Below are positions 1 through 64,000 of a DNA stretch of 64,000 bases, piece after piece. Every line of letters starts with the position of its first letter. Position 1 is the first letter of the stretch. The notes beneath the pieces were generated by a model that worked only from the letters and a program-made list of their open reading frames with translations, searched no databases and was not told the DNA's origin. The DNA comes from Methylotenera sp. (GTDB taxonomy: Bacteria > Pseudomonadota > Gammaproteobacteria > Burkholderiales > Methylophilaceae). Where the stretch lies: the NCBI GenBank assembly GCA_030655015.1, contig JAURWJ010000101.1, forward strand, positions 1 through 64,000, in the 5' to 3' direction. The translations under genes were made by a program, and so were the position numbers.

Positions 1-453
1 ACTTATAATATGCCCATTATTGTTTCTACGCACCCTCGTACAAAAAAGAGGTTGGATACAATGGAGTTGGGCAACCTCAATCCGCATATTCAGTTCCTTA
101 AACCTTTTGGATTCTGCGATTACATCAAATTACAGATGGAAGCGCTGTGTGTGGTATCAGATAGCGGCACAATTTCTGAGGAAGGTTCACTACTCAATTT
201 ACCAGCCATTACTATCCGTAACGCACATGAGCGTCCAGAAGGGATGGATGTTGGTACGCTTATCATGAGTGGTCTCAAAAAAGAGCGTGTGTTAGATGCT
301 GTGCGCGTTATCATTGCTCAACATGACAAAGCTAAACGTGTTATGCAACCAGTTCAGGATTACGAAGCAGGCGCGGTGTCTAAACAACTGCTCCGCGTGG
401 TAATGAGTTATGTGGATTATGTGAATCGTACAGTGTGGTCTAAATCGACTTGA
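1..453 (+). CDS. UDP-N-acetylglucosamine 2-epimerase (WecB/FnlC-like), C-terminal part; 5' end outside window
   Basis: Frame is open to the window edge; motifs SDSGTISEEGSLLNLPAITIRNAHERPEGMDVG typical of the UDP-GlcNAc 2-epimerase C-terminus. Confidence 0.85.
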   Translation, partial: TYNMPIIVSTHPRTKKRLDTMELGNLNPHIQFLKPFGFCDYIKLQMEALCVVSDSGTISEEGSLLNLPAITIRNAHERPEGMDVGTLIMSGLKKERVLDAVRVIIAQHDKAKRVMQPVQDYEAGAVSKQLLRVVMSYVDYVNRTVWSKST

Positions 454-468
454 AGGTAGTCCATTCTT

Positions 469-688
469 AATAACTGGTGTAAGTGGGTTTGTGGGTAAAT
501 CGCTATGTGCGGAGTTGTTTCAAAAAGGGCTGAAAGTACTTGCGACTACACGCTCTGAATGTACTATTTTTGCTCATTTTGAGCAATTGGCAGTCGGATT
601 AATAAATGATGCAACAAGTTGGTCATCTGCGCTACTTGATATAGATTGTATTATCTTAGCTGTTATTAAGTACCAATATAATATGTAG
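469..688 (+). pseudogene. Truncated NAD-dependent sugar epimerase (Rossmann N-terminus only)
   Basis: LITGVSGFVGKSLCAELFQKGLKVLATTR...INDATSWSSALLDIDCII, then a stop where the catalytic half should follow. Confidence 0.6.
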
Positions 689-759
689 CCATTTATTATT
701 AGGTGGGCATTCTGTAGTTAGTTGATGGTAATAAAACAATACGAAGGTACTAAAATAGT

Positions 760-1722
760 ATGAGTAAATCTGAAATGGCAGCATCCGTGACACGTGAAGA
801 TCAGTTCGATGATGAATTGAGCTTACTTGATTTAGTAGCGTTTGTTCGTCGTAATTTTAGTATTTTGCTAGCAACTACACTTATTGGTGGTGTTTTAGGC
901 GGAGTAATCGCATTCAGTGTATCTCCACAATGGGAAGCGAGCGCATTGGTTCGCGTTGGGCAGTTAGGGAATGTTGGTAACATTGGTAATGTTGGTAATG
1001 TTGGTAATGTTGGGAGTCCCATAGAGCTGCCTTTGCAATTAGTGGATCGAATTAAAAGCAAGTCTTTTCAAAATGATGTTTTGAAAAGACTTGGACTGGC
1101 GAATGGCGATGATGACGCTACGGCTAAGTTGTTTCGTGAAACACTTAAAGTTAAATTAGAAAAGTCTGAGTTATTACGCTTGGCTTTGAGAGGAGCGTCT
1201 GCAGATGCAGTTAAATCGCATCTGAGTGCCGTTGTAAATGAGCTGAAAGAGATGCATGGCAGAATGTCGGCGCCGACTATTAATCGTTTGCAGCAGGAGT
1301 TGGCGACGATAGAGTTAGAGTTGAAACGTGCCAGCTTAGAATCTGAGCGATTGAGGAAGTCGTTAGATGGGGCAGGGTTAACAAGTGAAAAAATATTATC
1401 GCAAGCCGCATTGGTGGGTAATTTGCTTCTTGCACGTGAAGGCGAGTTACATGCTTTTCGTGAACGTAAACGTGCAATTGAAGAACAGCTTAGCTTGGAA
1501 CGTACTTTTCCTACAGATGTTCTAGGGCGGATAGAGGTTTCATCAGAGCCTGTTTTCCCTAAAAAATCTCTCTTTATAGTTGTTGGGTTGTTTATTGGTT
1601 TATTTTTAGGCGTTTTTGTTACAGTAATTAGGGCTGCTGTTGTAAAAGAGCGCGTCAGTCAAGTGCACCATCCAACTAGCAACTGGCGAAAATGGTTTTT
1701 TTGTCGTAATTTTGCGTTATAA
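760..1722 (+). CDS. Wzz/chain-length determinant-like membrane protein
   Basis: N- and C-terminal TM segments flanking a coiled-coil region; LLDLVAFVRRNFSILLATTLIGGVLGG N-terminal motif; polysaccharide gene context. Confidence 0.75.
   Translation: MSKSEMAASVTREDQFDDELSLLDLVAFVRRNFSILLATTLIGGVLGGVIAFSVSPQWEASALVRVGQLGNVGNIGNVGNVGNVGSPIELPLQLVDRIKSKSFQNDVLKRLGLANGDDDATAKLFRETLKVKLEKSELLRLALRGASADAVKSHLSAVVNELKEMHGRMSAPTINRLQQELATIELELKRASLESERLRKSLDGAGLTSEKILSQAALVGNLLLAREGELHAFRERKRAIEEQLSLERTFPTDVLGRIEVSSEPVFPKKSLFIVVGLFIGLFLGVFVTVIRAAVVKERVSQVHHPTSNWRKWFFCRNFAL
970..1014 (+). repeat. In-frame 9-bp tandem repeat (aatgttggt x5) encoding NVG/NIG units in the Wzz-like protein
   Basis: Direct reading: aatgttggt aacattggt aatgttggt aatgttggt aatgttggg. 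Confidence 0.9.
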
Positions 1723-1771
1723 AAGTAAAGCTTGCTTTACTTTTATATGGCGAGTAGCTATAGTGTAAATT

Positions 1772-2257
1772 ATGGATATTTTAACAATCGGTGCAATTAT
1801 TAAGAAGGAAAGAACCGCATGCGGCCTTAGTCAAAGGGCTCTGGCTGAGGCTTCTCATGTTTCTAGGGTCACCATTGTGAATCTGGAAAGAGGTAATGTT
1901 GGTGATATAAGCGCGACTAAGCTCTCTGAAATTGCCGAGAATGTTTGCTTGCCAATGTTTTCAACTGGTAAGGCGATGGATTTTATAAAAGTAACACTTG
2001 CTAATATTAATACAAGTTACAAAAGATCCATGTCAGTGTCCGACTTTGAAATGTTTATGCTGAGCGGAAAGATTCAGCTAGGGCTTGAGGGGCAAGTCAT
2101 GCATTTGATTGACGAAACGCCGACCTCTCTGATTGCAGGTGCGGTTAAGCAGCTGTCTGCAAAAAAGCGTATCAATGCTAAGCTGGTTTGGAAAAATCTG
2201 GCGCACGTTGCTGCTGAAATCAAGTCGCCTAACAAGTTTTGGAGTGCAGTTGGCTAA
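1772..2257 (+). CDS. XRE-family HTH protein, probable antitoxin of the downstream nucleotidyltransferase
   Basis: IIKKERTACGLSQRALAEASHVSRVTIVNLERG HTH_3 motif; overlaps the next CDS. Confidence 0.7.
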   Translation: MDILTIGAIIKKERTACGLSQRALAEASHVSRVTIVNLERGNVGDISATKLSEIAENVCLPMFSTGKAMDFIKVTLANINTSYKRSMSVSDFEMFMLSGKIQLGLEGQVMHLIDETPTSLIAGAVKQLSAKKRINAKLVWKNLAHVAAEIKSPNKFWSAVG

Positions 2258-2927
2258 GTTTGAACTGAGTTTTCCAGAAGGCCCATGGAAAGTTCTTCTT
2301 GAGAAGGCGTATAGTCTTTTTGATGCGATTGTTGATGATGGTTTCACGCCACCACTCTGGAGTTTGGGCGGTGGCACGGTGCTCATGTTTCATTATGCAC
2401 ACCGTAGAAGCAAGGATATCGATATTTTTATCCCCGACCCGCAGTTTTTAGGATATATCAATCCTCGTATTGGTGGCCGCGGAGAGGATATTACGTCTGA
2501 ATATAAGGACACTGCAGAATATGTGAAGCTGTTTCTGCCTGAGGGGGAAATTGATTTCGTTGCTTCATCTACCCTAACCAAAAATCCTTTTGAAGAGTAT
2601 CAGGTACTTGGCAGAAATATCCTGCTGGAAACGCCAGTTGAAATCGTAGCAAAGAAAATGTGGCATCGTGGCGATAGAGCAACCGCACGTGATCTGCTGG
2701 ATCTTGCGATGGTAATAGAGCATCACCATAGTGATATATTAGATCATGGTGGCGTATTCGTTAAGAATATCGAAGTGTTCACCAATCAATGTGAGTCAAG
2801 AAAATCTATCATGATGCCTGCGTTTGATGCAATTGAAAAAATAGACTTCAATATGAGCTTTGATGAATGTCTAGAAAGAGTCAATGCACTTAAGATCAAA
2901 CTGCTCAAAATTTCATCGCAGCGATAG
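2244..2927 (+). CDS. AbiEii-like nucleotidyltransferase toxin
   Basis: LWSLGGGTVLMFHYAHRRSKDIDIFI nucleotidyltransferase motif; GTG (or TTG 2250) start overlapping upstream HTH gene. Confidence 0.7.
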   Translation: MQLAKFELSFPEGPWKVLLEKAYSLFDAIVDDGFTPPLWSLGGGTVLMFHYAHRRSKDIDIFIPDPQFLGYINPRIGGRGEDITSEYKDTAEYVKLFLPEGEIDFVASSTLTKNPFEEYQVLGRNILLETPVEIVAKKMWHRGDRATARDLLDLAMVIEHHHSDILDHGGVFVKNIEVFTNQCESRKSIMMPAFDAIEKIDFNMSFDECLERVNALKIKLLKISSQR

Positions 2928-2966
2928 CTGGCAAGTGAATGTTCATTTAGTCTTGGATAATTTATT

Positions 2967-3900
2967 GTGAAAATTTTAGCGGCTGGTGCAAATGGTTTTG
3001 TAGGTAGAGCGCTTTGTGCTGATTTGATAAAGCGAGATTTAGCTGTAGTAGCAGCAGTACGTGAAAAGGCTAGCATTGGAAGTGGTACGCCTATTGTAAT
3101 TTGGTAATATTAATGGTGCCACAAACTGGGCCGAAGCTTTATCTGGTGTAGATGTGGTGATTCACTTAGCTGCGCGCGTGCATGTGATGCATGAGGTTGA
3201 AGCGGATCCTTTGACCGAGTTTCGTAAAGTCAATGTGCTGGGCACGCTTAATTTGGCTAGGCAGGCAGTTAAGGCGGGTGTTAAACGGTTTATTTTTGTA
3301 AGCTCTATAAAAGTTAATGGTGAGCAGACACAGTTCGGTCAGCCTTTTACAGCATTAGATACCCCTAATCCACAAGATGCTTATGGACTATCAAAATATG
3401 AGGCAGAGCAGGCTTTATTAGCATTAGCTAAAGAAACTGGGTTGGAAGTAGTGATTATTAGACCACCGTTGATTTATGGCGCTGGTGTGAAAGCTAATTT
3501 TGCAAGCATGATGCGCACAGTTAAACGTGGTATACCATTACCTTTAGGCGCTATTTATAACAAACGTAGCTTTGTTTATGTCGGTAATTTAGTGAGTTTA
3601 ATCATTAAGTGTATTGATCACCCCAAAGCCGCTAACCAAGTGTTTCTAGTTTCAGATGGGCACGATCTTTCTACTACGGAGTTGTTGCAAGCATGTGCTG
3701 TTGCTTTAGGTGTAAAGTCTAAATTATTATCAGTACCACAAAAAATGATTGAAGTTGGCGCAGCTTTGGTTGGTAAAAAAGCGGTTGCGCAAAGGCTGTG
3801 TGGTAATTTGCAGGTAGATATTACTAAAGCGCGTACATTACTTGGCTGGGAGCCGCCAATATCGGTTGTGGAAGGTTTGAGGCGACCGCACTTGGATTGA
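2967..3900 (+). pseudogene. NAD-dependent epimerase/UDP-glucose 4-epimerase-like gene, frameshifted
   Basis: KILAAGANGFVGRALCADLIKRD in frame 1, then GNINGATNWAEALSGVDVVIHLAARVHVMHEV...YGLSKYEAEQALL in another frame (shift near 3100); the C-terminus also looks shifted. Confidence 0.75.
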
Positions 3901-4071
3901 TTTAAGGTGAATAAGTGATGAAGCGTTCATTTGATTTGTATTGAGTTTTATTTTTGACGGTGTCGCAGATGTCTTACTATTTAAATTTGGCTTTATCAAG
4001 TGTGAATTGAGTGATAGGAAAAATAAACAAGGGTATAATAAAATTCTAGTTAACCATAATTTGGAGTTTAT

Positions 4072-4293
4072 ATGCAATCAGTTGCTATTTTTGAGGCAAA
4101 AGCAAAATTATCAGAACTTGTTAAGTCTAGACATGTGGTTGAAATTACCGTGCATAAAAAGCCAGTGGCAAGGATTTACCCAGTGTTTGAAGAGAGTGAG
4201 GCATTTATGGCTGAGCTAAAAAGGCAGTGTATTATTTCTGAAAATATCACTGAAGATGACGGGTTGGAAGCACTCCAAGATTGGAGCGACTAA
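4072..4293 (+). CDS. Phd/YefM-type antitoxin
   Basis: MQSVAIFEAKAKLSELVKSRHVVEITVHKKPVARIYPV; TAATG overlap with toxin. Confidence 0.75.
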   Translation: MQSVAIFEAKAKLSELVKSRHVVEITVHKKPVARIYPVFEESEAFMAELKRQCIISENITEDDGLEALQDWSD

Positions 4294-4619
4294 TGCACCG
4301 TGGTGAAATATGGACTGCTGCTGGGCGAGAAAAGTTTAGCAACAAGCCTGCCCCTGTTTTGATTGTACAGAGAGATATTTCAATACCTGCACACCAAAGC
4401 ATTATTGTTTGTCGTATTACATCAAATATTGCAGTGTTGCCATTTATGCGCTTGCGTTTACAATCTGGCGACAGCAACGGCTTGTTGCTTGATAGTGACG
4501 TGATGGCAGATAAAGTTCTTACGCTTAGAAAGTCTGATTTAGCGCAAAAATTAGGTAATATTAGCGAAGATGAGTTAGAGCGTTTGGATGAATTATTGCT
4601 TTTTTGGATAGGTTTATAA
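4293..4619 (+). CDS. PemK/MazF-type toxin
   Basis: MHRGEIWTAAG...PAPVLIVQRD...VCRITSN PemK-like signature. Confidence 0.75.
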   Translation: MHRGEIWTAAGREKFSNKPAPVLIVQRDISIPAHQSIIVCRITSNIAVLPFMRLRLQSGDSNGLLLDSDVMADKVLTLRKSDLAQKLGNISEDELERLDELLLFWIGL

Positions 4620-4783
4620 TTTACATCTGCACAGTTTATGGCAATGGGTCGTAATATAATATTGGCACATTAAGCAATGCTGGAAATTGTCGGATCAATA
4701 GATGATATGAAACGGATTGGACAGCAGCATTGCGCGAAGGCTGGCTAGTGAAACAAGCACTATTGCAGCTATTATTTTAGCGC

Positions 4784-5065
4784 TTATCGTATTGCAGCAG
4801 CTTTATAAACTGAGTTACGTTCTCGCTTACCTACGGCAATTACTAACACGATGAGTTCATGGTCTTTAACTTGATAAACAAGCCTGCAGCCAATGCTTTT
4901 AAATTTTATTTTATAACGATCTTCATGCCCATGCAATTTGGCTGATTGAACTCGCGGCATTTCTAGACGTTCTTCAAGCTTTTTTTTGAATTGCGCCTGT
5001 ATGTTACGATCTAACTTTTCCCATTCTTTAAGCGACACTTCTAAAAAGGCTAATTCATAGGTCAT
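4784..5065 (-). CDS. RelE/ParE-family toxin
   Basis: MTYELAFLEVSLKEWEKLD...LHGHEDRYKIKFKSIGCRLVYQVKDHELIVLVIAVGKRE. Confidence 0.85.
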   Translation of the reverse strand: MTYELAFLEVSLKEWEKLDRNIQAQFKKKLEERLEMPRVQSAKLHGHEDRYKIKFKSIGCRLVYQVKDHELIVLVIAVGKRERNSVYKAAAIR

Positions 5066-5303
5066 TTAAATTGACTTTAATTATTTTTTCATTCGCACGT
5101 GCGTCTGCTAAAGCGTTTAATTCTAAATCTTCAATTTTATCCATCAGGGCTTCATACGCTCTTGCTGGCACACAATAAAAAACGGGCTCATTTCGATTAA
5201 GAATCGCTATGGCAAAACCATCGCCTGCAGCGACTGTTCCCATTGGATTTCTCTTTAGTTCAGAAACGCTGGCGGTCATTTCAGTTAAGACTAAACTAGA
5301 CAT
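5055..5303 (-). CDS. Phd/RelB-type antitoxin
   Basis: SVSELKRNPMGTVAAGDGFAIAILNRNEPVFYCVPARAYEAL; overlaps the RelE gene. Confidence 0.8.
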   Translation of the reverse strand: MSSLVLTEMTASVSELKRNPMGTVAAGDGFAIAILNRNEPVFYCVPARAYEALMDKIEDLELNALADARANEKIIKVNLNDL

Positions 5304-5704
5304 GGCTGCTCCTTTGTTAGTTGTATGTTTTTTTAAGAGTGCTAATTATAGCGCCTTTAAAAGTTCTTTTAAGTGCAGAGTAAAGGTAAGCTTGAAGTTT
5401 TTTTATTGCACGTACATTGGGTGCGTCTTTGTGACTAAATATAGGTGTGAGGTATTCACTAAAGCCATCTTAGACGAGTTGCGTGCGTCCGATATTTGCG
5501 GCGGTGTGCAAAGACTTTGAGGCGGTGCAAACACCAATTGGCCTGAATACATGATGAGAAACCATAGAGAGAAAACTCCAGTTTTTCAAAAAACTCATAT
5601 TCAAGTCGGTGACACCCCTAAACATACTATTTTTTATTTTAGATCAATCTGTTATATACTTGTTTTGTGAAAATTGCCAGACACTACTGATTGCCATTTT
5701 AAAA

Positions 5705-5812
5705 ATAAAAAAATTGATCGCAGATACTAATGACTTTGTTGGGCAAACACTTTGTGCTGTATGCTTAAATGATTGCGTTTTGTTCACGGGCAAGTGTTCT
5801 CTTCAAGTTTGA
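5705..5812 (+). pseudogene. Remnant of sugar epimerase N-terminus
   Basis: KIKKLIADTNDFVGQTLCAVCLNDCVLFTG resembles the MKxLxTGANGFVGxxLC Rossmann start in nearby epimerase genes, then a stop. Confidence 0.45.
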
Positions 5813-5883
5813 TAATTAGAAATGCCGAAGAATGGCGTTTTTGTTGTTACAATATCTCAATTATGAGTATTGGGAAGTGTCTT

Positions 5884-6174
5884 ATGAAACCATCTGAAGC
5901 CCTCAACTCACACCGCGAAGCAATCCGCCAAGTGGTGGAATTGCACCGTGCTAGTAACGCGCGCGTGTTTGGCTCTGTTATTCATGGTGATGATACCGAG
6001 ACCAGTGATCTTGACCTTTTAATTGACCCCACACAGGAGACTACGTTGCTGGACATTGGGGCTATTCGCTATAAGCTTAATAAGCTTCTTGGCGTACCAG
6101 TTGATGTGCTGACGCCGAAAGCGCTTCCTGAGTCTTTTCGTGCCCACGTGCTTGCAGAGGCCGTTTTAGTATGA
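5884..6174 (+). CDS. MntA-type minimal nucleotidyltransferase antitoxin
   Basis: ARVFGSVIHGDDTETSDLDLLID (GSxxx..DxDxx motif); 4-bp overlap with HEPN gene. Confidence 0.85.
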   Translation: MKPSEALNSHREAIRQVVELHRASNARVFGSVIHGDDTETSDLDLLIDPTQETTLLDIGAIRYKLNKLLGVPVDVLTPKALPESFRAHVLAEAVLV

Positions 6175-6533
6175 GTCGCGATAAACAACGACTGCAAGAC
6201 TACTTATCTCATATTATCCAAGCCATACAGCGTATTCAGCACTACACGGAAGACATTGATGGACTTGGCTTTCTACAAAACGAAATGGTGCAAGATGCTG
6301 TCATTCGCAACATTGAGATTATCGGTGAAGCGAGCAATAACATTCAAAAACACTTTACTGAATTTGCAGAATCGCACCCGCAGTTACCTTTGGCATTTGC
6401 TTATGAGATGCGTAACGCGGTGGCTCACGGTTATTTCAAAGTCGATTTTGAAATCGTTTGGAAAACCATCCAAAATGACTTACCTGAATTAGATCAACAA
6501 ACCAAAGCTGTTCTACAGCAGTTGATCGGCTAG
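6171..6533 (+). CDS. HepT-like HEPN (DUF86) toxin
   Basis: RNIEIIGEASNNI...AYEMRNAVAHGYFKVDFEIVW: Rx4-6H HEPN motif. Confidence 0.85.
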   Translation: MSRDKQRLQDYLSHIIQAIQRIQHYTEDIDGLGFLQNEMVQDAVIRNIEIIGEASNNIQKHFTEFAESHPQLPLAFAYEMRNAVAHGYFKVDFEIVWKTIQNDLPELDQQTKAVLQQLIG

Positions 6534-6612
6534 CCCACTTGCTTAAATCAGTAATGTGCCGCAACAATTTCCCAATGAGCAATATCATAGTTAGAGTAAG
6601 TTTTTAGCAATC

Positions 6613-6842
6613 ATGAAAGGTTTAATTACGGGCGTAACTGGCTTCGTAAGCTAAAATTTTATGGTCGCAAAAGCCCGTATGCAGAACGAAGGTGAGACAG
6701 TGCTATGTGCAACTCGTTATGGGAATGTGATGGCATCGCGTGGTTCTGTTTCCATTATTTGCGTCACAACTCAAAGAGGGCAAGCCACTGACGGTGACAG
6801 ACTCGAATATGACTCGCTTTTTTACGCGCTAACCGATAAATC
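6613..6842 (+). pseudogene. Decayed UDP-GlcNAc 4,6-dehydratase (FnlA/CapD-type) remnant
   Basis: MKGLITGVTGFVS*, then AKARMQNEGETVLCATRYGNVMASRGSV, then in another frame SQLKEGKPLTVTDSNMTRFF. Confidence 0.75.
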
Positions 6843-6926
6843 TTACCTAGTGGTACAGCCATCCATTGACAATAAAACTAATAGCGCATACATTCCACAT
6901 ATAGCACATATATAAAGGATTAAGTC

Positions 6927-7157
6927 ATGTCACAATTACATTTTTACGTGCCTGACGAAGTTGAAATACAAATTCGCATTAAAGCAAAACAGGCCAATTT
7001 ACCTCTTTCTAAATATCTGGCAGATCTGGTTAAACGCGAAACAGGCGCACAAAACCAATGGCCAGCGGGTTATTTTGAGCTATTTGACGCTTGGCAAGGC
7101 GAGCCGCAGACAAGACCCGCTGAATTAGCGATGGAAACAAGGCAGAGCTTCAATTGA
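6927..7157 (+). CDS. VapB-like antitoxin
   Basis: Short gene directly upstream of and overlapping a PIN toxin; IQIRIKAKQANLPLSKYLADLVKRE ribbon-helix-helix-like. Confidence 0.65.
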   Translation: MSQLHFYVPDEVEIQIRIKAKQANLPLSKYLADLVKRETGAQNQWPAGYFELFDAWQGEPQTRPAELAMETRQSFN

Positions 7158-7555
7158 TCCATTTGCTGGATACTAATGCCTGCATTCAATTATGGCAGCG
7201 CAAAAATCTGATTGCGCGCAGGCATTTCACACAACACCATCCCGCAGATATTGCACTATGCAGCGTAGTAAAAGCAGAGCTGTTATTTGGTGCGCTTCGC
7301 AGCGAACAAAAAGAAAGCAATCTGCAACTGTTACAAAAACTATTTGCGCCATTGCATAGCTTTGAATTTGACGATAACGCCGCCGAACATTACGCACAAA
7401 TACGCGCAGACCTCACCGTTCAAGGTAATTTAATCGGCGCGAATGATTTAATGATAGCCGCTATAGCACGCGCCAATAAAGTGACACTTATTACCCACAA
7501 CACTGGTGAGTTTAGTAGAGTGCAAGGCTTGCTCATTGAAGACTGGGAAGTTTAG
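7154..7555 (+). CDS. VapC PIN-domain toxin
   Basis: LLDTNACIQLW...VVKAELLFGA...IGANDLMIAAIARANKVTLITHNTGEFSRV. Confidence 0.9.
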   Translation: MIHLLDTNACIQLWQRKNLIARRHFTQHHPADIALCSVVKAELLFGALRSEQKESNLQLLQKLFAPLHSFEFDDNAAEHYAQIRADLTVQGNLIGANDLMIAAIARANKVTLITHNTGEFSRVQGLLIEDWEV

Positions 7556-7628
7556 ATGGTTGTCCTTTCTAATTGAAAAATAAGGTTAGGATGGGGGTAG
7601 GGTAGCGAAAGGTGGCATTTTCACCCCC

Positions 7629-7731
7629 TCCCTAGCCCTCCCCCTACAAAGGGGGAGGGAATATGATGCCGCCGGGTTACGTGCCGAGATCGGACTCCCT
7701 AGCCCTCCCCTACAAAGGGAGAGGGAATATG
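7629..7731. repeat. Two copies of a palindromic repeat: tccctagccctcccc(c)tacaaaggg(g)gagggaatatg
   Basis: Near-identical copies at ~7629-7665 and ~7695-7731, each an imperfect hairpin. Confidence 0.8.
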
Positions 7732-7844
7732 GGCGGCTTGGCTGGTATGGCGTAGCTTGTTATTAAACAAGACCTTCTCGCTAAACACTTGAGACTGTGA
7801 GAAAATTCGGATATAAACTCCGAATTTTCATATATAATATTTTA

Positions 7845-9023
7845 ATGATTTTACGAACACGTCATCTTGAGTTGCTAAAGCGACAGCTTGTCAATTTTCC
7901 TGTGGTTGCTATTTTGGGAGCACGGCAAGTTGGCAAAACCACGCTTGCAAGGCAGTTGGAGGATGGTTGGGATGGCCCTAAGCGCCATTTTGATCTAGAG
8001 GATCCTGATGATCAGGCGCGCCTTGCTGATCCAGCTTTTGTCCTGCGGGAGTTGAAGGGCTTAGTGGTGCTGGACGAGATTCAGCTTCGCCCGGATATTT
8101 TTCCATTGTTGCGAGTGTTAGCGGATAGACCTAATATGCCAGCTCGCTTCTTACTCCTTGGTAGTGCGGCTCCTGAATTATTGAAACATACCGCCGAGAG
8201 TCTGGCAGGTCGAGTTGTCTTTCACGAGTTGAGTGGGCTAGCGTTGGATGAAATTGCGCCATTTGCCACTGAACCTGATTGGCTGGATACACGTTGGCTG
8301 CGTGGAGGGTTTCCGCGTGCTTTGCTCGCGAACGATATACAGCTTAGCCGTGAGTGGCGTGAAGCGTTTATTCGCACATATCTTGAGCGCGATTTGCCGC
8401 AATTAGGCATTCATCTGCCAGCGCTGACACTGCGCCGCTTTTGGACCATGCTGGCGCATTACCACGGGCAAACTTGGAATGGAAGTGAGTTGGCTCGGGC
8501 TTTGGGTGTGAGTGACAAGACTGTGTCGCGCTATCTGGATATTCTGGAGGGGACATTCATGGCGTTTCGTTTGGCGCCTTGGCATGCAAACATCGGCAAG
8601 CGCGAAGTTAAAGCTCCTAAAGTCTATGTGGCGGATACTGGCTTGCTGCATAGCTTGCTGGGAATCGGCGAAAGAGATGCTTTGCTGGCGCACCCTAAAT
8701 GTGGCGCTTCTTGGGAAGGTTTTGTTTTGCGAGAGATCATACGCCAGACTGGGGCAAAGCGCGATGAGGCATTTTTCTGGGGAGTACACGGTGGCGCAGA
8801 GCTGGATTTGCTAATCCTTCAGAATGGCCGTCGCTTGGGGTTTGAAATAAAATTAACAAAATCGCCACAGGTAACCGCGTCGATGCGTTCGGCAAAAACA
8901 GCTTTGGGGCTAGATCATTTGTATGTGATGTGCCACGGCGAGGGTGAGCTCTGGCCATTGACGGAGGGAGTGACTGCTGTTCCTGCGGCTTGTATGGCTT
9001 CGGAGCAGTGGCTCAAGCTATAG
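7845..9023 (+). CDS. AAA ATPase with DUF4143
   Basis: GARQVGKTTLARQL Walker A; VLDEIQLRPDIFPLLRVLAD; C-terminal GFEIKL PD-(D/E)xK-like motif. Confidence 0.85.
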   Translation: MILRTRHLELLKRQLVNFPVVAILGARQVGKTTLARQLEDGWDGPKRHFDLEDPDDQARLADPAFVLRELKGLVVLDEIQLRPDIFPLLRVLADRPNMPARFLLLGSAAPELLKHTAESLAGRVVFHELSGLALDEIAPFATEPDWLDTRWLRGGFPRALLANDIQLSREWREAFIRTYLERDLPQLGIHLPALTLRRFWTMLAHYHGQTWNGSELARALGVSDKTVSRYLDILEGTFMAFRLAPWHANIGKREVKAPKVYVADTGLLHSLLGIGERDALLAHPKCGASWEGFVLREIIRQTGAKRDEAFFWGVHGGAELDLLILQNGRRLGFEIKLTKSPQVTASMRSAKTALGLDHLYVMCHGEGELWPLTEGVTAVPAACMASEQWLKL

Positions 9024-9177
9024 AATTGCTAGGTAATCTCCCCATTATTAACTGCAGTTAAAAGTAGAAACTAAGGCGCCAGGTATATAAATTGATCGTT
9101 TTATGAAAAGTTAAATAGTTTGCAGTCACTTAATTTTGCCTGTATATTTAATTATTGTTAATTTGGCAGGCAAAAAA

Positions 9178-10197
9178 ATGAAGCAACTCTCAGATCAGCA
9201 AAGATTATTTTTAGTTGAGTCAGATCAGCTTTATCGTATTTTTAGAGAGATGGTTTGGCGCCAAAATGATTATCGCTATGGTATGCGTTGGAAAAACGTG
9301 AACGGCAACGATTATCTTGTACGTTTAACTAGCGCATCAGGGCATGGAAGGTCCTTAGGGGTAAGGTCTGAGAGCACTGAAGCTATCTACCAGAATTTTC
9401 AAGAAGGTAGAGCACTTGCTTTGGATAAATTTTCCGGGCTTAAAGATAAGCTTGCCATTCAAACACGCTTGAATCGTGCCATGCGCTTAGGTCGATTGCC
9501 CACAGTGGTTGCTGAAATTTTATTAAAGCTTGACGAGGTTCAGGCATTGTCTGAGTTTAGGGTGGTGGGAACCCATGCGCTTTTTGCCTATGAGGCGATG
9601 GGGGCGGTTGAGTTTAAGATGGAGCTCTTGGCTTCAGGTGATGTTGATCTTTTATATGACATTCGCCAGCATATCTCGATAGTTGCAAAAAAGTTAGATG
9701 GTCATGGCTTATTGGGCTTACTTAAAAAAGTGGATAAAACATTTGAAGTGAAAGCGAGTGAGCGTTTTAGAGCTGTCAATAAAGATGGGTTTATGGTTGA
9801 TTTTATTACTCAAGACAAAGGCATGTCTTATGTAAAGCCTGTGGCAATGTCTGCTGGAGATCTTGAGTTGGTTGAAGTGCCTAATTTAGAGTGGTTGGCA
9901 AATTCACCACGGGTTGAATCTATAGTAATTGCCTCAAGCGGATTACCTGTTCTAATGCCCGTGCCAGACCCGAGGGCGTTTTCCTTGCATAAGGCATGGC
10001 TATCTCAGCAAGCTGATCGAGAGCCTGTAAAAAAACAACGCGATTTTAACCAAGCGGTCATGGTGCTTAAATTACTACAAGAGTATTTACCAAACTTCCC
10101 AATTAAACCTGATGAGATGAGATACTTTCCAAAAGAAGTGGTGCAGTCATCTATTGCCAGCTTAACGCAAGGTTTAAGCGGGTTAGAAAACGCCTGA
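9178..10197 (+). CDS. Nucleotidyltransferase-fold protein (NTP_transf_8/GSU2403-like)
   Basis: FRVVGTHALFAYEAMGAV...LASGDVDLLYD; weaker family assignment. Confidence 0.6.
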   Translation: MKQLSDQQRLFLVESDQLYRIFREMVWRQNDYRYGMRWKNVNGNDYLVRLTSASGHGRSLGVRSESTEAIYQNFQEGRALALDKFSGLKDKLAIQTRLNRAMRLGRLPTVVAEILLKLDEVQALSEFRVVGTHALFAYEAMGAVEFKMELLASGDVDLLYDIRQHISIVAKKLDGHGLLGLLKKVDKTFEVKASERFRAVNKDGFMVDFITQDKGMSYVKPVAMSAGDLELVEVPNLEWLANSPRVESIVIASSGLPVLMPVPDPRAFSLHKAWLSQQADREPVKKQRDFNQAVMVLKLLQEYLPNFPIKPDEMRYFPKEVVQSSIASLTQGLSGLENA

Positions 10198-10547
10198 TTG
10201 TAAACGGTCAGTTTGGAAGAGACCTGAGTCGCGCTCGCGGGGATGCGGGTCTGAGTCAGCAGGCTCTGGCCGAACGTATCGGCGTTAGCCGAGATCTGAT
10301 CTTGCGTATGGAAAAAGGCGACAATGTTGGCATTCACCACATACTCGCCGCTTTGCAGGCGGTTGGGCGCAAGCTAAGTTTGGTAGAAGACGCGGCCGTA
10401 GTTGCTGGCAGTTTTGATGCATTCTATCAGGAGCGTTTTCGCAATTTGCTTGAAGCAGACATGCATGCAAATCAAGAGGAGGTGTTTAATGCGGGCATCG
10501 TTAAGCCTGTTGATGCTCCACGAATAAGGGTGGTTAATTGGAACTAA
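10194..10547 (+). CDS. XRE-family HTH protein (start uncertain, no ATG)
   Basis: DLSRARGDAGLSQQALAERIGVSRDLILRMEKGDNVGIHHILAALQAVG. Confidence 0.6.
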   Translation: MIVNGQFGRDLSRARGDAGLSQQALAERIGVSRDLILRMEKGDNVGIHHILAALQAVGRKLSLVEDAAVVAGSFDAFYQERFRNLLEADMHANQEEVFNAGIVKPVDAPRIRVVNWN

Positions 10548-10559
10548 GCTGATTATTTG

Positions 10560-10730
10560 GTGACTTGTGAAAAATTAGGCCGCGAACCAAATCATCCATA
10601 CTCAGGGCAGTTTAGATTGCGCTTAAAACCAGAGCTGCATGCAAGAGCAGCTATAGCAGCAGAAACTAAGGGAAAAAGTCTTAACACTTGGGTTTCAGAA
10701 GTAATAGAAAGAAGTATCGCCTCTGCCTAA
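10560..10730 (+). pseudogene. HicB-type antitoxin C-terminal fragment
   Basis: VTCEKLGREPNHPYSGQFRLRLKPELHARAAIAAETKGKSLNTWVSEVIERSIASA. Confidence 0.6.
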
Positions 10731-10772
10731 TAGAACGAGATGAAGCTGCTAGTCAGGTAATAATTATTTGGT

Positions 10773-10890
10773 TTGATAACTATCCCTGAGCACTACAGCG
10801 TTATTCGGTATATGCAGGACAAATATGTTTGTCGAATATGTGAAACATTTACTTTAGCTCGCGCCCCTAAGTCCATTATTCCTAATGGAC
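10773..10890 (+). pseudogene. IS66-type transposase zinc-finger remnant
   Basis: IPEHYSVIRYMQDKYVCRICETFTLARAPKSIIPN resembles the IS66 zinc-finger segment; no further transposase. Confidence 0.5.
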
Positions 10891-11104
10891 AATCCGGGTT
10901 TATTGCCGAAGTTGTGGCGGCTTATGCGGATGAGCGGGTTTTTTCACAAAATGAGAATGGACAGTTCTGTTGGCGTTTTGATGTGCATCCAAATTTACGC
11001 ACGATTCACCATGTGGCGGGTGGGGCGTTTTTTGTTACTGGTCACGCAATTCAAGCCCATATTTAGCTTTTGCAAATCAATTGCTTAAGCGCCTATAATA
11101 AACC

Positions 11105-11596
11105 ATGTTTTACCTTAACCTTTTCAAGGCATTAAAAACGCATAACATTGATTACCTGTTAGTCGGTGGCTTAGCGATGAACTTGCATGGTGTGCCACGC
11201 ATGACCATGGATGTGGATTTAGTGATTGCATTAGACTCTGGCAACATAGCCAAGTTAGCAGGTTTAGCAAAAGAACTTGGTCTTTACCCTAATGTGCCAG
11301 TTAAGCTGGAAGACCTTGCAGACGCCAATAAACGGGATGCATTATTGGCAGAAAAAAACTTGATTGCGCTATCGTTAATTAGCAACACGCCTGCCACACC
11401 AACTGTGGATATTGTGATTCATCATCCGCTTGATTTTCAAAAGGCATTTGCCAGGGCTGTGCAACGAGACATCTCTGGCACTCCCGTCATGTTGGCTTGC
11501 ATCGAAGATATGATTGCGCTGAAAAAAGCCGCAGGGCGTGCGCAGGATTTGTCGGACATTACACATTTGGAGCGCTTTTTACGTGACACAAACTAA
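11105..11596 (+). CDS. AbiEii-like/DUF6036-type nucleotidyltransferase
   Basis: DYLLVGGLAMNLHGVPRMTMDVDLVIAL. Confidence 0.75.
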   Translation: MFYLNLFKALKTHNIDYLLVGGLAMNLHGVPRMTMDVDLVIALDSGNIAKLAGLAKELGLYPNVPVKLEDLADANKRDALLAEKNLIALSLISNTPATPTVDIVIHHPLDFQKAFARAVQRDISGTPVMLACIEDMIALKKAAGRAQDLSDITHLERFLRDTN

Positions 11597-11786
11597 CAAT
11601 CAACCTACAACTGAACCTAATGGTTTCAGCTATTACGTTAGTGATGAGCAACTTGCGGCATTTGCCAGGTTATCAATGATAGAGCGCTTGCAGTGGGTGG
11701 ATGATGCCAGACTTTTTACGTTAATGACGCAAACGCCTGAGACTAAAGCGCGGCATGAGTTTTTACGTAAAGGTGTGCAACGTTAA
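11583..11786 (+). CDS. Small partner protein of the nucleotidyltransferase (GTG start)
   Basis: Overlaps the upstream CDS by 14 bp; FSYYVSDEQLAAFARLSMIERLQWVDDARLF. Confidence 0.55.
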   Translation: MTQTNNQPTTEPNGFSYYVSDEQLAAFARLSMIERLQWVDDARLFTLMTQTPETKARHEFLRKGVQR

Positions 11787-11838
11787 ATATTTAGTAATGC
11801 AACAATAAAATTTTAAAAAGATTACTCGGTTAAACACT

Positions 11839-12996
11839 ATGCGGCGCATCTTAATTATATTTGTAATCATTGCGGGCCTCGGCGCTGTATTCTGGTGGTT
11901 TAATCGCCCGCAGCCCATTACTGTTGCGCTGGTTGAGGTTGAGCGTGGCAATGTGGAGTCCAGCGTGGCAAACACACGTGCAGGGAGCGTGGAGGCTTGT
12001 CAGCGTACGCGGCTGTCGCCGATTAGCGGTGGGCGGATTGCGTACCTTGGCGTTAAAAAAGGCGATCACGTTAAAAAAGGGCAGGTGTTGCTGCGGTTAT
12101 GGAACGATGACCAGCAAGCGCAAAGTCATTTAGCGCAAACGCAGGTGGCAAGCAGCCAGAAGCGCATTGCTGAAGTATGCGCCATGGCCGATAACGCTGA
12201 ACGTGAGGCTGGGCGCATGGCCAAGTTACGTGCAAAAGGTTTTATTTCAGAAGGTGGCGAGGAAAAAGCGCGTTACGAGGCGCAATCGCGCCGTGCCGCC
12301 TGCGAGGCTTCACGTGCAGATGTTGTCCAAGCGCAGGCACGCGTAAAAGTGACAAAAGTGGAGCAGGACCGTACCGTATTGGTTGCGCCATTTGATGGTA
12401 TTGTGGCGGATATTGTCGGTGAACTTGGTGAGTACACTACGCCATCACCCCCAGGTGTAGCCACGCCGCCAGCTATTGATCTGATTGATGATACTTGCCT
12501 GTATATCGAGGCGCCAATGGATGAGGTGGATGCGCCAAAAATACAGGTGGGTCAATCGGCACGGGTTTCTTTGGATGCGTTGCCAGGCAAGGTTTTGCCG
12601 GGGCACGTAAAACGTGTTGCGCCTTATGTGGTGGCGGTAGAAAAACAGGCGCGTACCGTTGATGTTGAAGTGTTGCTAGATAACGCCGACGACAACAAGC
12701 AGCTATTGGTGGGTTACAGTGCAGATGTGGAGATTGTGCTGGATAGCCACGCCAACGTGTTGCGCGTGGCAACTTCAACCTTAATTGAGGGCAACAAGGT
12801 GTTGCTTTATCTGCCTGAGAGAAGAACGCTGGAATTACGCGCGGTTAAAACCGGCATTACCAACTGGGAATATACCGAGATCATAGATGGCCTGAAACAG
12901 GGCGATCGCATTGTAGCCTCGCTGGAGCGTGAAGGTGTTAAAGCGGGCGCTCGTGTCACCCCCGAAACCAATTCTGCTGCAAGCAAGACGAAGTAA
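11839..12996 (+). CDS. HlyD/MacA-like periplasmic adaptor
   Basis: N-terminal TM, AYLGVKKGDHVKKGQVLLRLWNDD biotinyl-lipoyl-like motif; followed by ABC genes. Confidence 0.85.
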   Translation: MRRILIIFVIIAGLGAVFWWFNRPQPITVALVEVERGNVESSVANTRAGSVEACQRTRLSPISGGRIAYLGVKKGDHVKKGQVLLRLWNDDQQAQSHLAQTQVASSQKRIAEVCAMADNAEREAGRMAKLRAKGFISEGGEEKARYEAQSRRAACEASRADVVQAQARVKVTKVEQDRTVLVAPFDGIVADIVGELGEYTTPSPPGVATPPAIDLIDDTCLYIEAPMDEVDAPKIQVGQSARVSLDALPGKVLPGHVKRVAPYVVAVEKQARTVDVEVLLDNADDNKQLLVGYSADVEIVLDSHANVLRVATSTLIEGNKVLLYLPERRTLELRAVKTGITNWEYTEIIDGLKQGDRIVASLEREGVKAGARVTPETNSAASKTK

Positions 12997-13002
12997 CACA
13001 AT

Positions 13003-13728
13003 ATGTCACAAGCTGACGAACGCCTTGTAGTGTTGAACGGAATAGAGCGTACTTTTTATCTTGGTGACAGCCAAGTGCATGCTCTGCGCGATGTTGATTT
13101 AACTATCACACGCGGCGAGTATATTGCAGTGATGGGGCCATCCGGCTCAGGTAAATCCACGCTATTAAATTTAATCGGGTTGCTGGATCGCCCAGATGCT
13201 GGTACTTATCATCTGGAAGGCCGGGATGTCACCACGCTAAATCCAGATGAGCTTGCCAAGGTGCGGAGCGAGCGCATCGGTTTTATCTTCCAGAGTTTTC
13301 ATCTGGTTCCACGTCTTACCGCAGCCGCTAATATAGAACTGCCGCTTACCTTGGCAGGGATTTCATCAAACGAACGCACTAAACGCGTAGCACAGGCACT
13401 TAACGAATATGGTTTGGCGGACCGTGCGCATCATCTCCCTAATCAGCTTTCTGGCGGGCAGCGCCAGCGTGTTGCCATTGCCCGCGCCACCATTCTACGC
13501 CCTGCAGTACTGTTGGCTGATGAGCCGACTGGTAATCTTGACCGCGCCACAGGAGAAGAAGTGGTGCGACTATTAGAGGCGCTGAATGCGCAGGGCATGA
13601 CGCTGATTGTAGTGACACATGATCAGGCGTTGGGTGCGCGTGCACGACGGCAGCTAAAAATGGAGGACGGCAGTATTGTCGGTGACACCAACGTCATGGT
13701 CAGTATGGCTGCAGGCGTTGTAACTTAA
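13003..13728 (+). CDS. MacB/LolD-type ABC transporter ATP-binding protein
   Basis: GPSGSGKSTLLN, LSGGQRQRVAIARA, LLADEPTGNLD. Confidence 0.95.
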   Translation: MSQADERLVVLNGIERTFYLGDSQVHALRDVDLTITRGEYIAVMGPSGSGKSTLLNLIGLLDRPDAGTYHLEGRDVTTLNPDELAKVRSERIGFIFQSFHLVPRLTAAANIELPLTLAGISSNERTKRVAQALNEYGLADRAHHLPNQLSGGQRQRVAIARATILRPAVLLADEPTGNLDRATGEEVVRLLEALNAQGMTLIVVTHDQALGARARRQLKMEDGSIVGDTNVMVSMAAGVVT

Positions 13729-13743
13729 CCGCGAAGGTTTACT

Positions 13744-14952
13744 TTGAAGACCCTTGATATACTTCGCTATGCTCGTGATGCCGTCACCGGAACGCCATTG
13801 CGCACGGGTTTGCTGTTGTTGGCGATGTCGATTGGTGTAGCCGCCATTGTAATTTTAACTGCGCTGGGTGACGGTGCGCGTCGTTACGTGGTGGGTCAGT
13901 TTTCTGCGATTGGTACCAATCTGGTGATTGTGCTTCCTGGACGTTCAGAAACACGCGGCTTTAACCCGATCAACCTTGTGACCAGTACGCCGAGAGATTT
14001 AACCACCAACGATGCCGTGGCCTTGCTTAGGCTGCCGGGCGTGCAGCGGATATCACCGCTTGTGGTAGGCACAACCGAAATCAACGCGGCAGGAAAGTTG
14101 CGCGAAGCGATGATGATCGGTACCAATGACGATTTCATCAAGGTGCGCCAGATGAAGCTGTCACTGGGGCGGTTTTTATCTAAAGATGATCTGGGTCGAG
14201 GTTCAGCAGAAGTGGTTTTGGGTGCGCTGATCCGTGAGGAAATTTTTGGCGCAGAAAATCCACTTGGCAAAACCGTACGTGTTGGCGATAGGCGGTTGCG
14301 AGTAGTGGGAGTGCTGAGCGAAGGCGGGCAGGGGATGGGGATGACAACGGATGAGTTATTGATTGTGCCTGTTGCCACCGCGCAAGCGATGCTGAATACT
14401 AATACTTTGTTTCGTATTTTGGTGGAGGTGCGTAGTCGAGAACAAATCAGCGAGGTTAAAGCGAGCGTTTTAAAAATGATTACCCAACGTCATGAGGGTG
14501 AAGAAGATGTTACGGTGATTACGCAAGATGCAATACTTGAGACTTTTGACAAAATACTGGGGGTGTTGACGCTCGGCGTTTCAGGAATTGCTGCAATCAG
14601 TCTGGCCGTAGCTGGTATTCTGGTGATGAATGTTATGCTGGTTTCGGTTACCCAGCGTACTGCTGAAATCGGCTTGTTAAAAGCCTTGGGCGCCACCGCT
14701 GCAACTGTGCGTCAGCTATTTATGGTGGAAGCGCTGTTGCTATCGCTTGCGGGTGGGCTGTTAGGCACGGGCTTAGGTTATATTGGTGCGGCTGTTATGC
14801 GACAACTTTACCCTGTCTTCCCGGCCTATCCGCCACTTTGGGCCGTACTGGCCGGCTTGGGCACAGCGTTAGCTTCCGGCTTGATATTCGGGGTCATGCC
14901 AGCAAAGCGCGCGGCACAGCTAGATCCGTTGCAGGCACTGACTAAGAGATAA
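13744..14952 (+). CDS. FtsX/MacB-like ABC permease
   Basis: MacB_PCD and FtsX pattern (QRTAEIGLLKALGATAATVRQLFMVEALLLSLAGGLLG). Confidence 0.9.
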   Translation: MKTLDILRYARDAVTGTPLRTGLLLLAMSIGVAAIVILTALGDGARRYVVGQFSAIGTNLVIVLPGRSETRGFNPINLVTSTPRDLTTNDAVALLRLPGVQRISPLVVGTTEINAAGKLREAMMIGTNDDFIKVRQMKLSLGRFLSKDDLGRGSAEVVLGALIREEIFGAENPLGKTVRVGDRRLRVVGVLSEGGQGMGMTTDELLIVPVATAQAMLNTNTLFRILVEVRSREQISEVKASVLKMITQRHEGEEDVTVITQDAILETFDKILGVLTLGVSGIAAISLAVAGILVMNVMLVSVTQRTAEIGLLKALGATAATVRQLFMVEALLLSLAGGLLGTGLGYIGAAVMRQLYPVFPAYPPLWAVLAGLGTALASGLIFGVMPAKRAAQLDPLQALTKR

Positions 14953-14954
14953 CC

Positions 14955-16157
14955 ATGCTTTTTATTGATTCATTCCGTTTCGCGCTACAGGCCATTACCT
15001 CGCACCGCCTGCGTAGCTTTTTAACCCTACTTGGTATCGCTGTCGGCATTGCATCGGTGATTTTGCTCACATCCATCGGTGAAGGCGTGCATCGTTTTGT
15101 GCTGGAGGAATTCACACAGTTTGGTACCAATATCATTGGCGTTTCCCCCGGTAAAGTAAAAACGGGCGGTCAGCCGCCCTCGGGCATTCCGACCACGGCA
15201 CGGCTTTTGACGCTGGAAGATGCCGAATCGCTCAAACAATTGCCGCATGTTACCGGTTCATCGCCCTCGGTATGGGGGAACTCTGAAGTGGAAGCTAATG
15301 GTCGGTTGCGACGCACTTTAGTTTATGGCGTTGATGCTGACTTCCTACAGATTTTTAGCGCTAAAATACAAATCGGCAGTTCCCTTCCACGTGAAGGTGC
15401 CGGAAGTTCGCGTGCGTTTGTAGTGCTTGGTTCCAAGCTGCGCAACGAGTTATTTGGCACAGCCAACCCACTCGGCGCGAGGGTGCGAATTGGCGGTCTG
15501 CATTTTCGCGTGATTGGTGTTGTAGAACCCAAAGGTCAATTCTTGGGTATAGATTTAGACGATACGGCTTATATTCCCGCAGTTAGGGCGCAGGAGTTGT
15601 ATAACCGTGAAGGCTTGATGGAGATTCATGTGCTGTATGAGGAGGGTGCGTCATCAGCTGTTGTTGCTAAAGCCGTAAGGGAGCGGTTGACGCTACGTCA
15701 CGGCAGTGAGGACTTTACCATCGTTACGCAAGAGGATATGTTGAAGACGCTTTCCAACATTCTCGATATTCTGACCATGGCGGTAGGTGCACTGGGCGGA
15801 ATTTCACTTCTGGTTGGTGGGGTAGGTATTGTGACTATCATGACAATTTCCGTGACTGAGCGCACCGGTGAAATAGGCCTGTTGGTAGCGCTAGGGGCAC
15901 GCCGCAGCACTATTTTAGGATTGTTTTTGAGTGAGTCCATCATGCTTGCGGCACTGGGCGGAGTGTTAGGCTTGCTGCTAGGAGTGGGCTTGGCGCAGTT
16001 GGTCAGATTGCTGATGCCCACATTTCCTGTGCATACGCCATGGAGCTTTGCCGTTGGCGCACTAATAATGTCCGCAATGATCGGACTGCTGGCAGGTGTG
16101 TTGCCTGCAAGGAGTGCTGCGAGGTTAGATCCGATTGAGGCATTGCGTGCAGAATAA
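14955..16157 (+). CDS. FtsX/MacB-like ABC permease (second copy)
   Basis: ERTGEIGLLVALGARRSTILGLFLSESIMLAALGGVLG. Confidence 0.9.
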   Translation: MLFIDSFRFALQAITSHRLRSFLTLLGIAVGIASVILLTSIGEGVHRFVLEEFTQFGTNIIGVSPGKVKTGGQPPSGIPTTARLLTLEDAESLKQLPHVTGSSPSVWGNSEVEANGRLRRTLVYGVDADFLQIFSAKIQIGSSLPREGAGSSRAFVVLGSKLRNELFGTANPLGARVRIGGLHFRVIGVVEPKGQFLGIDLDDTAYIPAVRAQELYNREGLMEIHVLYEEGASSAVVAKAVRERLTLRHGSEDFTIVTQEDMLKTLSNILDILTMAVGALGGISLLVGGVGIVTIMTISVTERTGEIGLLVALGARRSTILGLFLSESIMLAALGGVLGLLLGVGLAQLVRLLMPTFPVHTPWSFAVGALIMSAMIGLLAGVLPARSAARLDPIEALRAE

Positions 16158-16171
16158 GTTATCATAACCCC

Positions 16172-17260
16172 ATGCGTAAACATAAAAAACATCATTCCAA
16201 AAAAATCGGCATGCCACCTGGGTCTCTGGTGCATATAGGTGAAATTAAGCTTGAAAAACCAATCATCAGCTTGATTGAGTATGATGCTGCCGATATGAGT
16301 GAGCGCGTGCTGACCAGCGTTGAGTTGGCATCATTCAGGCTCGAAAATTATAAAAACGCGAATAAGAAAGTCTGGCTGAATATTCACGGGGTGAATGATG
16401 CAGCACTCATTAAGTTAGTGGGAGATCTGTTCCATTTACACCCATTGGTGCAGGAAGATATTCTCAATACCGAGCAACGCCCCAAGCTTGATGAGTTTGA
16501 CGATTACCTGTTTATTGAAACGCGTAGTTTTAATTACGAAAAAGACACCATGTCTGTGGCTTCAGAGCAAATTAGCATGGTACTCGGGCGCGATTTTCTG
16601 TTGACGTTTCAAGAGCGTTCAACCGGTATTTTTGAGCCAGTGCGTCAACGTTTACGCGGGATGCATGCGCACATTTGTGAGTTAGGGCTTGATTATTTAG
16701 CTTATTCACTATTGGATAGTGTGGTCGATCAATACTTCAAGGTGCTTGAAGAAGTAGGTGATGAAAGCGAAGCACTTGAAGAAGTGCTTTTACGCAAGCC
16801 AACCAATACTGAACTGCATAGCATTCATCAGCTAAAACACGTGAGTATAGAGTTGCGTCGCGCCGTATGGCCACTGCGTGAGGTAATTAACAGCTTGATG
16901 CGTAATGAAAATAACTTTTTTACCCCAGCCACTACGCCGTATTTGCGCGATATTTATGATCATACGGTCAATTTTATTGAGTCACTGGAATCAATCCGCG
17001 ACAGTTTAAGTAGCATGATGGATATTTACATGGCGAGTGTGAGTAACCGCGTAAACCTGGAAGTACGTGCATTGACGGTGGTTGCGATGCTGTTTATGCC
17101 AGCGACGTTAATTGCGGGTATTTTTGGCATGAACTTCCATGAAATGCCTTGGCTAGCAGACAAAGACGGTTTTTGGTGGGCTATGGGCTTGATGGTTGGA
17201 ATTGCACTGCTGATGATTATGATTTTTTGGCGCAGGCAATGGTTGACGAGTAAGACTTGA
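16172..17260 (+). CDS. corA: CorA-family Mg2+/Co2+ transporter
   Basis: LIAGIFGMNFHEMPWL (GMN signature) and C-terminal TM helices. Confidence 0.92.
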   Translation: MRKHKKHHSKKIGMPPGSLVHIGEIKLEKPIISLIEYDAADMSERVLTSVELASFRLENYKNANKKVWLNIHGVNDAALIKLVGDLFHLHPLVQEDILNTEQRPKLDEFDDYLFIETRSFNYEKDTMSVASEQISMVLGRDFLLTFQERSTGIFEPVRQRLRGMHAHICELGLDYLAYSLLDSVVDQYFKVLEEVGDESEALEEVLLRKPTNTELHSIHQLKHVSIELRRAVWPLREVINSLMRNENNFFTPATTPYLRDIYDHTVNFIESLESIRDSLSSMMDIYMASVSNRVNLEVRALTVVAMLFMPATLIAGIFGMNFHEMPWLADKDGFWWAMGLMVGIALLMIMIFWRRQWLTSKT

Positions 17261-18144
17261 TCCTCGGAAGCTCCGTTTTTCAAATCGATTTTTTCTACGT
17301 TAAGCTTGCTCTGTGGTAGTAAATTCCGTGACGACTAAGCATCAGGCGTGATGCTGGTTTTGCAGTCATTTTGTGCCACTTAAATGTGCCACCTCAAAAA
17401 TGATGCGATGCAACTTATTGCTTAAGAACAATTGTTAGTTATATGGTGCGACGGAGGGCTTCGAATATCGACTTGCAAGCCTTGTATTTACTAACTTTAA
17501 ATAATTTTAATGTTAAGTTTATACCTATTTTTATACCTATTTTTCCTTGCTTGCCCCGTTTATCGTTTCAATCACAATCACTAAAAAGTGTCGTGTTATG
17601 TCCTGTTTTGTCACATTGATTTATTTATTTATTAAATTTATTATCTCGCGTGTGCGTGCGTAATGGTGCAAAAACTATTCTCTTTAGGGACTAAAGAAAC
17701 TACCTACCCTTTTTACTGAGTCAGAAAATTACCCTTTTACGAGTCCGAATATTATTTTAATCGTTTAGTAAATGTTAGGTTTTATTAGGTTCTTACCTTG
17801 CTGTAATCTTGCGGTTATATCTTAGTACAATCTTATGGTTTCACCCTCTAAATCTCTCTACTTTAGAGAATAGTCACTTGATTTTATTGATTGTTTTTCA
17901 TCTAAAAATAAGCAAGTAAACACCCATAGTAACGCATGGATAACTTATTGTATTTAATAGTTATTTTATAACTGACCTATACCATTTGATTCAACGCATA
18001 ACCCATTAAATTATAAAGTCAATTTATAGATTGAATTACGCAACTGCATTGTTAATATAGTTCGCTAATCTTAGATTGATTAAACATTGTAGAAAAAGAA
18101 ACGCTATACACAGGATAGCGTTTGTTAATTTAAGCCTCTAAATG

Positions 18145-18915
18145 CTATATAGCGTTTGAATTACCGCCTTTGCCTTTCGAGGTCATTATTTGCACGAATG
18201 ATTTAGTTTTACCCTGTGTGGCTAGTGGCATTTGTATTGATAACATTTGCGCGTATGGTAATGGGTCGTTATGAATTGCATCGCGAAAGCAAGCCCAAAC
18301 ACTTGACTGCATTGCTGCATCGTTCTTTAAACGCGTTAAAACTTGCTTTTCAAGGGTTTGCTTATCTGCATTATTTAAACGCGCCCTATCACTTCTACTC
18401 AAGCCGTAATGCCTTGCCACTTCAGCATGAAACTTGTTTATTAAACGCATTAAATTACCTTTGTCGCCCATTAACTTACGCCCTTGCATCTTGCCATCAA
18501 TTAACGGCAATATTACGGCATGGCAATGCGGTGCGCTTTCGTCTAGGTGTACGTCAAACGATAACATCTCACATTCAAAGGTTTGTATTACCCAGCCGTA
18601 ACAGTCCGTAAAAAACGGCTTAGTATCTTGCCTGTGACGGTCAATAGGCAAGCTAATTACAATCTCAATTGCCATTACGCCATTCTTACGGGGCGTTTCA
18701 ATGCCAGCTTTTAGCATTTGCATTTTGGCTTGCAAGGCTATTGCTTCAGGTGAGTTATCACTAGCAATCGAATAGTTTAATGATGTTCTAGTCGCGTCAA
18801 TATTTGCACCTACACCTCGTTCACTTTGCAATGTGCGCTTATTGTGTTTCATTGCCACTAAAACACCATTTTTACTTTTGATTGTACCTAGTCGTAATAA
18901 GTGACTAGATGCCAT
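18145..18915 (-). CDS. MobV/Pre-type plasmid recombination/mobilization relaxase (short)
   Basis: HLDESAPHCHAVILPLIDGKM (HxDExxPHxH-type motif); KGNLMRLINKFHAEVARHYGLSRSDR. Confidence 0.85.
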   Translation of the reverse strand: MASSHLLRLGTIKSKNGVLVAMKHNKRTLQSERGVGANIDATRTSLNYSIASDNSPEAIALQAKMQMLKAGIETPRKNGVMAIEIVISLPIDRHRQDTKPFFTDCYGWVIQTFECEMLSFDVHLDESAPHCHAVILPLIDGKMQGRKLMGDKGNLMRLINKFHAEVARHYGLSRSDRARLNNADKQTLEKQVLTRLKNDAAMQSSVWACFRDAIHNDPLPYAQMLSIQMPLATQGKTKSFVQIMTSKGKGGNSNAI

Positions 18916-18918
18916 CGT

Positions 18919-19062
18919 TTAACTACCCTGCCACTGACTAAAAAACATAATCACGCCCGCTAGTTCGCTTTCCGTCATATAGGCTAAATCATGTGCAATT
19001 GCATGATTGTTAAACTTCAAACAAAGCCCATAGGCACGATTAAATAACATGGTGTAGGTCAT
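18919..19062 (-). CDS. Small ORF (47 aa) between relaxase and HTH gene
   Basis: MTYTMLFNRAYGLCLKFNNHAIAHDLAYMTESELAGVIMFFSQWQGS; TAATG coupling with the upstream gene. Confidence 0.45.
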   Translation of the reverse strand: MTYTMLFNRAYGLCLKFNNHAIAHDLAYMTESELAGVIMFFSQWQGS

Positions 19063-19412
19063 TACATCACCTCACTAACATTATCGGGCTCTACAGGCTC
19101 TTTTTGCGTTAGCACATAACGAGCCACGCCCTTGTGATTTATGCCGTATTCACTAGTCCACGTATCATTAAGCCTAACAATCTGATAGCCATCTTTTTTA
19201 AGCTGCAATATCCTAGCAGCGGGTGACATTACATCTAAATGCTCACGGGCTTGTGTAGTGGTAATGCTGCCTTTTTCAAATAGCCAATCTAATATTTTCA
19301 AGCATTGATTAGTCGCACTATTGTCTTTAAAATTACGTTTAGCTGTTTTGGTTTTCGGGGTGGTCGCGTCAACGGCTGCCCCTTTCATTTTGGGGTTCTC
19401 ATTGTTAGCCAT
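19062..19412 (-). CDS. Helix-turn-helix domain protein
   Basis: NQCLKILDWLFEKGSITTTQAREHLDVMSPAARILQLKKDGYQI winged-HTH-like. Confidence 0.65.
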   Translation of the reverse strand: MANNENPKMKGAAVDATTPKTKTAKRNFKDNSATNQCLKILDWLFEKGSITTTQAREHLDVMSPAARILQLKKDGYQIVRLNDTWTSEYGINHKGVARYVLTQKEPVEPDNVSEVM

Positions 19413-19414
19413 GA

Positions 19415-19657
19415 TTACACCGCCTTTGCTGCTAATGCAGCGCGAACGAGTCCAACATTCCATGCTGTTGTGCGCTCGGTTAGCTTGCTGGGTTTGGGTA
19501 TAGTAAGATTTTTAACGCCTCGCCATATTGACGCACTAGAAACACCGTATAAGCCTTTCATTACAGGCAATCGGATATAAGCACTATCGGGTAGTTGGTC
19601 GAAGTTTGCGAGGGCTTCGGGGATTGGTTTAGTTAGCTCTGATTTGAGTTGATGCAT
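19415..19657 (-). CDS. AlpA-family regulator/excisionase-like protein
   Basis: YIRLPVMKGLYGVSSASIWRGVKNLTIPKPSKLTERTTAWNVGLVRAAL. Confidence 0.8.
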   Translation of the reverse strand: MHQLKSELTKPIPEALANFDQLPDSAYIRLPVMKGLYGVSSASIWRGVKNLTIPKPSKLTERTTAWNVGLVRAALAAKAV

Positions 19658-19766
19658 TTTAAATCACTCCATTTAAGACAACGTCATGTCGTCAATGGAT
19701 AGTCATTTTATGCACTAAAAAACTTTATAAAAGGCACGTAAATAATGATTTATTTTACGGAAAAAA

Positions 19767-20645
19767 TCAGTCGGCATTTCGTTCCGCTATTTCATGCGCA
19801 GCAAGAGCTGCCAGTTTGTTAAGGTGACTTTCAGTTAACGTTTCATACGCAAGTTTTTGTGTGGTTTTTCTTACCACCTCCTCACCGCCTTCACCTCTAG
19901 GAAAAATTGCATCTGCCATTACTCGGTTTGGAATTTTTAGACCTTCAACTTCTGCCCATAAGCTCAAATCCAAATATGGTAGTACTCCAAATTTAGCCCA
20001 GCCATCAAAATCTGGTCGCAACTTGTTATCAATAGATATGCCAGCTTGCTTCAGCGGACTTCGCATTTCACGTAAAAATAGTTTAAATTGTTCAATTAAT
20101 ACACTATCTGGCAGACTAATGTCGACAGTTAAATTAATGTCTAAACTTTGGTTACTTTTAATAAAATCAATCGGTTCATCTATCCAATCTTTACAAGTGT
20201 ATTTCAAGGGTACATATGGCTCTTTAAATAAATCACCACTAAAAATTTGAGCGAAAAAATTTCGTGCATAAGTGCGCTTTTCATCTTCAATATTACCTTC
20301 AGCAAGATAATGCTCACGAACAGTTGTCATGTGTACACCAAGCGAGTATCGCGGACTCCCACTTTTCAGTTCTTCCAAACTTCCCCCTGCAAGCAATACA
20401 TTTACCAATAGGTTACTTTTTACATCAATGATAGGTGTTGCTCTTAATGCTTCCAAAACCTCCAATGTTTGCAATGATGAAGGTGAGCCATCGTGAATAT
20501 CTCTATCAACGTATAGTTTTAAGTTACGTCTTGCCGATAGTTGCTCATACCATCCTGTCGCGTCGAGTATTTTTGCTACATCATATTTTCCGAGTTTGAA
20601 CCAAGAGGGTAGCTCTTTGATGTGCTTAATAGTTTTTATTGGCAA
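19767..20645 (-). CDS. Hypothetical island protein (possibly DUF6387)
   Basis: MPIKTIKHIKELPSWFKLGKYD...; adjacent to integrase. Confidence 0.6.
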   Translation of the reverse strand: MPIKTIKHIKELPSWFKLGKYDVAKILDATGWYEQLSARRNLKLYVDRDIHDGSPSSLQTLEVLEALRATPIIDVKSNLLVNVLLAGGSLEELKSGSPRYSLGVHMTTVREHYLAEGNIEDEKRTYARNFFAQIFSGDLFKEPYVPLKYTCKDWIDEPIDFIKSNQSLDINLTVDISLPDSVLIEQFKLFLREMRSPLKQAGISIDNKLRPDFDGWAKFGVLPYLDLSLWAEVEGLKIPNRVMADAIFPRGEGGEEVVRKTTQKLAYETLTESHLNKLAALAAHEIAERNAD

Positions 20646-20735
20646 AACACGACCCCTTACGCCCCTAATTAAGAAGCCACACCATTCGCTAAGGGTTGCG
20701 AGGTTCGCCCCGTCGGGCTAGGTGTGGCTAAACTG

Positions 20736-21977
20736 TTACGCTTGTTTAAATGGCAATACCTTTGCACCGTCTCTAGCAATATCTAATTGGTCACTCCACC
20801 ATTGGGCTATCTGCTTACGCTCGTTGTCGTAGGTGGCTTGGTTATAAATGGCACTAATGGCGTTTTTATCTTTGTGCTGTAAAAATGAGTCTATCGCTTC
20901 TTTTCTAAACAATCCACTCTCATTAGCTTGCGTACTAAAAAAGTGTCGGCAACCATGTGGCACGATATGGTAATCATCAAATACCGCATCGTAAGCATTG
21001 CTAATTGCTTTATCAGAAACAGGCTTGCTAGTGAGCCTGCCTGTAAATAAATACTCGCTATGCCCTGTATATACCTTTAGCTGTTTTAACGCGACTAAGG
21101 CTTGTTTTGATAGCATTATGGTGTGAGGCTTGGTCATGTGCTTACGTGTTTTGGATCGTTCTAATGGCAATGTCCAAATTGCGTTATCTAAATCAAATTC
21201 AGCCCATTTAGCGCAACGTAGCTCACTTGGTCGTTGTGCAAAACTTAATTGTAAATAAACGCATGATGCCACCTCAAAGCTGCCAGCATATTCAACTAGG
21301 TTGCGTAATAGCTTGCCAGCGTCTGCCATTGACTCTAAGTGAGGGAATTTACCACCAACGTGTTTAATTAGCCTTTCGTCTTTTAGTGGAATTGGGTTTT
21401 CTGATATGAGTTTGTCACTCAAGGCAAAATCAAACACGTTTTTAATCCAACCTCGTGTTTTTTCCATAAACTCTAACGCACCGCGTTTTTGCATAATCAA
21501 TAAACATTTACGCACTAGCTGATTATCAATCTCACCAATGGGGTGTTTACCAATCACGCCATAAACATTAGCGTTAAAAGTTTGTTTTATTTTTAGGTGT
21601 GTTGTTGGTGCGAGTGTGCGCTCTTTAATTGCCAGCCAATCCTCTGCAACTTTCTGAAAGGTGTTATCAGCATCTTTAGCATTTTGTTGTTTTACTAGCT
21701 TTGCCTCAAGCACAGGGTCTTTATGCTCAACCTTTACTTGTTTCAACTTTTGGCGTGCTAGTTCTCGCGCCTCACTTAATGTCAATTGAGGATAAACACC
21801 TAATTGCATAAGTTTACGTTTGCCGTGTAGTGTAGTTCTTAGCTGAAAGTATTTACTACCATTTTCATGAAGAAGAAGAAACAACCCTCTACCGTCTCTA
21901 AGAGGGTTTGGCTTATCACCATACTTAGCCGCTTTGATTGTAAGGTCGTCTAGTAAGTCAGCGTTTAACTTTGCCAT
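20736..21977 (-). CDS. Tyrosine integrase (P4-type, DUF4102 N-terminus)
   Basis: LRDGRGLFLLLHENGSKYFQLRT; QRPSELRCAKWAEFDL; HGCRHFFSTQANE...; adjacent to tRNA-Leu. Confidence 0.93.
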   Translation of the reverse strand: MAKLNADLLDDLTIKAAKYGDKPNPLRDGRGLFLLLHENGSKYFQLRTTLHGKRKLMQLGVYPQLTLSEARELARQKLKQVKVEHKDPVLEAKLVKQQNAKDADNTFQKVAEDWLAIKERTLAPTTHLKIKQTFNANVYGVIGKHPIGEIDNQLVRKCLLIMQKRGALEFMEKTRGWIKNVFDFALSDKLISENPIPLKDERLIKHVGGKFPHLESMADAGKLLRNLVEYAGSFEVASCVYLQLSFAQRPSELRCAKWAEFDLDNAIWTLPLERSKTRKHMTKPHTIMLSKQALVALKQLKVYTGHSEYLFTGRLTSKPVSDKAISNAYDAVFDDYHIVPHGCRHFFSTQANESGLFRKEAIDSFLQHKDKNAISAIYNQATYDNERKQIAQWWSDQLDIARDGAKVLPFKQA

Positions 21978-22141
21978 AAAAGGTATAAAAGTTTATTAAG
22001 ATAAGCCTTTATACCTTCTTTTATACCAAATGCAAAGAGACATTATGAAACGACAAAACACGCTATGAGGCGTGTAATGTTGGTTAAATCATTGTATTTA
22101 TTGGGATTTGATACGATTTGATACGAAGAAAAACTATTACT

Positions 22142-22226
22142 TGGTGCCGACGGAGAGACTCGAACTCTCACGACTTTCGTCACTACCCCCTCAAGATAGC
22201 GTGTCTACCAATTCCACCACGACGGC
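22142..22226 (-). tRNA. tRNA-Leu (GAG)
   Basis: Reverse complement GCCGTCGTGGTGGAATTGGTAGACACGCTATCTTGAGGGGG...GAGAGTTCGAGTCTCTCCGTCGGCACCA; loop TTGAGGG; encoded CCA. Confidence 0.93.
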
Positions 22227-22257
22227 ATTTGTTGAGTAAAAACTCAATCACAATTGA

Positions 22258-22593
22258 TTATTTTGGCACAACCTCTGCCGCTGGCGTTTCTGTTTTTGCT
22301 GAGTCAACAGCGGTTTCACTAGCTTGAGTAGCGTGCGCTTTTACCACGCTACCGCCACCCGCTTTATCACTTGCCATGTAAGCGAGCGTTAAGCTTGTGG
22401 TAAAGAAAATTAAAACAAAAAACGCCGTAGCGTGGCTCATAAAATTTGATGAGCCAGACACCCCAAACAGGCTGCCAGATGCGCCACTACCAAATGACGC
22501 GCCCATGTCAGCACCTTTGCCATGCTGCAAAAGCACCAGACCAATCACACCGAGCGCAGCCAACACATGAATTACTAATACTAATTTTTCCAT
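22258..22593 (-). CDS. secG: Preprotein translocase subunit SecG
   Basis: MEKLVLVIHVLAALGVIGLVLLQHGKGADMGASFGSGASGSLFG. Confidence 0.95.
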   Translation of the reverse strand: MEKLVLVIHVLAALGVIGLVLLQHGKGADMGASFGSGASGSLFGVSGSSNFMSHATAFFVLIFFTTSLTLAYMASDKAGGGSVVKAHATQASETAVDSAKTETPAAEVVPK

Positions 22594-22723
22594 TTTTAAC
22601 CTTTTACGCTTAACTTTTACAGCTAGCTTCACACTTCACTTAAATTTTTTGACTTATTTTTAGCACTGTTAAGTCTTAATGCTATTAGTCTTATGCTGTT
22701 GCAACCTAATTTAGCAGCGACTT

Positions 22724-23476
22724 TTAAGTTGCTGCACGGCAGATTCCTTCAAATTCACTCGCACTTAGCGAGCACTTGCCGATTAACCCGCCATCAATAT
22801 CTTGCATAACGAATAATTGTACCGCATTTTGAGGGTTTACGCTCCCCCCATAGAGGATTTTCAAGCTTGCTGCCGCTTCTTTATCTGCACCGGCTATTCT
22901 GCCACGAATAAACTCATGCATACTTTGCGCTTGTGCGGCACTTGCTGCCAAGCCTGAGCCAATCGCCCAAATCGGCTCGTAAGACACTACGGTATTGGCG
23001 AAAATAGCCGCGCCATACATGTTAATCACTGTGTCAATTTGTTTAGCTACGACCATTTCCATCACGCCTGCTTCACGCTCAATCAGTGTTTCACCCACGC
23101 ACAAAATTGGTGTTAAGCCATGAGTTTTGGCCTGCATAAATTTGGTCGCAATATTTTCATCTGACTCACAATACGCGGTTGCACGTTCAGAGTGCCCGAT
23201 AATCACGTAAGTTGTGCCAAAATCCTTTAGCATACTGGCGCTTACCTCTCCGGTAAAAGCACCCACAGGGTCTTTGCTCAAGTTTTGTGCACCCCATGCA
23301 ATAGTGGTATTTTGTAAAATAGATTGCGCCTGCGCTAGGTACGGGTAAGGCACGCAGACCACGACATCGGTGTTTTTTAATGGGGTGAGCTTTTGAATGT
23401 ATGCCTCCAAAAGCAGTTGATTTGAAGCCAAGTTACCATGCATTTTCCAATTGGCTACTACTAATTTTCGCGGCAT
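22724..23476 (-). CDS. tpiA: Triosephosphate isomerase
   Basis: [38 protein letters not shown]. Confidence 0.97.
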
Positions 23477-23601
23477 GTAAACCCTAAAATTTGTTATAAA
23501 TTTGTTCGATGAGCTTTGTTTGTCAAAGCTTCTAAAACCAGCGCCATTCTAGCTTTTATGCGCTATTGCAGTCAATTCAAGACGTTAGCTTTACAGTGCA
23601 A

Positions 23602-24438
23602 TTAGTTTGATTGATTGAGCCGATTGATAACATTGCGCACCTCTAATGCCACCTCGGAGGCAGTTACGCCAATGGGACCAATGCTTTTTTCCACCAACGC
23701 ATCAGCTGCGGCGCCATGCACATAGACACCAAGTTTTGCCGCATCCAGCGCACTCAAACCCTGTGCGATTAAGCTGGCAATCACGCCGCTCAACACATCG
23801 CCAGTGCCGCCAGTTGCCAGCGCCGGGTTGCCCGTTGTGTTAATAAAGTGGCGGCCATCGTGATGTGCGCAAATAGTGCCCGCACCTTTCAGCACGCAGG
23901 TAGCATTAAACTTTTGTGATAGCTGCAGCGCACAGTCGATACGGTTTTGTTGGATATATTTTGCGCTACACGTCAGTAATCTAGCCGCTTCACCTGCATG
24001 CGGGGTAAGTACAGTTTCAGCTTGTCTATTTTTAACTTGGTTGACCAAATGCGAATGTGTTGCAATTAAATTAAGCGCATCAGCATCTAACAATAACGGC
24101 AATGGTTTCAGTAACCAAAATTCTAACAATTCAAGCGCAAGGTCCGACTGACCTAACCCTGGTCCGATTGCAACGCAATTTAGCTGGCTCAGTTGCGCCA
24201 ATGCAGTGCGTGAGCGCAGCATAATTTCTGGGTAAAGTATATCCACCACTGGTGCATGCTTGCTTAGCATGGTGGCGTAGACGCGCCCGGCGCCACTTAG
24301 CAGCGCCGCGCGGGATGCTAACAACACCGCGCCCACCATGCCCTCATCGCCGCCAATGATTGCCACGCTACCGAACGTCCCTTTATGCGAGTCACTGTCA
24401 TGTGCTGGTAAAGCTGGCTGAAACATGCTGGCAACCAT
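23602..24438 (-). CDS. nnrD: ADP-dependent NAD(P)H-hydrate dehydratase
   Basis: KGTFGSVAIIGGDEGMVGA; LTPHAGEAARLL; NPALATGGTGDVLSG. Confidence 0.93.
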   Translation of the reverse strand: MVASMFQPALPAHDSDSHKGTFGSVAIIGGDEGMVGAVLLASRAALLSGAGRVYATMLSKHAPVVDILYPEIMLRSRTALAQLSQLNCVAIGPGLGQSDLALELLEFWLLKPLPLLLDADALNLIATHSHLVNQVKNRQAETVLTPHAGEAARLLTCSAKYIQQNRIDCALQLSQKFNATCVLKGAGTICAHHDGRHFINTTGNPALATGGTGDVLSGVIASLIAQGLSALDAAKLGVYVHGAAADALVEKSIGPIGVTASEVALEVRNVINRLNQSN

Positions 24439-24500
24439 TAAATGAAGATCAGTTTTTATCGTATTGTTAATAAACTACTCCCAATGTCGTGATCAGTGAG

Positions 24501-26201
24501 TTAGCTTGCCACATGGCGTAAATTTAATTGCACTTTCTGTGTGCCGTTATAACTATTAGTTTGTAATTGGTAAGCGGCTTGAATACGGCTATCTAATAAA
24601 TCTGTTTGATTGAAATATATCGCATCAATCACTAGAGGCGCTTTTGATGATGTCGGTTTTAGGCTGAGCTTTAAGTGCTTTTCACCTAATATGCGCTGAT
24701 TGACGACTTCAAATTCATCATAAAACAGTGGCGGTGCAAAACCCTGTCCCCACACTTGATTTTCTAATATTTGTGCGACTTGAAACGTCATTTCATTTGC
24801 GTTGAGATTGCCGTCAACTTCTAACACCGACTCTAAATCAGCTTCGGTAATCAGGCTTTTGACGACAATTTCAAAACTCAACTTAAATAGATTAAAGTCT
24901 TCAAGTTTTATAGTAAGCCCCGCAGCCATGGCGTGACCGCCAAACTTAATAATCAAATCCGGCTGATGCTTGCTCAACAAGTCTAGCGCATCTCGCAGAT
25001 GCAACCCGGCAATTGAGCGCCCTGAGCCTTTAAGTAGCCCATCACCCGCATCGGCAAAAGCAATTACTGGTCGATGATGCCGCTCTTTGATGCGTGAAGC
25101 TAAAATGCCGATGACGCCTTGATGCCAATCAGGTTGATGTAGGCTAATGGAATATTGATGCGCGATTTGAATCTCTTCAAGCGAGATATTGGCGCTATCT
25201 TGCATATCGGCTTCAATGCTTCGGCGCTGCACATTCAAATCATGTAATTGTTGCGCGATTTGCAGCGCCTGTGATTCTGATTCTGCCAGCAAGCACTGTA
25301 TGCCTAAGGTCATGTCATCCAAGCGACCGGCGGCATTTAGCCTTGGCCCAACGTAAAAGCCCAAATCTTGCGCACTGGCTGTTGCAGGCTCGCGCGCAGC
25401 AACTTTGAGTAACGCGGTAATGCCATGGCTGCAAGCACCCGCACGGATTCTGCGTAAACCTTGTTCCACCAAAATACGATTATTTTCGTCTAGCTTAACC
25501 AAATCTGCCACCGTGCCCAGCGCGACTAAATCCAGCAATTCGGTTAGATTTGGCTCAGTTTTTTGTACAAAAGCACCACGCTCACGTAGCTCTGCACGCA
25601 AGCCAAGTAGGCAGTAAAACATAACGCCCACCCCGGCTAAATGCTTGCTGGCAAAAGTGCAGCCATGTTGATTGGGGTTAATAATGCAAGCGGCTTGTGG
25701 TGTTTCTTGCCCGGGTAAGTGATGGTCGGTAATCAGCACTTGTATGCCAAGCGCATTGGCAGCAGAAACGCCATCCACACTGGCAATGCCGTTATCTACA
25801 GTAATAATGACGTCAGGCTTTTGCAAAGCGGCTAACGCCACAATTTCTGGCGTCAGGCCATAGCCGTACTCAAAGCGATTGGGCACTAAAAACCCGACAC
25901 TCGCACCCAACGCTCGCAAACCTTTAACCGCGACAGCCGTCGCTGTAGCACCGTCAGCGTCATAATCGCCGATCACTAATAACTTTTTATTGTCGGCAAT
26001 TGCATCTGCCAATAATTTAGCCATGGCTTGATTGTGCGTAAGGGTTTGCGGTGGCAACAGACTGCTTAAATTAACGCTCATCTGGCTCACATTTACCACG
26101 CCACGCGCTGCAAATAAACGTGACATCAACGGCGACACTCCCGCAGCTTGCAAAATCCGGGTCACTTCTGTTGAAGCTTTACGCTGTAAGATTGAGGTCA
26201 T
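24501..26201 (-). CDS. recJ: Single-stranded-DNA-specific exonuclease RecJ
   Basis: LLVIGDYDADGATATAV; ITDHHLPG; GPRLNAAGRLDDM; FGGHAMAAGLTI. Confidence 0.97.
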   Translation of the reverse strand: MTSILQRKASTEVTRILQAAGVSPLMSRLFAARGVVNVSQMSVNLSSLLPPQTLTHNQAMAKLLADAIADNKKLLVIGDYDADGATATAVAVKGLRALGASVGFLVPNRFEYGYGLTPEIVALAALQKPDVIITVDNGIASVDGVSAANALGIQVLITDHHLPGQETPQAACIINPNQHGCTFASKHLAGVGVMFYCLLGLRAELRERGAFVQKTEPNLTELLDLVALGTVADLVKLDENNRILVEQGLRRIRAGACSHGITALLKVAAREPATASAQDLGFYVGPRLNAAGRLDDMTLGIQCLLAESESQALQIAQQLHDLNVQRRSIEADMQDSANISLEEIQIAHQYSISLHQPDWHQGVIGILASRIKERHHRPVIAFADAGDGLLKGSGRSIAGLHLRDALDLLSKHQPDLIIKFGGHAMAAGLTIKLEDFNLFKLSFEIVVKSLITEADLESVLEVDGNLNANEMTFQVAQILENQVWGQGFAPPLFYDEFEVVNQRILGEKHLKLSLKPTSSKAPLVIDAIYFNQTDLLDSRIQAAYQLQTNSYNGTQKVQLNLRHVAS

Positions 26202-26213
26202 TTAGATCAGTAT

Positions 26214-27176
26214 TTATGCTAAAAAGTGCATCACAGGTTTTAACTTTCGCCAAAATTTGTAATTATCCAAGGATGTCATGGTTAAAACTAGCGTTCTTTC
26301 ATAGCACCCTAAATTTAAATTGAGTGCTTTAATTTTTTTTGTTTTTAATGCATTCAATAATACCTGAAAACTAGCATCATCTAACGATTGCTTAGCGGTC
26401 AACTGTAAGTGCACATGCTGCCGTGGTGCGGAGTTTTGTATCACATCGTACAGAGGCATTGGCATTACTTGGCTGGATAAACCAGACCATTGAGCCAAAC
26501 CCAGATAAAAAGGGCTGTTAGCTACCATTAAATCAAAATCATGATGCGGCTTAACGCGTACCGGCATCATGCCGCCGCCAGATAGCCAAAGGCTGTTGAT
26601 GGCGGGTGCGCCAGCAAGTTCTCTCGCCACGTTTGCCGGGTGCGAAAACAATAACATTTGCGCTTCATTCAAATAAGCACGCCACTTGGCAGACATGTCA
26701 CCTTGCGGCATAAACTGATAGCTATTTTTACCCACCGCAATGCTTGGCAAACTGGTTTTAATGTGCGGCACTTGATTTAAACACAAATACCAAGCGCCAG
26801 AATCGCCAATAAGAAAGGTTAGGCCGTCCGGGCTGAAATGTTGATTTAAGCTGGCAATGATATTTTTGGCATGCTCAGGCTCAACTTGTATGGGTAAAGG
26901 CTCACTCAAGCTAAAGCTATCGCGTTGCATCACCAAATGCACAGGGTCAGCACGCAACCAAAAGGCATGGCCAATTTCAAGGCTGTCAGCACTGGCGGCA
27001 ATTGCTGCTATTGGATAATCCTGTACGGGCTTTAATCCATAGTGATTACACACTAGCGCTTCTAGCGGCATATCCAGCCAGGTTGTATTGGCTTTACTCA
27101 ATAGATAAGCGAATGCGCTTGTCTGTTGCAAGGCTAATAACTGACTGGTTACTTCACAATCTACGGTTAATTTCAC
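26214..27176 (-). CDS. Conserved betaproteobacterial protein (phosphoglycerate mutase-like/RpfE-type)
   Basis: AFWLRADPVHLVMQRD; LNEAQMLLFSHPANVAREL; INSLWLSGGG. Confidence 0.7.
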   Translation of the reverse strand: MKLTVDCEVTSQLLALQQTSAFAYLLSKANTTWLDMPLEALVCNHYGLKPVQDYPIAAIAASADSLEIGHAFWLRADPVHLVMQRDSFSLSEPLPIQVEPEHAKNIIASLNQHFSPDGLTFLIGDSGAWYLCLNQVPHIKTSLPSIAVGKNSYQFMPQGDMSAKWRAYLNEAQMLLFSHPANVARELAGAPAINSLWLSGGGMMPVRVKPHHDFDLMVANSPFYLGLAQWSGLSSQVMPMPLYDVIQNSAPRQHVHLQLTAKQSLDDASFQVLLNALKTKKIKALNLNLGCYERTLVLTMTSLDNYKFWRKLKPVMHFLA

Positions 27177-27261
27177 ACGACTGATTTTTTTATAATAAGA
27201 TTAACTTCAATTCTACTTGTAAGCAGGGTGACACGGGATATATTCAGTAGGAATAGGTAAT

Positions 27262-27302
27262 AAAAAAACCTGGCAGCACTTTCAGCGCTGTCAGGTTCTG
27301 TT
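27262..27302 (-). terminator. Hairpin downstream of glycine-zipper gene
   Basis: aacctggcagcactttcagcgctgtcaggtt with adjacent A/T run. Confidence 0.6.
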
Positions 27303-27335
27303 ACTTGACCAATAACGATTTAACTAAAACCGTAC

Positions 27336-28040
27336 TTAATAATAACGACGGTTATCCTCATGACCTCTGTTATCCCAATCGCGGTGTTTACCATGCCCGC
27401 GATAACCGTTGTTATGGCCATTATCCCATCTGTCATTATCATAACGTGCAGGCGCGATATAACTGATTTGCGACACGATGCGGCTATTGGGCGCTACCGC
27501 CACGTTCACATCAACATAGCGTCCAGGATGGTTGCTAGTTACCGTGTTGTAGGTTCTGCCGTTGTATTCATAAGTCACAAAGTAACCGGAATTCACGGTT
27601 TGCCAGTGATCTACTTGATAACAACTTTGTACGGGTACTGACCGTGTGGTGACCACAGTGTTTTGATTGTTGCTGATACGGTCGCCCGCAATCGCGCCTA
27701 CGCCTGCACCTACGGCTGCGGCAGCAATACGCCCATTGCCACGACCGATGGTATTGCCTAGCAAACCGCCTGCAATGCCACCGATGACGGCACCTGCAAT
27801 TGAATGGTTGTTACCATTGCTATAGCTTTGTTGCTGGTATTCAGTGTGGCACTCTTGACGTGGCATATTCACACGCTCGGTTTGTGGGGTGACTGAAAGC
27901 ACGCGTGCAGTGTCGGTATATTGATCATTTGCCAGCGCTGGCGTTGCAAATGCCGCCGCCACTAAGGCAGGGGCTAACATTGTTACCCGCATGCCATTTA
28001 TAACGTTTAGCTTAAAATTATGCATCTTGAAATTACGCAT
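27336..28040 (-). CDS. Glycine-zipper 2TM-domain surface/lipoprotein-like protein
   Basis: SIAGAVIGGIAGGLLGNTIGRGNGRIAAAAVGAGVGAIAGDRI. Confidence 0.85.
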   Translation of the reverse strand: MRNFKMHNFKLNVINGMRVTMLAPALVAAAFATPALANDQYTDTARVLSVTPQTERVNMPRQECHTEYQQQSYSNGNNHSIAGAVIGGIAGGLLGNTIGRGNGRIAAAAVGAGVGAIAGDRISNNQNTVVTTRSVPVQSCYQVDHWQTVNSGYFVTYEYNGRTYNTVTSNHPGRYVDVNVAVAPNSRIVSQISYIAPARYDNDRWDNGHNNGYRGHGKHRDWDNRGHEDNRRYY

Positions 28041-28351
28041 TTTTCTTCTCCATTATTTCTTGAATTTATTAAGTCACATACCTGGCTAATGATTGATTTT
28101 TTATATTCAATCTCTGCTTTATTGTTTTGCAGATGGTCTTTTAACGCGGCAGATTACAATTAGGCTTACCAATAATTGTTATTAATTTGTAACTCATGAT
28201 TTTCATGAAAGAAACTTTAGTCAGCCCAAAAGTGTCTATTAGGTAGAGCGTTGTTTACTCTGTGATTTCAGTTACAGTGCATTTACTAGTCAGCTTAGCG
28301 CGAATAATGGATGTAGGTGCACGACCATAAAGCAGACTTTGGAGAACTGTC

Positions 28352-29308
28352 ATGAACAAAATAAAAAACTTAATCCTGCTGGCCAGCTTTGCTTTTGCCA
28401 GCAATGCATTTGCAGGAGAATTTGGCGACCACTGTACCAATAGCTTATCAAAAGGCGTGTTAATTAAAACCAAATGCGATGTTAATGAATTATACAAAGG
28501 CAAAACTTATTGCTTTAGCAACCAAGCCGCTCGCAATTCATTTTTGCTCGATCCCGACACCTCCATTACCAAAGCGGCTACGTTTTATGCAAAAAACGCC
28601 GAACCCGAACGTACAAAAATTAACCAAGCGGATGCTTTAAAGCAAATCAGCAGCAAAATTTGCGATTTAAGCAACAAAGACGCGGGTTACTTAATCTTTA
28701 ATGGCATGGATTTAAGCCACTGCAATATGCAAAATGTAAGCTTTTTTGGTGCGGAACTGATGGGGGCAACATTGGCAGGTGCAAATTTACAAGGGGCTTA
28801 TTTAAACCTGGCGCGGCTTGAAAATGCCAACTTAAGCGGCGCAAACTTGACTAATGCGACTATTTTTCAAGCTATCTTTGATAAAACAAACTTTAAAGGC
28901 GCCAACCTCACCAACGCGCGCATGATAGGTACGCTTGGCAATGTAGATATGAGCGATGCCACTATTGCAAAAGGTCGTTTTGGTTTGGATATTGGCAACC
29001 AGCCGATGGGCGCGATGCGTTTTGATGCGATTGGCGGCAAGTTTGCCAATACCAATTTTGAAGGCGCAGACATCAATCGTTCCAATTTAAGATTTGCCGA
29101 TTTAAGAAACGCGAATTTACGCTACACTAATTTATTTCGCGCTGACTTCAGCAAGGCCGACTTAACTGGTGCCGATATTACTGGCGCTAATATGGAAGAA
29201 GCTATTTTAGATGACACCATTATGACCAATGTAAAAGGTCTGGAGGCCATTAAAGGTTATGATGTAGCCAAGGGGAAATGTAAAGACTGTGCAATATCGC
29301 TCAAGTAA
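28352..29308 (+). CDS. Secreted pentapeptide-repeat protein
   Basis: Signal peptide; A(N/D)LxxANLxxANL repeats. Confidence 0.9.
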   Translation: MNKIKNLILLASFAFASNAFAGEFGDHCTNSLSKGVLIKTKCDVNELYKGKTYCFSNQAARNSFLLDPDTSITKAATFYAKNAEPERTKINQADALKQISSKICDLSNKDAGYLIFNGMDLSHCNMQNVSFFGAELMGATLAGANLQGAYLNLARLENANLSGANLTNATIFQAIFDKTNFKGANLTNARMIGTLGNVDMSDATIAKGRFGLDIGNQPMGAMRFDAIGGKFANTNFEGADINRSNLRFADLRNANLRYTNLFRADFSKADLTGADITGANMEEAILDDTIMTNVKGLEAIKGYDVAKGKCKDCAISLK

Positions 29309-29518
29309 ACAAATCTGTTGCAGCAGATGTGATAGCTGGCACAGTCACCGACCATGCGAACGCTATCTGCAGACTGACATTACGCTCAAAAACGCAACAT
29401 AAGTACCTTGATCAACAAATTTGCATGATGCTCAATCCTGGATTGTTCATTAACTGCCCCTTCCCCCCGCGAAGGGAGGGGGCAGGTTTGACTCTAATGG
29501 ATTATCTGGATAATAAAC

Positions 29519-30757
29519 TTAAATATCATGCGTACCATCGCCTTCTACTGCTAAATCTGGAATGTGATTAAAAGCAATACGCATGGGCGCATCCTTCAGC
29601 GCCTCATGCGCACCGCCGAAATAAATCGTATTCTTGCCAAACTTTAAGTTAAGCGTATCAATCGCTTTATTTAATTTCTTTTCATTTTCGAGCGGCTCGA
29701 TTTGAAATAAATCCCGTGCTACTTCATTCACCGTCATCAAACCTGAAAAAGACACGCCTACCGCATAAGGTTCAGCTTTGCTTCTGGGGTAATGATGCAT
29801 AAAGGTTTCTAACGCTTCAATTAAGCGCAACGTATTATCGGTGGGCGAAACCGCGCTTTCCATCTGCCAGCTAGGCGTGTTTCTAAACTTTATTTTCACG
29901 CTGATTCTTGAAGTAAGCAAATCGTAGCTGCGCATACGCATACAGGCTTTTTGTAGCAAACGATGCAACACCGCCTTTACTCCAGCTTCGTTGCGCTGCT
30001 CGGGCGGCATCACATGCGAATGCCCCAAGCTGCTACGCGTATTTTTCACATAATAGGGTTCTAAGCCGCGCAGTTTGTCATACATACGCTCACCTTCAAT
30101 ACTACCCCATGCCGTTTGTAACTGCTGCCGATTCGCTGCATACAATTGTTCTACAGTAGTAATTTTGTAGCGATTCAAGCGCGCTTCCATCTGCTTGCCA
30201 ATGCCGTTGAGGTCGCGCAACTTCAATCCGTACAATCGTTGTGGCAACTCATGCGAGGCGATCACCACACAACCATCCGGCTTTTGCATATTAGAAGCCA
30301 CTTTGGCTAAAAACGTATTGGGGGCGATACCGATTGAGCAACGGATATAATCGAATTGTGCGTTGATTTTATGTTTTATTTTGGCGGCGAGTTTGAGCGC
30401 GTTTTTTGGCACCTGCTGGCTACCGGTAAGCTTGCATACCATTTCATCAATAGAAAGCACTTTTTCTACGTGTGTGCAGCTTTCAACTATGTCTATTAGC
30501 TTATGGTGAAATTCCACGTAAATAGACGGCCGCGCTTCCACAAAAATCATGTCCGGGCATAGCTTGCGCGCTTCACTTACCAAAGTGCCGGTTTTAATAC
30601 CAAAAGCTTTAGCCTCATAACTTGCCGCGATACAACAGGTTGTTTCCGCCATCACGGCGAGCACGCCTATCGGCTTGCCACGCAACGCTGGCAACAACTG
30701 TTGCTCTACTGAAGCAAAGTAGGAATTAAAATCAACATAAAGCGCATTTAAACTCAT
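29519..30757 (-). CDS. Y-family DNA polymerase (DinB/ImpB-like)
   Basis: ALYVDFNSYFASVEQ; VLSIDEM; CSIGIAPNTFLAKVAS; LNGIGKQMEARL. Confidence 0.92.
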   Translation of the reverse strand: MSLNALYVDFNSYFASVEQQLLPALRGKPIGVLAVMAETTCCIAASYEAKAFGIKTGTLVSEARKLCPDMIFVEARPSIYVEFHHKLIDIVESCTHVEKVLSIDEMVCKLTGSQQVPKNALKLAAKIKHKINAQFDYIRCSIGIAPNTFLAKVASNMQKPDGCVVIASHELPQRLYGLKLRDLNGIGKQMEARLNRYKITTVEQLYAANRQQLQTAWGSIEGERMYDKLRGLEPYYVKNTRSSLGHSHVMPPEQRNEAGVKAVLHRLLQKACMRMRSYDLLTSRISVKIKFRNTPSWQMESAVSPTDNTLRLIEALETFMHHYPRSKAEPYAVGVSFSGLMTVNEVARDLFQIEPLENEKKLNKAIDTLNLKFGKNTIYFGGAHEALKDAPMRIAFNHIPDLAVEGDGTHDI

Positions 30758-30824
30758 ACTACAATTGTAATGTTTACTCAAAATAATTGACTAACAATAG
30801 AAACTAATTTTAAAGGAAAATAAA

Positions 30825-31361
30825 ATGAGTAACGAACAAACTACAGTTTTTGCCGGCGGTTGCTTCTGGTGCATAGAACCCGTATTTAGCCAGCTCAAAG
30901 GGGTCAGCAAGGTAGTTTCCGGCTACATTGGTGGCCACACACAAAACCCCAGTTATAAGGCGATCTGCAATGGTGATACTGGTCATGCCGAGGCGATTAA
31001 AATAACTTTTGATGCAGACCAAGTAAGTTTTGAGACTTTATTAGAGATATTTTTTGTATCACACGACCCAACCACATCAAACCGTCAAGGCAACGATGTA
31101 GGCACACAATATCGCTCAGCCGTATTTTGCCAAAACGACACACAGCGTGATGCAGTTAAAAAGATGATTGCCGAACTTAATGCGACCCATTTATTTAACG
31201 CGCCAATAGTGACGCAAATCAATAGCGCAGAGATTTTTTACCCCGCTGAAGATTATCACCAATATTATTTTGCCAACAACCCCAATCAGCCTTACTGTCT
31301 AGCGGTGGCAGCGCCTAAAGTGGCTAAAATTCGTGCTAAATATGCACATTTGTTTTTCTAA
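30825..31361 (+). CDS. msrA: Peptide-methionine (S)-S-oxide reductase
   Basis: FAGGCFWCIEPVFSQLKGV; HDPTTSNRQGNDVGTQYRSAVF. Confidence 0.97.
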   Translation: MSNEQTTVFAGGCFWCIEPVFSQLKGVSKVVSGYIGGHTQNPSYKAICNGDTGHAEAIKITFDADQVSFETLLEIFFVSHDPTTSNRQGNDVGTQYRSAVFCQNDTQRDAVKKMIAELNATHLFNAPIVTQINSAEIFYPAEDYHQYYFANNPNQPYCLAVAAPKVAKIRAKYAHLFF

Positions 31362-31482
31362 TTGTTTAAATTGGAGAGCTTTGCACCACAAGGGTACTCC
31401 GATTTTCTAAGTGCTAAAGCACTTGAAAAGTCGTATGCACGAAGCTAAAAGTAGCGCTATTTTTAGCCAAAAATCAAACCCT

Positions 31483-31565
31483 GTCATTCTGAGTGTAGCG
31501 AAGAATCCAGTACAATCAACCAGTTTCATGGATTCTTGGACTTGACCAGGATTATGAATCCAAAA
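31483..31565. repeat. Dispersed repeat (gtcattctgag-gtagcgaagaatcc) followed by a tRNA-Met-like 16-mer
   Basis: ctgtcattctgagtgtagcgaagaatccag; then ggacttga ccaggattatgaatcc, the last 16 nt identical to the tRNA-Met anticodon arm. Confidence 0.6.
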
Positions 31566-31786
31566 ATCAGCGGTGTTTTTGTATGTGATTGGTTGTTAGT
31601 CAATCGGTTTTAATAGATGTTAAATATGTAACTAATTGATATGTAATAAATTATTTAAACGTCAATTGGTACATTTAATACCGAAATATTTAATGATAAA
31701 TTATTTTTTCCCAAACGCTGTATGAATGAATTTAAAGAATTTCAATTTTCAGTTCAATAAATGACTCTAACTGTATCCTAATTTCG

Positions 31787-32899
31787 TTATACATAAGGTC
31801 TAAACTCATTACTATCTTTGGTTAGTAATTGCATCAATTTAGGGTGAATAAATAATTTCTCTTTAGTGACTGGCGCTTCAATCAACACGCCAATTTCAAC
31901 TAGTTGTTTCAAATATTGGGATGCAGCCTGGCGTTTTGCAATTCCAGCTTCACCTAAACTACTAATGCGGCAATATGGCAATTCAAAAATCAAACTTACT
32001 AGTTCGTGACTGTAAACTTTAGGTAGTTTGTTTCGCACATATTCCACCGTATGTTCTGATAATGCCTTAATTGCAGCAATTTTAGTAGTTGTCCAAATAG
32101 CTGTTTCCTCAACACCTTTCAGTACATAAATAATCCATGATTCCCAGTCTTGCTCACGGGTCACCTGTAGTAACAGTCTATAATAATCAGCCTTATTTTG
32201 AATAATATAACGGCTTAAATATAAGATCGGCAGTGTCAGCAAGCCTTCCTGAATCAAGAACAGACTATTCACAATACGACCAGTTCTACCATTACCATCG
32301 GTAAATGGGTGAATTGCTTCAAACTGATAATGTGCCACCGCCATGCGAATTAATGGGTCAATTTCTACCGCATTGTGTAGAAAACGCTCCCAATCTGCCA
32401 GCATCGTTCGCAAGACATCCTCACCAACTGGTGGGGTATAAATCACCTCGCCTGTTTTATGGTTGCTTAATGCGGTGCCTGATACTTTGCGTACATTCAT
32501 CTGTACGCCTTTTATTTGCGTGCAAATTTCTTCCACTGTACGGGTATTAAATGGGTGCTGATTGAGCGCCTGAAAACCTTCGAACAAAGCACGGCTATAG
32601 CGTAAGGCTTCTTTAGTAGCAGGATCCGCTTGATCTTCATTTCGTAAATGTTGAAAAAGCTTGTCAGTAGTTGTGACGATATTCTCAATCTCAGAACTCG
32701 CACCAGCTTCTAGTAAAGGCAGGGTGTTGATTAACACAGACTGATTGGGTATTAACTCTGCTGCTTGCTTTAGTTCAGCCAAAGCAGCGCGCGCGGTAAT
32801 GCACTGCTTTAATATTGCCTTGGTTTCAATATCTGCTTTAGGTGGCAGGGTAGGTAAAGATAAATAAGGTTGATTGGGTTGCCAAGGTTGAGGTCTCAT
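31787..32899 (-). CDS. Fic-family protein with C-terminal winged-helix
   Basis: [13 protein letters not shown] Fic core motif; [20 protein letters not shown] wHTH. Confidence 0.93.
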
Positions 32900-32929
32900 G
32901 TTTACAGCCTTATGTTTATATTTTTAAGT

Positions 32930-33042
32930 TTTATCGACATATTCTTAGTGTATGTCGATGCTGTCGACACGTCAATCTTTCATGTCGACGATTTTTTGTT
33001 TTATCGACACATGTAGAAGGTGTGTCGATTGTGTCGACATAG
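32930..33042. promoter_or_regulatory. Cluster of TGTCGA(T/C) inverted repeats between fic and higBA
   Basis: Two similar blocks: ttatcgacatattcttagtgtatgtcgatgctgtcgaca and ttatcgacacatgtagaaggtgtgtcgattgtgtcgaca. Confidence 0.8.
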
Positions 33043-33140
33043 GAAAACATAGGAGAATTTAACTATTACAGGCTAGTGCATAATACAAATTGACATCCGT
33101 AACGTTACGCGTTACAGTAAATAGAAATGTAAATAAAAAA

Positions 33141-33419
33141 ATGATTAAAACATTCAAACATAAGGGACTCAAAGACTTCTTTGAGAGTGGAAGCAAAGCA
33201 GGGATAAGACCCGATCACGCTTCTAAATTAGGTCGCCAGTTGGCACGTTTAGGTAATGCAAAAGTAGCTGCCGATATGAATCTACCAGGATGGAGACTTC
33301 ATTCGTTGGAAGGTGAGTTAGCTGGTCATTACTCTGTTACGGTAAACGGTAACTGGCGAATGACGTTTATGTTTGATGGTGAAGATGCGGTCTTGGTGGA
33401 TTATCAGGACTATCACTAG
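33141..33419 (+). CDS. higB: HigB/RelE-family toxin
   Basis: MIKTFKHKGLKDFFESGSKAGI...LPGWRLHSLEGELAGHYSVTVNGNWRMTFMF. Confidence 0.93.
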   Translation: MIKTFKHKGLKDFFESGSKAGIRPDHASKLGRQLARLGNAKVAADMNLPGWRLHSLEGELAGHYSVTVNGNWRMTFMFDGEDAVLVDYQDYH

Positions 33420-33433
33420 AAAGGATATTGAAT

Positions 33434-33739
33434 ATGAGCAGAATACATAATCCGCCCCATCCGGGCGAAACATTGAGGGAGGATATACTTCCTGCGCTCG
33501 GCTTGAGTGTTACCGATGCTGCTGATCAGCTAGGCGTAGCACGTCCATCTTTATCGCGTGTGCTTAACGGACATGCTGCGATTTCTCCTGAGATGGCATT
33601 ACGCATAGAAAAATGGCTAGGCGTTGAGAATGGCGGCAGGGCTGATTTATGGTTAGCAGAGCAAGCCTCTTATGATCTATGGCAAGCAAGAAGTAAGTTC
33701 AATGCGAAGGTAAAGCCTGCTGAACTGTTGGTAGCTTAA
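33434..33739 (+). CDS. higA: HigA-family antitoxin
   Basis: NPPHPGETLREDILPALGLSVTDAADQLGVARPSLSRVLNGHAAIS. Confidence 0.95.
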   Translation: MSRIHNPPHPGETLREDILPALGLSVTDAADQLGVARPSLSRVLNGHAAISPEMALRIEKWLGVENGGRADLWLAEQASYDLWQARSKFNAKVKPAELLVA

Positions 33740-33744
33740 GATTG

Positions 33745-33885
33745 ATGAGGTTGTTAGACAGGATCACTAACAAAGACCTAACCCTGTTTTTCAATCTCTT
33801 TGAGCCAAAACCAAAACCCATTGAACCGCCAACTCCGCAACTAGTCGCTAAAAGGTTTCGTCAATTATTCATAGAGCATAGGTGA
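33745..33885 (+). other. Short ORF (46 aa), possibly a truncated gene near the island boundary
   Basis: MRLLDRITNKDLTLFFNLFEPKPKPIEPPTPQLVAKRFRQLFIEHR; stop immediately after a domain-like start. Confidence 0.35.
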
Positions 33886-34067
33886 AAGTGTTTAAAAAGC
33901 ACTTACGATTTCATAATAAAAATAGGATGACTCAAATTGACTAAGTGCAGAATAGAAGATTGCTCCCTTAATATCTTTGCAAATTATACCGAGTGCGTGC
34001 TTCATTGCGAAAAGCATGATTATCATGGAATTATTTTTATAAGCATAAGCATAAGCTGCAAATGAAA

Positions 34068-34118
34068 ACGCCCCAATCTCTCGAAAGGGGCGTCTTTATT
34101 GGTGGGAAAGAGTCAACC
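34068..34118. repeat. Terminator plus degenerate tRNA-Met 3'-end remnant (candidate left att of island A)
   Basis: acgccccaatctctcgaaaggggcgtctttattggtgggaaagag parallels acgcggcactctctggaatgccgcgtctttattggtggtgaaagag at 62880-62923. Confidence 0.6.
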
Positions 34119-34301
34119 AAACATGATCTTGTAGGCCTTTATCTATATGGGTTTAAGTATTTATAAAAAATATGTTACCCCTAAAGTTACCCCAAACGTC
34201 TTAAACTCTTCAAAGCTTTGCGTAATATTTAAAGCTAATTTTACCCTAATTCAGATTTAGAATGTAGCGTATATGTCAGCTTATGTTCATTAATTATAAT
34301 G

Positions 34302-34387
34302 GTTCACGTAACGTGAACATTAAATATAGCTGAACAACAGTCTTGACGTCAACGTTCAATTTAATGTAATGTTCACGTTTCGTGAAC
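34302..34387. promoter_or_regulatory. Two GTTCACG-N3-CGTGAAC palindromes upstream of AbiE-like operon
   Basis: gttcacgtaacgtgaac (34302-34318) and gttcacgtttcgtgaac (34371-34387). Confidence 0.85.
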
Positions 34388-34408
34388 AAAATAATTTTTT
34401 GAACAAAA

Positions 34409-35470
34409 ATGGAATTACATCACATAAAAGAAAAAGACATGCTCGATCAGGCGATAGATGCCCTGAGGCAAACTGCTGGGTTAGATATTGAGGTGATTGA
34501 ATATGAGCCCGCAGCTAGGAATGCGCGTGCAGATGCGTACATCAATATTGTGCATAACAACAATCATTATGAATTTGTAGTTGAGGTAAAGAATGTTGAT
34601 CGCTTTGCAACGGTTGCTCAGGTTAAACATCAATTAGAAGGTTATGACAAAGCGCCATTACTTATCGCACCTAAGCTGACAGATGCAGCAGCTAATAACT
34701 GTAAAGAGCTAGGCCTAAATTTTATTGATTTGGCGGGTAACGCTTATATTAATGAGCCAGGACTGTTCATTTTTATTAAAGGCCAAAAGCAAGAGTTAAA
34801 TCAGAACAACCCAATAAACTACTTCAAAGGCAACAAAGCACTTACACCTACCAATTTGCGTATGGTGTTTGCGTTATTGTGCAATCCTGAAATGTTGAAT
34901 GCGCCTTATCGTGAAATCGCCAAAGTGGCAGGTATTGCATTGGGTGCAGTGGGCTGGGGGTTTAATGACCTAGCCGCAAGAGCAATGACGCTTGGGGATG
35001 GAAAAAAAAACAATCGTGTATTCATTCAGCAAGAAAAGCTTATTCAAGAATGGGTGACAAACTACCCAATTAAATTACGCCCCAAATTAAACCCAAGACG
35101 GTTCAAGGCAAATAATCTGGATTGGTGGCAGCATCTGGATGTTAAGCAATACGAAGCGCAATGGGGTGGTGAAGTGGCTGCTGATAGACTAACACACTAT
35201 CTAAAGCCAAACTTTTACACTTTGTACTTGCATGGAAAAGATATAAAAAAGAATACGAATAAGTTAATTGTAGAAAATAGGCTTGTGCCAGATAGCAATG
35301 GTGATATTGAGTTATTAGAAGCTTTTTGGGATTTTGATGACGCTGATTTTTTACCAGAGACTGTACCCACTTTGTTAGTCTATGCAGACCTTATTGCAAG
35401 CAATGACCCACGTAACTTAGAGACGGCAAAAATGATTTATGACAGGTTAATCCAACATGCAAATAATTAA
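34409..35470 (+). CDS. AbiEi-family antitoxin-like protein (PD-(D/E)xK-like N-terminus, internal wHTH)
   Basis: YEFVVEVKNVDRFATVAQVKHQLE; LNFIDLAGNAYINEPGLFIFIKG; followed by nucleotidyltransferase with overlap. Confidence 0.65.
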   Translation: MELHHIKEKDMLDQAIDALRQTAGLDIEVIEYEPAARNARADAYINIVHNNNHYEFVVEVKNVDRFATVAQVKHQLEGYDKAPLLIAPKLTDAAANNCKELGLNFIDLAGNAYINEPGLFIFIKGQKQELNQNNPINYFKGNKALTPTNLRMVFALLCNPEMLNAPYREIAKVAGIALGAVGWGFNDLAARAMTLGDGKKNNRVFIQQEKLIQEWVTNYPIKLRPKLNPRRFKANNLDWWQHLDVKQYEAQWGGEVAADRLTHYLKPNFYTLYLHGKDIKKNTNKLIVENRLVPDSNGDIELLEAFWDFDDADFLPETVPTLLVYADLIASNDPRNLETAKMIYDRLIQHANN

Positions 35471-36329
35471 ACCTATTAAGCCAGTTGGTGTACTTACAGT
35501 TGAAATTGTGCGTGAAATAAGCGCGGTAAGCAAAGCACTGGGGGTAGAGTTGCTGCTGGTTGGCGCACAGGCAAAAGTGATTTTGTTAGAAAATATCCAC
35601 GGATTAAACCCTGGCCGCGCAACAGGCGATATTGATTTTGCCTTTGCGGTTGAAAGTTGGGATCAATTCCACCAAATTAAGCAAAGCTTAATCGCCACAG
35701 GCAAGTTTAAAGCGCTGTCAAAAGTAAAACAAAGGCTAGTCTATCAATCTAGCTTAATTGAGCATGGTTTTGTTGTAGATATTATCCCCTTTGGTAAAGT
35801 GCAGGATGATAACAACATGATTGCATGGCCGCCCGAGCTAGATGTGGTGATGAGTGTAAGCGGCTATCAAGAGGCACTAGAGTCTGCGCTATTGGTAGAG
35901 CTAGATTCCGACTTAGCCATTAAAGTGGTCTCGCTGGCTGGGCTAGCAATATTAAAGATATTTGCGTGGTCTGAGCGTGGCACAGTAACAGAGAATAAAG
36001 ATGCGCTTGATTTACTCACACTGCTACGCTCATACAATGAGGCTGGTAACAAAGACAGAATTTATGAAGTTCCAGCGCCAGAGGATTTAGATGCTATGAA
36101 TTACGACCCAGAGTTGATGGGTGCTTGGCTACTTGGTTACGATGTGGCAGCCATAGCTGACCAAAGCACCATTGAAACAATGGCTGGGCTTATTGAAAGC
36201 AAAAAAGAAAACCTGATAGTGCAGATAGCCAAATCACTGCCAGGGAATGATGGTGCTTTAGATTTTGCTGAAGCCTTGCTATCAAGTTTCACGCATGGCG
36301 TTCAGCAAGCGACTACAAAGAAAAATTAA
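35457..36329 (+). CDS. AbiEii-like nucleotidyltransferase toxin
   Basis: GVELLLVGAQAKVILLENIHGLNPGRATGDIDFAFAVESWDQF. Confidence 0.75.
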   Translation: MQIIKPIKPVGVLTVEIVREISAVSKALGVELLLVGAQAKVILLENIHGLNPGRATGDIDFAFAVESWDQFHQIKQSLIATGKFKALSKVKQRLVYQSSLIEHGFVVDIIPFGKVQDDNNMIAWPPELDVVMSVSGYQEALESALLVELDSDLAIKVVSLAGLAILKIFAWSERGTVTENKDALDLLTLLRSYNEAGNKDRIYEVPAPEDLDAMNYDPELMGAWLLGYDVAAIADQSTIETMAGLIESKKENLIVQIAKSLPGNDGALDFAEALLSSFTHGVQQATTKKN

Positions 36330-36332
36330 AAA

Positions 36333-39300
36333 CTAAATTTTAATAGCGTTATATTCGACTTCAGATATCGCAAAGTCTGGATCGATGGTTTTAATATCGA
36401 TGTAGGAAAGTTTAAATAATCGAAATATGAACCCATCAAGGATGGTTTCGTCAACGGAGGTACTCTGACCAAGGTTTAATTTTTCAATTATTTTTTCTGT
36501 AAGATTACTTATGAACAAACCTTGTTGAGAGTTAATTTTTGGAAGAGGTAATTTTTTTGCGTTCTCAATTAATATTTTTTGAAAAGTATTTTTCTCTGGA
36601 TCAGTAAACTTGTATTTGTGATAAAAGTTTATTAATTTAGAGTTTATTAAACCGCATAGTAACTTGACACTTAATTCAGAGTTTTCTTTCTCAACAATAG
36701 CAAATCCAATTTGTGTATGAAATAACTTTTGATCACAATAGCCAGCATGTATTCCAGTTGAGTTACTAGAAACTATTTGCCTCACAATAACTCTTGGCCT
36801 TGTGAAAAAGTATTTTTTTCTCGGGGCACCTAGCCAATCACCATATTTTAGATATTCGCTAACTTGACCGTGAACGACATATCTTGAAATACTTTGACCA
36901 GAAATTAAAGGAACCCAAGTTTCATCGATAGGGAAGTCCGAATGAAATTCCTTGTTTTTGATTAGCGACTCGGAATGGCCTCTGTACTTATCATAAGGCG
37001 TAATGCCCAAAGAGAAATCGAATTTGTCAGAGAAACACTTTTCCATTGATTGGTCAATTTTCTCCAAAAGTTGCTGACCAATATCATTGCAAAATATGTT
37101 AAATCTGAATTGAGAGTCCAGTTTCCAATTTTTTAGAGAGATATCTTGAAACTCTATGTTTTCGAAATCAATTTTTGAATCATTTTTATAATATGCCACT
37201 AAAGCATTTTTATCATTTTTGTCTTTGATTGCTTCAAATATTATGGTTTCAACAATTGCATTTTCGAAAATATCGTCTGGAAGTTTGATAATTTTATGTA
37301 CATGATCAACAACAAGTTCCCTTACTTTTTGGTAAGAGCTGTTCATTAATAACGAGTTGGGAACGATAAAACTTATTACTCCATTTGGTTTAAGCAGCTT
37401 CCAGGATTGCTCAATGAATATTGCATATAGATTAATTCTATTAACAGCAGTATTAAATTTAGATGTTAATGTTTTAACAAAGTTAGGCTCTAAGTTCTTA
37501 ATGTCAACATAAGGTGGATTAGCAATAATGATGTCAAAGCCATTCCTGCCCGCAACATCATTATTCATAATCTCTGCAAAATTTAACTGCCAATCAAAAA
37601 ACTCTAAGGTTTTATCTTGCTTAGATTTGAGTAGCTGAAGATTGCTAATTTGTTGCTTCCAACCCTCAGTTTGTAAGTACCGCTCAGTTTGCGCGGAGAT
37701 TGCTTTGCTATTCCCTGCAGGTTTTGTAACTACACCTTTACTTTGAATCATCAAACTTAATTGCTCATTCAGCAAATCAATTTTTAAATCACGGATTTTT
37801 GTTGCATGATCTTTTTTTCTTGTACTTGGATCAAAAAATTCTTTTTGTAGTTGAGTTAATTGATTCAAGATGATTTGAATACTTTTGGTTTCTTGTTCAC
37901 CAAAAATATCAAAAGTTGTATTTTTCTTAACGCTCCAGTCAATTTCAATGACATCATCGCCAAGTTTACTAATGAGGCTATTGCCCACCACAATTTTATA
38001 ATCTAAATTAGGTAAAGGTTGTGGCTCTGGCTCATCCACCACTAAGCTTAGCCAGAAGCGCAAGCGTGCGATATCAACTGCGCCGCGTTCAATATCTACG
38101 CCATATATACTGTTTTGGATAATATTGAGTTTTACTTTTGCGGGCTCAAAGCTTGTTAAGTCACCATGCGTAAATGTGTGTATGGTTTGTTTGGCGGTAA
38201 AAATCTCTAGCAATAATCCCATGGGGAAAGCGCCTGAGCCAATCGCTGGGTCGCAAATTTTTACTTTATCTAAAGCCTCATTAAACTCAGCAGCATGTTC
38301 AATCACAGCTTGTTTATCTTCATCACTTAGTTGTTTTTTAAGTAGTTTTTCAATCAAACTACGGTTAATTACTTTGCTGTTTTCTTGTCCAGGTTGTGCA
38401 ACCTCTAATACACCTTGCCCAGTGCGGCCTTCATTGACGGATAGAAAGTTTGCCTGTTGAGCGTTATCAAAGCTGATAAAAGTATCTTGTTGCACCTGAT
38501 AATTTTTGCCTTCAAACCAAGTGGTGAGGTATTCAATCAGGCTTTCTTGGCACATGTAGTGCACAATTTCTTTAGGCGTGTAGAAAGCACCTTTATCTTT
38601 GTTATCTTCTAGCAAGTTTTCAAATATATGCCCCAGCATTTCTGGGTCAACCGCTACGGTGTGGTCATTAGGGTCATCTTCATAAATGGTGAAGTTGTAT
38701 TGATCAAAAAAAGCAAAAAGGTCTTTAAATAATTCAGCCTCAAATATTAGGCCACGTTGACTCGGGTTATCTTCTTCAAACAAGCCGCCATTTAGGTAGG
38801 GAACGCGTGTTTTCTCGCCAGGGATGATTTCTGCTAAGTCATCTGGCCGTGGTTGGTTGAGTGTTTCAAAAAATAACTTACTTAAATACTCACTATAAAA
38901 AATACTTGGGTTGCGGCAATTAGCCAGTAAGCGGCTTATAAAGTCTGGTTTTCCGTTACCCCATTTGTCGTGAAGCGGAACGCCTAGCCAGCCCTTTTTT
39001 TGAATAAAGTATAAGAAAACAATGCGGCCAAGCAGCTTTTTACAAAAGTCACGTACATCTTTTTCATTATTATTGAAAATAGTAGTGAGTTGCGTGTTGG
39101 GCGCATGCTTAACAACTTCTTCCCATTTGCCTGCAATTTTTTCTAGGCGCTTGCCAGTTAAAAATTGTACAAAATCTTGGTAGTGATCTTTGTAAGTGTC
39201 AAAAAACTCCTTAGACATTTTTTCAACAGAGAAGGCTTCTTTAATGTCATCAAGCGTGGCATTGCTTGCCTTATCTTGCAGCTTGCTAAACTGGATTGCG

Positions 39301-39773
39301 GCTGTACGGCAAGATTCATTTTCACCAAGCACATAGGTGTAGCGTTTAGGTTCTGTTTTATTGTCTACATATTCGCCAGCCTCATTAAAGGTTTTGAGTT
39401 CTGACACATAGCTAAAACGCCAGCTTTTGTCTTGTGGGTGGTGGTAAACAATAAATGCTGCGTCTTGTTGTTTCCAGTGCGGTTTTAACAGGTTACGCAA
39501 GCCTACACGGTTGCGCTCTAATACAACATTGTCTGCCAGTGTTACTTCATATACCGCAATGTTTCTGCTGATACCATTTTCGATAATATTGATGCTACCA
39601 ATATGAAGTGCTTGGTTTGCTACAGTCGCGTTAATGCCTAGTAATTGCGTTGGATTGCTAAAAAAGTTGCTGCTAGTAAACAGCTCACTTAAAAAAGTTT
39701 TCCAGCGTGTACTGTTGTATTCAGCTTTTAATATGTGCTGTATTGCTGAGATTTTTTCTTCTTGAGTTGCCAT
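36333..39773 (-). CDS. Eco57I-like N6-adenine DNA methyltransferase/restriction-modification protein
   Basis: Motif I CDPAIGSGAFPMGLLLEIF; motif IV IIANPPYVDIK; long specificity-like C-terminus. Confidence 0.85.
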   Translation of the reverse strand: MATQEEKISAIQHILKAEYNSTRWKTFLSELFTSSNFFSNPTQLLGINATVANQALHIGSINIIENGISRNIAVYEVTLADNVVLERNRVGLRNLLKPHWKQQDAAFIVYHHPQDKSWRFSYVSELKTFNEAGEYVDNKTEPKRYTYVLGENESCRTAAIQFSKLQDKASNATLDDIKEAFSVEKMSKEFFDTYKDHYQDFVQFLTGKRLEKIAGKWEEVVKHAPNTQLTTIFNNNEKDVRDFCKKLLGRIVFLYFIQKKGWLGVPLHDKWGNGKPDFISRLLANCRNPSIFYSEYLSKLFFETLNQPRPDDLAEIIPGEKTRVPYLNGGLFEEDNPSQRGLIFEAELFKDLFAFFDQYNFTIYEDDPNDHTVAVDPEMLGHIFENLLEDNKDKGAFYTPKEIVHYMCQESLIEYLTTWFEGKNYQVQQDTFISFDNAQQANFLSVNEGRTGQGVLEVAQPGQENSKVINRSLIEKLLKKQLSDEDKQAVIEHAAEFNEALDKVKICDPAIGSGAFPMGLLLEIFTAKQTIHTFTHGDLTSFEPAKVKLNIIQNSIYGVDIERGAVDIARLRFWLSLVVDEPEPQPLPNLDYKIVVGNSLISKLGDDVIEIDWSVKKNTTFDIFGEQETKSIQIILNQLTQLQKEFFDPSTRKKDHATKIRDLKIDLLNEQLSLMIQSKGVVTKPAGNSKAISAQTERYLQTEGWKQQISNLQLLKSKQDKTLEFFDWQLNFAEIMNNDVAGRNGFDIIIANPPYVDIKNLEPNFVKTLTSKFNTAVNRINLYAIFIEQSWKLLKPNGVISFIVPNSLLMNSSYQKVRELVVDHVHKIIKLPDDIFENAIVETIIFEAIKDKNDKNALVAYYKNDSKIDFENIEFQDISLKNWKLDSQFRFNIFCNDIGQQLLEKIDQSMEKCFSDKFDFSLGITPYDKYRGHSESLIKNKEFHSDFPIDETWVPLISGQSISRYVVHGQVSEYLKYGDWLGAPRKKYFFTRPRVIVRQIVSSNSTGIHAGYCDQKLFHTQIGFAIVEKENSELSVKLLCGLINSKLINFYHKYKFTDPEKNTFQKILIENAKKLPLPKINSQQGLFISNLTEKIIEKLNLGQSTSVDETILDGFIFRLFKLSYIDIKTIDPDFAISEVEYNAIKI

Positions 39774-39788
39774 ATTTATTTGCTTAAT

Positions 39789-42700
39789 TTACTTAAATGA
39801 TTCTGAAAGTATAAGTTGTGGTTTGGCAAATTTTGCAGCAACATCTTTGCTTACCTCATCATCTTTAACGTTGTATTCTGCTGCAATTAAATCAACTTGT
39901 TGTAGTAGTTGTGGTGGATTCATTGTGCCTTTTTTAGCCGCTTTTAATACTTTATCAACCTTGTCTGGCAGCTTGGTATAACGACCAATTTCAATTAAGG
40001 CGACTAGCTTTTTAATATGATCTTGCTGCTTAGGTGTTGCAATTGGCAGTTTTGCTAAATCTGCTAAAAACTTTTTCACGCGCATTGCCTTTACGCCAAG
40101 TGCTGTTGGCTCATCACGTTCTATAGCGTAGTCTTGCTCCACCTGCTCAAAATGGTTTAATGCTTGTTGCACGTGATCATGGTGCTGTTCAATCAATGCG
40201 GCTGGCTTTTCTGCTTGATCTGCTTTAAATAACTTAAATGCCTCAAGCGGTGTAATTTCTGTTGGTTTAGATTCTTCTATCCAGTAAAACTCTAGCTTGT
40301 GAGAGGTCTTTAAAAATGCAGCTGTACCATTAGCAACTTCTGGTCGTCCACTATCTTTTGCTACGCGGCCAGTGCGGCTTTTCATCGGTAGTTTTCTGAT
40401 TTTTTCAAACCAAGCGCGGTTTTCCTTTTTGAATTGGCGTAATTCGTGCAAGTATTTTAAGCGCTCATCTTCAGCCTCTTTGTATTCTCCACTGAATAAT
40501 TTGCTTTCATCCATAATTTCATCGGTAGAGAAAATTTGGTTATCTTCACCAAAGGTTGCATGGAAAGCCTGAATTTTCATGAAGGCAGTTTGCGTGAGCT
40601 TGATTTGCTCGTTACCCTGGGCTGAAGGATAAAACACGTAGTTGTATATTTGCGTGGCTGAAGTACCAATACGATTGACCCGCCCAATTCGTTGCATTAG
40701 TTTGGTTGAGTTCCAAGGCGTGTCGTAATGGATAACCACATTGGCACGGTGTAGGTTTACACCCTCTGCCAGCACTTCTGTGGTGATAATAATGTTGTAG
40801 TCGTTTTTTTGTTCTTTGCCTTTTTGTCTATCAATCTCTAATGGGTAGTTTGCATCAAAGTTTTCGACAATCGTATCGTATTTTTCGCGGCGGTTTTCAC
40901 TGCTGATTATCAGTACGTCTTCTCTGCCAGCATCTATTAATGCTTTGCTTAAGTAACTCACTGTGTCTTTAGACTCTGAAAAAATAACTAACTTACCGTT
41001 AAGGTTGGTTTTAGGGTTTAGGAACTCGCTACTTAACTTGTGCAAAAACTCTTTTAGTTTAGGATCATCTTTAACAGCATCCCAGGCTTCAACAAGTTCA
41101 TCTAACAATACGGCATCGTGCTGCAATTGATCTAAAAATTCTGGTGCAAAGTTGTCAGCTTTGAACTGTTGGTTTTTAGGTAGATCAGCACTAATCCTTT
41201 CAATTTCTGCAGCGATTTCCTCGTCGGTAAGCCCTTTATCCATCAACTTATTGATATCGAGGTCTGGCGCGATAAAAATCTGGTCTTTAGCAAACATATC
41301 TATCATGCGAGCGTTTGCTTTTTGGAAGGTTTTTAATGAAGATTTGAACGCATAAAAGCTGCTCTCAATACGCTTAACGAGCTGTGTTTTAATAATAAAT
41401 GCGAGAGATTTAGAAATGCGCTCCGCATTTTCGTAGTTTTCTTGAAATTCAGGCTTTAAACTGGCTACAGCCTGGTAACGTGCGTAAGTTAACTTTGATG
41501 GATCTGTTAGATAATCTACAGTTTTAAGGAATAAGGCGGATAAAACAGTATCCATAAAGTATTCCACTTTTTTAGGTGGGTTCACTTTGGGAAATGTAAT
41601 TCCTTGTTCTTCTAAGTCTTGTTTGTAAGCGGGGATGCTCTCTAAGTCGGTGCGTGAGCGTCTAATCGTAATTGGCTGAATAATATTCTTGCGAATATCA
41701 GCGTATATGTCTCTGAGCTTTTCAACATCTAATGCATCTTCTCTTTTTAACTCTTTGTAGTTTGAGATGTGTCTATTAAAAAATGCGGTTAAGTTAGCTA
41801 CTGGTAGCGTTGATTGCCTTGGCTCTTGGAATAAGGTTACTTGATGCAATATATCGTCTGGGCGATTGTTGAGCGGTGTAGCTGAGACTAGAATAACTTT
41901 CTTCTTATCAACAGATTTTTCACCAGAAATCGTGCCTTTGTTGGTGCGTGGTGCTTTGCAAATCTTTTGTAATTGATCGAAAGCGCCCGAAGTGTGGTTT
42001 CTAAACTTGTGTGCCTCATCCACAATTATTAAATCGTAGTCTTCCTTTAACCAATAATCTTGGTGACCATCTAGAATTTTTTGCAGACTGCCATTGCTAA
42101 TGAATTTTACATATCGGTCTAGCTTGAATTCTCTAAATGTATTTTTCCAGTTTTTTTCTACTGCTGGAGGGTAAACAACTAAAATTTTAGTGTAGTCGCG
42201 GCCATTTTTCATAATGAATTTTTTCGCGACAAGCGTAGCAATAATCGTTTTACCAAGACCGACAACATCAGCTAGTATGAAGCCGTTATGCTCAAGCAAC
42301 ATGTTGAAGCCTTCATTTACAGCATCAATTTGGTAGCTTAGCTTTTTAAATTGGTCAGGTAAGTCTCCCAGTGCGTCTGGATCGTAATCAATATTTTTAT
42401 CAAAGTATTCTGTTAGTACCTTAACGTAAAGCTCAAATGGCGTTACTGTGTCGTTAAGGTGAGTTTGTTTTTTAATGTCCTGGACATCAACTGGTAGCAA
42501 TGGAATTGATTCAGCCCAAAGCTTTTCAAACTCATCGGTTGCGAATTTTACGTCTTGATAGTCATTAAGCTGGACGTTAAATTCATAGTTATGCAATACC
42601 CCAGAACCAAGACCAGCGTCTGTAAAGTTTGATGAGCCTGTAATTACCGTTGCCTGGGTGTGCTCGTTAAATGGGTCAGGCCTGAATATGTAAATCTTTG

Positions 42701-43109
42701 CGTGAATTTTCTTGTCAGGATGGGCGCGAACTTCAATTTTCTTTGTGATTAGATCGTCAATAAATTGCAGTATGCCATCTTCTGTTTCTTTGTCGTACTT
42801 GGCTTCTGAGATGTCTTTTTTAATGTCTTCAATAAACTCATCTTTGGTTTTTTCACTGTTTTTGAAAAAATCCAGGCCTTTATCATTTGCTTGCGCAAGC
42901 AGCTTATCAACATTGATGCCAACTAAAATTCTGATTTGCGGTACGTGGAGTAAAAAAGGGCGTACCTTGAAGTAACCTGAAGAGCGAAAATACCCTACGA
43001 GACTATCAAAAAACTTAATGTTTGGATTGTATTTCAATACCCCTTCAAACTTACTAATTAGGGTATTTTCATTTTCGTTAGTAAAGAATTTAGTAGTCAT
43101 CAGTAGCAT
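39789..43109 (-). CDS. SNF2-type helicase with N-terminal phospholipase-D-like nuclease domain
   Basis: KKIHAKIYIFRPDP...ITGSSNFTDAG (HKD-type); GFILADVVGLGKTIIA; LIIVDEAHKF; LMQRIGRVNRIG. Confidence 0.88.
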   Translation of the reverse strand: MLLMTTKFFTNENENTLISKFEGVLKYNPNIKFFDSLVGYFRSSGYFKVRPFLLHVPQIRILVGINVDKLLAQANDKGLDFFKNSEKTKDEFIEDIKKDISEAKYDKETEDGILQFIDDLITKKIEVRAHPDKKIHAKIYIFRPDPFNEHTQATVITGSSNFTDAGLGSGVLHNYEFNVQLNDYQDVKFATDEFEKLWAESIPLLPVDVQDIKKQTHLNDTVTPFELYVKVLTEYFDKNIDYDPDALGDLPDQFKKLSYQIDAVNEGFNMLLEHNGFILADVVGLGKTIIATLVAKKFIMKNGRDYTKILVVYPPAVEKNWKNTFREFKLDRYVKFISNGSLQKILDGHQDYWLKEDYDLIIVDEAHKFRNHTSGAFDQLQKICKAPRTNKGTISGEKSVDKKKVILVSATPLNNRPDDILHQVTLFQEPRQSTLPVANLTAFFNRHISNYKELKREDALDVEKLRDIYADIRKNIIQPITIRRSRTDLESIPAYKQDLEEQGITFPKVNPPKKVEYFMDTVLSALFLKTVDYLTDPSKLTYARYQAVASLKPEFQENYENAERISKSLAFIIKTQLVKRIESSFYAFKSSLKTFQKANARMIDMFAKDQIFIAPDLDINKLMDKGLTDEEIAAEIERISADLPKNQQFKADNFAPEFLDQLQHDAVLLDELVEAWDAVKDDPKLKEFLHKLSSEFLNPKTNLNGKLVIFSESKDTVSYLSKALIDAGREDVLIISSENRREKYDTIVENFDANYPLEIDRQKGKEQKNDYNIIITTEVLAEGVNLHRANVVIHYDTPWNSTKLMQRIGRVNRIGTSATQIYNYVFYPSAQGNEQIKLTQTAFMKIQAFHATFGEDNQIFSTDEIMDESKLFSGEYKEAEDERLKYLHELRQFKKENRAWFEKIRKLPMKSRTGRVAKDSGRPEVANGTAAFLKTSHKLEFYWIEESKPTEITPLEAFKLFKADQAEKPAALIEQHHDHVQQALNHFEQVEQDYAIERDEPTALGVKAMRVKKFLADLAKLPIATPKQQDHIKKLVALIEIGRYTKLPDKVDKVLKAAKKGTMNPPQLLQQVDLIAAEYNVKDDEVSKDVAAKFAKPQLILSESFK

Positions 43110-43172
43110 TGTTTTTATAGGTATTTAAACAACATTCTATTCGATTTTTCATTTTTGTTCATGATTATCCAC

Positions 43173-43231
43173 ATGTCGATAAAGTTGAATTTTATCGACA
43201 TGTTTTTTTAATGCGTCGATGTAATCGACAT
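43173..43231. promoter_or_regulatory. TGTCGAT/ATCGACA inverted repeats upstream of PLD-helicase
   Basis: atgtcgataaagttgaattttatcgacat...gcgtcgatgtaatcgacat. Confidence 0.75.
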
Positions 43232-43263
43232 AATTAGTTAATGGTTTGTCTCGGAAAATAATA

Positions 43264-43300
43264 TGACGTGATAAGAAAATGGCATTTTCTTATCACGTCA
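43264..43300. repeat. Perfect 17-bp inverted repeat with 3-nt loop between ardA and the helicase gene
   Basis: tgacgtgataagaaaat ggc attttcttatcacgtca. Confidence 0.92.
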
Positions 43301-43366
43301 CGTTAAACATGTATAAAAAATACTATTTTCTTTACATATAAAAACAGGGGCGTATGCCCCGTATTT

Positions 43367-43873
43367 TTATACTCCTGCCACGTTGGTGCAAGTGTAGGTT
43401 TGGTTGTTGTATTCAAATTCCACCAAGTCGCCGCCCATTTCACAATCTCGTGCAAACTTGTCATAATCAATATAATAACGGATGCTCTCAGGCACGCTAT
43501 GCAGCCAGCATTCATCAAACAACTCTTCGGCTGCCTCACGTAAGCTTGATACCGTAATGCTTGGTTCATCCACCTTGTCTAAAGCCTGGCTTAATTTGTA
43601 ACCAGCAACATTGAGTAAGTAATACAGGTTTATTTTTTCATGGTCGTCTAAGGTTTCAATGTCATCAAACCATGTGCTTAAATTGGCTTGGTTAATGCCA
43701 CATGTAATAAATAGCGCCGCGTCATCACCATCAATAAAATCAATCTCAAACTCTTCAACTTGGTTGCCGTATCGGTCGGTTAATTTGGTCGATTTTTCAG
43801 TAAACTCATTGGCGTCATTAAAGTAAAAGCCTGCTGCATCGATGTTGTATGGATTGGCATATAGTGTAGTCAT
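43367..43873 (-). CDS. ardA: ArdA-family antirestriction protein
   Basis: MTTLYANPYNIDAAGFYFNDANEFTEKSTKLTDRYGNQVEEFEIDFIDGDDAALF...YYIDYDKFARD. Confidence 0.92.
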   Translation of the reverse strand: MTTLYANPYNIDAAGFYFNDANEFTEKSTKLTDRYGNQVEEFEIDFIDGDDAALFITCGINQANLSTWFDDIETLDDHEKINLYYLLNVAGYKLSQALDKVDEPSITVSSLREAAEELFDECWLHSVPESIRYYIDYDKFARDCEMGGDLVEFEYNNQTYTCTNVAGV

Positions 43874-43994
43874 GGTTGAATCTCCTAAAAGAAAAGCGGT
43901 TGCAATTAAAAATCTGCTCTTTGCTCGTCTTCCCCATGGGGAACGGAAAGGGGGATTGGTTTTTGTGTGCAATGATTTAGAGCAGGCTGATTTG

Positions 43995-44073
43995 CCTACT
44001 CCTGATTGATATTTCGTTTACTGCTCCCCGCTCACTACGACTGGCGGGGCTGAAAACGAAAATCAGGGGTAGG
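43995..44073. promoter_or_regulatory. Large multi-segment hairpin upstream of ardA
   Basis: cctactcctgat...ttcgttt-type segments...ccccgc [12-nt loop] gcgggg...aaacgaa...atcaggggtagg: stems of 12, 8 and 6 bp. Confidence 0.7.
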
Positions 44074-44280
44074 GTTGCCTGCGAATTGCTTGGGCTTGGC
44101 TTTTAGTGCTGACGAAATTTGCAGCAGGAATGACAACGGGGTTTGGTTGGCGTGATGGTGCTAGGCAGCGCTCAAGAAAGAAAACTTAATTCAAAAACAA
44201 ATAACTATATTGACCATGTCTCATCGGGCAATATTCAAATATTACGAACAATGCCCTTATTTCTAGTTCAAGTAATTATA

Positions 44281-46710
44281 TTATGAGCGAGCTCTAACTG
44301 TTAATGCTGTTTGTATGTCTGAAATTGTTGCACCACTAGACTGAAGCGCTCTTCTAAGTTCATTAAATACTGGTGCTGTTTTTTCAACGTCTTCTATTGT
44401 TAGAATTACCGAAAATGGAATACCATCCTCTGGAATGACTTCGCCAGCTCGCGTGATTGCATCAACGACAAGTCTCCATTGTGAAGAGTCTCCAACACCA
44501 CTTTTAGTTATGCGCTGCCTTTTTTTTATCGGCCACCATTTTTGGCCATGCTCAATTCTCTCTTTTTCAAGCGTGCTATCTGAATCACTTTGAAAAAATC
44601 CACGATATGAAACTTCTCCTGTGTTCGTGTTAATTTTTTCCTGACGTAGGTAGGCGTCCATATTAACTCGAACATATTCAGCATCATAACTTTGTACGGT
44701 AAACGGTTTATAAACCAGCGTCATTGTTACCTTACCTCTACATTTGCCGCCTTCACTAACGAGGCTTGCTGGCCATGAGAATGGAAATACCAATTCATGC
44801 CTACCAATCATTGTTCCATTAAAAACAAGTGTAATTGCATATTCGTCTGTAATTAGCGAGTTCAATGCATTACGTGGCACTCCATGACCTACAAAATCTT
44901 TTGCTATATGACTAAGCGATTTGTTATTTAATGCCTTGAGTGGCTCAGCATTATGTACAAGTATTCCAATTAAAGTTTCTCTAGGAATGTCGCCTTCTAT
45001 AATATGGTTTAGGTTAGCTAATGTTTTAGCTACTAACGGGGCTGCATAACTTGTTCCGCATCCTTGAACAATATCCCCACCTAATCCTATCGAAAACAAA
45101 CCACTATTTTCTTCAAATCTGCCTCCAATGTGAGCCAGGTCTGGCTTAGCACCTAGAGCTGTTCCTGGGCCTCTTCTGGTGTATTCAGCGGGTATTAAAT
45201 CCATGTCTTCTGATGGTGGGTTTAGCGCACCTACAACTACGGAGCGAATACTATCGGCAGGCTGAAAAATTCTGTCTTGTCCTAAGTATCTATATTCAGC
45301 AAGCATTCTTAATACATGATCAGCATCTGAAGGCCACGGATTTCTTTTAAGCTTTTCATCAAGATTTCCCGCGGGTAAGAGAAAAATTACATCGTGTTTA
45401 TCAGAAATTTCATCAATCATTGCAGCAAATACGCTGTATGAATCATCTTCTACTCGCCTTAAAACCGAAAGTGACATGTTGAAAATTCGAGCTCCACTTG
45501 TTTTTGCATCAACAAGCTCAACATCTAGCTGCTCAAGAAAATCAATAAACCCATTCGGATAATAATCCTGATATTTAGCAGGATCGGTAGCATGTAACCC
45601 TAAATCATAAATTTTACATGGAGACTCTTGAAGGTATTCAGAGGGATTTAATGTGCCACCCAAAGCGGTTAGCCCGCCGATAAATGTTCCGTGCGATACA
45701 TCTTGTGCTTCAGCATCTAAAAAATCAGTAGATCCTTCCAACCATGGATTTAGTATACCTTTGCTGTTTACTCCAGTATCAATTATGCCAAGAATAGGGT
45801 ATTTTGCACCTGCATCAGGGGCTGATATGTCTACCATTACCCCTGTAGGATGTTGCATAGATTGGGTTTGGTTGATTACTGGGGGTAACATTATCTTTCT
45901 AACTAATGGTTCCGCTTCTAGAAATGTTAACAATTGTTGATGTATTGCCATATCAACTCTTCTTGATGCATTGGTATATTCAGAGGCCACTTTTATAACC
46001 AATAGTGGCGCTGAGCTCCACTTTTCCTCTAGCTCTTCAACAATGACAGGTAAGTTAAGTGCTTTAATACCTTTAACTAGCCTTTCAATCTCTGCTAAAA
46101 GCCGATTTTCATATAACCCATGTTGACGTTTTGCAATTGATTTTTTAGTGACAAACATCTGTACCAAATACATTCCGCCAGTGCGAGGATTGGACAGCCA
46201 ATCCACTGCCTGCTCAATAGAGAAGTTTCTTCTGTCTTCAGGCCGGTGCAGCCTTATTTCAGACACTCCACCTACTTCACTTCGCTCTCTAGATGGTTTA
46301 GCTTGACGATTACCTTTATGGTCAAGTTCCCAATTTGTATTTTCTTCAGCTTTGTTTATTGAGGCTTCTACGTCCGTAATGTTTTCAGGTGTAAGCTCTA
46401 CAAACATTTCACCTATGGCACCACCACCAACTTCTTGTACTTTGTTTTCTGGGAATAGTTTTTTAATTGGTCTGTGTGATTTTGCCCATGCTTCGCTACT
46501 TAGAACTACGTGTGCATAGTTTACGGATCTACCTTCAAGATTAAACTTGTCTCGTATACTGCTAATGTCACCTAGTAGTTTTTGTTTGTGCTTAATGAAC
46601 CCTTCATCAAATCCAGCGTAAAAATCTTTAGATGCACCAAAACCACCAGGCGTGGCAAGTTGGATATAGTTTTGAGTATTTAATACGATTTGAACTGGAT
46701 TGTTAGCCAT
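44281..46710 (-). CDS. S8 (subtilisin-like) serine protease
   Basis: Triad motifs: ILGIIDTGVNS (D), DVSHGTFIGG (H), GCGTSYAAPLVA (S). Confidence 0.9.
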   Translation of the reverse strand: MANNPVQIVLNTQNYIQLATPGGFGASKDFYAGFDEGFIKHKQKLLGDISSIRDKFNLEGRSVNYAHVVLSSEAWAKSHRPIKKLFPENKVQEVGGGAIGEMFVELTPENITDVEASINKAEENTNWELDHKGNRQAKPSRERSEVGGVSEIRLHRPEDRRNFSIEQAVDWLSNPRTGGMYLVQMFVTKKSIAKRQHGLYENRLLAEIERLVKGIKALNLPVIVEELEEKWSSAPLLVIKVASEYTNASRRVDMAIHQQLLTFLEAEPLVRKIMLPPVINQTQSMQHPTGVMVDISAPDAGAKYPILGIIDTGVNSKGILNPWLEGSTDFLDAEAQDVSHGTFIGGLTALGGTLNPSEYLQESPCKIYDLGLHATDPAKYQDYYPNGFIDFLEQLDVELVDAKTSGARIFNMSLSVLRRVEDDSYSVFAAMIDEISDKHDVIFLLPAGNLDEKLKRNPWPSDADHVLRMLAEYRYLGQDRIFQPADSIRSVVVGALNPPSEDMDLIPAEYTRRGPGTALGAKPDLAHIGGRFEENSGLFSIGLGGDIVQGCGTSYAAPLVAKTLANLNHIIEGDIPRETLIGILVHNAEPLKALNNKSLSHIAKDFVGHGVPRNALNSLITDEYAITLVFNGTMIGRHELVFPFSWPASLVSEGGKCRGKVTMTLVYKPFTVQSYDAEYVRVNMDAYLRQEKINTNTGEVSYRGFFQSDSDSTLEKERIEHGQKWWPIKKRQRITKSGVGDSSQWRLVVDAITRAGEVIPEDGIPFSVILTIEDVEKTAPVFNELRRALQSSGATISDIQTALTVRARS

Positions 46711-46721
46711 TATTTTTCCCC

Positions 46722-47906
46722 TTAGGCAGCTTTACCGCGTTTTAGCCATCTACTAATTGTTGATTGATCTTTATGGAAAAGCTGTGCAAGCTCATCTTGT
46801 CTAAAGTTAAAATCAATGTCATCTGCCAATACTCTTGCCAAGTCCTCATGATCGGAAAGGAAAAGCTTACGTCTTGGTGAATTTACATGGTCGGCACTAA
46901 GGTGAACATTAAGTCTTAATGCATCCATTACGCTAAAATCTGATTGTTCTCGCATAACTTGATACCTTTTTAATGCGTTGCATAGTGCCTCAATTTCAGC
47001 GCCACTATACCCATCGGTTATCCATGCAAGAAAATCACGTTCAACGTTTGTTGCTTCTATGCCCTCTAAGTATTTATGAACAATACTATTCCTTGAAACT
47101 ACATCAGGTTTTGGTACGAAAATTCTAGCGTCAAATCTTCTCCAAATAGCAGAGTCGAGCAACTGCTCATGATTTGTTATAGCTATTGTGAATCCAGTTG
47201 ATGAGCGCTCATCTAGACATTGAAGTAATGTATTTACTACACGTTTGATTTCACCAACTTCGTGTGGATCGTCTCTAATCTTGGCTACTGCATCAAACTC
47301 ATCTAATAGAAGAATGCATTTATAACGATTAGCAAATTCAAATAAAGTCGCTATGTTCCTTGCGGTCGTTCCCAAAAATGAAGAGATTAGTCCATCCAAC
47401 CTAGCGGTGACTAATGGTAAAGACAATCTTGACGCTACAACATGAGCTAACTTTGTTTTACCTGTTCCAGGTGCTCCAAATATTAGACAGTTCAAAGGTG
47501 GCCTTATACCAGCTAATTTAAGCTTATCTAAATGAGCCCATTCATCTGCTAATGAGTCAATTGCAGCCTGAAGTGACTCGTTGAGGATTGGTGGTTCAAC
47601 ATCAGATAGCTTCGAAGGCAATAGAACTGTTGCAAGCGATGCGCCAGTTTCTCTGTCTACTGGAGGGATAATGCTTAACGGCATCGTCTCTCCGTTTAGA
47701 GCCTGACGAGATAAAATTACCCGACTAGGCTCAATCTTGCCACTTTGTTCGATTCCAGTTAAAAGTTTTGCCAATGAAACGGCTTGATCTTCATCGCCCT
47801 GTTTCTCTAACGCCTTTACCAGTCTATCAACATGGCGCTTCAACGCATCAGTTGGGTTTTGCATAGCAGTTCGGCAAACAGCAAGAACTATTGAAAAGTT
47901 TTCCAT
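46722..47906 (-). CDS. AAA+ ATPase with C-terminal HTH
   Basis: IFGAPGTGKTKLAHVVA Walker A; CILLLDEFDAV Walker B; C-terminal FRQDELAQLFHKDQSTISRWLKRG. Confidence 0.9.
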   Translation of the reverse strand: MENFSIVLAVCRTAMQNPTDALKRHVDRLVKALEKQGDEDQAVSLAKLLTGIEQSGKIEPSRVILSRQALNGETMPLSIIPPVDRETGASLATVLLPSKLSDVEPPILNESLQAAIDSLADEWAHLDKLKLAGIRPPLNCLIFGAPGTGKTKLAHVVASRLSLPLVTARLDGLISSFLGTTARNIATLFEFANRYKCILLLDEFDAVAKIRDDPHEVGEIKRVVNTLLQCLDERSSTGFTIAITNHEQLLDSAIWRRFDARIFVPKPDVVSRNSIVHKYLEGIEATNVERDFLAWITDGYSGAEIEALCNALKRYQVMREQSDFSVMDALRLNVHLSADHVNSPRRKLFLSDHEDLARVLADDIDFNFRQDELAQLFHKDQSTISRWLKRGKAA

Positions 47907-47927
47907 ATGACTAAAAATTACCTTATA

Positions 47928-48016
47928 TGCATTAAATTTAACTAATTTGCATTATAGCAATATTTTTTTGCAATTATCAATATTATTTATGCATAATATT
48001 AAATTAAAATGCATTA
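47928..48016. promoter_or_regulatory. TGCATTA repeats in the AT-rich region upstream of the AAA/S8 operon
   Basis: TGCATTA at 47928, 47948, 48010 and TGCATAA at 47990. Confidence 0.65.
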
Positions 48017-48339
48017 TTTAACAATAGGATGCGGCTTTTGTATTTTTAAATGTCCAACTTTTTGAATTGCTTCAATTACTTCTGTATAAAGTTATTTTTT
48101 AAAGGCGCTTTTATAGCAGGCCACTCACCCCAAGGTGAGTGAAGCTATTTTTCTGCCCAAGCATAAAAATGGCTGTGCCTGTTTTAACTGCCGACAGGTG
48201 GTTAAAATTGCCCCTCGTTCAGAGTGGCAACACAAGCTGCGATAGTCGCACCCTAGTGCGGATAAGACCTTGTTAGCGAAGCGTTCGCCCCAGCGAAACA
48301 AGGGCGTGCGTAGCTGCCGTCGTCGGTGACAGCTCAAGC

Positions 48340-48474
48340 TGGCGCTCGACCAAAGAAGATAATATGTAGCGTCCAGCGAAACCCAGAACATTGTGGCGGG
48401 CAACTTTTAGTAAGCGTGTCTGCGTCAGCAGATTCGTGTCTAAATGTTGTGTTTTCTTCTTTGGTCGAGCGCCA
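48340..48474. repeat. 20-bp perfect inverted repeat (tggcgctcgaccaaagaaga / tcttctttggtcgagcgcca), candidate oriT region
   Basis: Arms 48340-48359 and 48455-48474 in a large non-coding gap next to relaxase genes. Confidence 0.75.
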
Positions 48475-48787
48475 GCGACGGCGACGGCAGGTGAATTTGA
48501 TGGGTGGCAAGCGTACAGCGCAGATGCATATCAAAGAGGCTGAAAGCCTACCAAGTGAAGCAGGCGTCCAGACTGGTAACGTGAGGTGAATGCTGATGCT
48601 GCTTGGCGTCCAGCCATGTCAGATTAGCAGAGGATGGCTTCCTAAAAACTTATGCAGACCAACTGCATAAGCTTTCGATTTTAAATATTAGGCGGTTAAG
48701 ATGGTGAGCATAGTTGGATAAGTTACAAGGGAAAGTCGTTTATTCTATGGTGCTTATCCAACTATGTTGTCCATCAGCCCAGATAAG

Positions 48788-49501
48788 TTATTGGCTTGGC
48801 GGCCAGTTATCAAGTGCATACACGGGAAATCTGGCACGATGCCTTTCGGTAATGGGTACGCGTTCGCCTACAACTGGTACTGCTTTAATCAATTCAAACA
48901 TACGAATTAGCCTAGGTGCAAAGCTTGGATCTGGGCACACGTAATGCACTTTGGCATACGCATCGCGCTTCATCATTTGTAGGTAAATTGCAAAGATGGC
49001 TTCATAGCGTTTTAATGTTTTGATGCTACGTTCTAATTCGATAGCCACGATTTGACCTTCAGTATTTGTGGCAATAGCATCAGGCCGCTTTTTAATATCT
49101 TTGGGTAAACGATTGCCAGGTATCCAGTTCGTCCAACCTGCACGTTCTGCTATCAGCCTAGCACGCTGAATATCTAAGTAATGCGCTATTGTCATGATGG
49201 ATAGTTTGCTTGGTTCAAAGTATGGCCTGATTTGCATAGTTTCGTTTTCAGTCCAAGCAAAGGCTAAACCTTGTGGTGTAATACCCCAAAGACTTAGCCT
49301 TAAAGTGCTAACTTTGAATCTCAGTAAAAACCCGTCACGCTCCATTTGGCAAATAGTCTTGAATGCTGCTGGCTCTGACAAACCTAGCACACCTGCCAGG
49401 TTTGTCAGATTGCTCCAAGTTTCATCACGTAAAAAGCGTAATACGACCTCACGTTTGGATTGCGCTCGTGCACAGCGTTGTTGATATGAGTTAATCAACA
49501 T
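48788..49501 (-). CDS. MobC-like (CloDF13/MOBC type) relaxase or Replic_Relax-family mobilization protein
   Basis: N-terminal wHTH; KRPDAIATNTEGQIVAIELERSIKTLKRYEAI fits PD-(D/E)xK-type relaxase; adjacent to coupling protein. Confidence 0.65.
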   Translation of the reverse strand: MLINSYQQRCARAQSKREVVLRFLRDETWSNLTNLAGVLGLSEPAAFKTICQMERDGFLLRFKVSTLRLSLWGITPQGLAFAWTENETMQIRPYFEPSKLSIMTIAHYLDIQRARLIAERAGWTNWIPGNRLPKDIKKRPDAIATNTEGQIVAIELERSIKTLKRYEAIFAIYLQMMKRDAYAKVHYVCPDPSFAPRLIRMFELIKAVPVVGERVPITERHRARFPVYALDNWPPSQ

Positions 49502-51233
49502 CGAGCATACTCTGCGCAGTGGTTAGTGACGCATTATTCATTTTACGTCCAACATCAGTTGGCTGTGATGATTGCTTAATTGCAATAGGTGTTGTTGCCT
49601 TAGTGCTTTTATTGACCAAAATAGGTGATGTAAAAAAGAACTTGGCTAGACCAGCGCCAAACAAGACAGCGCAACGTTCTGGCAAGGCTTGTAGCATGTT
49701 GGTGTCAATCAGGTTGCGTTCAGCTTGTCGTAGTGTGCGCTCGCTATTTCTGGTTTCTGTCAGTCCTGCATTGGTCTTTACTTGGCGTATTTCATCATCC
49801 ACCAAAATTAAACCACTCATGCGTGCTAGCCAGTCTGCCGTGTCAGGGTCTTGAACCATATAGGCCAGTTTGATAGCACAGTTCTCATTTACCGATGCTA
49901 CAACTGAGTCCGCATCCAAGTCTGCTGGGCAGTCACGCAAATCGCCTAATGATTGATGTGCAATAATGACGTGAGCACGTTTGTCACGAATAGCCCCCAA
50001 AGCTTCTAATGATGGACGCGAAATCAGAAATTTGAACTCATCCATAAATAGGCATACATGACGTGCAGATTCACGATCACGAGACTCTATAAACTGAATC
50101 ATAGATAACACAAATATGCGTTGTAGTTTAAGAATGCGCGGATTTCGCATTGAGCCACGCACATATATTACTGCGCCTTGTTGCATTAGTTTTGCTAAAT
50201 CCACACCATGTGTAATATTCACCGCAGCGACTAAACCAATTTCCTCCAAGTCCGATACGAATTTCTTGCCTGCCTCAGCAATGTCTGGTTGTTGTTCAAT
50301 GAGTAATTGCAATGAATTAATTAGCGTTGTTTGGTTGCTATAGGCTAAGTTGGCAAATATGCGTGCTGCGCGCCTATCATCTAAGCGGTAAAAGTCTGCA
50401 TCCGTGCCTTTTTCCCCAAGTGAAAAGCCCGCGGATAATAACTCTTCAATCTCGGTCGCATTTTTTTCCTGTAATGGATTCCATTGCGCGGCTTCAGCTA
50501 GCAAGTCGATATAAACATAAGGTACACCAGCCTCTTGCGCGGCTTTATGCATCACATGTGGTAAAAATTCATCATTTTTAGGATCTACTACAATGACACA
50601 TTCACCTGATGACAAAGCCTGTGTCAACAAGACGCCTGCCGCAACACCTTTGCCTGAGCCTGTGGTGCCAATGATGTCAAGGTGTGTTTTGCACCATTTA
50701 TCTAAAGGAATATAAACAGGCTGCTTTTGTTCATTTAAGCCAAAGAATATGCCACGTTTCAAGTTAAAATATTTCTCAGGGGCATAAGACTTCAGCGCAT
50801 TTGGTAAATGCACACCAATTTGACGAATATCAGTCTTGCGGTTACGCTCAACACGGCTGGTTTTAGTGAGGCGGTGTTTAATCACTTCAATAACACTTGA
50901 GCCATATCGTATTGTGTACCACACAAAGATGGTGCTCAATATAGCCTCTAGAATAAATCCCCACAAATAATATGGTGCTAAATAAAACTCCTTGCCTGCA
51001 ACATACTGAGAGATGTAAGGGATTGCAAAATAAAATCCGATTTGGAAGATTAAAGGCAACATCGCTAGGCGTATAAAATATCCACTGGCTTTATTGCTAC
51101 GATTTACCCATGCCAATGAAACACAAAAGCCAAACAGCAATCCAGTGGCTGGCCATAGCAGGTCTAAGTAATGAATCCATTGATTTAAAAAATCAATAAT
51201 GAGTGCGTTAAGTTTATTCAAAATATCTTGCAT
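49491..51233 (-). CDS. Type IV coupling protein (TraD/VirD4/MobB-like)
   Basis: TM region; IGTTGSGKGVAAGVLL Walker A; VCLFMDEFKFL; VIIAHQSLGDL. Confidence 0.9.
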   Translation of the reverse strand: MQDILNKLNALIIDFLNQWIHYLDLLWPATGLLFGFCVSLAWVNRSNKASGYFIRLAMLPLIFQIGFYFAIPYISQYVAGKEFYLAPYYLWGFILEAILSTIFVWYTIRYGSSVIEVIKHRLTKTSRVERNRKTDIRQIGVHLPNALKSYAPEKYFNLKRGIFFGLNEQKQPVYIPLDKWCKTHLDIIGTTGSGKGVAAGVLLTQALSSGECVIVVDPKNDEFLPHVMHKAAQEAGVPYVYIDLLAEAAQWNPLQEKNATEIEELLSAGFSLGEKGTDADFYRLDDRRAARIFANLAYSNQTTLINSLQLLIEQQPDIAEAGKKFVSDLEEIGLVAAVNITHGVDLAKLMQQGAVIYVRGSMRNPRILKLQRIFVLSMIQFIESRDRESARHVCLFMDEFKFLISRPSLEALGAIRDKRAHVIIAHQSLGDLRDCPADLDADSVVASVNENCAIKLAYMVQDPDTADWLARMSGLILVDDEIRQVKTNAGLTETRNSERTLRQAERNLIDTNMLQALPERCAVLFGAGLAKFFFTSPILVNKSTKATTPIAIKQSSQPTDVGRKMNNASLTTAQSMLDVD

Positions 51234-51237
51234 AGCA

Positions 51238-52170
51238 TTAGTCCTTTTGATTTAAGTTTTGTGTTGATTTGCGACCAAGTACTTGGTGCATGGCCGCGAG
51301 GTGTTTTGGAATTTCGCTTGGATTGCTGGGCTTTATCACTTGAGAAGTTTTTTGAGCTTCAGTTAGTAATGCTCGCTCGCGAGCTGATGCAATACGGACG
51401 CCTGCTTCTGGTGTAAATAGCCCTGTTTTAGCACGAGTGATAAGTGAACGCAGGTAGCTTAGTGGCGCACCTGTGACTTTGTTTGCATTTAGGCGAGCGG
51501 CTAATTCGTCCAACACAGCCTGGGCTAATGCTGAATCAATGACATCTAATTGGGATTTGGCAATCTCGCGCTCTTGTGAAGTTAATTGCTTTGGAAAAAT
51601 ATAATCAGCACAACCACTAGCAACTTTTGCCGCATCGTTATCCTGTGGTAGTGGGCTTATATTTGCAGAACCTTTTAATTGCAAACCCTTAGTGGCCGAT
51701 TCACCGACTGACGGCTTTGCCAATAGATGGTTTTCCCGTAAGTCAGAAAACCTATCTTTTGGTGAAAGTGGCTGTTCATTAGACTTCTGATTTGATAGTG
51801 GAAAATCAATTGCCCATAAATCTGGGTGATTTAATATCCATTGTCTACCAACAATCTGCCCCGCCTTATAGACTTTAGTGCCAAGCTTAGTCATTTCTAA
51901 AGCCTCTTCGGCACTTAAGCGTTTGAGTACAATAGAAATTGCACCAAAATACTTTAGCTCCTTAAGATAGGTTTTAAGTTGGGTAATGCCACCAGGTGAC
52001 ATACCAACAATAAATGACAAGTAAAATATCCAGCCGTCAGGAAAGTCCCAAAGCGTCGCGAAAACACCTTTTGCACCAAATGTTATACGTCTATCTCGGA
52101 ATAATGCGCGTTTAAATGGCCTAGAAAAAGCCGTTTCAGCGCCATTGCGAACAATGTGAATTTGACTCAT
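51238..52170 (-). CDS. HTH-domain island protein (replication-initiator-like)
   Basis: KRALFRDRRITFGAKGVFATLWDFPDGW...MSPGGITQLKTYLKELKYFGAI winged-helix-like. Confidence 0.55.
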   Translation of the reverse strand: MSQIHIVRNGAETAFSRPFKRALFRDRRITFGAKGVFATLWDFPDGWIFYLSFIVGMSPGGITQLKTYLKELKYFGAISIVLKRLSAEEALEMTKLGTKVYKAGQIVGRQWILNHPDLWAIDFPLSNQKSNEQPLSPKDRFSDLRENHLLAKPSVGESATKGLQLKGSANISPLPQDNDAAKVASGCADYIFPKQLTSQEREIAKSQLDVIDSALAQAVLDELAARLNANKVTGAPLSYLRSLITRAKTGLFTPEAGVRIASARERALLTEAQKTSQVIKPSNPSEIPKHLAAMHQVLGRKSTQNLNQKD

Positions 52171-52179
52171 GGCTACCTA

Positions 52180-52401
52180 CTAATTAGTAGCAGCCAAGGC
52201 TTGGCGTAACTCACCTACATTCCACCCTGTGGTGCGAGGTGATAATTTTTTAGGTTTGGGAATTCTGCCAGACTTAACGCCACGCCAAACTGTAGCTGGT
52301 GAGCAAGCGAATAGAGCTTTTACAACAGGTAGTCTTACGTTGGCCGAGTCAGGAAGCTGGTCAAAATATTGAAGTGATTCTGAAATGTTTGTTGATTGCA
52401 T
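52180..52401 (-). CDS. AlpA-family regulator
   Basis: FDQLPDSANVRLPVVKALFACSPATVWRGVKSGRIPKPKKLSPRTTGWNVGELRQAL. Confidence 0.85.
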   Translation of the reverse strand: MQSTNISESLQYFDQLPDSANVRLPVVKALFACSPATVWRGVKSGRIPKPKKLSPRTTGWNVGELRQALAATN

Positions 52402-52495
52402 AATATTTTTCTCCGTTTCTGCAAAGTGCAGGGCGGATCAAATATTAATGCTGAGAAATTTCTATAAATCCAATTGGATCCAATTGGAAAAATAG

Positions 52496-53422
52496 TTAAT
52501 TGGTGCTGTTACTTTTACTTGTTTTGCGAGGGCGGCCTTTTGCGTCTTTTCTGCTTCTCTCCATAGCCTCTGGTATTTCTTCTAACTTTGACTGAACTGT
52601 ACTAAGCTTGAACTCAAATCCAATTTCATCAACAAATCTATTAATTTTCTTTGCTGTTTCAGGTAATGCAATCTCGTTATCAATATCGATACCTGCTTTT
52701 TTTGCTAATGCTGCAATTATTATTAAAAATGTTGTGCGCTCTTTAGGATGAATTGACTCAATATCAGTGATTTTCTTATTTTTAGACACCTGGGAGTCTT
52801 CTATCTCAACTTGATGTTCAAAGTCCTTTAGCGACTTTAAACTGACTGCCAGGAATGCATGACTTGGGATTATTGGCATAGGTTTATAGTAACCATCATC
52901 GAGCCCAGTATTTTCAAGTTTTATGACGTTTTCGAAAAAACTATCTAATAAAAATAAACTATTTTTCTCATCATAGTCTTTATGCTTTTCATACAAGCAG
53001 TATGTTTTGTTATCGCGTTCGATATAAATTCCTGAATCAGTATTTTGAACTTGGGAATTCACTTCTAAAAAATTCAACAGCCTTGCCTTAATGTAATCCT
53101 CTCCGCTGCCAAAGAGTTTTAGATCCCACAGCCCATCAATTTTGATAAGTTGAGGTGATGTGGAAACATGATAAGACTTATCTTCAAAATTTACTTGGCC
53201 GAAATTATCAGTTGACGACTCTGAAGGTGTTTCGCTGAATTGACTTATTACCACTTCCATTACATCAACTATTTTGGTGAAGTTTAATGAAAGCTTTAAA
53301 TGTTTTTCTAATGCTAATTGCAAAATGTCTTTTGGTTCTACAGGCTCTGCGAATAAGGCACTTAAATAGTTTGCTGCATCATCTATTGTTAACCATTTTT
53401 TTAATTGCATTAGATTTTTCAA
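52496..53422 (-). CDS. Hypothetical island protein adjacent to integrase
   Basis: Long ORF, C-terminal basic GRPRKTSKS tail. Confidence 0.6.
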   Translation of the reverse strand: MKNLMQLKKWLTIDDAANYLSALFAEPVEPKDILQLALEKHLKLSLNFTKIVDVMEVVISQFSETPSESSTDNFGQVNFEDKSYHVSTSPQLIKIDGLWDLKLFGSGEDYIKARLLNFLEVNSQVQNTDSGIYIERDNKTYCLYEKHKDYDEKNSLFLLDSFFENVIKLENTGLDDGYYKPMPIIPSHAFLAVSLKSLKDFEHQVEIEDSQVSKNKKITDIESIHPKERTTFLIIIAALAKKAGIDIDNEIALPETAKKINRFVDEIGFEFKLSTVQSKLEEIPEAMERSRKDAKGRPRKTSKSNSTN

Positions 53423-53445
53423 AATATATCCTTTATCACTAGCGG

Positions 53446-54639
53446 TTATTTTTTCTTGTTTTTGATGCTATCAAGATAGTCAGCCCACTGTTGCATCATA
53501 GCTTTGCGCTGCTCTATAAATCTAGTGCGATTATAAGCGCTGCCAAGGTTATCAGGCACAGTATGCGCAAGTTGGTGTTCGATAATATGTGGATCTACAT
53601 TGAGGCGTTCATGTAATATTGTTCTAGCCATCGCTCTAAAGCCATGCCCTGTTATTTGTGTTTGAGTGTCATATCCCATGCGTTTGAGTGCTGCATTTAC
53701 TGCGGCTTCACTCATTGGTCTTAAGGGTGAGTGTCCTCCTGGAAACACATACTCTCTATGACCAGACAAAGGTTGCATTACCTTTAAAATTTCAACAGCT
53801 TGTCTGGATAACGGAACTAAATGGTCGGTTTTTGTTTTGCTTACTACATAGCGCCATTCACCAGCATCTAAATCAATATCACTCCACTTTGCTTGTCTCA
53901 GCTCACTTGGTCTGGCGAAAACTAAGGGTGAAAGCTTAAGCGCACATTGAACGGTTACAGTGCCGTTAAACCCGTCAATTGCGCGTAGTAGCTCTGCTAT
54001 ATCTTTTGGGTCGGTAAAGGCAGCCATGTGTTTTGTTGTGGTTGCAGGTAAAGCGCCCTTAAGGTCATAAGTGATGTCGCGGATGGCTCTACCTGTTTGT
54101 ACTGCATAGCGAAATACTTGGCCAGCAGTTTGCAACGCTCGGTGAGCTGTTTCTAGCTTATTGAGGTTTTCTATACGTTTAACTACTTGAAGAAGTTGAG
54201 GGGCGGTTATATCGGCAATTGGTACGTTGCCAATCCAAGGAAATAAGTAGAGCTCGAAGCGTCTGATCACTTTGTCTTTGTGGGTCTCCGCTTTATTTTT
54301 CATGTGAGTGCTCCACCATTCACGCGCAACTAACTCAAAGCTATTTGTAGAGCTGAGAATTTTCTCTGCTTTAATTTGTTGCCGCTTTTCACTAGGATCA
54401 ACTTGATCATTGGCTAAGAGCTTTCTTGCGTCATCACGCTTATCTCTGGCTTGCTTCAGCGATACATCAGGATATGTTCCAAGTGAGAGTAGCTTTTCTT
54501 TTCCCTCAAAACGATACTTAAATCGCCACCATTTACCCCCAGCAGGGGTAACTTGCATGAATAAACCGTCTGTATCATAGATTTTATAAGGCTTTTCAGC
54601 GGGTTTTGCATTCTGTATTGCGGTGTTTGTAAGTGCCAT
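53446..54639 (-). CDS. Tyrosine integrase (DUF4102/P4-type)
   Basis: MALTNTAIQNAKPAEKPYKIYDTDGLFMQVTPAGGKWWRFKYRF; RPSELRQAKWSDIDLD; GHGFRAMARTILHE; HQLAH. Confidence 0.95.
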   Translation of the reverse strand: MALTNTAIQNAKPAEKPYKIYDTDGLFMQVTPAGGKWWRFKYRFEGKEKLLSLGTYPDVSLKQARDKRDDARKLLANDQVDPSEKRQQIKAEKILSSTNSFELVAREWWSTHMKNKAETHKDKVIRRFELYLFPWIGNVPIADITAPQLLQVVKRIENLNKLETAHRALQTAGQVFRYAVQTGRAIRDITYDLKGALPATTTKHMAAFTDPKDIAELLRAIDGFNGTVTVQCALKLSPLVFARPSELRQAKWSDIDLDAGEWRYVVSKTKTDHLVPLSRQAVEILKVMQPLSGHREYVFPGGHSPLRPMSEAAVNAALKRMGYDTQTQITGHGFRAMARTILHERLNVDPHIIEHQLAHTVPDNLGSAYNRTRFIEQRKAMMQQWADYLDSIKNKKK

Positions 54640-54747
54640 TTTGGGGTAACTTTCCGAGTAAAAATCTCTATAATAAGAGTTACCCCACAAAGTTACCCCA
54701 GTTAGTTGGGGTATGTCAAGGAATGCTGTGCGACGGGTTGAGGCAAT

Positions 54748-54782
54748 AAAAAAGCCCCGAAGTCAATAACTACGGGGCTTTT
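54748..54782. terminator. Rho-independent-like terminator hairpin
   Basis: aaaaaagccccgaagtcaataactacggggctttt. Confidence 0.8.
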
Positions 54783-54815
54783 AGAGGCGTTACGATACTT
54801 TGTGACACCATGTTG

Positions 54816-54861
54816 TGGTGGTGAAAGAGGGACTTGAACCCTCGACCCCAGGATTATGAAT
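54816..54861. repeat. att direct repeat (46 bp) identical to tRNA-Met 3' half
   Basis: tggtggtgaaagagggacttgaaccctcgaccccaggattatgaat also at 62912-62957. Confidence 0.95.
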
Positions 54862-54981
54862 AAGTTATGAACAAGCTTTATTTGGTTTTAATTTACTTGT
54901 AATTCCTTTATAAAACATCAATATATCAATAACTTACGAACATCCCCAGTTTTATTTTCCTTGCTTTAGATTTTAATAAAT

Positions 54982-55012
54982 GCTATAAATTTGCTATAAA
55001 TACGCTATAAAT
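54982..55012. repeat. GCTATAAAT x3 at 11-bp spacing (candidate integrase arm sites, left)
   Basis: gctataaat at 54982, 54993, 55004. Confidence 0.85.
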
Positions 55013-55031
55013 TTTTAGTGAGGAAATTCAC

Positions 55032-56372
55032 ATGGCACAAAATAGCAATGTCATTAAACAGGTAAAAATCACCAATACGATAGCCGAGCGAAACTATCCA
55101 GATGGGCTTGTGACCACTATTTGGGATAGTGAAACTAAGGGCTTTGGACTTCGAGTTAGTCCGAATGGAAAAACGCGCACTTATTTTATTCAGTTTAGAG
55201 TTAAAGGATCTAAGCAAGAACGTCTTATCAGTATCGGCAGGCATAATGACCCTTATAGGGTTGACCAAGCAAGGGCAAAAGCCGTACAGATAAAAGCAGA
55301 AATGCTGGCAGGTGTTGACCCTGTAATTAAAGCTAAAGAAATCGAAATTGAGCGCAAACGTAAGGCGGCAGACAGTGAGGCTAAAACTATTAGCTTGCGC
55401 GAAGTCATGCAGCATTACCTAATCAATAAACGCACAAAGCATGGCGAACTGCGTGACACCACAAAGCGCGACCTAAAACACCATGTGGAAAATAACCTTG
55501 GTGACTGGGCAGATAAACCAATTGCAAGCATTACTAGAGAGAAGTGCCTAGACCGTTATGAGCAAATAACGAATCGGGGTGCAGCCAGTCAAGCCACACA
55601 ATGTTTTGTGAACCTGAGGGCGCTAATCAACCATGCAAGAGAGATGTTTACCAATGAAGAAGGTGAGCCTTTAATCTTTGTGACTAACCCAGTATCGCGC
55701 ATGTTCAAAATAAGAAAGCCAAATCCTGAGAAGGCGAGAACTAGCCGTATCCCGTTAGATAAGATTGGTGCAGTTTGGCTAGCTCTTCAAAAGCGCCGTC
55801 TAGCGAATGCGAATATCAATGATAGAACTAGCGTTGATTACGTAATATTTCTTTTGCTAACAGGCTGCCGCAGGATGGAGGCAGGTAGTTTGAAATGGAC
55901 AGATGTTAATTTGGAAAAAGGCTACTTCACATTACGTGGTGATGTGGTTAAGAATCATAATGAAATTAGGTTGCCAATTAACAGCCTGTTAAAAGACCTT
56001 TTGGAGCAGCGCAAGACAATCCTAAAAGCAGATGAAATTTATGTGTTCCCAAGTTTTGGTAAAAAACTGCCACATATTTCTGACGCTCGCGCCACGATGG
56101 GCGTAGTGAGTGAGGTTGCAGGGGTTAAAGTTTCTTTGCACGATGGCCGCAGGACTTGGGATGATATTGCAAAAGCGGCAAAAGTCAGCGACGATGAGCG
56201 CCGACAACTATTGAACCATCTGGCAAGTGACGTTCACGGCATGAGTTATTCAAACAACCCAGACCCCAAATCATTGGCTGGTGCTAGCGAAGCTGTGGCA
56301 AAGTTTATTGTGAAGCAAGTCAAAATTACCGAGGCTACCTTGCAAGGGAAAAATATTCTCAGGTTTGGCTAG
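55032..56372 (+). CDS. Tyrosine integrase
   Basis: LVTTIWDSETKGFGLRVSPNGKTRTYFIQFR; LLTGCRRMEAGSLKWTDVNL; HDGRRTWDDIAK. Confidence 0.95.
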   Translation: MAQNSNVIKQVKITNTIAERNYPDGLVTTIWDSETKGFGLRVSPNGKTRTYFIQFRVKGSKQERLISIGRHNDPYRVDQARAKAVQIKAEMLAGVDPVIKAKEIEIERKRKAADSEAKTISLREVMQHYLINKRTKHGELRDTTKRDLKHHVENNLGDWADKPIASITREKCLDRYEQITNRGAASQATQCFVNLRALINHAREMFTNEEGEPLIFVTNPVSRMFKIRKPNPEKARTSRIPLDKIGAVWLALQKRRLANANINDRTSVDYVIFLLLTGCRRMEAGSLKWTDVNLEKGYFTLRGDVVKNHNEIRLPINSLLKDLLEQRKTILKADEIYVFPSFGKKLPHISDARATMGVVSEVAGVKVSLHDGRRTWDDIAKAAKVSDDERRQLLNHLASDVHGMSYSNNPDPKSLAGASEAVAKFIVKQVKITEATLQGKNILRFG

Positions 56373-56508
56373 CCCGATTTTTATTATCATAATATTTTGT
56401 TTTATATCGGCGTTTTTATGTTGTATTTCAATTTTTAATTTGCTAATATTTACTCACCTTACGCCATCGGGCAATTCAAAAAGCCCGTTGTAATAACATC
56501 CAAAATGG

Positions 56509-56548
56509 GTGTCGGCGGAAACATTTTTGTTAATGTTTACCGCGACAC
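56509..56548. other. Imperfect hairpin upstream of alpA-like gene
   Basis: gtgtcggcggaaacat tttttgtta-type loop atgtttaccgcgacac. Confidence 0.6.
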
Positions 56549-56594
56549 TTATCACAATCAGTCTGCGGTGAACCTATGCACTGGAGACTGAAAT

Positions 56595-56816
56595 ATGACC
56601 ACTTCGACACTTACCCCGCTTCTCAGCACTAAAGACCTTGCAAGCCTTTTAGGTTTAAAAACCAACACCGTTGAACGCCTTCGCTGCCAAGGTCATGACT
56701 TGCCGCGTCATGTGAAACTACCCAGCGGTGCGATTCGCTATGACCCCAAAGACGTTCAAGATTGGCTAGATAAAAATAAGCATCAAACTGCGGCTTCTCA
56801 GCTAGCGGCTGCTTGA
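56595..56816 (+). CDS. AlpA/HTH_17-type regulator
   Basis: LLSTKDLASLLGLKTNTVERLRCQGHDLPRHVKLPSGAIRYDPKDVQDWL. Confidence 0.85.
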   Translation: MTTSTLTPLLSTKDLASLLGLKTNTVERLRCQGHDLPRHVKLPSGAIRYDPKDVQDWLDKNKHQTAASQLAAA

Positions 56817-56926
56817 CCAACTTACGTCCAAGACTACAAAACTAGCATCTAACGAATTGAAATAATTATGAAGAATAGCGCGTCACGCAGACATACAAGC
56901 CTATTGTCAGCCGCATAAAGAAAAAC

Positions 56927-56948
56927 CCCAGTTTGGGCGAACTGGGGC
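56927..56948. other. Hairpin just upstream of primase-helicase start
   Basis: ccccagtt tgggcg aactgggg, 12 bp before ATG 56961. Confidence 0.75.
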
Positions 56949-56960
56949 AGGAGTAAAGCA

Positions 56961-58907
56961 ATGAGCAGCAGCACTAATTTAACAGAAACTAATCATGGCA
57001 TGTTTGATAAAGCCAGCTATTTGCCTGCGATTACAGGTGATATTGAAAGTAACCAATACAATCACGGCGACCAACACATAAACAAAGCCCCAGCCGACAC
57101 ACTAAGCCAAATGAAAGCAGCTAAGCGCTGGCTGGTACACAGAAAGAAGATTCCCCACTACGTTAGCGGTACACCACGGAATGGCACTTTAGATTCTGAT
57201 TCTGATATTCAAAATTTAGCAACCTATGAGTTAGCTAAATCCGTAGTAAGTCAATACGATGGATTAGGCTTTGCTCTTGGGAAAGATGGTGAGGGTTTCT
57301 GGCAGGGTGTTGACCTTGATAATGTGACCGCTAACAGCCTAGTTGACTGTGCAGACGAAATTGGTGGTTATGTTGAAAAAAGTCCAAGTGGGCTAGGTTG
57401 TCACGCTATTGGTTACGGTAGAGAGTTTGCAACCTTAGGTTCAAATTCAACTGGCATTGAGGCTTATGCGAAAGCAAGGTTTTTTACAGTTACCGAAAAT
57501 GCCATCCGACATTCACCTTTAATTTGCTTGGCTGATTATGTTGAAAGAAAACTAGCTCCAACTCATAGTGTATTGCGTGACCCTACATCTAATATCCAAG
57601 AAGTGGTTGTTCCACCACAGGTGGTAACAGAACTTCGTTCTGCCTTATTGCACATGAGAGCAGACAATTATGCCCTTTGGATTAGCATGGGTATGGCACT
57701 GCGTGAACTAGATGATACTGGGCGCGGTTTATGGCTTGAGTGGTCAGCTACTTCTGAGAAGTTTGACCCAAAAGAAGCAACAAAAAAGTGGGAAACGTTT
57801 AAGCCAGATAGTACAAGCTATCAAGCTGTTTTTGCCGAAGCACAAAGGCAAGGCTGGGTTAATCCTAATAGCAATTCGGCAAGACTTTGTTCTGAAGTTT
57901 CCCAAGAAAAGCTTTTTACTAAAACACTCAGTGATTTTCTGAAAGAGCAAACTCAGATTGAATATCTAGTTGATGATGTATTTCGCAAAGGTTGGCTATA
58001 CACCATAACAGGCAGTACGGGTGCGGGCAAGACGGGCATAGCTGTCACCCTCGCTTTGTGTATTGCTTCAGGCTTTCCATTCGGAAAGTATGCTGTCAAT
58101 AGTGGGATTGTTTTGTACATTGCAGGTGAAAACCCTGATGATGTTCGCGGTAGGTTTCAGGCTACATTATCTCAATATGCTTGGGGACAAGCTGTGTATG
58201 AAAGTATCCACGTTCTTGACCAGTCATTCATTTTGGAAAGTAAAATTGAAGAGCTTAAAGCTATTATTGATAACGTATTGCCAGTTGCGATTATTGTTGA
58301 CACTGACCAAGCGATTTCCTTAGGTGACGATACTAACGAATGCAATAATGGCGCAAGAATGCGACATGCCAAAAATTTAAGACAGCTAACAAAAAGATCT
58401 AGCAGACCAACCGTTATTGACTTATGCCACCCTAATGCAAGTGCAAGCAGGGATACTTTAGTGCCTCGCGGTGGTAGTGCGTTCCTCAATGAAATTGATG
58501 GCAATGTTCAATGCTCACGTGATGACACGCTAACGACATTAAATAGCGACACTAATAAATTTCGCGGTATGCCTTTTATGTTGTCGTTCCATAAACGAGT
58601 TGTAAGTTTGGAACATGTTACGGATACCAAGGGTAGGAAAATGGAACTGCCCGTATTTGAGCCTTTAGGTGACCAGCAGGAGATATATATTCAAGTCCAA
58701 CAATATGAGGACAAATACAAACTTCTTAAAATCATGTTTGAAAAACCTGAGCTAAACCAAACACAATGGGGGATTGAATTGGGGTACGACAAAAGCAAAG
58801 TTAGTCGCTTGATAAAAAATTTGAGAGAGACTGACCCGCCCTTAGTTAATAAAAACAGTACATTCTTAACCAGGGATGGTAAAAAAGAAGCTAAAAAAAT
58901 GAGCTAA
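56961..58907 (+). CDS. PrimPol/AAA (RepA-like) primase-helicase
   Basis: GLGFALGKDGEGFWQGVDLDNV prim-pol; ITGSTGAGKTGIAVTLAL Walker A; VAIIVDTDQAISLGDD. Confidence 0.85.
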   Translation: MSSSTNLTETNHGMFDKASYLPAITGDIESNQYNHGDQHINKAPADTLSQMKAAKRWLVHRKKIPHYVSGTPRNGTLDSDSDIQNLATYELAKSVVSQYDGLGFALGKDGEGFWQGVDLDNVTANSLVDCADEIGGYVEKSPSGLGCHAIGYGREFATLGSNSTGIEAYAKARFFTVTENAIRHSPLICLADYVERKLAPTHSVLRDPTSNIQEVVVPPQVVTELRSALLHMRADNYALWISMGMALRELDDTGRGLWLEWSATSEKFDPKEATKKWETFKPDSTSYQAVFAEAQRQGWVNPNSNSARLCSEVSQEKLFTKTLSDFLKEQTQIEYLVDDVFRKGWLYTITGSTGAGKTGIAVTLALCIASGFPFGKYAVNSGIVLYIAGENPDDVRGRFQATLSQYAWGQAVYESIHVLDQSFILESKIEELKAIIDNVLPVAIIVDTDQAISLGDDTNECNNGARMRHAKNLRQLTKRSSRPTVIDLCHPNASASRDTLVPRGGSAFLNEIDGNVQCSRDDTLTTLNSDTNKFRGMPFMLSFHKRVVSLEHVTDTKGRKMELPVFEPLGDQQEIYIQVQQYEDKYKLLKIMFEKPELNQTQWGIELGYDKSKVSRLIKNLRETDPPLVNKNSTFLTRDGKKEAKKMS

Positions 58908-58913
58908 ATATGT

Positions 58914-59109
58914 TGCAACTGACTGCAACTTTAACCACAAAAAGTTGCAACAGTTGCAGCACAACATTTTTGTGCAACTAAATTCCAAAAACTGGCAGCT
59001 AACCTGCATAGTTGCTGTAGTTGCGCTGCAACTGATATGTACAACTTTTTGTTGCGAGTTGCATAGTTGCGCTAATTAGCCCCCTTTAGGGGGCATTAGC
59101 ACTGCAACT
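58914..59109. repeat. Dense TGCAACT/AGTTGCA repeat cluster (candidate replication origin iterons)
   Basis: At least 8 exact copies, e.g. 58914, 58924, 58943(rc), 58952(rc), 58973, 59027, 59057(rc), 59103. Confidence 0.8.
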
Positions 59110-59262
59110 TTAATGGTGAAATTTATAGCGTATTGTAGTGACCTTAGTATTTGAAATAATAAGTTATTTTTTTCTTATCCCATTGATTTTGTGTGTTTTT
59201 ATCAAGCTTTTCATTTGTTGTTTTCCTAAAATTAAGCCCTATATCAGCCATTAGGAGAAAAC

Positions 59263-59961
59263 ATGGAAGTTCATGCACACATAACACCGACCCTTCATCC
59301 CAAGAATATTGAAAAAATTGCAGACGGTGACACAGAAGTTTTACCTTATCTGAATGCAGCGGTGGAGGCTTTCTCAGAAGCATATGATTCGATTGGCAAG
59401 GTTTACGTTGCCAAAGATTTAGCTGCTAAAAATCAAGCTTGGACAGAAGATAATCGCAATATTCTTGTTGGTGAGTTGGCAGAAAAGCATTTAGCAAAAG
59501 TCTGTAAAAAATTCGATTCAGTTATTGCAAGCATGACCACTAGCATTGATGCATTAGATGGTCAGCTTAACTCACCAATCACAGCTGATGCGGAACGTTT
59601 CAACATTAGTGCAGAAATTCGTGCCCATGTAAAAGGGCTATCTGTAGAGGATAGATTGAAATTCATTGAAGATGCTTTTGCTAGTCATGACGTAGGTACA
59701 TTAAGAGCCATTTTAGGTGCGCCATCTTTTCTATCGGGTATGTCTGAAAAAGAGCGTCAATTAAGAACACGTATGCTGCATGAGCAATCGTCACCCAAGA
59801 CCGCAAAAACTCTAGAAGCTTTGCGAAAGGCTAAAGAAATGTTGGAAACTCGGGGCGGTTTGTTGTTCAGTGAAATGGAAAAAGCAGTTGGTGTACCAAG
59901 AAGCCGCATTTTTGAATTGCAGAGGGTTAATAAACGTGCGCTAGATTCGCTAAAAGTATAG
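59263..59961 (+). CDS. Hypothetical satellite protein
   Basis: Uninterrupted ORF between primase and DUF5681-like gene. Confidence 0.65.
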   Translation: MEVHAHITPTLHPKNIEKIADGDTEVLPYLNAAVEAFSEAYDSIGKVYVAKDLAAKNQAWTEDNRNILVGELAEKHLAKVCKKFDSVIASMTTSIDALDGQLNSPITADAERFNISAEIRAHVKGLSVEDRLKFIEDAFASHDVGTLRAILGAPSFLSGMSEKERQLRTRMLHEQSSPKTAKTLEALRKAKEMLETRGGLLFSEMEKAVGVPRSRIFELQRVNKRALDSLKV

Positions 59962-59976
59962 AGCATTGATAAATAC

Positions 59977-60438
59977 ATGATGAGATCAAAAATGGATGAG
60001 TTAAAACTAGATGCATCAACACCAAAAATAAAAGGCAATCCGCAATGGGTACGTGGAATGCCTAGCCCTAACAAGGCAGGACGACCTAAGGGAATTGTTG
60101 ATGCTAGAACAAAAGTTACGCAAGCCCTGCTCGATGATGCTAATGCTGTCGTGCGTGTGGTGATTGATGCTGCTTTGGCTGGTGACGTGCAAGCTGCTGG
60201 CATTGTGTTATCGCGTGTCGCACCTGCCCTCAAAGCGCAAGGTGAAAAAGTGCAATTCGACTTTGACGCAAAAGCTGGCGTTACAGAGCAAGCAGAATCT
60301 GTGCTGCAAGCAATCGCAAACGGTGAAGTGTCGCCTGATATGGGCAAGCAAATTATTGAAGCTATCTCTATGCTTTATGGCATTAAGCAAATATCAGAAT
60401 TTGAGCAGCGATTAGCATTGTTGGAGGGAAAGCCATGA
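59977..60438 (+). CDS. DUF5681-like protein
   Basis: GNPQWVRGMPSPNKAGRPKGI... Confidence 0.65.
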   Translation: MMRSKMDELKLDASTPKIKGNPQWVRGMPSPNKAGRPKGIVDARTKVTQALLDDANAVVRVVIDAALAGDVQAAGIVLSRVAPALKAQGEKVQFDFDAKAGVTEQAESVLQAIANGEVSPDMGKQIIEAISMLYGIKQISEFEQRLALLEGKP

Positions 60439-60794
60439 GTAAACTAACCAACGCAAAATGTGATGTGGCAAATAAATTTTTTATCCTTCAAGGTCGTAAA
60501 GATGACTATGCAATCATATTAGAGTACGACACTAGAAGTTTCCTTATTGATGAAGGCAACCTCGATGCATCAATCAAAGCTGCAACATTAACTCTTGGTG
60601 TATTTAAGTCTTTTTGGCAAGAGATAACAGGAAGGATACCTCATGCCCAAAACTGGGCAGTAATGACACCTACCTGTCGGTCAAAACATCCGTTCGAGTT
60701 TGAAATAGTTAATTCTCAGATAGACAATTACCTGAGAGACAATTTGTTTGAGGTCGATTTATTTGCTAAAAGTATCATCAACAGTTTTACGTAG
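60435..60794 (+). CDS. Hypothetical protein
   Basis: 4-bp overlap with upstream CDS. Confidence 0.6.
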   Translation: MSKLTNAKCDVANKFFILQGRKDDYAIILEYDTRSFLIDEGNLDASIKAATLTLGVFKSFWQEITGRIPHAQNWAVMTPTCRSKHPFEFEIVNSQIDNYLRDNLFEVDLFAKSIINSFT

Positions 60795-61177
60795 ATTGCA
60801 GCGTATTGAGCAATCCTCAATCAATCGCCAATCCAATAACTTCCCGCCACTATTGCCAATTGACTTGTGGGAAGCGCAAGCCATGGCAACTCAAGCACGA
60901 TTATTGCAAGACACGCGCGAATTTTTAGCGAAGTAGCTATTGCGCTGCCAGCTACAAGCAATGACATTCACATAGCTGCGGCAACTATATTGGCTGCAAC
61001 ATATTCACCGCTACAAGGCGGCAGCTAGCCTGCTGCATACACTGCTTGCTGACATAAGGCTAGCATTTCACCTAAAGCTGAAAAACTGGTGATAACACAT
61101 GCCTGTTTTTATTGGGTTTATGAAATGATGGCGCTAGTATTGGATGTACTCAGGTAGAGTAAACTAAAGAATACAAA

Positions 61178-61780
61178 TTACTTCATGCAGCTTTTTATCT
61201 TATTGGCCACAACCTCAATTGAAGTGTAAATGTCTTGGCTTCTTGCTCCATACCAAGTGCCAACAGGAGCAAAACCATCATTTGCAATTGCCCCAGTTTC
61301 TTTTTGGGCGCGAGTTATGTTCATAAAAACTATATTCACTTTACTCCCAACCAAAGAGGATTTCATATCAAATTTAACGATGTCTTTAACAGGTATCAAT
61401 TGATTAGAGTTTGAAATGGTTGAACCGTTTGCTATCAATGCGGATGCTTTATCATCGACATATTTAAAAACCCCTTGTCCCGATATAATTTGGGTATTAC
61501 TATTTCTATAGTAGTTACCAGTATATGCACCTACAAATGAATCCGATGAGTCTTGTAAAGTTACGGGGTCGTTTGTAATATTTTCAGCTACACACAATTT
61601 CAGCTTTGAAAAGTCTTGTGGTTCATTTGCTGAATAAGAAAAATCAACCTTATCTATATATGTACCACCATCAGAGCTTGCGCGAGTAAAAACATTGCTT
61701 GGTAAAGCTGCTTGAGTGGCGCAGGCGGTCAATCCAGCTATAGCAGCCAAGGCTGCTGAAAATGTTAATTTAGTTCCCAT
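61178..61780 (-). CDS. Predicted lipoprotein
   Basis: MGTKLTFSAALAAIAGLTAC lipobox. Confidence 0.65.
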   Translation of the reverse strand: MGTKLTFSAALAAIAGLTACATQAALPSNVFTRASSDGGTYIDKVDFSYSANEPQDFSKLKLCVAENITNDPVTLQDSSDSFVGAYTGNYYRNSNTQIISGQGVFKYVDDKASALIANGSTISNSNQLIPVKDIVKFDMKSSLVGSKVNIVFMNITRAQKETGAIANDGFAPVGTWYGARSQDIYTSIEVVANKIKSCMK

Positions 61781-61855
61781 CATTTTCCTTTCTAAGATTT
61801 AAAGTAGCTGATGCTAGAAATCACCACATCTCGCCAAAAAAAAATTGCTAAATTG

Positions 61856-62395
61856 CTATTCAGCCAGCTTGATTTCGCTGGCAATCCATTCATCAGTTCC
61901 TTTTATATTTTGTAGCTTTACGTAATACCTTGTCCTTATCAATGCCCCAAAGCTGTTTTGAGAATCTACGTATGCCAAAACCTCATGTGTGCAATTACCT
62001 AAATATTTTGTTTTTACATTGTCGTCTGTAATACTAGGGAATTTGGCTGTGGCTGGTGACTTTAATTTTTTCTCAATGAACCCTTGAGTCATAACAAAGG
62101 CAGTAACATCATTGCTGCAAGTTTTTTCATCTGCTATCGCTTTTTCTTCTGCTTCTTGCTTGGCTTCCTCTGCAAGTCTTGCAGCTCGCCGCTCCTCATT
62201 TTTTGCACGTTGTTCTGGAGTAGAGTTATCTTGAAAAATTTGAGGTAGCAAGGATAAAAGGATAAGAAACCCAAAGGTATAAACAATCATTCTTTTCCAG
62301 CGTGTTGGTCTCTTTGGTTTTGCGCCACATGATTGACATGTTTTTGCTTGGGTACTAACTTGGTGACCACATTCATAGCATTTAATTAAAGACAC
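61856..62395 (-). CDS. Zinc-ribbon membrane-anchored protein
   Basis: IKCYECGHQVSTQAKTCQSCGAKPKRPTRWKRMIVYTFGFLILLSLLP. Confidence 0.75.
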   Translation of the reverse strand: MSLIKCYECGHQVSTQAKTCQSCGAKPKRPTRWKRMIVYTFGFLILLSLLPQIFQDNSTPEQRAKNEERRAARLAEEAKQEAEEKAIADEKTCSNDVTAFVMTQGFIEKKLKSPATAKFPSITDDNVKTKYLGNCTHEVLAYVDSQNSFGALIRTRYYVKLQNIKGTDEWIASEIKLAE

Positions 62396-62470
62396 AAAAG
62401 CCCCTTTCTTCTTATTAGCACGTGCCTATAGTGCGTGGACTATATGCTACATTAAATTGATATTGACTGC

Positions 62471-62731
62471 ATGGAAAATGCGGACAATTTGGAATTAGAA
62501 AGAATTTTTGGTGAGGTTTTGCGTAAGCATAGAGCCGCGTTTGGCATATCTCAAGAGGAGCTGGCTTTTTTAGCTGGTGTAGATAGAACTTTTGTGTCGC
62601 GCATTGAACGGGGAATTAGACAGCCTTCTTTAAGAACGCTTATAGGCTTAGGCAAAGCGCTGAAAGTGTCTGCTGCTGATTTAGTATTGGAAACAGAAAA
62701 GCTATATCTAGATAGTCTGAATAGTAAATAA
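62471..62731 (+). CDS. XRE-family transcriptional regulator
   Basis: FGISQEELAFLAGVDRTFVSRIERGIRQPSLRTLIGLGKAL. Confidence 0.9.
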   Translation: MENADNLELERIFGEVLRKHRAAFGISQEELAFLAGVDRTFVSRIERGIRQPSLRTLIGLGKALKVSAADLVLETEKLYLDSLNSK

Positions 62732-62836
62732 ATTCTCAGCAGCAATCACTATCTTGTCATAGTGCGATTACGCGCACAAATCACACATGGTTTTTTATTG
62801 GCGAGTAACGCTTACCCTTAGCTGGAGTGTTTTTTT

Positions 62837-62856
62837 GCTATAAATATGCTATAAAT
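62837..62856. repeat. GCTATAAAT x2 at 11-bp spacing (candidate integrase arm sites, right)
   Basis: gctataaat at 62837 and 62848. Confidence 0.85.
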
Positions 62857-62879
62857 TTTTGTGTTTACAAAAAGAAAAA

Positions 62880-62910
62880 ACGCGGCACTCTCTGGAATGC
62901 CGCGTCTTTA
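62880..62910. terminator. Hairpin terminator downstream of tRNA-Met
   Basis: acgcggcactctctggaatgccgcgtcttta. Confidence 0.75.
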
Positions 62911-62911
62911 T

Positions 62912-62988
62912 TGGTGGTGAAAGAGGGACTTGAACCCTCGACCCCAGGATTATGAATCCTGTGCTCTAACCAGCTGAGCTACATCACC
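62912..62988 (-). tRNA. tRNA-Met (CAU)
   Basis: Reverse complement GGTGATGTAGCTCAGCTGGTTAGAGCACAGGATTCATAATCCTGGGGTCGAGGGTTCAAGTCCCTCTTTCACCACCA; anticodon CAT; encoded CCA. Confidence 0.93.
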
Positions 62989-63089
62989 TTGTAAATTGGT
63001 TGCCAAAACTTTAGCAAGGGCGCAATTTTAGTGGTTTAGGCGTTTATTGTCAAAGTAAAATTGCGCTTTAAATGCTAATTCTCACTTGG

Positions 63090-64000
63090 TTATACGTTAA
63101 ATCTGAAGTGCATCACATCGCCATCTTGCACGATGTATTCTTTGCCTTCTAAACGCATTTTTCCAGCTTCTTTAGAGCCTTGTTCGCCTTTGTTTTTCAC
63201 AAACTCATCGTAGGCAATGACTTCTGCGCGAATAAAGCCACGTTCAAAGTCTGTATGAATGACGCCTGCGGCTTGTGGTGCGGTAGCGCCTTCTTTGACT
63301 GTCCAAGCGCGTACTTCTTGCACGCCTGCGGTGAAGTAGGTTTGTAAGCCGAGTAGGGCGTAGGCAGCGCGAATTACGCGATTCAGGCCTGGTTCTTCTT
63401 GGCCTAGTTCGCTTAAAAAGAGTAGTTTGTCTTCTTCATCCAGCTCAGAAATTTCGCCTTCGATTTTGGCGCAGATACATACTACAGGCGAGTTTTCTAC
63501 TTGACCAAGGGCGACTACTTTGTCTAGGTGCGGGTTGTTTTCAAAGCCTTTTTCATCGACGTTGGCTAGGTACATCACTGGTTTAACTGTGATTAAGCAT
63601 AGTGGTTTAAGCAGTTGTAGTTCGTCTGCATCTAAACCAATTGTACGCACGGCTTTGGCTTCATTTAAGGCTGGTAATACTTTCTCTAACACGGCCATGA
63701 GGGCGATGGCGTCTTTGTCGCCACTTTTTGCTTTTTTACCTTCGCGTTGCATGGTTTTTTCTACGGTTTCCATGTCGGCTAAAGCTAGCTCGGTGTTGAT
63801 GACTTCTATGTCTGAAAGGGGGTCAATTTTATTGGCGACGTGAATCACGTTGCTGTCTTCAAAGCAGCGTACTACGTGGGCAATGGCGTCGGTTTCACGG
63901 ATGTTAGCTAAAAACTTGTTGCCTAGGCCTTCGCCTTTTGATGCGCCTGCTACCAGGCCTGCAATATCTACAAACTCAACAATTGCAGGTTGTACACGCT
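63090..64000 (-). CDS. ychF: Redox-regulated GTPase YchF; N-terminus outside window
   Basis: [36 protein letters not shown]-terminal [49 protein letters not shown]. Confidence 0.95.

Follow-up and report, generated by a model that had tools for sequence, protein, structure and literature searches.

Structured modules ahead of establishment genes are described from several conjugative plasmids. The Frpo/ssi modules, known from the F and ColIb-P9 plasmids, serve here as the reference for gene set, spacing, size, copies and orientation (PMC11541004, PMC9849209, PMC7736820). The upstream modules of ColIb-P9 (L119) are located at 1109-1462, 2924-3252, 8745-9098, 9960-10285 and 12851-13179 and form two sequence families, one ahead of ardA and another antirestriction gene and the other ahead of ssb and two other genes; F has modules of both types. 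EGeRS1 of pLS20 is rich in inverted repeats and directly precedes the ribosome binding site (RBS) in ardC and further establishment genes; it has no promoter, blocks upstream transcription in its native orientation only, and is on an element in which the transferred strand is the non-template strand (PMC8708921). For RP4, a study of zygotic induction reported that the induced genes had no single-strand promoters found for them (PMC7314908). How anti-restriction and SSB genes are expressed on plasmid entry outside the enterobacteria is the question addressed by the module described below, a previously unnamed, folded control unit of about 300 nt that precedes establishment genes of betaproteobacterial plasmids and islands. 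A literature search found no paper describing this module, which is not proof that none exists.

The ardA leader of a Methylotenera island

The window is the 64,000-nt stretch of Methylotenera sp. DNA that was analysed. Its ardA gene (43367-43873, minus strand) has an ATG at 43873 and the RBS AGGAGA, and encodes a true ArdA (PF07275, 40.7 bits against a cut-off of 27, E 4.7e-10), in agreement with the initial annotation. The 79-nt stem-loop that this annotation placed about 120 bp upstream of ardA is also borne out: hairpin A occupies 43995-44073 of the minus strand, exactly 79 nt, and ends 122 bp from the ATG. The 203-nt interval that includes it (43873-44075) folds far better than shuffled sequence, whichever strand is taken (z = -4.1 on the plus strand and -3.8 on the minus strand; 0 of 200 dinucleotide shuffles as good). 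Of the stems first reported as 12, 8 and 6 bp, broken by a bulge and an internal loop, the 6-bp (CCCCGC/GCGGGG) and 8-bp (TTTCGTTT/AAACGAAA) helices stand as described, while the longest pairs at 12 of 13 positions with one C.A (CCTACCCCTGATT/AATCAGGAGTAGG) and the interruptions are asymmetric internal loops.

Hairpin A is one part of a larger module at 43907-44172 (minus strand). An outward extension is possible through the outer helix P1, in which GCAGGC (44077-44082) pairs with GCCTGC (43982-43987). A short alternative hairpin, A2 (GAGTAGGC/GCCTGCTC, 43980-44001), competes with the outer part of hairpin A. Between hairpin A and ardA lie a second conserved hairpin, B (CGTTCCCCATGGGGAAGACG, 43926-43945; CG-TTCCCC-AT-GGGGAA-GA-CG, with the stem YCCCCC/GGGGGR in other members), and a 17-nt conserved core (CGAGCAAAGAGCAGATT, 43911-43927) with zero to one base differences in members ahead of ardA, ardC and one uncharacterised gene. 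The 5' edge of the module is at about 44172, where homology to a sister island of Methylotenera (L068) stops and the neighbouring cargo differs, and the 3' edge is just ahead of the gene-specific RBS. The element in the window has one copy. Past ardA, a 23-nt inverted repeat at 43259-43305 (TAATATGACGTGATAAGAAAATG), conserved in the sister island, is perhaps a terminator or operator, and repeats of the form TTTTATCGACAT...TCGAT...TCGACA occur at 43183-43230 as well as at the left flank (32922-33039).

The element that carries the module has a MOBC-type relaxase gene, mobC (48788-49501, minus strand; NF041423, 264.8 bits, cut-off 200), and a gene for a mobB/traD-like type IV coupling protein (49491-51233, minus strand; PF02534, PF10412), which together make it a MOBC mobilisable island. 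Two islands (34065-54861 and 54862-62957) are arranged in tandem at a tRNA-Met gene (62912-62988), with integrases at 53446-54690 and 55032-56372; the end of the tRNA gene is duplicated exactly over 46 bp at 54816-54861, and a related end repeat occurs at 34065-34105 and 62877-62917. The sister island shares the leader-ardA block (43003-44172, 91.7% identical) and the mob block (48112-51764, 84.6%), with the cargo between them replaced. An IetS/IetA anti-phage pair is found in this interval of the window (44281-47906; PADLOC E 2e-290 and 4e-160), with the ardA leader on one side and the candidate oriT on the other; since the sister island has different genes there, the interval looks like a cargo slot. 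On the other side of ardA, a Type IIG-like methylase/nuclease (PADLOC REase_MTase_IIG) is beside a PLD-SNF2 helicase related to DISARM DrmD and HKD+Snf2 proteins (36333-43109), a possible defence pair. Elsewhere in the window, an int-alpA RNA (RF02996, 52.6 bits, 20662-20728) is adjacent to an integrase gene (20736-21977) and a tRNA-Leu gene.

A module family of betaproteobacterial elements

Members of the family were reached by several routes. Across 299 genomes of the order, blastn with the window leader recovers two loci of a single genome (G057), in which a leader of 70% identity precedes ardC, not ardA. A scan for the 17-nt core, with matches checked by gene context, adds the Methylotenera sister island and a Sulfurisoma element adjoining trbL (L054), both with ardA. 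Exact matches to the core in the whole collections number about 61, close to the number expected by chance, and true members are separable by context only; L006, L011-L018 and most of L020-L079 are such chance matches. A covariance model seeded with five leaders adds an ardC leader beside trb genes (L105) and a radC leader beside virB2/3 (L106). In the window, a covariance-model match covers 43907-44064 (168.8 bits), and a weak one in G285 (L107) was left out of the member count. The plasmid members were reached through a search with the ArdC protein, which led to two Nitrosospira plasmids and from these to Eleftheria and Diaphorobacter plasmids and further genomes, where ardC, SSB and ParB-like genes are downstream. 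By blastn, the leaders of the window and of L007 have no match among plasmids (for the window leader 72,556 plasmids, F and ColIb-P9 included, at E 0.01).

The hairpin is conserved ahead of other ardA genes, namely those of the Methylotenera sister island, the Sulfurisoma element and the locus L132; the ardA leaders with the module include one in genome G054. The initial annotation had named absence of the hairpin upstream of orthologous ardA genes as grounds for abandoning its reading, and the reading survives this test since the hairpin is there; two ardA genes of 56-57% identity (G208 and G326) have no recognisable module. Elsewhere the module fronts ardC, ssb, parB-like, N6-methylase, DUF932 and radC genes, with different sequence and the same helices. 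Copies at L115:46898-47138, L116:46202-46640 and L116:48306-48905 precede small genes without a Pfam match, which are candidates for new establishment or anti-defence genes. As a searchable family, the betaproteobacterial leader marks anti-defence genes by what precedes them, including uncharacterised genes behind copies in the Eleftheria, Diaphorobacter and Nitrosospira plasmids.

Copies are sharply bounded. The plasmids have two, three, three and two copies each, all co-oriented within a plasmid. The 5' edge is near CTGTCACAGRCCACGCCAGCC and the 3' edge at ...GAGCGAGAGGATC, beyond which the RBS sequence is specific to each gene and unrelated; every intact copy examined ends 15-100 nt before the start codon. 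The sense-strand order is the 5' part, P1 around hairpin A, A2, a spacer, hairpin B (with a GAGC..GAGCAG-like tail), the RBS and the ATG. A2 uses one strand of P1 and, in the window, overlaps the outer stem of hairpin A.

The helices covary. Among 17 members, P1 has 15 distinct 5' arms that are 94.6% Watson-Crick paired, compared with 37.4% when arms are swapped (0 of 20000 permutations attain the observed figure), while the proximal arm of hairpin A is 97.6% Watson-Crick across the family (again 0 of 20000 arm permutations) and A2 gives a similar result in the arm-permutation test. Because arm assignment was manual, the percentages apply to selected helices, most of which a symmetric search close to the anchor positions also recovers. 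Alternation between P1 and A2 in single sequences is mostly not above shuffles, and the same is true of Frpo/ssi. Overall, there is high confidence that the module is real and conserved.

Strands: folding and transfer

Odd pairs were counted giving G.T and A.C equal weight. Family-wide, A2 read on the sense strand has 13 G.T and no A.C pairs, where composition predicts 30% G.T (p = 1.5e-7), and 7:0 for internal pairs only (p = 1.7e-4); as the members are related, these counts are not fully independent and the p-values are optimistic. P1 has no G.T and 10 A.C pairs, where composition predicts 27% G.T (p = 0.07); composition accounts for the A.C excess, which was dropped as proof of template-strand folding. 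Folding relative to shuffles differs by region. In the 5' part the template strand is favoured (mean z-difference +1.29, sem 0.41, with DNA parameters), whereas A2 (RNA parameters, -1.62, sem 0.26; 16 of 17 members) and the B region (RNA parameters, -0.98, sem 0.30) lean to the sense strand. P1-A alone is strand-neutral, and from B to the 3' end the sense strand is the favoured one for 14 of 16 members. Sliding-window polarity is weaker than regional folding in the module and is weak in the controls too. Since the downstream half (A2 and B) is constrained on the sense strand, it is probably transcribed; the simplest reading is that transcription begins upstream of A2 and that the last ~200 nt form a leader RNA.

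Over its whole length, the module prefers the template strand no more than composition accounts for (mean z-difference -0.23 with RNA and +0.48 with DNA parameters). By contrast, all seven known Frpo/ssi modules of F and ColIb-P9 used as controls lean to the template strand at full length. The comparison of folding on both strands with known Frpo/ssi structures, which the initial annotation had proposed as a check, goes against its reading, with the controls biased and the module centred on zero.

The strand that enters a recipient can be predicted for two Nitrosospira plasmids. In pNRS527-2, an IncP-like nic motif (TATCCTG|CC) with an inverted repeat is located at L112:16507 (plus strand), and in pNRS527-1 a related motif (ACATCTTG|CC) is between traK and traJ at L114:20595 (minus strand). 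In IncP-type transfer, traJ-I enters last (PMC7314908); given this polarity and the orientation of the nic motifs, the predicted transferred strand is the template for both copies of pNRS527-2 and all three copies of pNRS527-1. In pNRS527-2 the ardC copy is on the leading side of nic, about 7.5 kb away. Early entry is not general, because the second copy of this plasmid is beyond the relaxase gene and the copies of pNRS527-1 are tens of kb from oriT.

In the window, the likely oriT is a conserved, highly structured non-coding region adjoining mobC (48112-48788), which may otherwise be a mobilisation RNA. It is ~85% identical to the sister island and has inverted repeats at 48338-48476 and 48700-48775, and folding bears out its structure. 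The region carries repeated GCGTCCAGC and several long inverted repeats. A nic search in two candidate regions of the window found no IncP-type motif, and these regions have only short matches to a MobC plasmid (L111). With oriT at 48.1-48.8 kb and the relaxase gene entering last, it is the minus strand that would be transferred; for ardA this is the non-template strand, and the proposed single-strand promoter could not work on entry. An oriT to the right of the mob operon would give the right orientation for the template model; one MobC plasmid has a single large non-coding region, which lies upstream of its coupling-protein gene. For the window's island, the strand transferred may be the wrong one for a single-strand promoter.

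Readings of the module and comparison with described systems

The slightly favoured reading, held tentatively and at rather less than even probability, is an entry-dependent promoter hairpin joined to a transcribed, structured leader. Hairpin A is the upstream half of a modular leader ahead of establishment genes (anti-restriction, SSB, ParB-like and methylase), with betaproteobacterial conjugative plasmids and mobilisable islands as its carriers. The long P1-A hairpin, formed only in single-stranded DNA, would provide or permit a transcription start on the entering DNA, presumably also in the window's island, and would in this respect resemble Frpo/ssi without sequence kinship. The downstream half (A2 and B) would then be transcribed and fold as RNA, with A2 removing the 3' strand of P1 from pairing between nascent RNA and template, such that the template could refold as the promoter hairpin and the mRNA be released. 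An unlikely extension of this scheme is that the module represents a new, non-homologous class of entry-activated leader that works on two strands, a single-strand hairpin promoter and a competing nascent-RNA hairpin, and fires repeatedly until the second strand is made. Somewhat less probable than the two-part promoter and leader, though a credible possibility, is an EGeRS1-like structured 5' leader RNA that lacks a promoter, blocks upstream read-through by sense-RNA folding and keeps ardA silent except on entry. The sense-strand constraint on A2 and B is consistent with this RNA leader, as are the position of EGeRS1 modules, likewise directly ahead of the RBS in ardC and further establishment genes (PMC8708921), the terminator-like run of T right after A2 in L105 and L106, and a transferred strand of the window's island that may be the non-template, as in pLS20. 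However, the T-run is absent from the window and most members and no terminator was found in the window module; EGeRS1 homology is lacking, the Nitrosospira plasmids have the transferred strand as template, unlike pLS20, and the RNA leader leaves unexplained what starts transcription on entry. The entry-dependent promoter with a transcribed leader and the RNA leader make strand-specific predictions, and the module thus offers a means to discriminate between them.

The stability of the multi-hairpin module and the single orientation of all copies within an element would also suit a single-strand initiation site for second-strand synthesis (of the G4 or primosome type), with the upstream position incidental, and Frpo transcripts are reported to prime lagging-strand synthesis in F as well (PMC7736820); yet the end of copies 15-100 nt before start codons and a 3' half built as sense RNA are not needed for pure priming, and this explanation is improbable. 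Slightly less probable still is an ordinary double-strand sigma-70 promoter with a decorative hairpin. One promoter-like site, TTGCCC-16-TATAGT (44231-44204, minus strand), is on the correct strand and lies upstream of the module, but such sites are no more frequent than in shuffles (0.7 expected), this one is past the 44172 edge where the DNA of the sister island is unrelated, and covarying helices common to ardA, ardC and ssb genes would go unexplained. A scan of the stem for -35/-10 elements finds none that are conserved; applied to ColIb ssi, this linear scan likewise yields nothing beyond shuffles and, having failed on these positive controls, was dropped as evidence.

Among described families, the radC RNA (RF01754) and STAXI (RF01728) of Rfam are similarly structured and near DNA-handling or antirestriction genes of proteobacterial mobile elements. 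The radC consensus of AGCC...GGCU and UUCG-looped hairpins is unlike the module, and searching with RF01754 yields nothing at E<=10 in the genome of the window, nor does a scan of the window leader list it, while the best match of STAXI, a family of tandem pseudoknots, is elsewhere in the genome (E 5.6) with none at the module; neither family matches the window module or its relatives even at lenient thresholds. EGeRS1 (pLS20 and pBS72 of Bacillus), which the module resembles no less than it does Frpo/ssi, is likewise a repeated, structured module directly ahead of the RBS of ardC and other establishment operons, with no sigma-A/70 promoter evident and a sense-strand structure that is likely important. 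It differs in its unrelated sequence, its length of 400-600 bp, its Gram-positive hosts and its transferred strand, which is the non-template in pLS20 and the template in the Nitrosospira plasmids. No Bacillus plasmid is among the matches of any module search.

The initial annotation had called the hairpin a Frpo/ssi-like promoter, and this reading holds in part. The module differs from Frpo/ssi in having no sequence homology and a betaproteobacterial host group, in the absence of a whole-module template-strand folding bias, and in a 3' half constrained as sense RNA; a covariance model (R1) has no match in the ColIb regions searched. Likenesses are the size (about 330-350 nt), the gene repertoire (antirestriction, ssb, parB, methylase and DUF932-type genes), with Frpo/ssi modules of 330-354 bp preceding antirestriction genes, ardA and ssb in F and ColIb-P9, and the same spacing before the RBS. 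Both types of module also occur in two to three co-oriented copies per element and combine a long stem with smaller hairpins, and in the two Nitrosospira plasmids whose nic motif can be recognised, the strand predicted to be transferred serves as the template. Thus, while membership in Frpo/ssi is not supported, a functional analogy between the betaproteobacterial module and Frpo/ssi is plausible.
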